Shown here piece by piece: positions 1-34,012 of a stretch of DNA of 34,012 nt. The number at the start of each line of letters is the position of its first letter. Within the stretch, counting starts at the first letter, position 1. The notes beneath the pieces were generated by a model. That model searched no databases, was not told the origin of the DNA, and saw nothing but the letters and a program-made list of their open reading frames with translations. A program made the position numbers and the translations under genes. Origin of the DNA: Proteiniphilum sp. (GTDB lineage Bacteria; Bacteroidota; Bacteroidia; Bacteroidales; Dysgonomonadaceae); NCBI GenBank assembly GCA_011620695.1, contig WOYT01000087.1, forward strand, positions 1 through 34,012. Direction: 5' to 3'.

Positions 1-172
1 TGTCGTAGATCAGTCCGTCGGCTTCATCGGCATGCTCATACCGGAAGAAGCGCCACTGTTCATTCAATGAGATCTTATCCCGGGGTGAGAGCACGTCATC
101 TCGTTGTACGCTGCAGGATAGCATCATACATAAAAAGAGTGTTACACCAAATAGGGTGGAATATTGAATCAT
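1..172 (-). CDS. Glycoside hydrolase family 2 protein, N-terminal part only (beta-galactosidase-like)
   Basis: Partial gene: the start codon is at 172 and the frame stays open to the window edge, giving about 57 residues. The protein begins with a hydrophobic signal segment ending at a possible lipidation Cys (Cys20, context MLSC). It continues with a stretch containing SLNEQWRFF and HADEADGLIYD. The LNxxWRF pattern followed by an acidic stretch is how the sugar-binding domain of many Bacteroidetes GH2 enzymes starts. GH2 enzymes remove beta-linked galactose, or glucuronic acid or mannose in other members, from oligosaccharides in the periplasm or at the surface. The gene begins 13 bases after the stop of the small secreted protein, so it is probably in the same transcript. 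No catalytic residue lies in the window, so the subfamily and substrate are inferred only. Confidence 0.6.
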   Translation of the reverse strand, partial: MIQYSTLFGVTLFLCMMLSCSVQRDDVLSPRDKISLNEQWRFFRYEHADEADGLIYD

Positions 173-185
173 TTTCTTGATTATA

Positions 186-383
186 TTAATTGCCACCAAT
201 CAAAATCGAAAAGGTCTTTTTCTCCCCTGAAGACAAAAAAGAGACCGGTTCCCCATCTTCCACAATTCTCGGACCACGCAGATTCGCTGCATCGGAATCC
301 TGTGCAGAGATTGCGGCCGGCATGCAGGTTCCCATCAGGAACAGTGCCATGAATAATCGAATAGTATTGCAAATTCTCTTCAT
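186..383 (-). CDS. Small secreted protein of 65 residues, function unknown
   Basis: The first 27 or so residues form a clear signal peptide (positive start, hydrophobic core, cleavage likely after ISA). The mature part is only about 38 residues, contains LRGPRIVEDGEPVSF and GEKKTFSIL, and ends ILIGGN. I do not recognise a family. The mature part reads like the last beta strands of a larger glycosidase or binding domain, so the gene may be a deletion derivative that kept only its signal peptide and tail; this is inference. Its stop lies 13 bases before the GH2 start, which suggests co-transcription. A longer overlapping reading from 492 in another frame has no signal peptide and looks like a shadow. 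Confidence 0.45.
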   Translation of the reverse strand: MKRICNTIRLFMALFLMGTCMPAAISAQDSDAANLRGPRIVEDGEPVSFLSSGEKKTFSILIGGN

Positions 384-772
384 ATTTTTCTCTCTTAATA
401 GGTAGGATCACCTGTTTAATCATCTTTTTCCCAATTCGTTGATGTTCAACTCGATCGCACTGTGCTGATCGCGTGTTTTTCGCATAGTTCAACAGGGTTT
501 GAATGATGTCCGGAAATATCCTCTCCAGGATGATTTAATAAATTATTGGTTGGCTCTAAATTAGTTATAATTCTACTTGACCAAATTATTTAAGAACTTT
601 TTAACCTTTTTGCCAGTGATCCGTTGTTCAGGGGAATATGAGATGGGACATTCCTCACTTTCTTGAATGCGATCCTCTTCGGTAATCTTCCCTATGAAAG
701 GTAAAGGTGGAAACCATAAAAGAGGCTGCATACGGCATGGGAAGTCACAATCAGCTACTTGCTACAAACGGT
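384..772. other. 389-base gap between GH9 and the small secreted protein
   Basis: This is the longest stretch without a confident gene. It is AT-rich near 530-610. I found no promoter matching the Bacteroidetes TAnnTTTG element and no strong terminator hairpin. It holds one 52-codon reading frame on the minus strand (573-731), listed separately. The gap may separate two transcripts, because other gaps in block B are much shorter (65 to 136 bases). Confidence 0.5.
573..731 (-). CDS. Possible small ORF of 52 residues, unknown
   Basis: A minus-strand frame starts at ATG 731 and stops at 573-575. The second half is rich in Glu, Lys and Asn (for example ITEEDRIQESEECPISYSPE and KKVKKFLNNL), which looks more like real protein than random translation. 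It has no signal peptide and no recognised domain. The frame is open a little upstream of the ATG too, back to a stop about 16 codons earlier, so it could be the tail of a decayed gene. There is no clear ribosome-binding site. Support is weak. Confidence 0.25.
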   Translation of the reverse strand: MQPLLWFPPLPFIGKITEEDRIQESEECPISYSPEQRITGKKVKKFLNNLVK

Positions 773-3307
773 TTATTTCTTTACCATGTCGTTAAACGCC
801 GATCCAAAGATCAGGTACCCGGTATTACCTGCAATGGTACCCTCATTCTGACCCCATAGGAAGGGCCAGTCGTCGTAATTTTCGAAGTGATCCGGCTTAC
901 GGAAGAGGATGCCCGGTGCCATGTTTCCCGGGATGAAGGAGAAGTCGGCCCTGTTATTGCCGTAGAAGACCGCTTTGGGGCGTGTGGCACCCAGGGTGGC
1001 CACCAGCGAATAGTTGTGATAGGGATGACATCCGTAGAGCCAGCTGGTAACTTTGAATGCATGGTTCGCATCGATCAGATCAGGGAAATACTTATTGGCA
1101 AAGCAAATGGTGGTGCCGAAGTTGACCACAGCTCCCCCGCCGGCCCAGTTCGCCAATCCGATGGGCAGTCCGTAGGGATTGTCATGTTCCAGCTCTTCGA
1201 TATAGTCTTTGTATTGTAACACGTAGGGTCGCAGTTTTTCTTTGTAGGATGCGTCGAGGTGTGGAATGGCGTGCAAAGCTGTCAGAATGTTGAAAGTCAC
1301 ATTCCGCTCCAGTGCCGGCCAGAGCAGTTCCTGAAATCGGTCGAGATAGGATTTCTCACCGGTGGAGATGTAGAGTTGCAGATAGGTGGCGATATCACCG
1401 GATTCAAAACCCCGTCCCTCCTGCCGGGAGGGTCTGTCGGCAAGCAGCTCCGTTGCCTCTTTCAACAGTCTCTTGGATTGCTGTAATGCTCTCTCCGACA
1501 GGTCGTCGTTATATCCCCTGAGAGCCCTGCTGGCAGCGGCGAACATGGTTGCTGCCCTAAGGTCGAGTCCCGGATTTCGGCTGGTGAATGCCCACATATC
1601 ATCCTTCACACCACTCGACCGGCCGTCGGCAGCCACCTCGAAGGGGCCTAGCTCAGGGTTATAGGGCAGACCGTCGGTGATGGATGCAGCATCGCCCAGG
1701 TGATGGTAATTGTCGAGTACTGAATTTGTAAGTGCTTGTGCCATATGGCCGATGATTTCCGCCTGTGCCAGCAGTTGCATGGTACCGTGCTCAATGAACT
1801 GCAGCATATCGGGTGTTCCGTCCGGACGATGTAGATCCACATAACGTTGTGTGTGATTGACAAAGGTTTGATCGCGCGTCGGTTTAAAATACTCCCATAT
1901 CTGTACGAAGTTCTGCACCACGTTGATGTTCGATCCCGTTTCGATATCAAAATCACCCGCATCGAAGAACCCCCCTACGTTCAACCCGGGAATCAGCTCC
2001 AGCGCCTTGTATTTCGTATCGGTGGTGGGTCCCTGCCAGTGCAGGTCGAAATGATCGGTGTTGGGCGGTGCCTGTCGGTACCCCTCCTTGAAAGGCTCCC
2101 CGTGCCACACCCTGTAGGCTTCGTTCACATACATGTGATTCATGTGTATCGGGATCCAGATATCGCTGGTGGCATCGGTGATCTTGTCGTAGACATTCTC
2201 TTCGATGATAAAGTTATTGGTGATGCAGTCGCCGTACTGGATATAGTATATCCCCGGGGTGTTGACCGGGCTAAAATCGAACTTCACATAGTGATACTTG
2301 AAATAGTCGCCCCAGGAAGTGATTTTGCCGTTGAACACCTCTGTCGCATTGCCATCCTCACCAATCTTATAGATTGAAGCCGTCTCGAGTGGTTTGTCTT
2401 TCTTGTCCAGCTCAATGACCGACACCTTGGGCTGCGAAGGTAGATAACCTACCTGTGAGAAGCCGATATTGGGTTCTCTCACCCATCCTTTAACAGCGTT
2501 GGGTTCCACTGTCCAGGTCAGCACCCTACCTGTTTTGCCAGCGGGAAGGAGGCTGCGGAGCACAAACCATCCATTCTGAGCCAGTATGCGCCCATCGTAC
2601 AGCATAAGGTTGGCATCGTGCGAGGTGATCTTCACCATTCTTTCGGCCGCATCGGGAGCCAGTAGCATAGAGCGACCTGTTTCGAGCGGAAGGGGGTCGA
2701 TGAACCGGCCGGTACCCCGGTCGTCTGAGGTGACATATCCCTTGAATTGTTTTGGCTTTTCACTGTTGGGGCGGGTTACCGTGTTTCCCACCGCGTATCG
2801 TGGGAAGCGGTTGAAACGCCCGTCCATCAGGTAGGCCTTTCCCCAGTATTGAGAGGGGAGGAACTCCAGGTTGAATCCGGCCTTTCCCACCAGCTCATCG
2901 GGAAGGGGTTCATCGAGCCAGACAGATATCTCCACCCCTTTGCCTTTTGCCGTAACCACCACGCGCGATTCGAAATCGTAATCATCATACCGCAACAGCG
3001 ATTCAATGGTTTTGGTAGCACGGTCTACTGTCCGGGTGGGTATTTCCGGCACAAGGTCCCACTGTTCCGGTGTGTTGGAGAGACGTACTGCGCCACCCTG
3101 TGCTGTCCGCACGCCATGGTGGATTAGTTCGATGCCGGCATTTTTCTCGTCGTTGAAGCCACCGGTAAAGAGATTGCTGTATACCAGCACATTGACGCCC
3201 TGTCGTTCGAAATATTCCAGGTCATTAAGGATGAGGTCCTGTGATTTAGCTTGATTGATTGTAGCGAATAAAAGCAATTGAAAGAATAAAAGAGTCGATC
3301 GTTTCAT
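773..3307 (-). CDS. Glycoside hydrolase family 9 enzyme with extra N-terminal region (endo-glucanase-like)
   Basis: An 844-residue exported protein with a signal peptide at 1-22. Residues about 25-280 form a long N-terminal region with no name I can give; about 285-370 is the Ig-like domain that often precedes GH9 (FSQVGYLP to IYYIQYGD); the rest is the GH9 (alpha/alpha)6 catalytic domain. The family signature appears as FFDAGDFD, with catalytic-base aspartates D449 and D452. Near the end, NEGTIAGN carries the expected catalytic acid E822. GH9 enzymes are inverting and cut beta-1,4-glucans, sometimes mixed-linkage glucan or xyloglucan; the actual substrate here is not clear because the neighbours point to xylan. 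It sits 87 bases after the GH97 stop, in the same direction, so it is probably co-transcribed. The lack of a lipobox suggests a periplasmic location. Confidence 0.85.
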   Translation of the reverse strand: MKRSTLLFFQLLLFATINQAKSQDLILNDLEYFERQGVNVLVYSNLFTGGFNDEKNAGIELIHHGVRTAQGGAVRLSNTPEQWDLVPEIPTRTVDRATKTIESLLRYDDYDFESRVVVTAKGKGVEISVWLDEPLPDELVGKAGFNLEFLPSQYWGKAYLMDGRFNRFPRYAVGNTVTRPNSEKPKQFKGYVTSDDRGTGRFIDPLPLETGRSMLLAPDAAERMVKITSHDANLMLYDGRILAQNGWFVLRSLLPAGKTGRVLTWTVEPNAVKGWVREPNIGFSQVGYLPSQPKVSVIELDKKDKPLETASIYKIGEDGNATEVFNGKITSWGDYFKYHYVKFDFSPVNTPGIYYIQYGDCITNNFIIEENVYDKITDATSDIWIPIHMNHMYVNEAYRVWHGEPFKEGYRQAPPNTDHFDLHWQGPTTDTKYKALELIPGLNVGGFFDAGDFDIETGSNINVVQNFVQIWEYFKPTRDQTFVNHTQRYVDLHRPDGTPDMLQFIEHGTMQLLAQAEIIGHMAQALTNSVLDNYHHLGDAASITDGLPYNPELGPFEVAADGRSSGVKDDMWAFTSRNPGLDLRAATMFAAASRALRGYNDDLSERALQQSKRLLKEATELLADRPSRQEGRGFESGDIATYLQLYISTGEKSYLDRFQELLWPALERNVTFNILTALHAIPHLDASYKEKLRPYVLQYKDYIEELEHDNPYGLPIGLANWAGGGAVVNFGTTICFANKYFPDLIDANHAFKVTSWLYGCHPYHNYSLVATLGATRPKAVFYGNNRADFSFIPGNMAPGILFRKPDHFENYDDWPFLWGQNEGTIAGNTGYLIFGSAFNDMVKK

Positions 3308-3394
3308 GGGAATTTTTTTTTTAATCAGATATCATTGTGTCTCCTGGTTGTGAAGAGCATAACTATTCCGGATAAATGAAAGCGGGGCTATTTC

Positions 3395-5341
3395 CTAATG
3401 TTTAATGACAAAACCACCCCTGGGCTGGAGCGTGACGGTCACTTTGCCGTTTCTCTTGATCCTGTTGTCGGTGACGAGTGGCATTCTCTCGCTGTTGTCG
3501 GAGTAGATGGTCACTTTCTCCCCGGCCACCATGGGCAGGTTCAGTTCCAGTTCCAGTGGCTCCTCCATGGCATTCACACCGGCAATGTACCACTGCTCCC
3601 CATGGCGGCGGGCTATGACCGAATATTTACCCGGGTAGCCGTCGATATACAATGTCTCATCCCAGGTGGTGGGGATCTCCTTCATGAAATTGATCAGGAA
3701 TGCAGGTGCATCGGTCAGGTTGTTGGGGGTGAGCGCAAACATCTGCACCGAATTTTGAAAGAGGATGCCGGTCGCAATCTGAAACACGTCGCTGGTGAGA
3801 CGTGTTTGCCCCCTGCTGTTTCCCCGGTTGAGGAATTTATTCATGAAGACTCCTCCGAATTCCATGCTGGCCACGCTGTTGCGGATAAAGGGATGCAGGG
3901 TGGCGTAGAAAGCCTCATTCTCCCGCACATCCTGTGAGAAGATCAGCATCTCGGAGGCAAGCACCGCCTCGCTGCCCACATAGTTGGGGTACATCCGTTC
4001 CCATCCGCGTGGCAGTGTGCATCCGTGGAAAATAATCATCAACCCGTAGTCATTGGCATCGGAGAGAATATCTTCGTACAAGCGCATGGTCTCCTGTTTG
4101 TCCCCACCGAAGAAATCCACTTTCAGTCCTTTGACGCCAACCTTTTTCAGCCATTTCATCTCCTCTTTCCTGGCGATCGAGGTGTGCATTCTGTTCCTGG
4201 GTCCCTGAGGTGCATCATTGAATCCTCCGTTGGAGTTGTACCAGAGGAAGACATCCACACCCTTTTCGTGGGCATAACCGATCAGCTCCTCCATTCTCTC
4301 ATAGCCGATGTTGGAATCCCACAGGGCATCGATCAGGATATATTCGTATCCCATCTCAGCGGCCAGGTCGATGTACTTCACCTGGTCCTCCCAGTTCATG
4401 CTTTGGTCCTGCCAGACGATCCAGCTCCAGGTGCCCCGCCCATATTGGTACTCCTGCGACGCTTCGTAGAGCGGCTCCACCAGGTCGAACGGGATGGTGG
4501 TCTCCACGATCGGTTTCAGGCTGCTGCCCACCGTGATGGTCCGCCAGGGGGTGACACCGGGAAGTGAGAGTTGCACACCACTGCTACCGAAACCGTTGTT
4601 CTGCCGTATGTCAGGATATGCCACCCGGTAGAGCCCCTCTTTTGTGCCATCGCTCAGGTGAGAAGCGCAGTACTGACTGGTCACCCTGGTTTCGGAGATC
4701 AATGCCCATCCGTCGTTGCCTATGCGGAAGAGGCCTGGGAAGACATATCCCAAGTTGCCATAGGTTGGTTTTCCCACCGGTTCATCATTGGTATAGCCGC
4801 TTTCATAGCTTGGTGAGGTTCTGGCAAAGCCACCCATGGCCCCCATCATCGGTGAGAGAAAGGTAGTGGTGAATTCCGGAAAATTGAAGCCGGTTGTTTC
4901 CTTTTCCACCACGCAGGCTCTTCTTTCGCCCCATTGCGGGAGCTCATAACGGAACGCCACGTCGTTGTTACTCACCTGGAAAACAATCTCCAGTCCTCTC
5001 TGTCTGGTATCTTCGAAAGAGCAGATCAACCTGTTGGCCTCATAGTGGACCGACGACCGCTTGATTTTTTCCTGGGTGTAGCTTTTATCCACAGTTGAGG
5101 TTAAAAAGTCTTTGATTATCAGGTTCTTGCTGAAATCTCCCTCGTTGGTGATAATACCCAGTGGCGATTGTTCCAGGATGGTTTTGCCTGCATACTTCAC
5201 GGAATATTGGGGTTGCCCCTCCTCGAGGTAGAGCTGTAGCTTCAGCTGACCATCAGGACTGGATACCGTGGCAATTTGTGCAAACAGGATATTTGTGAAG
5301 AAAGCGAAAAGAATAGAGGGTGTAAGAAATAGATGCTTCAT
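3395..5341 (-). CDS. Glycoside hydrolase family 97, probable alpha-galactosidase
   Basis: A 648-residue exported protein with a signal peptide at 1-21. Residues about 25-280 match the N-terminal beta-sandwich of GH97, about 290-560 the TIM barrel (YEYILIDALWDS, VFLWYNSNGG, GLKVDFFGGD), and the end a C-terminal beta domain finishing LQPRGGFVIKH. The length fits the family. GH97 contains inverting alpha-glucosidases (SusB type) and retaining alpha-galactosidases. The retaining group has an Asp nucleophile at the end of a barrel strand, and D409 in KVDF fits that place; E458 in NYVGSEAV is a candidate acid/base. I therefore favour a retaining alpha-galactosidase that removes alpha-galactosyl side groups in the periplasm. 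It lies 65 bases after GH43-CBM6 and 87 before GH9. Confidence 0.85.
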   Translation of the reverse strand: MKHLFLTPSILFAFFTNILFAQIATVSSPDGQLKLQLYLEEGQPQYSVKYAGKTILEQSPLGIITNEGDFSKNLIIKDFLTSTVDKSYTQEKIKRSSVHYEANRLICSFEDTRQRGLEIVFQVSNNDVAFRYELPQWGERRACVVEKETTGFNFPEFTTTFLSPMMGAMGGFARTSPSYESGYTNDEPVGKPTYGNLGYVFPGLFRIGNDGWALISETRVTSQYCASHLSDGTKEGLYRVAYPDIRQNNGFGSSGVQLSLPGVTPWRTITVGSSLKPIVETTIPFDLVEPLYEASQEYQYGRGTWSWIVWQDQSMNWEDQVKYIDLAAEMGYEYILIDALWDSNIGYERMEELIGYAHEKGVDVFLWYNSNGGFNDAPQGPRNRMHTSIARKEEMKWLKKVGVKGLKVDFFGGDKQETMRLYEDILSDANDYGLMIIFHGCTLPRGWERMYPNYVGSEAVLASEMLIFSQDVRENEAFYATLHPFIRNSVASMEFGGVFMNKFLNRGNSRGQTRLTSDVFQIATGILFQNSVQMFALTPNNLTDAPAFLINFMKEIPTTWDETLYIDGYPGKYSVIARRHGEQWYIAGVNAMEEPLELELNLPMVAGEKVTIYSDNSERMPLVTDNRIKRNGKVTVTLQPRGGFVIKH

Positions 5342-5406
5342 TGTTATTTTGATTTCATATTTTTAGTGATGGTCGTTCATTCGATGATTGTCAGGTGATA
5401 ATTCCA

Positions 5407-6798
5407 TTATTCAGAGAACATCCAGTAATCGAAGTACATCAGGTGGCTTTTCGGGTTTCCCCTGACGACGAAGTAGAGATCGTGCAGACCGGTGATATTG
5501 GGCAGATCAGCCGATATCAGAGCCCAGCGGTCGCTACCCCCGGTACGGGGAATGCGCATAGAGGCAATCTTCTCACCCTCCTTGCTTCCGAGCCTCACCT
5601 CCAGGGTGACGGGATTATTGTGTGTGGTGCCTACACGGGCGGTAAATTTTATGGCTCCCTTCTCCCGGAAATCGACATCGCGTACTTTGATATAGCTGCC
5701 GTCCCGATTGGCCGTCACAAATACTCCCACCTGGTCGTTTTGTGATGACTTGAACCCTTCTGAGAATGCGATGGTCTCGGCTTGGTTCAAAACAAAGGGA
5801 TTCAGTGTGGCCAATCCTTTCCTGATCCCCTCGGTCATGTTCAGTTGCGGGATGGATCCGTCGGGATTAAAATTGAGTTCTTCCACCGCCACAGAGCGGG
5901 TAAAGCCACCACCGCCCGGCAGAGCACCGTTGTGGTAGAAGAAGTAGGTCTGCCCGCGGAAGTCGATTACCCCGGGATGATTGGTAAATGCTCTTCCCTG
6001 GGCCGGCATCACCACTCCCCCATACTTCCAGGGTCCTTCCGGGCTCTGGCTGGTGGAGTAACCGATATGTTCCGGAAGGGGACCTCCCGGCCAGAAGAGG
6101 TAGTAGAGGTCGTTTCTCTTATAGAGCCAGGGACCCTCCTCGTAGAGCGTGCTACGCTGCGGGTCTCCTTCTCTTTTGCCGAACGACTCCTCGGTAAGGG
6201 GTACCTTCACGATATCTCCTTCGTAGGAGATCATATTATCGTTCAGCTTCACGTAGTAGAGATTGGGATTTCCCCAGTAGAGGTAGGCCTGACCGTCGTC
6301 GTCGATAAAGACGGTGGGGTCGATATCTCCCCAGTCGGTTTGTGCCAGCGGCTTTCCCAGCGGGTCATAAAACGGTCCCAGGGGACTGTCTGCCACCGCC
6401 ACGCCAATGGCACTCCGGTTGTTCTCTCTTGAGATTACGGGAACATAGAGATAAAATTTGCCATCTCTCTCGATACACTGCGCTGCCCAGGCATCGCCCT
6501 TGGCCCACTTGAAATCGGTATAGGAGAGCATTACCCCATGATCGGTCCAGTTCACCATGTCGTTGGTGGAGTAGAGCCGCCAGTCGTCCATGGTGAACCA
6601 TGTGGAACCGTCGGCATCATGGGTGGTATAGAGGTAGAGCCGGTCGTTCCACACCATGGGGGCCGGGTCGGCGGTATACATTGTCTGGACGATGGGGTTT
6701 TGTGCAAACGCTGCACCTCCCATTGTCAATCTCATCCATGTCATCAGCATGATGACAACGGTACCCTTTGTGGGAATCGGTCGGATATTCATTTGCAT
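5407..6798 (-). CDS. GH43 with C-terminal CBM6, arabinofuranosidase or beta-xylosidase
   Basis: A 463-residue exported protein. A five-bladed beta-propeller GH43 domain covers about 35-320, and a CBM6-type beta-sandwich about 340-463 (from [10 protein letters not shown] to [11 protein letters not shown]). The three GH43 acidic residues are visible: base D44 in YTADPAP, pKa modulator D160 in WGDIDPTVF, and acid E221 in YEEGPW. The motif style with a CBM6 resembles enzymes that remove L-arabinofuranose from arabinoxylan, but beta-xylosidase cannot be excluded. The start is either Met1 or Met3 (MQMN); a hydrophobic segment ending in GGAAFAQ serves as signal peptide in both cases. It lies 136 bases after GH31 and 65 before GH97. 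Confidence 0.88.
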
Positions 6799-6934
6799 TT
6801 TATGTTAGCTTATGGGTATATATTTTTTTCATTCTTGTTATCTTCATGATTGGGCAGTTGTTTCCATTCTAATGCAGGTAGATTTATTGAAAGAGCAACT
6901 GAGCAAAATCCATAAAAATTTTCTGTTCATGATG

Positions 6935-9346
6935 TCATAGTTTCAGGGTTATTTTTTCCCCGGTATAGACCACTTTTCTATCGCTTTTTTGATCCAGGTT
7001 CATCCCTTTTCCTTTTTCCTGTGAAACCAGTGTGATATGAAAGGTGCGTTCCTGTAGCATGCCGGGGAACTCTCCTTCGCGTGCCCCGATGGTTAGCCTT
7101 CTCCTCTTGTCATCCCAGTTGAAAGAGATGGTGGAAAAGAGCCCTTTCTCATAATTGTAGTTGTCATTCTCATCCTCGTAAAGGGTGAAGGAGCCGTTGG
7201 CACCGGGGTAAACCCTTATTTCCAGATTATCCCAAGGTTTCTCCTCAGCATACTGCAACTCCGGACCGATGGGAAGGATGGAGCCGCTCTTCACATAGAG
7301 GGGTATGATATCAATGGGTGTCTCACGCCGGATAGTCTGCCCGCCATTGAGCAGTTCGCCTGACCAGAAGTCGACCCACTTTGCACCTGACGGCAGGTAG
7401 AGCTCCCGGCTGCCGGTGACGGAGTAATCCTCCCGGTTTTCCCGGGTGTACATCGACTCGGTCACCGGAGCCACCAGCAGCGATCTGCCGAACAGGTACT
7501 GATCATTGATATCCAGTACCTTTCTGTCATCTGCAAAGTCCATCATCAACGCCCTCATCATACTGGATCGGTTGTGTGTCACATCCCACGAAGTGGAATA
7601 GATGTATGGCAGCAGCCGGTAGCGCAAACGGATAAATTTTTCAATGGCATCATACTGTTTCTCGCCTTTCTGTCCAAACTGCCAGATCTCACGGGGCGCA
7701 TCGGCACCATGGGAACGCATCATGGGTGAGAAAGCACCGAACTGCAGCCAACGCACGTAGAGTTCCCGGTATTCAGTGTCCTGCAGCTTCCGGGGGAAAT
7801 TCCAAAGGAAGAATCCGCCGATATCGCTGTTGTAATGGGGGATGCCGCAAAGGGTCAGGTTGAGTCCCCCCGATATCTGATTACGGAGGGCATCCCAGGA
7901 TGCGACAACATCGCCCGACCAGACGTTGGCACCGTAACGCTGTTGCCCCGCGAAGGCAGAGCGGGTGAGGATGAATACCCGTTTGTCGCTCATTACCTTG
8001 CGTTGGTTGGTGTAGACCCCACCTACGGTCATCAGCGGATAGGCATTGCGCACCTTTCGGAAGGAGCCCAGATAGGTCTGGTTGTCAAAATCTTCAGGCT
8101 TCCAGTCGAGGTGGTCTGGCTCGGTAGAGTCCATCCACCAGCCATCCATGCCCAGGGATAGCAAGCCGCTGTTCAGGTATTTCCAGTAGATTTCCCTCGC
8201 ACGGGGATGAAAGGCATCGTAAACCCTCACTCCAGAGGGATAGTCGGGGTTGGGCGGCCACTTTTCCGAGCCTGACTGGGGCCAGGTGATGAAGTCCATC
8301 AGCATGTTGTCCTCCTTCAGCTCCCTGTATTGCTTGGTCATGGGGCCGAATGATGACCAGATGGAGATGATCATATGCGCATGGAGGCGATGTACATCCT
8401 CAACCATCCTTGCCGGGTCATAGAACTCAGGATTGAGGAACTCCATGGCGTTCCAGAGGTAGTTATTACCCCAGTACTGCCAGTCCTGGATGATGCCGTC
8501 GAGTGGCACACCCAGCTCCCGGTATCTCCTGACCACACCCACCGTCTCATCCTGGCTCTTGTATCGCTCCTTGCTCTGCCAGTAGCCGTAGCTCCAGAGG
8601 GGGAACATAGGCACATCTCCTGTGAGTTCACGCATTGCGGCAACCACACCATCGGCGTCGCCCCCGTAGAGGAAGTAGTAATCGATGCCGTCACCCACCT
8701 CCGAAACGAAAGAGGTCTCCTCCGGTGAATCGGTGAACTGCGTGGGTGAGTAGTTGTCCCAGAAAAGGCCATATCCTTTCACCGACTGGAAGAAGGGAAT
8801 GTAATCATCGGTGTTGCCCTGGATCATGCGGAGGCTTGCGTTCCGTTGATTCATTTTCCCCTGTTGCTGGATCCCCAGCCCGTAGATCGCCTCATCCTCC
8901 TCCAGCAGAAAGGACTGACCCACGTTGTAGGTTGCACTTCCGGCATCGTTGAACGGGGTAAAGGTGCTTCCGGAGGGCTTTTCCGCCAGCAGCTGCTGTC
9001 CCTCCTTTGTGTGAAACAGTACCTGTCCGCTGATGCTGTTTACCTCTACGCTCATCATGTCGCTTGTGAGCGTGATCAGATCACCTTTCGTCCCGTATCT
9101 GAGAGCGCTCTTTTCAGCACTCTTGACCACCGAGAGGCTCTCCTTCACAAAATCGGTTCCGGTCGGCCATTTCAATATGCGTACGATGGTGGATGAGAAG
9201 AATTGTACTTCTATCGTGCTGTTGCCTGTGTTGATTTTGGCTCCTTTGTCAGTTTTCTGCCACTCATTGGCGTTGCCAGAAGGGTTAAAAAAGAATAGGA
9301 GTAGGAGCAATCCTGTCACTTTCCTGAAAGTTTCACAATGTTTCAT
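6935..9346 (-). CDS. Glycoside hydrolase family 31, probable alpha-xylosidase (first copy, no PA14)
   Basis: An 803-residue exported protein with a signal peptide in the first 27 residues. Order: N-terminal beta-sandwich (about 30-240), TIM barrel (about 245-590) and C-terminal beta domains including the DUF5110-type end. The nucleophile is D406 in WWMDSTEPD and the acid/base D479 in VWSGDV. A W-x-D-x-TEP active-site pattern is common in alpha-xylosidases. IIQDWQYWG (about 285-293) is also a typical GH31 substrate-pocket strand. The enzyme would remove alpha-linked xylose, or another alpha-linked sugar, from oligosaccharides. It lacks the PA14 insert present in the GH31 at 22983-25610, so the two may act on different linkages. 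It is the first gene of block B, 296 bases after the regulator. Confidence 0.87.
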   Translation of the reverse strand: MKHCETFRKVTGLLLLLFFFNPSGNANEWQKTDKGAKINTGNSTIEVQFFSSTIVRILKWPTGTDFVKESLSVVKSAEKSALRYGTKGDLITLTSDMMSVEVNSISGQVLFHTKEGQQLLAEKPSGSTFTPFNDAGSATYNVGQSFLLEEDEAIYGLGIQQQGKMNQRNASLRMIQGNTDDYIPFFQSVKGYGLFWDNYSPTQFTDSPEETSFVSEVGDGIDYYFLYGGDADGVVAAMRELTGDVPMFPLWSYGYWQSKERYKSQDETVGVVRRYRELGVPLDGIIQDWQYWGNNYLWNAMEFLNPEFYDPARMVEDVHRLHAHMIISIWSSFGPMTKQYRELKEDNMLMDFITWPQSGSEKWPPNPDYPSGVRVYDAFHPRAREIYWKYLNSGLLSLGMDGWWMDSTEPDHLDWKPEDFDNQTYLGSFRKVRNAYPLMTVGGVYTNQRKVMSDKRVFILTRSAFAGQQRYGANVWSGDVVASWDALRNQISGGLNLTLCGIPHYNSDIGGFFLWNFPRKLQDTEYRELYVRWLQFGAFSPMMRSHGADAPREIWQFGQKGEKQYDAIEKFIRLRYRLLPYIYSTSWDVTHNRSSMMRALMMDFADDRKVLDINDQYLFGRSLLVAPVTESMYTRENREDYSVTGSRELYLPSGAKWVDFWSGELLNGGQTIRRETPIDIIPLYVKSGSILPIGPELQYAEEKPWDNLEIRVYPGANGSFTLYEDENDNYNYEKGLFSTISFNWDDKRRRLTIGAREGEFPGMLQERTFHITLVSQEKGKGMNLDQKSDRKVVYTGEKITLKL

Positions 9347-9428
9347 TGTAATCTGTTTTTCTTTTTCTGGAAATCACCAGAGCCAGGTTTAGAATAGAAT
9401 ATTTTGCAGATCGCTTTATCTTTGTCAA

Positions 9429-9449
9429 GCCAGCTTTAATTATTCTGGC
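9429..9449 (-). terminator. Weak hairpin just after the orphan fragment
   Basis: GCCAG and CTGGC arms (9429-9433 and 9445-9449) enclose an AT-rich loop and lie over the stop codon of the 9440-9559 fragment on the minus strand. There is no long T-run after it, so a terminator role is doubtful. Confidence 0.2.
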
Positions 9450-9559
9450 AGTGCATCATTCTTGGTGGTGGCATGCAGTCCGATCAGGTTACCGGTGAAG
9501 CCGCCCGCTACATTCGTAAATTTTTCTTTGCATTCATTATGGTAAAAAAAGATTGTGTG
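9440..9559 (-). pseudogene. Orphan C-terminal fragment, 39 codons, glycosidase-like
   Basis: Between the regulator stop and the GH31 start, one minus-strand frame is open from a stop codon at 9560-9562 to TAA at 9440-9442. It reads like a protein tail: FTNVAGGFTGNLIGLHATT followed by KNDALPE. The hydrophobic/glycine pattern ending GLxAT resembles the last strands of the concanavalin-like domain that closes many GH43 enzymes. No plausible start precedes it: an ATG in another frame reaches a stop after nine codons. I read it as the remains of a deleted gene. The family assignment is inference; the open frame itself is directly visible. Confidence 0.4.
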
Positions 9560-9592
9560 TTATGCAAATTTAGTTTACTCCGTAATGAATGC
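9530..9592. repeat. 13-base inverted repeat, 12 of 13 matching, 37-base spacer
   Basis: The arms are 9530-9542 (gcattcattatgg) and 9580-9592 (ccgtaatgaatgc). The spacer contains TAAATTTG on the minus strand (9565-9572), which matches the Bacteroidetes -7 consensus TAnnTTTG, but I see no good -33 element. The repeat overlaps the start of the orphan fragment. It may be an operator for the block B promoter, an RNA stem, or a scar of rearrangement. Confidence 0.45.
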
Positions 9593-9642
9593 ATCCTGAT
9601 TTTGGATAGTTAATTCACTATTATAGATAATTCAGAATTATT

Positions 9643-12600
9643 TCAGAGCTTGGATGGGGATTTCCCGTAATAGGCCTTGAAGGCAGCACTAAAATACTTT
9701 ACACTGGAGAAACCACATAATTCACTCACCTCTGTCACTGTGTATTTACCGGACTGGATCAGTTTCAGTGCATGATTCAGCCGGATGCTCTTGATGAAAT
9801 CGATGGGCGACAAATCTGTCAGCGATTTGATCTTTTTATAAAGAAGTGAGGAGCTGACATTCATTTCTGAGGCAAAAGCCTCCTTGTTAAATTGTGAGTT
9901 GTCCATGTTTGCATGTACCACACTCACCGCTTTCTTCACAAACTGATCGTCCAATTCATTGAGATAGATCGATTCACTTTCATTTTCCCTTTCATCGATC
10001 AGACGGAGAGCTTTATCCCTGACAATTTTCCGGTTCTGGATGATATTGGATATGCGTTGATGAAGCAGAGTCATGTCGAACGGTTTGGTGAGATAATCAT
10101 CTGCTCCCAACCCCAGCCCCTGCAGCTGATCAGCTTTCTCGTTCAATGCGGTCAACAGGATGACCGGTATATGAGATGTTTCATAGGTAGACTTGATGAG
10201 CCGGCAGAGTTCAAACCCATCCATATTGGGCATCATCACATCAGAGATGATCAGATCGGGCATTTTTTTCCGGATCATATTCCAGGCAATTTCGCCATCG
10301 CTGGCGGCAGCGATTTTGTATCTGCTCTGCAGCGATTGCTGCAGGAACTCTGTCAATGTATCATTGTCTTCCACAATCAGCAAATAATCCTTCTGAGTAC
10401 TCTTCTGGTTGTTTTCAGTGATGGCCTCGACGTCTGTGGCTGGCAGGGATTCCTGTTTATTGTTACTTTGCCTGTTTACTGACAGCGATGGAGATAGTGT
10501 TGAAACCTCTTTATAAGGGACGGTGATCCGAAACAGGGAGCCTTCATTTTCCCTGCTCTCAAGTGATATGGTACCTTCGTGCATGGCTACGTAGTTTTTC
10601 ACCAGCAGCAGGCCGATACCTGAACCTACAATGGTTGAGTTGACCACATTGTCTCCCCTGTAAAACTCCCTGAAGAGTTTTTTCTGGGCATTTTCTGAAA
10701 TACCCAGGCCTTGATCTCTCACCTCCAGTACCCATCTGCTTGGTTCGCAGGTTAGTTTTATTTCAACCTCTCCTTCCGGATGAGAATACTTGATGGCATT
10801 CGAAATCAGGTTGTCTACCACTTTTTCAATTTTCAGTTCATCCACTGCTGTTATATAGGACTCACAATTGGAGTGAAAAAGAAGTTTTATTTTCTGTTTG
10901 GCTGCTGCAGCATCGAACATAGATTTCCGCTGACTCACTATCCTGACTATGTCGCTCATTATAAAGAAAGCCTGACCCTTGCCGATGTCCACTTTCTGGA
11001 AATCGAGCAGCTGGTTTGCTACGGAGGAAAGGCGACCGGCTTGTTCAGTAGCCAGATTGAGGAAATAACGTCCTTTCTCCGAGAGGTTCTTCTCCTTTTT
11101 CAGTTCCTCTATGGGCGCGTTGATCAGTGTAAGAGAAGTGCGGATGTCGTGTGCCATATTGGTGAAAAAGCTGATCTTATCTTCAGCATGTTGTTGCCTT
11201 ATGCGGTTGATGTAGTATCTGAGGATAAGCGCAAGAATAGCCGCGGTAAAGATAAAGAGCAGCAAACGAAACCAGATTGTTTTCCACCAGGGAGGGGTGA
11301 TCTGAATCAGCAGAGAACGCTCCTGGATAATCTGTTTCAGGGAGTTGTCGTACATCCTGATTTTCAGTGAATAGTTGCCACTGGGCATGCTTGCATATGT
11401 GATTGCCCGGGAATTGGTCGGCTGTGTCCAATCTTCGTCAATCCCTTCCATTTTCCAGGCGAATTTCGATGAGAGTGCTGTTGTTCCGATAGACAAAATC
11501 TCAAGTGTAAGCGTGTTTTGGTCATATTTCAGTGATATCTCCTGCAATTCATCGAGCGGTGATGTAAGTGAAAAATGGGGATGGTTCCGTAATGAACGCC
11601 CTGATATGACGATATCCTGGAAATAAATTCTCCCTCTGGAGGGTGAAAAAAGCATTGCATCCGGTTCAAACATCAGTGCACCGCTGCTGGTGCCCCAGAT
11701 GAGCTGACCGTTAGCAAGCTTTATGGATGCATTCTGGTTGAATGAGACATTGAAAAATGAAGGCAGAGAGGAGAAAATTTCAATATTCTTCTCTTCCGTA
11801 TTGAATTTGCAAAGCCCCGACTCAGTCCCCAGCCAGAGGTGTTTACCTTCCCTGAGGATACAGTTCACATAGTTGGAAAGTAATCCCTCATTGGTAGTGA
11901 ATTTTTCTACAGTGTTATCCCTCAGGTTATAGCGCACCAGTCCGTCGCCAGAAGTTGCCATCCATACATTGTCTCCAATGATGATCAGGTCATACAGGAG
12001 ATATCCCTCCAGGATTGTCCGTGTACGGCCCGAATGAGTGTTCAGCAGACTCAGTCCGTAGGTGCAGGCAAGCAGAAGATTCCCCGGTGAGAGTTCCGTA
12101 AATGCATAGACCGGTTGAAATGGATAGGCCTTGAAACGCTTCTCACTTTCGATGTAACGGAAGATCTGACCCAACGGACTGCCCATCCAGAGATCCCCAT
12201 TACTATCTCTGTAAATATCAAAAATATAGTCATTTGTCATGGATGAGGAGCTATTTTCGCTCGAATGGTGGGCAATTTCCCTGCCGGATTCACCATCGAT
12301 GACATAGACGCCAGAAGAATAGGTGCCTGCCCAGATGTTGCCATTTAGGTCTTCACATAGTGAAAGGAAAACCTGCGCCTGTTCCTGCAGGTTCTGATAA
12401 TAGGTGCGCCAGCTATTTGTAGTCTTATTCCAGCAGCTCACACCGTTATTGGTTGCGAACCATATGTTGCCTCTGCTGTCTTCCAGGACTTTGTTCACAT
12501 TATCATTGCTCAGTGAGTTGGGGTTGTTGATCTGATGAGTAATTTGTGTAACCTCTGCCGATTCCTGATCAAAATAGGAAAGTCCGCCGCTGTAGGTACA

Positions 12601-13542
12601 TACCCAGATACGTTTGTTCTGATCGAGGAATATGTCATAGACCCCGTTCCCTTTCAGAGAGAGCGGATTGTCGGGGTTTTCCTTGTAGATATTCAAAACC
12701 TGTCGTCCGTCGTTGGTCAGTTCCCAGATCCCCTGTCCGTCAATCCCGATCATCACTGTGGTGTCAGTATTAGCCACAATAGCCTGAACGGGTTGTTTGG
12801 GAAAAGGATCTAGTGATGGTTTTGTTAAAATATTTCTGGATACATCATAGAGATACAACCCGTCGGAATTGGTCCCTATCCAAAGCTGCTCATCCGAATG
12901 GTTGTAGTATAATTTTGTGACCTTTAATTCGTTATCTTCTTCATATTTGTAGAGTTGCCTGTCTGTGAGGGAATGGGTGTTCATCAACCAGAATCCGTTA
13001 TTGGTGGCCATCAGCAGCTGTACCTCATCAATCCAGACGAAATCATGCAGATCTGCATATTTTTCTTTTCCTATTGTAATCAGTTTGTTATCCTGGTATT
13101 TGTACAAACCGGTGGATGCAGCAATCAGGATGGACCCGTTTTTGTCAACAGCAATCCTGTTCAGTACCAGATGGGTGTCATTCAGTGGTTTGCGGATGTC
13201 GATCAGCAGATCGAAACGATCGAACACAGCATTGTAGAGAAATATCTGCCCGTTATTGGTGAAAGCCAGGAGTGAGTCATTGTCGTATAGTAGTTTTGTG
13301 TAAATGATGTTGGGCGTTTCGTAGGGTAACTGATAGATATGGTAGCTGTTGTCTGTTAGCCGCAGTATGCCGCTCTTAGAGGATGCCCAGATAAAACCGT
13401 TCCGGTCCATACATACGGAAGCCACTTCCCGCATGCTGATTCCGTGAATGCTGTTGATATCATAGAATTTCACATTCGAGGAATAGCTGAAGGAAACGGA
13501 AAGAAGGAGAACGGCAATTATGAATCTGGTTTTCATCAACAA
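9643..13542 (-). CDS. Hybrid two-component system sensor/regulator of the locus
   Basis: A 1299-residue single-chain sensor and transcription factor. Order: signal segment 1-21; two-component propeller repeats about 25-650 (motifs such as GNIWFATNNGV and KHLWLGTESGL); Y_Y_Y domain about 690-748; membrane helix 755-777; histidine kinase with H798 in MAHDIRTSLTLI; ATPase with the N-box near 911 (NLISNAIKY), D943 in DQGLGI and the glycine box near 973; receiver domain about 1053-1160 with phospho-acceptor D1101 and K1153 (LTKPF); AraC-type HTH about 1200-1299. The periplasmic propeller would bind an oligosaccharide from the target glycan and switch on the neighbouring operons. All phosphotransfer residues are present. 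Either Met1 or Met3 could be the start. It lies between the two enzyme blocks and has its own promoter. Confidence 0.95.
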   Translation of the reverse strand: MLMKTRFIIAVLLLSVSFSYSSNVKFYDINSIHGISMREVASVCMDRNGFIWASSKSGILRLTDNSYHIYQLPYETPNIIYTKLLYDNDSLLAFTNNGQIFLYNAVFDRFDLLIDIRKPLNDTHLVLNRIAVDKNGSILIAASTGLYKYQDNKLITIGKEKYADLHDFVWIDEVQLLMATNNGFWLMNTHSLTDRQLYKYEEDNELKVTKLYYNHSDEQLWIGTNSDGLYLYDVSRNILTKPSLDPFPKQPVQAIVANTDTTVMIGIDGQGIWELTNDGRQVLNIYKENPDNPLSLKGNGVYDIFLDQNKRIWVCTYSGGLSYFDQESAEVTQITHQINNPNSLSNDNVNKVLEDSRGNIWFATNNGVSCWNKTTNSWRTYYQNLQEQAQVFLSLCEDLNGNIWAGTYSSGVYVIDGESGREIAHHSSENSSSSMTNDYIFDIYRDSNGDLWMGSPLGQIFRYIESEKRFKAYPFQPVYAFTELSPGNLLLACTYGLSLLNTHSGRTRTILEGYLLYDLIIIGDNVWMATSGDGLVRYNLRDNTVEKFTTNEGLLSNYVNCILREGKHLWLGTESGLCKFNTEEKNIEIFSSLPSFFNVSFNQNASIKLANGQLIWGTSSGALMFEPDAMLFSPSRGRIYFQDIVISGRSLRNHPHFSLTSPLDELQEISLKYDQNTLTLEILSIGTTALSSKFAWKMEGIDEDWTQPTNSRAITYASMPSGNYSLKIRMYDNSLKQIIQERSLLIQITPPWWKTIWFRLLLFIFTAAILALILRYYINRIRQQHAEDKISFFTNMAHDIRTSLTLINAPIEELKKEKNLSEKGRYFLNLATEQAGRLSSVANQLLDFQKVDIGKGQAFFIMSDIVRIVSQRKSMFDAAAAKQKIKLLFHSNCESYITAVDELKIEKVVDNLISNAIKYSHPEGEVEIKLTCEPSRWVLEVRDQGLGISENAQKKLFREFYRGDNVVNSTIVGSGIGLLLVKNYVAMHEGTISLESRENEGSLFRITVPYKEVSTLSPSLSVNRQSNNKQESLPATDVEAITENNQKSTQKDYLLIVEDNDTLTEFLQQSLQSRYKIAAASDGEIAWNMIRKKMPDLIISDVMMPNMDGFELCRLIKSTYETSHIPVILLTALNEKADQLQGLGLGADDYLTKPFDMTLLHQRISNIIQNRKIVRDKALRLIDERENESESIYLNELDDQFVKKAVSVVHANMDNSQFNKEAFASEMNVSSSLLYKKIKSLTDLSPIDFIKSIRLNHALKLIQSGKYTVTEVSELCGFSSVKYFSAAFKAYYGKSPSKL

Positions 13543-13641
13543 ATATATTCTGGTACATCAAACAAAACAGTCAGCGGACAGTATCATCCCTTAAACATTG
13601 TGGCAATGCCTCCTTCTATTATTATATAGAAAATGATACTT

Positions 13642-13673
13642 CAAAGATAACAATATTTGTCTGAAAAACCAAC
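13642..13673 (-). promoter_or_regulatory. Bacteroidetes-type promoter of the regulator gene
   Basis: On the minus strand TATCTTTG (13642-13649) matches the -7 consensus TAnnTTTG exactly. GTTGG (13669-13673) supplies the -33 TTG element, with 19 bases between TTGG and the -7 box, which is the expected spacing. Transcription would start near 13635 and leave a leader of about 90 bases before the ATG at 13542. Confidence 0.65.
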
Positions 13674-13688
13674 AGCATTGTCCTGTTG
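13663..13688 (-). terminator. Weak intrinsic terminator after GH3, overlapping the regulator promoter
   Basis: On the minus strand CAACAG (13683-13688) pairs with CTGTTG (13670-13675) across a 7-base loop, followed by GTTTTTC. The 6-bp stem is short, so termination may be partial and some read-through from GH3 into the regulator is possible. The hairpin shares bases with the -33 element of the regulator promoter. Confidence 0.4.
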
Positions 13689-13726
13689 TTGTGATTCAAA
13701 ACCGTTCTCCTTCTCCTTTATCTTTT

Positions 13727-16700
13727 TCACTTTATCCGGTCATAAGCAATTCCTTCATTCTTGATATGAAAATAATCAAATGAGACATCAAACGGTGTGT
13801 CCGGTTTGGTGGTGTCGGAATCGAACCAGAAGGTGCTGGTCATGCTCTGCGTGATGATGCCGTCGCAGGCAATCAGGCCCACCCTGATATCACGCAGCAT
13901 GGCATCTGCGCTACCAAGCATATGATATTCCTCACCGTTGAATGAATGGTATGCAGTGTAGCGGGCTCCCTCTTTTGTCAATCGGAGGTAGAGGGGTTGA
14001 TCACCGGTAATCGTCTCCTTCAGGTCAAACGTCGCCACAGATTTTGCAATATCATTCTCTTCCACCAACAGCTCTATGGTGCCCGGCTGTGGTCCTTTCT
14101 GTCGGGTGGTCTTGGTCACTGCACGGAGCATCAGTTTCACGAAGTTGTGGTCGTCCTGCCATGCAATGATTCCTGCATTCTCCGGTTGTGAGGGAGCCCG
14201 TGAGCCAAATAGTTTTGTCTCTATGGTCCAGTCGTTATTGGCACTTTGCAGGAGCAGGTTGCGGGCGTTGTTGCTCTTTTCCGATACATCCCCCTTTTCG
14301 GTGGTGATAGTGAGTGAACCCGGGTTGGATGAGAAGGAGTGATTGACACTGTTCTCCCTGATCCACTTCCACTGTGAACCTGGACGGGTTCCATTGAATT
14401 CATCGCTCACGGAGGGGCGGTCGAAGTTCAGGTAGTAGCGGTTCTCTTCCATCGTATGGTAGTCAATAAAACGTATAATGGCTGTGCCGGGAATGGCAGT
14501 GGCCTGTTTAATCTCAACGCTGGTTGCCTCACTTACCGCTGTTGCTTCCACCACCGGTATGGCAGACTGCTCTTTCATCAGAAAACTGTAAGCTTTCACT
14601 TCTGGGTTGAATACCTTAAGTGGCTTGCCGTTCACCTTGATCGAAGCGGGGGTCAGGTTGGGAACCACCTTGACCGGGTAGCTGTCGGATGCTGTAGTGC
14701 CGTTGTAGGTAACGTAGGCGAAGACGGAAGCAACGCCCGGGAGTTGTGCCGTGATTGTTCCGTTTTGGTCCACACTCACCACCGACGGATTGTTACTTTT
14801 ATAGGTAACCTGAGTCTTCTCAGTAGCGATGAAGCTGTCGTCCAGCAGTGTTGCCGACAGGCGGGTCTGTGCCGTCTCTCCCGGTTGCAGGATCATCTTG
14901 TCCGACTCGGCTACAACCGTTGCCAGTGCTGGCTTCAATTGTCCTTTCATCACCGCTTCAACAGTCCCCCTGATATCGCGTGAAGAGGCGCCCACCTCAA
15001 AGGTGTAAGCCCCTTGGTCGAAGGTGATGTGGTTTTGCTCCGCCTCCCAGTACCAGAGATCGGCGCAGTCGATGTCGATGGAAACGGTTCGGGTCTGTCC
15101 GGCGGGGATGGTGACCCTTTTGAACCCTTTCAACCGTTTGAGCGGCCGTCCTTTCGCCTGGGCATCGGCTGTCCTGAGGTAGACCTGTACAATCTCGTCG
15201 CCGTCTCTCTCTCCACTGTTGGTTACATCTGTGGTGATGGTGATCCTGTCATAGGGGGTGATCTCCTTCTTGCTGATGCTGAAATCACTATAGTCAAAAG
15301 TGGTGTAGGAGAGTCCGTAACCGAACTCATAGGAGACCTCCTTGTCGAAATACCAGTAGGTCCTGCCATTTCTGGTCTCATCACCCCGCAGTGCATAATT
15401 ACCAAACGCAGGAAGGTCATTGACGGAGCGATACCAGGTAACGCTGCTCTTTCCGCCGGGATTGACCTCGCCGAACAGGATTTTTGCCATGGCTGTTCCC
15501 TGTGCCTGACCGTTATAGCCGGTGTATATCAATCCGGGAATGTTCGGGTTCTGCTTGATGGCTTCCACCTCCACCATGCCCATTGTTTGCATCACCACGA
15601 TGGTATTGGGATTGACAGCAGCCACCGCCTCTATCAGCTGCATCTGATTGCCAGGCAGGGAGAGGGAGAAGCGGTCCGATTCCTCTCTGCCGGTATTCTG
15701 GTCTGTGCCCACGAATATGAGTGCCACATCGGCTGCGGCCACCCTGTTGAGTGTTTCGGGGTCTACTGACTCCGGTTGCGGCTCCCGAAAGACAAAGTAG
15801 AGATCCTGCGGTCCGGTGATGCCGAGTGTGTTCACTTTTACCGGGAGTGTGACCCCTCTTCCAAAAGAGCGGGGGACAGCGCTATTCTCAATGGTCTGCG
15901 AGGCGATGATGTTGCCGGTGGCTGCACCCACCCTCACCTCCAGGGTGCCGCCACTTTGTGTCACGTTCAGTTGCAGGATCAGTGAATCCAGGTGAGTGAT
16001 GTCGATGTTGTGGTAGGCTGTCCAGTCACCATCCTTGATGCCCTGCAGCGAGAGGTTGCCGAACCGTTCCGCGGCGATGATGCCGGGAGCGGCAGCATCG
16101 AAAGCGGTGGCGTTGTACTCTTTGCGCTCACCGCTGCTGCTGCGCGTGGTGAAACTGTGCAGCACGAAGAAATCGGTTTTGCGGCTTGTATTGCCCCCTT
16201 CAGCATGAAACAGCTCGATGGGGAGGTTGTGTTGTTCGATGTAGTTGCGGAGTCCCTGCAGGTGGGAGATGCTGTAGTGCTTCTCCACCAGGCCGGAATA
16301 ATCACCCAGTTCCACTCTGTCGGCCTGCGGTCCCAGGACTGCAATCGTGCGGACCTTTTCCGGGCAGAGGGGGAGTGCTCTACTGCCGGTGCTTGCCACC
16401 GGTTCATTTTTCAGCAGGACCGGGCTCTTCGTTGCGATCTCCAGTGCCAGGTCGTTGTGTGCAGGGTCGTTAATGATGTCAGGCCTGAGTCTGGAGTAGG
16501 GGACGATGGAGGGGGGATCAAACTCACCCAGCCGCATGCGGATGGTCATCATATTGATCAATGCCCTGTCGATATCCGCCATGGTGATCAAGCCCTGTTG
16601 CAATGCTTCCAGCGCATTGCTCTGATACTCTCCTCCACAGTCTGAGTCTACACCGGCCTTCAGACCGGCTGCCGTGGCCTCTACTCCATCTCTCAGGTAA

Positions 16701-17545
16701 TGATGCCCCTGATAGATGTCGGAGATCGCCCCGCAGTCGCCCGTCACATACCCCTGTAGGCCGAATGTTTTTCTGGCAATAGAGTCAACAAGAAATTTGC
16801 TGGCAGAGACGGGGACTCCGTTCACGGCATTGTAAGCCGTCATGATGGCGGGGAGGTTATCTTTCTCAATCAGTGATTTATATGGGCTGAGATAAAATTC
16901 ACGCATATCCCGTTCGTCGAGTTCCGAGTTGCCGTTGTGACGGTTGTATTCGCTGTTGTTGGCGATGTAGTGTTTACCGGTAGGCACCGTTTTCAGGTAG
17001 CTGGAGTCATCACCCATCATCCCTCTCACAAAACCGCCGGCCAGTTTCGAGATTAGAAAGGGATCTTCACTGTAGCTCTCGGCGGTACGGCCCCAGCGGG
17101 GATCCCTTGCCGGTTCGATGACTGGCGACCAGTAGGTGAGGGTGAAGATTCTTTCGTTGTTGAAACCCCTGGCCTCATCTGCAATCACGGAGGCCTCTTT
17201 TCGTATCAGCTCCGGATCCCAGGTGCTGCCCACGGCGATGCTGTTGGGGAATGAGGTGGCTGTCATTCCGGCGTTGTCGTTTCTGCCTACAACCCCATGC
17301 AGTGCCTCGCCCCACACATCATACTTGTTGATCCCCAGCCGGGGGATAGGTGACATGGTATTCCCCAGCAGGGTCTGTTTCTCTTCCGGTGTAAGCCGGG
17401 AGACAAGATCGGTTGCTCTCTCCTCAAAGGAGTAGGTGGTGTTGAGGTAGATAGGTTGTTCGTTTTTTCCACTACAGGAATCTTGGGCAGTCAAGTTTAT
17501 CTGAAATAGGATCAGCAACAGGGTGCCGAGAGAAATCTGTTTCAT
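13727..17545 (-). CDS. Multimodular GH3 beta-xylosidase/beta-glucosidase with inserted CBM6 and C-terminal Ig and concanavalin-like modules
   Basis: The start is set at 17545 (MKQISLGTLLL, a normal signal peptide); a longer reading from 17662 would put about 39 unlikely residues, including several Cys, in front of it. The product has 1272 residues. In this numbering: GH3 TIM barrel about 30-360 with nucleophile D270 in VTGDCGAIS, typical of xylosidase-like GH3; the alpha/beta sandwich domain split by a CBM6-like insert about 461-589; acid/base candidate E622 in GREESDR; fibronectin-III-like domain about 755-860; bacterial Ig-like domain (BIG_2) about 870-960; a small beta domain about 962-1040; and a concanavalin-like domain about 1045-1260 like that closing many GH43 enzymes. 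It would release xylose (or glucose) from oligosaccharide ends. It starts 49 bases after the lactonase stop. Specificity is inferred. Confidence 0.88.
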   Translation of the reverse strand: MKQISLGTLLLILFQINLTAQDSCSGKNEQPIYLNTTYSFEERATDLVSRLTPEEKQTLLGNTMSPIPRLGINKYDVWGEALHGVVGRNDNAGMTATSFPNSIAVGSTWDPELIRKEASVIADEARGFNNERIFTLTYWSPVIEPARDPRWGRTAESYSEDPFLISKLAGGFVRGMMGDDSSYLKTVPTGKHYIANNSEYNRHNGNSELDERDMREFYLSPYKSLIEKDNLPAIMTAYNAVNGVPVSASKFLVDSIARKTFGLQGYVTGDCGAISDIYQGHHYLRDGVEATAAGLKAGVDSDCGGEYQSNALEALQQGLITMADIDRALINMMTIRMRLGEFDPPSIVPYSRLRPDIINDPAHNDLALEIATKSPVLLKNEPVASTGSRALPLCPEKVRTIAVLGPQADRVELGDYSGLVEKHYSISHLQGLRNYIEQHNLPIELFHAEGGNTSRKTDFFVLHSFTTRSSSGERKEYNATAFDAAAPGIIAAERFGNLSLQGIKDGDWTAYHNIDITHLDSLILQLNVTQSGGTLEVRVGAATGNIIASQTIENSAVPRSFGRGVTLPVKVNTLGITGPQDLYFVFREPQPESVDPETLNRVAAADVALIFVGTDQNTGREESDRFSLSLPGNQMQLIEAVAAVNPNTIVVMQTMGMVEVEAIKQNPNIPGLIYTGYNGQAQGTAMAKILFGEVNPGGKSSVTWYRSVNDLPAFGNYALRGDETRNGRTYWYFDKEVSYEFGYGLSYTTFDYSDFSISKKEITPYDRITITTDVTNSGERDGDEIVQVYLRTADAQAKGRPLKRLKGFKRVTIPAGQTRTVSIDIDCADLWYWEAEQNHITFDQGAYTFEVGASSRDIRGTVEAVMKGQLKPALATVVAESDKMILQPGETAQTRLSATLLDDSFIATEKTQVTYKSNNPSVVSVDQNGTITAQLPGVASVFAYVTYNGTTASDSYPVKVVPNLTPASIKVNGKPLKVFNPEVKAYSFLMKEQSAIPVVEATAVSEATSVEIKQATAIPGTAIIRFIDYHTMEENRYYLNFDRPSVSDEFNGTRPGSQWKWIRENSVNHSFSSNPGSLTITTEKGDVSEKSNNARNLLLQSANNDWTIETKLFGSRAPSQPENAGIIAWQDDHNFVKLMLRAVTKTTRQKGPQPGTIELLVEENDIAKSVATFDLKETITGDQPLYLRLTKEGARYTAYHSFNGEEYHMLGSADAMLRDIRVGLIACDGIITQSMTSTFWFDSDTTKPDTPFDVSFDYFHIKNEGIAYDRIK

Positions 17546-17594
17546 AGGAGCTTTTATATTAAGAATCAATTGTAATGATTTGATATTGAATCCA

Positions 17595-18518
17595 TTATTC
17601 CGACATGTTTTTGAAATAGGGCATCTTGGGCAATTCGCCAAAGCCATAGAACTTTTGCGCATTGAGGCCGAGGAAGAGTGCTTTTTCTGTTTCCGTGAGC
17701 AGAGTTGATCGGATGACGAAGTCGTACGACATCCTGTAGGTGATGGCCACCATGGTGCGGGGATAATCGGATCCCCACATCAGCTTGTCGATACCTACCA
17801 GCTCGATAGCTTCGCGGATAGCCCAGATGGCTCCGATAAAGGGATAAAACTCTTCGTGGAAGAGCCAGGTAATGCCACCCGACTCAATCATCACATGTTC
17901 GTGTCGGGCCAGTTTGATCTGCTCCTGCCACTCCTTTCGTGTCACCATACCGAAATGACCGATGGCAATCTTCAGTGAGGGGCAGGCGGCAATGATCTCC
18001 TCCATCTCTGCCACCTGTGTAGCACCGTCGGCCAGGTCGATGGAGAGGATGATCCCCTTCTCCTGCATCATGTGAAAGAGCTGCATCATCTCCTCCCCGG
18101 TGAGCCATGTTCTGCCTGTATCGGTGATCAGCCGTTGTGCGGGAATCTTGATGGCTCTGAATCCGTTTCTGATCAGCTCTTCCGCCTCCCGGCAGAAACC
18201 GGGCTTTCGCAGGTCCACCATCCCGCAGCAGAGAAACCGCTCCGGGTAGGTTCGCTGCACCTCCACCAGGTAGTCGTTCTGGTTCCCGTCGATATACTCC
18301 TGTGTGATCACGCTGGCTGCCACCTGCGCGTAATCCATGTTGGAGAGAAATATCTCCGCGCTATTTCTGCCGTCGGTCATGTAGGGTGGCAGCATCTGCC
18401 GCACCTCACCCATGAACAGCGATTTCCCGTTCGTCAGTGTTTTGATCTGCCGGCCATTTACCTCTGCATCCTGTGACAGCCAGAGGTGGGCATGTGCATC
18501 TATCAACAGGTAATTCAT
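17595..18518 (-). CDS. Amidohydrolase-family sugar lactonase, probable L-galactono-lactonase
   Basis: The start is set at 18518 (MNYLLIDAHAHLW), giving 307 residues; the longer reading from 18569 would overlap the upstream gene by more than 50 bases. ATGA at 18518-18515 joins this start to the stop of the dehydrogenase, indicating translational coupling. The protein is an Amidohydro_2-type barrel: metal-binding HxH at H9/H11, a conserved His in IGHFG, and the strand-8 Asp D251 in MWGSDYPR. No signal peptide, so cytoplasmic. Members of this group hydrolyse sugar lactones such as L-fuconolactone and L-galactono-1,5-lactone. Together with the next two genes it matches the L-galactose pathway of Bacteroides vulgatus (lactonase, MDR dehydrogenase and AKR adjacent). 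An L-fuconolactonase role is the main alternative. Confidence 0.75.
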   Translation of the reverse strand: MNYLLIDAHAHLWLSQDAEVNGRQIKTLTNGKSLFMGEVRQMLPPYMTDGRNSAEIFLSNMDYAQVAASVITQEYIDGNQNDYLVEVQRTYPERFLCCGMVDLRKPGFCREAEELIRNGFRAIKIPAQRLITDTGRTWLTGEEMMQLFHMMQEKGIILSIDLADGATQVAEMEEIIAACPSLKIAIGHFGMVTRKEWQEQIKLARHEHVMIESGGITWLFHEEFYPFIGAIWAIREAIELVGIDKLMWGSDYPRTMVAITYRMSYDFVIRSTLLTETEKALFLGLNAQKFYGFGELPKMPYFKNMSE

Positions 18519-19537
18519 GATCCAAAGCGTATTAAATACCTGAAAACCTTCCCGGGGTTTGATGACCATTGCTGCAGTGCAGCCTCTGCCTCCCCGGGGG
18601 CAAAGATACCGGAGATCAGCTTATCTACCGGGCAGCGCCTCTCCCTGAGATAGGCGATCACAGCCCTGAAGTCGGCCGGGAGGGCGTTGCGTGACCCACG
18701 GATGTCGAGCTCCTTTTTTACGAAATATTGGGTGTCGAAAGCGATCTCTTCCTTCGCGTAACCGATAAAGACCACCCTACCAGTGAAAGTCGCTGCATCA
18801 ATGGCTGTGCGGTAGGTCTCCGGGCGGCCCACCGCCTCAATCACCACGTCGGCACCCCGTTGTCCGCTGATCTCCATGATCCGTGCCCTGACATCCTCTT
18901 TCGACGAGTTGATGGTCTCGCGGGCTCCCAGCTCTGCAGCGAGGGAGAGCTTCTGTTCATCGAGATCCACGGCTATCACCCGGGCACCTCTGATTGCGGC
19001 ACGGATGATGGCACCCAAGCCGATCATGCCGCAACCGATTACCATTACCCGATCGGTGTCCTTTACCCTTGCACGATCCACGGCGTGAAATCCGACACTC
19101 ATCGGCTCCACCAACGCCATATCACGCACGGAGAGCTGATCGTCTGTGAGCACCTTCTCCCATGGCTGCGTGATATATGCCGCCATGGCTCCGTTGCGTT
19201 GTACCCCCAGTGTCTGGTTGAACTCGCAGGCGTTGGGCCGGTCGTTCAGACAGGCAGGACACTTGCCACAACTGGAGTAGGGATTGACGGTAGCATGCAT
19301 GCCGGGACGAAGGTGTGAAGGTACATCCGGCGCAACCGCTTCTATCACGGCTCCTATCTCGTGGCCAGGGACGACTGGGTACCGTGCCAGGGGATTGGCA
19401 CTCCTGAAGGTGTTGAGGTCGGAGCCACAAAAACCGACATATCCAATCTTCAGCAGAACTTCACCTGCCTTAATTTCCGGTTTGGGCTGCTCGGTGAGCT
19501 CTACGGTTCCCGGTGCGGTTATTTGAATTGTTTTCAT
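18515..19537 (-). CDS. Zinc-dependent medium-chain dehydrogenase, probable L-galactonate 5-dehydrogenase
   Basis: A 340-residue cytoplasmic MDR enzyme. Catalytic zinc ligands: C37 (GFCGSD), H59 and E60 (PGHE), and E144 (VEPMSVG). Structural zinc: four Cys at 90, 93, 96 and 104. The Rossmann motif is GCGMIG at 168-173, and D191 at the end of the next strand predicts NAD+ use. The family includes sorbitol, threonine and galactitol dehydrogenases and the L-galactonate oxidoreductase that makes D-tagaturonate. Context suggests the last role: it lies between the lactonase (overlapping by four bases) and an L-galactose dehydrogenase-like enzyme. D-tagaturonate would then feed the hexuronate pathway. 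If the sugar were L-fucose, a dehydratase would be expected nearby and none is seen. The exact substrate is inference. Confidence 0.72.
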   Translation of the reverse strand: MKTIQITAPGTVELTEQPKPEIKAGEVLLKIGYVGFCGSDLNTFRSANPLARYPVVPGHEIGAVIEAVAPDVPSHLRPGMHATVNPYSSCGKCPACLNDRPNACEFNQTLGVQRNGAMAAYITQPWEKVLTDDQLSVRDMALVEPMSVGFHAVDRARVKDTDRVMVIGCGMIGLGAIIRAAIRGARVIAVDLDEQKLSLAAELGARETINSSKEDVRARIMEISGQRGADVVIEAVGRPETYRTAIDAATFTGRVVFIGYAKEEIAFDTQYFVKKELDIRGSRNALPADFRAVIAYLRERRCPVDKLISGIFAPGEAEAALQQWSSNPGKVFRYLIRFGS

Positions 19538-19564
19538 TTGTTGTTTCTTTTTTGTTTGATGTTC

Positions 19565-20497
19565 TCAGCTGTTCACCCAGGTATCCCGAAATCCCGGTTC
19601 CAGGATGGTGTGTACCTCCTGCAACAGCTCCTCGTCGAGAGGTGTATTGGCATACCTGACAGTTCTCACCACGTTCTCCGGGCTGGTGGAACTGAACAGC
19701 GTGGTAGCAATCCGGGGATTGGACGTGCTGTAGCTTACCGCCAGCTGTTCAATGGAGACCCCCTTCGATTTGCAGTAGTCAACTGCTTTTCTGGCGAGTC
19801 GCTGCAGGGCTGCAGGTGCAGGGTGCCACGACGGTGCTCCCCGTTCGGTCAGCAACCCCATGGAGTAGGGTGATGCATTGATGACTCCCACCCGCTGTGC
19901 CTCAAAAAAATCGAGGTAATCAGCCAGCGAGTCATCATTCAGCGTGTAATGACAAAAGGAGAGAATACTTTCCACGGTCCCTGGCGGAACATGTTCGATA
20001 ACATACCGGAAGTGACGCAGATTCAGGTTGGTGATGCCGATATGCTTCACAATACCCTGGCTACGCAGTTCAGCCAGGGCCGGCAATGTTTCATTGCAAA
20101 CCTGTTCCAGGTCGGCAAACTCAATGTCATGTACATTGATCAGATCAATCTGCTCCACACCCAGTCGTTCCATACTCTCAAAGACGCTCTCCCGTGCCCT
20201 GGAGGCGGAGTAATCCCACTGGTTCACTCCATCCCTGCCGTAGCGGCCCACCTTGGTGGAGAGATAGTAACGGCTTCGTTCCACCTCTCTCAATGCCTTG
20301 CCCAGTATGCTCTCAGCTTTCAGGTACCCGTAGTAGGGAGAGACATCGATGAAGTTGATGCCCTGCTCCAGGGCAGTGTGTACTGCACGGATGCCCTCTT
20401 CCTCCTTCAGCGGGTGGAAAACAGCGCCGAGTGAGGAGGCGCCGAAGCTGATTTTGGAGAGCTTCATACCGGTATGGCCCAATTCCCTGTATTCCAT
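19565..20497 (-). CDS. Aldo/keto reductase, probable L-galactose (or L-fucose) 1-dehydrogenase
   Basis: A 310-residue cytoplasmic AKR. The catalytic tetrad is D51, Y56, K82 and H123 (in FIDVSPYYG, LSTKVG and NVHD). The N-terminus (LGHTGMKLSKISFGASSLG) is very like L-galactose dehydrogenases of plants and bacteria. The reaction would be L-galactose plus NAD+ to L-galactono-lactone. It is 27 bases before the MDR gene and 49 after GH95, so it should be co-transcribed with the enzyme that releases the sugar. L-fucose, which differs only at C6, could also be accepted; both sugars fit the family. Confidence 0.75.
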   Translation of the reverse strand: MEYRELGHTGMKLSKISFGASSLGAVFHPLKEEEGIRAVHTALEQGINFIDVSPYYGYLKAESILGKALREVERSRYYLSTKVGRYGRDGVNQWDYSASRARESVFESMERLGVEQIDLINVHDIEFADLEQVCNETLPALAELRSQGIVKHIGITNLNLRHFRYVIEHVPPGTVESILSFCHYTLNDDSLADYLDFFEAQRVGVINASPYSMGLLTERGAPSWHPAPAALQRLARKAVDYCKSKGVSIEQLAVSYSTSNPRIATTLFSSTSPENVVRTVRYANTPLDEELLQEVHTILEPGFRDTWVNS

Positions 20498-20546
20498 CGT
20501 AAATTCTCTGTTTTGTTTGTAGTGGCCGGTGTATGTAAAGACCTGC

Positions 20547-22970
20547 CTATTTTCTCCTTATCTGATAACTCTTTCCCGCCTCGGTCAGGAGATCATACTC
20601 ATAGACATTACGGGTATTACTCCTCCCGGCCGTAACCGCCTCATCGCTGATCAGGGGTGCTTTCACCGCTTCCTTGTGAAAGAGTGGGTTGGGGTTTTCA
20701 CCTGATGCGGAGGTGAGTCCTTTCCCTTCCAGCGGTACGTAGGAACGGATGCGCAGGTTCCCACCGAGACGAGAGGTGAGCGTAGCTTCACGCAATGTAC
20801 CCTCTTCCCATTGCATCGCTACTTCGAACCCTCCGCGGGCGACGATACCTGATACCGATCCACTTTCCCAGTTATCCGGCAGTGCCGGCAACAGATGTAC
20901 CGCCTCATCATGGCTCTGCAGCAACATTTCTGCCACACCTGCGGTCAGCCCGAAATTGCCGTCGATCTGAAAGGGAGGATGGGCCGTGAAGAGGTTGGGA
21001 TAGGTCCTTCCGTTTCTGTGCTCTCCGGGACCGGCCAGCGTCAGCATGTGCTGAATGATCCTGTAGGCATGATTGCCATCCAGGAGACGAGCCCAGAGGT
21101 TTACTTTCCAGCCGATGGACCAGCCGGTGGCCTGGTCACCGCGATAGAGCAGCGACTGTCTGGCGGCAACAAACAGTTCCGGTGTGGAGTAGGGAGATAT
21201 CTGGTTTCCTGGATAGAGACCATAGAGGTGTGACACATGGCGATGTTCGTCCCGGGGGTCATCCATATCTTCCAGCCACTCCTGCAGCTGTGAGTGTCTG
21301 CCGATCTGCATCGGCGGCAACCTGTCGGCCATGTTGCGCAGCTGACGGCTGTAGGCCGGATCCCTGCCCAGCAGGTCATTTGCTGCGGCTGTACGGGTGA
21401 ACAGGTCGAACAGCAACTGGTTGTCCATGGTGGTACCGGCCGTCACGGGCCCATGTTCGGGTGATACGGAGGGGCAGGCCACCATCCATCCGTTGTCGGG
21501 ATGTGAGACCAGCGTGGAGAGGAAAAAGTCAGCAGCACCCTTCATCACGGGGAAGTATCTCTCCAAAAAGGCTTTGTCACCGGTGAAGAGGTAGTGCTCC
21601 CAGAGGTGCTGGCAGAGCCAGGCCCCGCCCGTTGGCCACATCCCGGCAGCGGCAAAGTCGACCGGGCCGGTGATTCTCCAGATATCGGTGTTGTGGTGCA
21701 CCACCCACCCATTGGCGTTGTACATGCTGCGTGCGGTCTGCTGTCCCGTGTGACTCAGCTCCTCCATCATCCGGAAGAAAGGTTCATGGGTCTCCGTGAG
21801 GTTGGTCACCTCTGCTGGCCAGTAGTTCATCTCGGTATTGATGTTAAGCGTATACTTGCTGTCCCATGCCGGGTGTGTGCTGTTGTTCCAGATGCCCTGC
21901 AGGTTGGCCGGCTGTCCCCCCGGCTGTGAGGAGCAGATCAGCAGGTAGCGTCCGAACTGGGTCAGCAGCGTCACCAGTGCCGGATCCTGACTGTCGGCAA
22001 ATGACGCGATCCGTTGTGTAGTGGTCAGCTTCTGGCTCTCACCCTGTTCTCCCAGGTCAAGAATGAAGCGGTGAAACTGCCGGCCGTAGATCTCACTGTG
22101 TTTTTTGAGTGCCTTGCTGTATCGCTTTGTGAGGGCAGCATCCAGCAAAGCAGAAGCTACAGCGGCAGGATCCCTGTCGATGGTTTTATAGTTCCGGAAG
22201 CTGGTCCCCACCGACAGGTAGAGAATTGCTTCCGTGGCGTCGGTAACACGGATCCTCTCCTCGCTCACCTCCACTGTACCCCCTGTCTGTCTGATCGCGG
22301 TATGTATCTCATATTCAATTTTTCCGTTGATCCCCTCATGATCGACACCTCTGCCCCTCAACACCAGCCTGTCGCCTCTCTTCATGACGGTGTGTTGCGA
22401 TGGGTTCCGGTAGGCTGCTTCAAATGAGATGCTTCTCTTTTTGTCGGCTGTCAGGCGCAGGATGATCACGTCATCGGCAAAAGAGGAGAAGAGCTCGCGG
22501 CTGTAAGTAACACCTCCCACCCTGTAGCGTGTGGTGGAAACCGCTCTCTCCAGGTCCAGTTCGCGGTAGTAATCCCGGTAATCCTGGTGCCCCTCAAAAC
22601 GGAGCAGCAGGCTTCCGGCTGTCTGGTAGGGCATGCCATGCGGTCCCCCGAAAAAGGTTTCGTTAATTCTTTTCTCCGCTTCTCCATATTCTTTCCGGAA
22701 GATCAGATCCTGCACTTCCGCTAGCGCTCCGGCCGCTTTGGGGTTGTCGTTCCGGTAAGGTGATCCGCCCCAGATGGTCTCCTCGTTGAGCTGGATCTCC
22801 TCCTCCGCGGGATTGCCGTAGACCATTGCCCCCAGTCTGCTGTTGCCCAGGGGGAGTGCTTCCTCCCACTGCTTCGCCGGCTTGTCGTACCAGAGCTTCA
22901 GATCCTGTGCCGGCAGATGGGTAGTAAATAGGAGGGTTAGTATCGTGAAAAATAGTTGTATTCTGTGCAT
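20547..22970 (-). CDS. Glycoside hydrolase family 95, probable alpha-L-galactosidase (or alpha-L-fucosidase)
   Basis: An 807-residue exported protein with a signal peptide at 1-21. Order: N-terminal beta domain from about 24 to 270 ([27 protein letters not shown] split over 26-52), helical linker, (alpha/alpha)6 barrel about 320-690 and C-terminal beta domain. Catalytic features: the Asn pair N376/N378 in TLNIN ahead of MNYWPAE, and acid E564 in [11 protein letters not shown]. Many GH95 alpha-L-fucosidases have His just before this Asn pair (DYHxNIN); here it is T374. As I recall, the equivalent Thr in a Bacteroides ovatus GH95 from the complex-xylan locus gives preference for alpha-L-galactose. 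The L-galactose-type catabolic genes directly downstream agree. It begins 12 bases after the GH31 stop. Confidence 0.88.
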
Positions 22971-22982
22971 TCTCTCTTTTTA

Positions 22983-25610
22983 TCAATCAATTTTTAAACT
23001 TTTTTCCTTACCGTGATAGGTGATGATAACGGCTGATTCATTCTCATCGGCATCTTTTTTTGTTTCAGGCTTTACCAACCGTAGACGAAAGGTCCGGGTT
23101 TGTTCCATACCCGGAAATGACCCTTCTCTATTTCCGATGGTCAAGGTCGATTCAGCCTCATTCCATTTCAGTTCAATGGTACTGAAGAGACCCGTTTCAT
23201 AGTGATAATTGTCTCCCTCGTCTTCATAGAGTGTGAAGGAGGCATCTCTCCCCGGATAGATGCAAATCTCCAAAGGTTCGTCACTCTGCTCGGATGTGAA
23301 CTGTCTGGCGGGTCCCATCGGGATGATGGATCCTGCCTTGACAAAGAGGGGGATGGCGGTGAGATCGACAGGAACCTCCAGGAGTCTTCCTCCCTCAAAT
23401 TGTTCCCCGCTCCGGAAATCGAACCACCCCTTCTCCTGTTCGGGAAGATAGAGCGACCATTTTTTTGCACCTGGCTCAGTGACCGGTGCCACCAGGATGG
23501 AGGGACCGAACATGAACTGATGCTTTTGTTCCAGTGCTGCGGGGTCATCCGCAAAATCCATCACCAGGGGGCGCATCAGGGTAGATCCGCTGAAGCTGAC
23601 ACGCGATGCTTCCGAATAGATATAGGGGAGCAGCCGGTAGCGCAGATCGAGGGTCTGTGACACCAGTTGTTCCACCTCTTCGCCATACTGCCAGGGTTCG
23701 GTGTTACTCATGTAACCGTGTACCCTCAGCAGTGGGAAGAAGGCAGCAGTCTGAAACCAGCGGATAAACAGCTCGTGATAAGCGGGGTTGCTGTACTGGT
23801 CAGCGGGCCGGAAGAAGCCGCCGGCATCACAGGTCCACCAGGGCAGACCGGCACTCATCTGTCCCAGCCCCGCAGTGATCTGGCGGCGAAGTGTCTCCCA
23901 GTCGTGACCCACATCGCCCGACCAGGTGGCGGTGCCATACCGCTGCATGCCGGAAAAGGCACTGCGTGTGAGGATGAAGGTCCGCCGTCCGGGATCATCT
24001 CTGCGTAACCCTTCATAAACCGTCTTGTTCACATAGAGCGGGTAGACATTGCGCAGAAGTTCGCCCGGCAAGGTACTGTTGCGAATTTTCCGGTTCCGTA
24101 GATCATCGTTCTCCGGTTCGGTGGCATCCAGCCACCAGGCATCCATACCGTAGGGCAGCATCTTCCCGGAAAAGTGCTTCCAGTAGGCAGCAGCAGCATC
24201 GGGATTGAAGAAATCTATCCAGTCGCTGCCGGGGATATAATATCCCTTCTCTTCCATCACTTTTCCTACCTCAGATTGTTTGTCAATTTTCGACCAGACA
24301 GAGATCATCATGCGCATGTTCATCGCATGCAGCTGACGAACCATCTCCGCCGGGTCGGGATAGCGCTCCTCGTCAAAGCGCATGGCGTTCCAGCCGTACT
24401 TACCCCAGTATTGCCAGTCCTGCACGATCACGTCGACCGGGAGCCCCCTCTCGCGGAAGGTGCGGGCGTTCTCCAGCAGCTCCTCCTGTGTATGGTAGCG
24501 CTCCCGGCAATGGATATATCCAAACGCCCAGAGTGGCAGCATCGGCGCCGGCCCGGTCAGTTCCCGGTAGCTGGCAATCACCTCATCGCCGGAGCCGGCA
24601 AAGATGGTATAATCGATTGCCTCTGCCACCGGAGAGGAGAGCACGGTCTCATTGGTGACCGCTCTCCAGTAGAGCTGCGGCCGGTCATGTTCTTCCCCCT
24701 CCACAATGACTTGATGGGTGCCTGCCGGCAGCTTCGCGATGAGTGAGGTGGTGGGTGGCAGCCAGATGTTGTTCACATCGACCAGGGTATCGCCGTCGAT
24801 CACCAGGTGATGCTTGCGGGCCATCGCCTGCCCCACGTCGAGCAGCAGTGCGTAGCTGCCGTCGGCGGGGAGTGTCAGTATGCCGGTGAAGCGGTTCATC
24901 TGCCTGGTCTCCCGTCTGTTGCCGCTGGTACCGGTCGCATCCACAGTAACGCTCTCCCCCCGGTCATCATTGCGATGCAGCGGCAGCACATTCTCCGCCG
25001 GGTTGAGGTCGGTGAGCCCGTAGTTGTTCCATAAGAGTCCATATCCTCTGCTGGAAAGGATGAAGGGAATGGATATCTGGCTGTTCACCTGTGTGAGTCG
25101 CCGGGACAATCCCCTGATGTTCAGATGACCGTCCTGGAACTGCCCCGTTCCGAACAGGTATTCGTCGGGTGGGGAGTCAAACCGCTGTGTCACTGTGTAG
25201 ACCGCGAGGTTATCCAGGCTGTCCGGCTCTATGATGCGTCCCCCGGCTTTTTCGCTCAGCAGAAGAGTTCCCTGCTGATCGGTGAAACAGAGGGTGCCGC
25301 TTTTCCTGTTGAAAATGGCAATAATCTTATCCAGCTCTATGCTGATCGTTTCTTCATTTTCAATGACCTTATAGGGGGGTGTTGCCACCGTTTCCGTGTA
25401 AATCAACTCTTCCGGGTAGAGGTCTGTTTCTGCTTTTTTGAAAGTGACACGGATGGTGCGCTCATTCAAAGGGATGAGATGAAGAGCACCCCCATCGGTC
25501 TCAATCATCACCCCTTTCCCGGTGTCATGAAATTGAGATTGGGATGTGGAGGTGAATGAGAGCAGGATCAAACTGCAGAAAATGAGTAAAACGTTTTTGT
25601 AAAGTGTCAT
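22983..25610 (-). CDS. Glycoside hydrolase family 31 alpha-xylosidase with PA14 insert (second copy)
   Basis: An 875-residue exported protein with a signal peptide ending near residue 24. The N-terminal beta-sandwich is interrupted at about 225-330 by a PA14-like domain (from RFTGILTLPADGSYALLLD to HQVIVEGEE), an insert known from alpha-xylosidases that act on xyloglucan oligosaccharides, such as the Cellvibrio and B. ovatus enzymes. The barrel nucleophile is D495 in AWWLDATEPE and the acid/base D566 in TWSGDVG. PA14 inserts help recognise longer oligosaccharides. It lies between the GH43-esterase fusion (37 bases away) and GH95 (12 bases). In a xylan context it would remove alpha-xylosyl decorations from arabinose side chains; a xyloglucan role is also possible. 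Confidence 0.9.
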   Translation of the reverse strand: MTLYKNVLLIFCSLILLSFTSTSQSQFHDTGKGVMIETDGGALHLIPLNERTIRVTFKKAETDLYPEELIYTETVATPPYKVIENEETISIELDKIIAIFNRKSGTLCFTDQQGTLLLSEKAGGRIIEPDSLDNLAVYTVTQRFDSPPDEYLFGTGQFQDGHLNIRGLSRRLTQVNSQISIPFILSSRGYGLLWNNYGLTDLNPAENVLPLHRNDDRGESVTVDATGTSGNRRETRQMNRFTGILTLPADGSYALLLDVGQAMARKHHLVIDGDTLVDVNNIWLPPTTSLIAKLPAGTHQVIVEGEEHDRPQLYWRAVTNETVLSSPVAEAIDYTIFAGSGDEVIASYRELTGPAPMLPLWAFGYIHCRERYHTQEELLENARTFRERGLPVDVIVQDWQYWGKYGWNAMRFDEERYPDPAEMVRQLHAMNMRMMISVWSKIDKQSEVGKVMEEKGYYIPGSDWIDFFNPDAAAAYWKHFSGKMLPYGMDAWWLDATEPENDDLRNRKIRNSTLPGELLRNVYPLYVNKTVYEGLRRDDPGRRTFILTRSAFSGMQRYGTATWSGDVGHDWETLRRQITAGLGQMSAGLPWWTCDAGGFFRPADQYSNPAYHELFIRWFQTAAFFPLLRVHGYMSNTEPWQYGEEVEQLVSQTLDLRYRLLPYIYSEASRVSFSGSTLMRPLVMDFADDPAALEQKHQFMFGPSILVAPVTEPGAKKWSLYLPEQEKGWFDFRSGEQFEGGRLLEVPVDLTAIPLFVKAGSIIPMGPARQFTSEQSDEPLEICIYPGRDASFTLYEDEGDNYHYETGLFSTIELKWNEAESTLTIGNREGSFPGMEQTRTFRLRLVKPETKKDADENESAVIITYHGKEKSLKID

Positions 25611-25647
25611 TTCGGTTTAAAGAGGCATTGCAAAATTCATTTTCAGC

Positions 25648-27972
25648 TTATTTGCCCAGTATGGAGAGCATCTGATCGGCGTAGCGTTCACCCAGCATCC
25701 TGTAGCCTTCGGTGGAGAAGTGCAGCCGGTCCGGTCCGGCTTTACAGCCTGCTGAAGAGATGACATTGCTGTTGGGGATCACTTCGGGCAAGGTCTGGAT
25801 GATTTCGTTCATGGATGCACATACACCCACCTGGTCGGCAACATATTCCTGGTAGTTCTCCTTCTGTGTTTCAAACTGAATCAGGTATGTTTTGACCACT
25901 CCGTTGAAGTCAAATTCCACCTTCGCACTGCCCCTGGGTGAGTCGGCCTGCGTTACCTTCACTTTCACCTTCTTGTGATCGGATGAGGCGGTGACTGTTG
26001 GTGCCGTTGTGGTTCCGACTGGTAGCTTGCAGGTGGTTTCATAGATGTTATATCCTACAATTCCATTGGCATTGGTCGATCTCACTGGAGTTTCGGGCAG
26101 TTCCACCTTTTCCCCGTTAATGGTAATGGAGACCGATGGAACCACAGGAGGGGCAATTTTCTTCTTTTTTGAACTGAAGCCGAGTCCGATCAAGTCGAAG
26201 AGTTCGGCCGACTCCTCACCCTCTGCCACCAGGAAGATGGCATGTTTCCGGTCGAGGTGGTCCACAAACCGGGATACATCGATGGAGAACTGTGTTGTTT
26301 GCTCTGCTGCATTGGCAGGCACAACAATCTCTCCGATCTTCGTCCCTTTCCAGGGCTCATTTTCCCAGGGACCATCCAGCCATACGTTCACTTTGAAGGA
26401 TTTTGCAGTCCTGGGGGTCAGGAACAGGTTGAATGCCGTTTTGTTCCCTTTTTTGGTAGCCTTGAATGCTTTCAGCCCTTTGGTATCTCTCTTGAGCCCG
26501 CCAAAACCGAAGTACTTGTATCCGATGATATTTCCGTTCTTCACATTGCCAATGGGCATATGGTTATTCCAGATATCCCATGCATCCTGCTGGATAGAGA
26601 TATCTGAAAGATAACAGGCATATCCTGCCGAGTAATATTGATACGGGTCGAGTCCGTAGATGTGGAATCCTTCCGAGGTGACCTCCGCACCCTTGTATTC
26701 TCTTCCCTTGTTGTCTTTGACGCTCCATATATTGTCGTCAGCGTAGGGATCGTATGCTCTGATGGTAACCGTTCCTCCTTCCGACACCGGTTTTTCATCC
26801 CATTCCACCTTAACGGGAGCCACCATCGGCTGGCGTGCGAAACCGAAGCTTCGTGGAGGCCTGTGGTAAAAGACGTACCACTGGTCGTTGATCAACTCGA
26901 TGCTGCCATGCGTGTTGTGTCCGGCATAGCTGGTTTCAATGGCCGATCCATCGCGGTTCAGTATTGGAGCTCGAGAGTCGACCAGCACCCCTCCGCTTCT
27001 CCAGGGACCCAGGGGTGAGTCGCCTACGGCATAGCGCAGGGTGGAGTTGGAGCTTTCAACACCATATTCCGGTCCGGAGTAACCACTGAAGACGGTGACA
27101 TACTTATTCCCCACCTTGCGGATGGAGGATGCTTCAAAGAAGTTAAATGTTTTGAGATCCTGATCAGGATAGATCTTGGGGTAGGTGGTGCCCTCAGGGT
27201 CGCGGATCACGCCATATCTGGCACTGGCAGGAATGAAGTAACTGATCACCTCTGTTCCCGGTCTGAGGGAATACATGGTTTTCTGATCCAGCTGGGCGGC
27301 CAGTGATCGCTGAAAGCCCCAGTATCCGTAAGCCCTGAAACCAATCTCATAATCGGGATCATTCGGATCGTCAATATATTCAATATAGACGGCCGGGTCA
27401 AAGCCCATGATACTCCCCTCAACCGTTCTGGTACCGTCCTCGGTGAGGTTGATGGGGGCAAAAGGACCGTCAGGGCGGCTGCCTCTGGCGACCATTGCCT
27501 CTCTGCGCGGACCACGGCTGTGCGGATAGAGGTAATACTCTTTTGTTCCATCCTTTTTTCTCACCTCCACCAGGTCGGGGGCATACATGACGTCCCACTG
27601 ACCATCCACCTGATAGGTGAAGATAGGGCCTTCGTCACGCCACTGGGAGAGGTCCTCCACAGGTGCTGACCACATCCTGATGTCCGGTCCGCAATAACTG
27701 GTGAAACGTACATCGTGTGAGCCTATAATATAGGCCCTGTATTTGCCTGGATTGTCGGGATCCTCAAAGACGCGGGGTTCCCCGTCGGGCAGATGCTCCC
27801 AGAGTGGCAGATAGGGGTTTCCAGCTCCATGGTGTACGAATTTCTTATTTGGACTGTATGGCGGGGTTGGATTGTTTTGTCCCGAAACCACAGCAGTTGA
27901 AAAGAGAAACAGTGCAACGCAGAGCATCATCAGTTTCTCCCTTTTCGCAATAAATCCTGAATTTTTCATCAA
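25648..27972 (-). CDS. Atypical GH43 fused to the C-terminal part of a CE6/SGNH-type esterase
   Basis: A 774-residue exported protein. The GH43 propeller covers about 45-405, with candidate acidic residues D63 (PDGEPRVF), D192 (GFDPAVY) and E280 (FFEASSIRK). A beta-sandwich of CBM6-like character covers about 435-600, and an Ig-like segment about 612-702. Residues about 706-774 look like the end of a CE6/SASA-type acetyl esterase, with the D748-H751 dyad in GPDRLHFSTEGYR. The esterase half holding the nucleophile Ser (GQSN-type block) is absent, so this tail cannot be a complete esterase. The GH43 part probably removes arabinose or xylose units. The start could be Met1, Met2 or Met15/16; the hydrophobic core follows KREKLMM. 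It lies 39 bases after GH115. Confidence 0.78.
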   Translation of the reverse strand: MMKNSGFIAKREKLMMLCVALFLFSTAVVSGQNNPTPPYSPNKKFVHHGAGNPYLPLWEHLPDGEPRVFEDPDNPGKYRAYIIGSHDVRFTSYCGPDIRMWSAPVEDLSQWRDEGPIFTYQVDGQWDVMYAPDLVEVRKKDGTKEYYLYPHSRGPRREAMVARGSRPDGPFAPINLTEDGTRTVEGSIMGFDPAVYIEYIDDPNDPDYEIGFRAYGYWGFQRSLAAQLDQKTMYSLRPGTEVISYFIPASARYGVIRDPEGTTYPKIYPDQDLKTFNFFEASSIRKVGNKYVTVFSGYSGPEYGVESSNSTLRYAVGDSPLGPWRSGGVLVDSRAPILNRDGSAIETSYAGHNTHGSIELINDQWYVFYHRPPRSFGFARQPMVAPVKVEWDEKPVSEGGTVTIRAYDPYADDNIWSVKDNKGREYKGAEVTSEGFHIYGLDPYQYYSAGYACYLSDISIQQDAWDIWNNHMPIGNVKNGNIIGYKYFGFGGLKRDTKGLKAFKATKKGNKTAFNLFLTPRTAKSFKVNVWLDGPWENEPWKGTKIGEIVVPANAAEQTTQFSIDVSRFVDHLDRKHAIFLVAEGEESAELFDLIGLGFSSKKKKIAPPVVPSVSITINGEKVELPETPVRSTNANGIVGYNIYETTCKLPVGTTTAPTVTASSDHKKVKVKVTQADSPRGSAKVEFDFNGVVKTYLIQFETQKENYQEYVADQVGVCASMNEIIQTLPEVIPNSNVISSAGCKAGPDRLHFSTEGYRMLGERYADQMLSILGK

Positions 27973-28011
27973 TATTCAAATTATCATATGATACAATTAT
28001 CTGTTTTCATC

Positions 28012-30558
28012 TCATTTCACCTTTTTGTCTGGGAACTTGCGGTTGCTTTCGGGTGGACCCAGATAGCTGGGTTTCAAACCACCCGTGTCGATTACTATTT
28101 TTTGCAGCACAATACCCGGATCCAGTACCCGATAGCGGAGGGTATGGATGCCGGGCCTGGTGATGGTGTGGCGGGTGGCCGACCGGATGATATGCTCTGC
28201 CTGCCACTGTCCCAGTTCACCACGGTAATGACCGTTGAAATTGACCCGCTGCGGAGCCTCTCCATCAAAGGAGACCTCATAGCGCAATCCTTTGTTGTCG
28301 TTGAAGTTGAGGGTTGGGGCCAGTAGCAGCTGTAGTTCGATCTCACCGGTGGTTTCGAAGAATATGTCATATTCCAGGTAAATTTCTTCATCGGGAGAGG
28401 GGTAGCCATTTTGTGGCAGGGTGGTTACACCGGAGAGCGTTTTACCGAAGTGGGGGATCACCTCCCAGTGGATGGTTCCTGTATGATGACTTCGGTTAAA
28501 ATGCTCTGCTTCAATGGAGACATAACCGTTTTGCTCCAGGAATATAAAATCAACAGCAGCCTCTTCCGGGGTGACATAGGTGACCCGGGGCATGATGTTG
28601 TGAGGTGGTTCTTGCCATGAAGTATATCCGATACGCGTTTGATCCATCATATGCGCCCATTTGCCGTCGGCGATGACTGTGTTGTATTCAACCTGCAACA
28701 GTGAGTCGCGTGCAAAGCACTTTTTTACCATATCGGCATACCGGTTGGCACGCAAATCTTTTTGTGCAGCCAGCTGCTGATTCTTTGCCACCGCGTAGTA
28801 CATCTCATAGAGGTTGCTGCAGGCATTGACCGGATAGAGTACCAGCTGATAATAGGCATCTCTGTATTCGGTCGGCAGTTGAGTATATATACGGAACGCA
28901 TCGAGCGCGAGGGAACGGTATTCGTTCACCACCCTTTCAAACTCACCGTAATGCTCAAGGCTGTAGGTGTGTTCATTCAACAGTTCCGGCGTGACCCTCC
29001 GGTTGTATTTCGGGTAGAGGGTAAGGATGCGGGCGATCTCCTCAGCGTATGATGCACCAAATTGTTGGGCAGCCCATTGCTCTGTATGACTCACCAGGTT
29101 TTGCGGGTTGAACTGTTTGGGATCCCAGGCCATATCGAGGAAGAAACTGATGGGATACTCCATTGGTTTAAGGTCTCCCACGTTCACGATCCAGAGCCTG
29201 TCCACCCCATGTTCATAGGCAAGATTCATCTGTTCCCATACGCGCTGTATGGGGTTGATATTGATCCATTTGGAGTTGCGGGGAGCCCCTACATAATCGA
29301 AATGATAATAGATGCCATAGCCGCCTATCCTGGGTTTGGCATTTATGTTGGGCAGCTTGCGGATATTTCCCCAGTTGTCGTCGCAATAGAGGAGCGTCAC
29401 ATCGTCCGGCACCCGCATTCCGTGGTCATAGTAATCCTGTACCTCTTTGTAGAGCGCCCAAACCTGCGGTGTCTGGTCGGCTTTCTTTCCGGTTACTTCT
29501 TCGATGATCTTTCGCTGATCCTTCACGATCTTTTCCAGCAGGGCGATGTTCACACCCTCTTCCATGGCTTCGTCGCCGTCACCCCGCATGCCGACGGTAA
29601 CCACTTTCTCCCACTCGCGGCTTCTTTCGATGCCATACCGCCAGGACTGTTTCAGTGCTTCGGCATTTTTGTTGTAGTCCCAGATATCGGGAAGGTTGTT
29701 CCGTGCCACATACCGGTGCCAGTCGGTCTGTGCCATTGCCATCGGCTCGTGGTGTGAGGTGCCCATGATGATCCCCATTTCGTTAGCCAGTATGCCGTTT
29801 TGCGGGTCATCATCATAAAAGGCACTGCCCCACATTGCCGGCCAGAGGAAATTGCCTCTCAGGCGCAGGATCAGTTCGAACACCTTCTCATAGAAGGCGC
29901 TGTTGAAACCACCGAAGGTGACTTTTGCCCAACCGCTCAGAGCTGGGGCTTCATCATTGAGGAAGATGCCGCGGTAGGTGACAGCCGGTTCTCCGTCACT
30001 GTAACTCCCCTTATGAAAATAGAGCGCCTCTTTTTTCTCCACCGGGACATCGGCCCAGTAGTACCAGGGAGAAACACCCATCTGTTCCGAGAGCTCGTAG
30101 ATGCCATAGACGGTTCCCCGCTTGTCGCTACCGGCAATCACAATGGCTTCGGCAACCCCCTCACAGGGGTTGGCTACCGATTCAATGAGAAACATCTCGC
30201 GCTTTTCTTTCAGTCTCGATGCGTCGAATTTCTTCTGCGCTATAAGTGCATCAATGGCTGAATGGGTGCCGATGGTCCCGATGATGATCAGCGGCATCTT
30301 CGCGGGAGCAAAAGAGCTTATCAGGTTGGGGGTGTGACCGGTTAGTTTTCTGTAATCGTTTTGCAAATCAGATACGGCACGCTGGATACCTTTGTCGGTA
30401 TTGGGATAAAGCAGAATGGAAGCAGTTACGCCCGCTTCATACAGCACCATGGTGTTGCTGTCATGTTGCGTGGTGATGAAACGCTCAACCGCGCCAAGTG
30501 GGCAGGCCAGGCAGCTCAGGGCAACGATCAGGCTAGTGATGATTTTTTTGCTGTTCAT
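28012..30558 (-). CDS. Glycoside hydrolase family 115 alpha-glucuronidase
   Basis: An 848-residue exported protein with a signal peptide at 1-23. Typical GH115 blocks follow in order: GSDKRGTVYGIYELSEQMG (143-161), FLNDEAP (199-205), GNFLWPAMWGSAF (235-247), MGTSHHEPM (265-273), GMRGDGDEAM (323-332), LLYCDDNWGN (389-398) and VGDLKPMEYP. D202, D327/D329 and E372 fall close to acidic residues I remember as important in a B. ovatus GH115 enzyme. A C-terminal beta-sandwich begins near GYVSIEAEHFNRS. GH115 removes alpha-1,2-linked (4-O-methyl-)glucuronic acid, including from internal xylose units, and is a strong marker for glucuronoxylan or glucuronoarabinoxylan use. It follows GH43 by 169 bases and precedes the GH43-esterase fusion by 39. 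Confidence 0.95.
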   Translation of the reverse strand: MNSKKIITSLIVALSCLACPLGAVERFITTQHDSNTMVLYEAGVTASILLYPNTDKGIQRAVSDLQNDYRKLTGHTPNLISSFAPAKMPLIIIGTIGTHSAIDALIAQKKFDASRLKEKREMFLIESVANPCEGVAEAIVIAGSDKRGTVYGIYELSEQMGVSPWYYWADVPVEKKEALYFHKGSYSDGEPAVTYRGIFLNDEAPALSGWAKVTFGGFNSAFYEKVFELILRLRGNFLWPAMWGSAFYDDDPQNGILANEMGIIMGTSHHEPMAMAQTDWHRYVARNNLPDIWDYNKNAEALKQSWRYGIERSREWEKVVTVGMRGDGDEAMEEGVNIALLEKIVKDQRKIIEEVTGKKADQTPQVWALYKEVQDYYDHGMRVPDDVTLLYCDDNWGNIRKLPNINAKPRIGGYGIYYHFDYVGAPRNSKWININPIQRVWEQMNLAYEHGVDRLWIVNVGDLKPMEYPISFFLDMAWDPKQFNPQNLVSHTEQWAAQQFGASYAEEIARILTLYPKYNRRVTPELLNEHTYSLEHYGEFERVVNEYRSLALDAFRIYTQLPTEYRDAYYQLVLYPVNACSNLYEMYYAVAKNQQLAAQKDLRANRYADMVKKCFARDSLLQVEYNTVIADGKWAHMMDQTRIGYTSWQEPPHNIMPRVTYVTPEEAAVDFIFLEQNGYVSIEAEHFNRSHHTGTIHWEVIPHFGKTLSGVTTLPQNGYPSPDEEIYLEYDIFFETTGEIELQLLLAPTLNFNDNKGLRYEVSFDGEAPQRVNFNGHYRGELGQWQAEHIIRSATRHTITRPGIHTLRYRVLDPGIVLQKIVIDTGGLKPSYLGPPESNRKFPDKKVK

Positions 30559-30727
30559 ATGCTTCTCTCCTTTTTATTGTTAACTGTTCTTCGGGAAAAT
30601 GATCCTGTAATTTCCGCTTAGGTGCAAGCATTGGGTGTGCCGTCGGTGCGGCAGCTCCAGCGGAAGTGCTGTCTCTTGTAGTGTCCTCCCGATGCGGATT
30701 GTCATCATTCCCCGTTAGTTTATCTGT
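30559..30727 (-). other. 169-base gap between GH43 and GH115 with nested hairpin and a 42-codon frame
   Basis: Arms 30612-30618 and 30659-30665 (ttccgct / agcggaa) enclose an inner perfect 5-bp stem (30638-30642 with 30649-30653). There is no T-run, so this is not an ordinary terminator; it may be an RNA processing or stability element that adjusts expression inside the operon. A short minus-strand frame (30580-30708, 42 codons, Arg/His-rich) also exists but has no recognisable features. Confidence 0.35.
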
Positions 30728-32314
30728 TTATCTGTTCGAGATATGGTCTTCAATCCGGTAGTAGTCGAAATCGGTATATCCCCCTGTTTCTTTGGTGGCA
30801 TAATAGATCAATCCAAAGCGGTAGCCCATGAAGTGGGGGATGGTATAGGCCATCTGAAGGGTGTTGCCAATGGGTTCCCAGCTCACCCCGTCGAGACTAT
30901 AGTAGCAGTAGGCTTTGTCGGTCCGCTCTCTGAAATCACATTCAATTTTCAGGTGGACGCCATTCTGGTTGAGAGGTATGGAAGCGACCTCCACCGGTTC
31001 CTCTCCTTCACCGTTGATCATCACCACCGCATAACGGCTATTCTCTTTTTTCACGCCCACAAAGGCATATCTCTTTTGCAGGGCAATCATGCCCGCATAA
31101 TCGCCGTTCTTCATACCGGTGACCTCCACGAAAGTGGAGGCGGCACTCTCCGGTCCGAAGGTGCGTTGTGTCAGCGTGTTTCTCGCCTGCAGGGGGGAGT
31201 TGTCGATTCTTCCGCTGGTCAGCCGGAGATAACCCGGTGAATCGGAGAGCGACCAGTAGCGGTTGTCGGGATTGTGATTCCACTGCCAGCAAAGGGGTAG
31301 CGGATCATCGTCCGGCATGCGGTTAAACTCATCTGATGCCACGATTCCCCATACTCCCATTTGTTTACTTACTGGTATATCGAGTGTGTCGGGGACAATT
31401 CCATTTACACCCAGCACCGGCCAGTCGTTCTCCCACTTCATTGGTATCAGGTAGGGGATCCGCCCCACCGCTCCGTAGTCACGGAACATATAGGCATACC
31501 AATCGCCGTTTGGAGTATCGATGATGCTGCCTTGGGCGATACCCCTGTCCCTGAGCAGGAGCTTGCCCTCGTAGGGGCCGGTGATGCTTTTTGCCCGGTG
31601 TACGATCACCGTCCGCATATCGTTGGGCGGCCAGGTGATGTTGAAGAGATAATAATAACCGTTGTGTCTGACCATCTGTGACCCCTCGGCAGGCAGTCCT
31701 ACTCGCTCAGAGGCCACCTTGCTGGCATTGGGTATGATCACCTCATGCAGGCCATTTTCTTTCAGTCCGTCCACTTCGGGGGTAAGTTCGGCAATGCGGA
31801 TGTCACCGGCGCCGTAAATCATGTAAACGCTGCCGTCCTCATCGAAGAAGAGGGTGTGATCATGCAGTACGGGCTCAAAGCTCCTCTCTTGCCACTCTCC
31901 TTTTTCGATATTGTCAGTAGTGTAAACATGTGTTTTTCCCGATGTGGCGGAAAAAGTGGAGACATAGAAAAGTCCATTATGAAAACGGATGCTGCTGGCC
32001 CAGGAGCCGGCACCATAGGCGTTGTTCCCGTTCTCAAGCCGCAGCTTCTCGTTGTCGGCAAGCCTATCATAGGCATAGCTTACCATTTTCCAGTTCACCA
32101 GGTCGTTCGATTTCATGATCGGCAGGCCAGGACTCATGTGCATGGTGGTGCTGCTCATGTAGTAGGTGTCACCCACGCGCACCATGGCCATGTCGGGCAC
32201 ATCTGCCCAGATGATCGGATTGGTGGCTTTTGTTCCTTCTCCTTCTATTGTTGTGCCGCTGTGTAGTGTGAGAAGACACATGGATAGTAGCGATATCTCA
32301 ATAAGTCGTTTCAT
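30728..32314 (-). CDS. GH43 arabinofuranosidase/xylosidase with C-terminal concanavalin-like domain
   Basis: A 528-residue exported protein. The GH43 propeller lies at about 30-320, with base D38 in WADVPDMAM, modulator D152 in LHDHTLFF and acid E210 in LPAEGSQMV. A C-terminal beta-sandwich at about 340-525 (from GIVASDEFN to DFDYYRIED) is the module that closes the active site in many GH43 xylosidases and arabinofuranosidases. The motif set resembles GH43 subfamily 12-like enzymes that remove L-arabinofuranose from arabinoxylan; the subfamily is a guess. A signal peptide occupies the first 20 or so residues. It begins 12 bases after the stop of the shifted tail of GH5, so it is tightly packed behind it. 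Confidence 0.88.
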   Translation of the reverse strand: MKRLIEISLLSMCLLTLHSGTTIEGEGTKATNPIIWADVPDMAMVRVGDTYYMSSTTMHMSPGLPIMKSNDLVNWKMVSYAYDRLADNEKLRLENGNNAYGAGSWASSIRFHNGLFYVSTFSATSGKTHVYTTDNIEKGEWQERSFEPVLHDHTLFFDEDGSVYMIYGAGDIRIAELTPEVDGLKENGLHEVIIPNASKVASERVGLPAEGSQMVRHNGYYYLFNITWPPNDMRTVIVHRAKSITGPYEGKLLLRDRGIAQGSIIDTPNGDWYAYMFRDYGAVGRIPYLIPMKWENDWPVLGVNGIVPDTLDIPVSKQMGVWGIVASDEFNRMPDDDPLPLCWQWNHNPDNRYWSLSDSPGYLRLTSGRIDNSPLQARNTLTQRTFGPESAASTFVEVTGMKNGDYAGMIALQKRYAFVGVKKENSRYAVVMINGEGEEPVEVASIPLNQNGVHLKIECDFRERTDKAYCYYSLDGVSWEPIGNTLQMAYTIPHFMGYRFGLIYYATKETGGYTDFDYYRIEDHISNR

Positions 32315-32326
32315 CTGTTGATATTG

Positions 32327-32581
32327 TTAGACTATTTTTTCCGAAAGATATACATTTTTGATGACAATCGGTTTATTACCTGATGACCAGAATCCGATGA
32401 TGTAGATGTGGGAGGGGTCCAGTTTCACCTGTTGGTCGCCGACCTGCTTGTACATGCTGTGCAGGTCGACCACTACACGGCGTTCACTCCCAAAATCGTA
32501 GATTGCCGGCTGTGACCAGTAATTATTTTCATCGAAGAGGCGAAAGGAGACGCCGGACTCGTTGTCGTTGTTACTACTGCC
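32327..32581 (-). pseudogene. Frameshifted C-terminal tail of the GH5 gene
   Basis: In a frame different from the GH5 reading, 84 codons run from about 32581 to the TAA at 32327-32329. They give a well-formed tail: GVSFRLFDENNYWS, a valine-rich strand, LDPSHIYIIGFWSSG and IVIKNVYLS. This is the closing beta-sandwich seen in many Bacteroidetes surface enzymes and binding proteins. Adding one A to the run at 32582-32584 would join it smoothly to GH5 residue 452 and make a 536-residue protein. Confidence 0.75.
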
Positions 32582-33936
32582 TTTCCATCTTTAAGGGCAG
32601 TCATGATGCCATTGTCCACGATCTGCAGGTCATCATTCACTCCCACAATCTCCAGGTTCACTAATGCACTCGTTGTTCCTGAATTTTCAGATGCATATTC
32701 CCTGAACCAGTGATATACGGGCCATGGACAGGCTTCCGGGTCGTTCAGGAAAGTATATTGCCCCGGTGTGCCTGGTTGGTCTCTGAATGCGGCCAGCCGG
32801 TGGCATTCGGTAAAGAGGAGCCAGCTCACATTCCCGCTCATATCGGCAATATATTTGAAGTTGGCGCCAAATCCGGGACCACCCACCGTTCCGGTGAAGC
32901 TTTTGCCCCAGGAGGCATTGTATTTGGCGGGAGCCCAGTCCATCTCTGTCACCATTATTGGTGCAAAATCGGCTACCGGCTCTACCTGCGCGTTCCAACC
33001 ACGCTGGAAGCTTTCATATCCGCCTCCCATCGTACCGCCCAGCTCCGGGCTGGCCTCCTCGGTATCGCTGCCGTACCAGCCAGGATAAGCATGCACGGCA
33101 TAGCCGATGTTGGGTCCCTCCACCGGGTTGTTGGCAAAGCCGCTGAAGGAGGACTGGTAGGCCAACCCCGGTACCCATATGATGTTGTCTGCATTGGCTC
33201 GTATCTTGTCAACAATGCGCTGGCAGAATGTTTTCATCCGGTCGAAATGGCCCTGTCCATTGCTGGCATAGGTGCCGTCAGGTCCCAAGATATCGATGGG
33301 TTCATTTGCCAGCTCGAACATGATTCCGTTGTTGTTTTTAATTTTGGGGTGTGCCGAGACGATGCTCCACACCTCTTCCAAGAAGAGGTTGTAATCATCC
33401 CCCACAGCAATTTTTCCGGGGCTGACGCCGGGGGGTCGGAACACCACGTACAACCCTTTATCGTTGGCATATTCCGCCATGGGGATAAACACCTCATCCA
33501 GGTATTTCTTAAAGCGAGTGGCTGAGAAACGTTCATGTCCTTCGTAACGAACCGATGGTTTGGCAGGGTCGTCGCTCCAGTAGGGATCCATGTGCATTCG
33601 CACGAAGTTCATCTTCCATCCGGCGGCCAGAATGCCGTCGATCATCATCTGGTTGTAACGGAGACATCCTGCTACATCATAATTATCCCATGCATTTTGA
33701 TTGAAAAAGGGGCTGTAGGTCTGCGCGAAACCATGCAGGTTGATCACCTGCCCCGCATCATTTTTGAGGTATCTTCCTGCCACCTGCAGCTGAGGTAACT
33801 CTGTGTCCGGATCTGTTGTTCCAGGGGAATCGGTTACTGGTGACTCATCCTGTTCATCTGTTTCCGGCAATGGGGTATCCGTACAGGAAGAGAGCAATAA
33901 GCTGCACAAAGTGAACAAAATATATAGGTACCGCAT
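32473..33936 (-). CDS. Glycoside hydrolase family 5 surface lipoprotein, probable endo-xylanase or endo-glucanase, frameshifted near the end
   Basis: As read, 487 residues. A lipoprotein signal peptide ends at C18 (LSSC), followed by an acidic Pro/Thr/Asp/Glu-rich linker, which in Bacteroidetes favours export to the cell surface. The GH5 barrel spans about 50-420: acid/base E212 in FELANEP, H282 and Y284 in VHAYPGWYG, and nucleophile E331 in MVTEMDW. It would make the first cuts in the polymer outside the cell. The backbone specificity is not certain; GH5 subfamilies acting on xylan occur in Bacteroidetes. The last 35 residues (after about K452) are unlike protein and end at TAG 32473, while the natural tail continues in another frame to 32327. 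It is the first gene of block A inside the window, with a terminator-like hairpin just upstream. Confidence 0.85.
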   Translation of the reverse strand: MRYLYILFTLCSLLLSSCTDTPLPETDEQDESPVTDSPGTTDPDTELPQLQVAGRYLKNDAGQVINLHGFAQTYSPFFNQNAWDNYDVAGCLRYNQMMIDGILAAGWKMNFVRMHMDPYWSDDPAKPSVRYEGHERFSATRFKKYLDEVFIPMAEYANDKGLYVVFRPPGVSPGKIAVGDDYNLFLEEVWSIVSAHPKIKNNNGIMFELANEPIDILGPDGTYASNGQGHFDRMKTFCQRIVDKIRANADNIIWVPGLAYQSSFSGFANNPVEGPNIGYAVHAYPGWYGSDTEEASPELGGTMGGGYESFQRGWNAQVEPVADFAPIMVTEMDWAPAKYNASWGKSFTGTVGGPGFGANFKYIADMSGNVSWLLFTECHRLAAFRDQPGTPGQYTFLNDPEACPWPVYHWFREYASENSGTTSALVNLEIVGVNDDLQIVDNGIMTALKDGKAVVTTTTSPASPFASSMKIITGHSRQSTILGVNAV

Positions 33937-33955
33937 TGTTTATAAGTTTATGGTG

Positions 33956-33995
33956 AAAAAAAGAGGACAAGGCATTTTAATTCCTTGCCCTCTTT
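33956..33995 (-). terminator. Intrinsic terminator (or attenuator) just before GH5
   Basis: On the minus strand a 12-bp stem (33983-33994 with 33961-33972, one G-U pair in RNA) with a 10-base loop is followed by a run of seven T. It is a strong rho-independent terminator shape for a minus-strand gene ending beyond the window. It ends only about 20 bases before the GH5 ATG, leaving no room for a separate promoter downstream. Confidence 0.8.
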
Positions 33996-34012
33996 CAGAA
34001 TGAAAAGGATTG

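What the first reader, a model, noticed from the sequence alone, without database searches (positions are those of the whole stretch)
17595..22970. A glycosidase and a complete three-step L-galactose oxidation cassette inside a xylan-type locus
GH95, AKR, MDR dehydrogenase and amidohydrolase lie in a row with gaps of 49 and 27 bases and a 4-base overlap. The AKR has an L-galactose dehydrogenase-like N-terminus and an intact tetrad; the MDR has both zinc sites; the amidohydrolase has the HxH and Asp metal ligands. The trio has the same families and neighbour order as the B. vulgatus route L-galactose to lactone to L-galactonate to D-tagaturonate. Linking sugar release and sugar oxidation in one transcript within a glucuronoarabinoxylan locus suggests that L-galactose side groups of xylan are a real nutrient for this organism. 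I do not know of a description of this combination.
Basis: partly seen in the sequence, partly recalled or inferred. Interest (0 to 1): 0.82.

Follow-up and report, generated by a model that had tools for sequence, protein, structure and literature searches.

The report
Xylan locus with L-galactose oxidation genes
A Bacteroidales bacterium appears to carry, in one tight gene row, an enzyme that clips the rare sugar L-galactose off complex xylan and the three enzymes that then oxidise that sugar as food; each enzyme is of a known kind, but I found no paper describing their linkage to xylan loci.

Summary
In detail: GH95, AKR, MDR and amidohydrolase lie head to tail at 22970-17595 (minus strand) with the stated gaps. 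The AKR's five best solved relatives are all L-galactose dehydrogenases. [quoted passage not shown] ovatus PUL-XylL; its Thr370, Asn372, Asn374 and Glu501 are kept. The window is a PUL-XylL-type xylan locus.

Two corrections. The gene order is not that of B. vulgatus. The linkage is not unique: two further species of the window's genus have the same four-gene order, and in some Bacteroides (B. xylanisolvens XB1A among them) a differently ordered cassette stands directly beside a xylan locus. The two kinds lie far apart in an AKR tree, which suggests at least two recruitments.

Best explanation: GH95 frees L-galactose in the periplasm; the trio oxidises it to D-tagaturonate in the cytoplasm. 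Function is inferred; nothing was assayed. Weak points: no transporter among the 15 window proteins scanned, no Uxa/Uxu reductase or dehydratase family found in the 78%-complete genome, and GH29 'fucosidases' near the trio in 23 of 100 loci. Known parts, new linkage: a new variant.

The parts
20547..22970 (-). GH95, probable alpha-L-galactosidase; signal-like N-terminus (by inspection)
   Evidence: Pfam; best solved relative 4ufc, 1034 bits; T374, N376, N378, E505 stand at Thr370, Asn372, Asn374, Glu501 of BACOVA_03438
19565..20497 (-). Aldo-keto reductase, probable L-galactose dehydrogenase
   Evidence: 431 bits over the full length to 7lh6 'L-galactose dehydrogenase'; the next four solved relatives bear the same name; tetrad residues invariant in 19 of 19
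18515..19537 (-). Zinc MDR dehydrogenase, probable L-galactonate 5-dehydrogenase (to D-tagaturonate)
   Evidence: Pfam; 34% over 284 columns to E. coli LgoD; zinc ligands conserved
17595..18518 (-). Amidohydrolase, probable L-galactonolactonase; start taken at Met18 of the ORF 17595-18569
   Evidence: Pfam; AF2 model mean pLDDT 88.8, nearest 4i6k, 4dlf, 4do7
22983..25610 (-). GH31, 12 bases upstream of GH95
   Evidence: a 57% relative lies inside the trio in L114
13727..17545 (-). GH3 multi-domain protein; start probably 17545 (signal-like MKQISLGTLLL), 49 bases after the amidohydrolase; the longest ORF is 13727-17662
9643..13542 (-). Hybrid two-component system (HTCS) regulator
6935..9346 (-). 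GH31, 60% to a GH31 of the B. xylanisolvens xylan locus
5407..6798 (-). GH43-CBM6
3395..5341 (-). GH97, 54% to the GH97 of the B. xylanisolvens xylan locus
773..3307 (-). GH9-like (weak match)
25648..27972 (-). Protein with a C-terminal SASA esterase match
28012..30558 (-). GH115
30728..32314 (-). GH43 with GH43_C2
32473..33936 (-). GH5, 64% to the GH5 of the B. xylanisolvens xylan locus

Best explanation
The four genes are one part of a PUL-XylL-type operon for complex (glucurono)arabinoxylan. The secreted GH95 removes terminal alpha-L-galactose from xylan side chains in the periplasm. After import, the AKR oxidises L-galactose to L-galactono-1,5-lactone, the amidohydrolase opens the lactone to L-galactonate, and the zinc MDR oxidises C5 to give D-tagaturonate, which enters the hexuronate route (altronate, KDG, KDPG). 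Shown here: gene content, order, conserved catalytic residues, conservation across species, recurrent linkage. Inferred: substrates, reaction order, co-transcription, localisation, transport.
For: AKR: five best PDB relatives all named L-galactose dehydrogenase (292-431 bits), the sixth 91 bits. LguA, in one cluster with known L-galactose dehydrogenases, showed no activity with L-fucose (PMC12632266, passages). GH95: best solved relative is the xylan alpha-L-galactosidase; the Thr370 position is T in 59 of 65 GH95s compared, window included, and H in 6 of 65. MDR resembles LgoD. Same four-gene order in 2 further species of the genus, with SusD, GH10-CBM4 and GH8 in one of them. In Bacteroides the cassette stands beside a run of GH43, GH3 and GH97 genes in 7 of 20 regions fetched (not drawn at random), and beside xylan-type genes in XB1A and GM023. 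Co-occurrence: 20 of 21 AKR-bearing genomes have such a GH95, against 39 of 295 overall. A PfkB-type kinase, a KDPG-aldolase-family gene and an MFS gene stand side by side in the own genome.
Against: No PF01232 (UxaB/UxuB type), PF04295 (UxaA) or PF03786 (UxuA) match in the own genome, 78% complete. None of the 15 window proteins scanned is a transporter, though 37 of 100 loci compared hold an MFS gene. The amidohydrolase scores 29 bits against the 400-bit cut-off of the L-fucono-1,5-lactonase model and has only weak solved relatives by sequence. Only 3 of 80 named AKR loci have a GH95 within the flanks held, at most 10 kb. GH29 genes are in 23 of 100 loci. Thr370 is shared by 7kmq and 2rdy, so it does not prove specificity. 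In the own family 16 of 16 other regions fetched with the trio show no match to the window's GH95.
Confidence: 0.82

Rival explanations
1. The trio and GH95 serve L-fucose: GH95 is a fucosidase and the AKR, lactonase and MDR form an oxidative L-fucose route.
For: GH29 genes (23 of 100 loci) and RhaM-type mutarotases (22 of 100) lie near the trio in relatives; the amidohydrolase weakly matches an L-fucono-lactonase model and resembles 4dlf/4do7 in fold.
Against: AKR groups with L-galactose dehydrogenases and LguA showed no L-fucose activity; a trio-linked GH29 is in only 4 of 21 AKR genomes and was not matched in the own genome at E 1e-100; C5 oxidation of L-fuconate would not give a hexuronate intermediate (established chemistry).
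Confidence: 0.08
2. The trio uses L-galactose, but from another source such as pectic RG-II or xyloglucan; its place in a xylan operon is incidental.
For: The trio occurs in many other contexts; the GH95s near it in L062, L069 and L078 fall in a different GH95 clade from the window's.
Against: The other window glycosidases fit a PUL-XylL-type locus; order kept in 3 species of the genus; some Bacteroides cassettes also stand beside xylan-type genes.
Confidence: 0.08
3. The cassette is a relic or not expressed with the PUL.
For: No Uxa/Uxu family matches in the draft genome.
Against: Intact frames, kept catalytic residues, and 85-90% identity of AKR, MDR, lactonase and GH95 to the two sister species.
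Confidence: 0.02

Closest known systems
B. ovatus / B. xylanisolvens PUL-XylL (PUL 43): Rogowski 2015 PMC4491172 and Despres 2016 PMC4855328, passages of both
   Same: GH31, GH97, GH95 alpha-L-galactosidase, GH115, GH43s, GH3 and HTCS; GH5 as in the GH5_21 form; GH10-CBM4 in the sister locus L224
   Different: The published B. ovatus locus starts at bacova_03417; the L-galactose trio is not named in the passages seen. In the window the trio is inside the row, directly after GH95.
B. vulgatus L-galactose pathway (Hobbs 2014, not held; BVU_0219 and BVU_0222 through PMC12632266; lactonase BVU_0220 and the reactions recalled)
   Same: Same enzyme families and, by inference, the same reactions
   Different: Gene order: by locus tag two genes lie between AKR and MDR in B. 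vulgatus, none here.
Luteolibacter LG18 lgu cluster (PMC12632266, passages)
   Same: An L-galactose dehydrogenase related to this AKR and an L-galactonate dehydrogenase
   Different: The lgu cluster also holds altronate dehydratase, tagaturonate reductase and KDPG aldolase; no glycosidase or lactonase is named in the passages seen.
E. coli LgoD, L-galactonate oxidoreductase
   Same: MDR family, zinc-ligand pattern, KKE/GSRNA.P.DF stretch
   Different: 34% identity; no glycosidase among the annotated genes within about 1 kb upstream and 13 kb downstream of it in K-12.

Membership tests
GH95 alpha-L-galactosidase (BACOVA_03438 type) | GH95 catalytic domain with Thr370, Asn372, Asn374, Glu501 | tested here: met
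   T374, N376, N378, E505
GH95 alpha-L-galactosidase (BACOVA_03438 type) | Releases L-galactose, not L-fucose, from corn xylan | not testable with these tools
   needs assay
L-galactose dehydrogenase (AKR) | Closest relatives are L-galactose dehydrogenases; intact AKR tetrad | tested here: met
L-galactose dehydrogenase (AKR) | L-galactose preferred over L-fucose | not testable with these tools
   needs assay
COG3618-type sugar lactonase | Amidohydrolase_2 fold with HxH, His, Asp metal ligands | tested here: met
   lactonase activity itself untested
NCBIfam L-fucono-1,5-lactonase equivalog NF052480 | Score over the 400-bit cut-off | tested here: not met
   29.2 bits
L-galactonate dehydrogenase (MDR) | Zinc MDR with catalytic and structural zinc ligands, LgoD-like | tested here: met
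   only 34% identity to LgoD
PUL-XylL-type locus | GH31, GH97, GH95, GH115, GH43, GH3 and HTCS together | tested here: met
   relatives in XB1A
PUL-XylL-type locus | SusC/SusD pair | tested here: inconclusive
   none among 15 window proteins scanned; SusD present in the sister locus L224
Complete L-galactose catabolism | Tagaturonate reductase and altronate dehydratase in the genome | tested here: not met
   PF01232, PF04295, PF03786 not matched in the 78%-complete genome; PfkB kinase and KDPG-aldolase family present

The most novel reading that the evidence does not exclude
Bacteroidales have recruited an L-galactose oxidation cassette into glucuronoarabinoxylan loci more than once, making xylan-borne L-galactose a dedicated nutrient; and the same cassette marks other, still unnamed alpha-L-galactosidases, for instance the DUF5703 proteins and some GH29 enzymes that sit near it elsewhere.
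Probability: 0.4. Interest if true: 0.6.

Novelty: new variant of a known kind. Interest (0 to 1): 0.5.

Why it matters
Release of L-galactose from corn xylan by a GH95 is known (PMC4491172, passages), but none of the papers I found says where the freed sugar goes. The linkage gives a testable answer in culturable gut species (in B. xylanisolvens XB1A the cassette ends about 300 bases before the first GH43 of the xylan locus) and offers the trio as a genomic marker for finding further alpha-L-galactosidases.

Tried and rejected
Chance neighbourhood: rejected, order kept in 3 species of the genus. Thr370 as sole proof of L-galactose specificity: rejected, since 7kmq (recalled as a Xanthomonas enzyme) and 2rdy have it too. 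No listed paper held 7LH6 (10 of 14 listed). B. vulgatus and B. ovatus sequences were not reached by name; XB1A stood in. The Fisher tests are not corrected for relatedness and the cut-offs were my choice; with stricter GH95 cut-offs the overlap falls to 17, 15 and 12 of 21. My note gives an identity of the AKR to 7lh6; no call computed it, so it is left out.
Full report
Check of the observation. The four ORFs are at the stated coordinates and strand. GH95 (20547-22970), AKR (19565-20497), MDR (18515-19537) and amidohydrolase (17595-18569, more likely 17595-18518) follow each other with gaps of 49 and 27 bases and an ATGA overlap. GH31 precedes GH95 by 12 bases, and GH3 follows the amidohydrolase by 49 bases if it starts at 17545, where a signal-like peptide begins. 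Families are clear in Pfam. Catalytic residues are kept: AKR tetrad in 19 of 19, MDR zinc ligands in 80 or 81 of 81, amidohydrolase metal ligands in 71 or 72 of 72 (distinct sequences from the loci, window included).

What the enzymes are. The AKR matches 7lh6, named L-galactose dehydrogenase, over its full length with 431 bits; the next four solved relatives bear the same name with 292-337 bits, and the sixth has 91 bits. The GH95 matches 4ufc with 1034 bits. 4ufc is BACOVA_03438, which released only L-galactose from corn xylan and had trace activity on fucosylated oligosaccharides; its Thr370 contacts O6 and is His in a fucosidase (PMC4491172, passages). The equivalent residue is Thr in the window; over 65 GH95s compared it is Thr in 59 and His in 6, the Asn372 position is Asn in 57 and Asp in 8, and Asn374 and Glu501 are in 65 of 65 (at least two rows come from one genome fetched twice). 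7kmq and 2rdy also have Thr, so the residue alone does not decide. The MDR is 34% identical over 284 columns to E. coli LgoD, L-galactonate oxidoreductase, and shares the KKE/GSRNA.P.DF stretch. The amidohydrolase has no close solved relative by sequence; its model (mean pLDDT 88.8) is nearest in fold to 4i6k and to 4dlf/4do7, COG3618 amidohydrolases of Burkholderia multivorans, which I recall as the L-fucono-1,5-lactonase. It does not reach the NCBIfam L-fucono-lactonase cut-off (29 against 400 bits).

The locus. The window also encodes GH31 (two), GH97, GH43 (two), GH3, GH115, GH5, a GH9-like protein, a SASA-type protein and an HTCS. B. xylanisolvens XB1A has relatives of most of these in its xylan locus: GH31 60%, GH97 54%, GH5 64%, GH95 56%, GH115 50%, GH43-CBM6 45 and 53%, HTCS only 25%. 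PUL-XylL of B. ovatus has GH31, GH97, GH95, GH115, GH43, GH3 and an HTCS (PMC4491172, passages). So the window is a PUL-XylL-type locus. SusC/SusD are not among the 15 window proteins scanned; the sister locus L224 continues past GH5 into GH10-CBM4, a DUF5627 protein and SusD.

Relatives. In 295 genomes of the order the AKR (E 1e-60) is in 21. GH95 (E 1e-200) is in 39 of 295 and in 20 of those 21; GH97 (E 1e-160) in 28 of 295 and 14 of 21; a trio-linked GH29 (E 1e-100) in 16 of 295 and 4 of 21. With stricter GH95 cut-offs the overlap is 17, 15 and 12 of 21. Relatedness is not corrected for. Across 100 loci (19 G-handle regions, the 80, and the window; some genomes occur twice) the clusters with MFS, GH29 and RhaM members occur in 37, 23 and 22 loci; one member of each was checked in Pfam, and for GH29 a second one.

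Own genus and family. The AKR is in 36 of 101 genomes of the family. Two genomes of the window's genus, G391 and G374, have GH95-AKR-MDR-lactonase in the same order in the same kind of locus (AKR 90 and 88%); no GH115 match shows in the G391 stretches and no GH3 in the G374 stretch. The other 16 regions searched have the trio without a match to the window's GH95, 7 of 16 with a DUF5703 gene. The AKR tree (114 distinct rows) groups the window with these two (support 1.0) inside a clade of 22 tips (0.999).

Bacteroides. The AKR is in 72 of 158 genomes of the genus of B. xylanisolvens. In XB1A the order is a LacI gene on the other strand, AKR, lactonase, MFS, MDR, then about 300 bases to the first GH43 of the xylan locus; GH95 lies 42 kb from the AKR. 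GM023 has AKR and GH95 about 42 kb apart on one contig. Of 20 further regions fetched, picked partly for likeness to XB1A, 7 show the cassette beside a run of GH43, GH3 and GH97 genes (2 of these 7 without an MFS match), 1 shows GH3 only, 12 show neither. The published PUL-XylL starts at bacova_03417, and PUL 43 is given as BXY_29170-29370 without such genes (PMC4491172 and PMC4855328, passages; figures and supplements not seen). The window and Bacteroides cassettes differ in gene order, and their AKRs join only at the midpoint root of a tree without outgroup (114 of 114 tips), which suggests at least two recruitments. In L114 a GH31 57% like the window's stands inside the trio, and in L062 a GH95 does.

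Mechanism. Shown: content, order, residues, recurrence. Inferred: secreted GH95 frees L-galactose; import; oxidation to the lactone, hydrolysis, oxidation to D-tagaturonate; then altronate, KDG and KDPG. In the own genome a PfkB kinase, a KDPG-aldolase-family gene and an MFS gene are adjacent, but the families of UxaB/UxuB, UxaA and UxuA were not matched. The genome is 78% complete in 157 contigs, so this is a gap, not a disproof.

Against the reading. LguA, which groups with known L-galactose dehydrogenases, showed no activity with L-fucose (PMC12632266, passages), which helps; but GH29 neighbours in relatives keep an L-fucose role open for some loci. Nothing here was assayed.

Novelty. Searches listed no paper that, by title or abstract start, joins L-galactose oxidation genes with a xylan locus. 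Searches listed 20 of 32, 15 of 22 and 15 of 35 papers. Passages were read in PMC12632266, PMC4491172, PMC4855328 and PMC11784079 only. Hobbs 2014 is not held. Enzymes, pathway and PUL are known; their linkage is a new variant as far as these searches reach.

Noticed in passing
L065, L079, L080, L083, L099; L228-L230, L232-L234, L240 (some of these are the same genomes): In several Bacteroidales the trio lies near a DUF5703 protein, in the five named loci also with a SASA-cluster neighbour; by eye the C-terminus of the L083 protein resembles GH95, so it may be an unnamed alpha-L-galactosidase.
   Followed up: partly
L043, L044, L045, L047, L055, L058, L114 and others: GH29 'fucosidase', RhaM mutarotase and MFS permease recur near the trio (23, 22 and 37 of 100 loci).
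   Followed up: partly
L114:3831-9520: A GH31 57% identical to the window's upstream GH31 sits between AKR and lactonase.
   Followed up: partly
window 13727-17545: GH3 protein of unusual make-up: CBM6 match inside the GH3_C stretch, then Fn3-like, Big_2 and GH43_C2 regions.
   Followed up: no
L226 and L234 (genome G368): One genome of the window's genus carries two trio cassettes in different contexts, one with GH29 and RhaM, one with DUF5703.
   Followed up: partly
G133 and G306: A GH95 of another clade lies about 26-27 kb from the trio on the same contig (for G306 judged by equal contig length).
   Followed up: no
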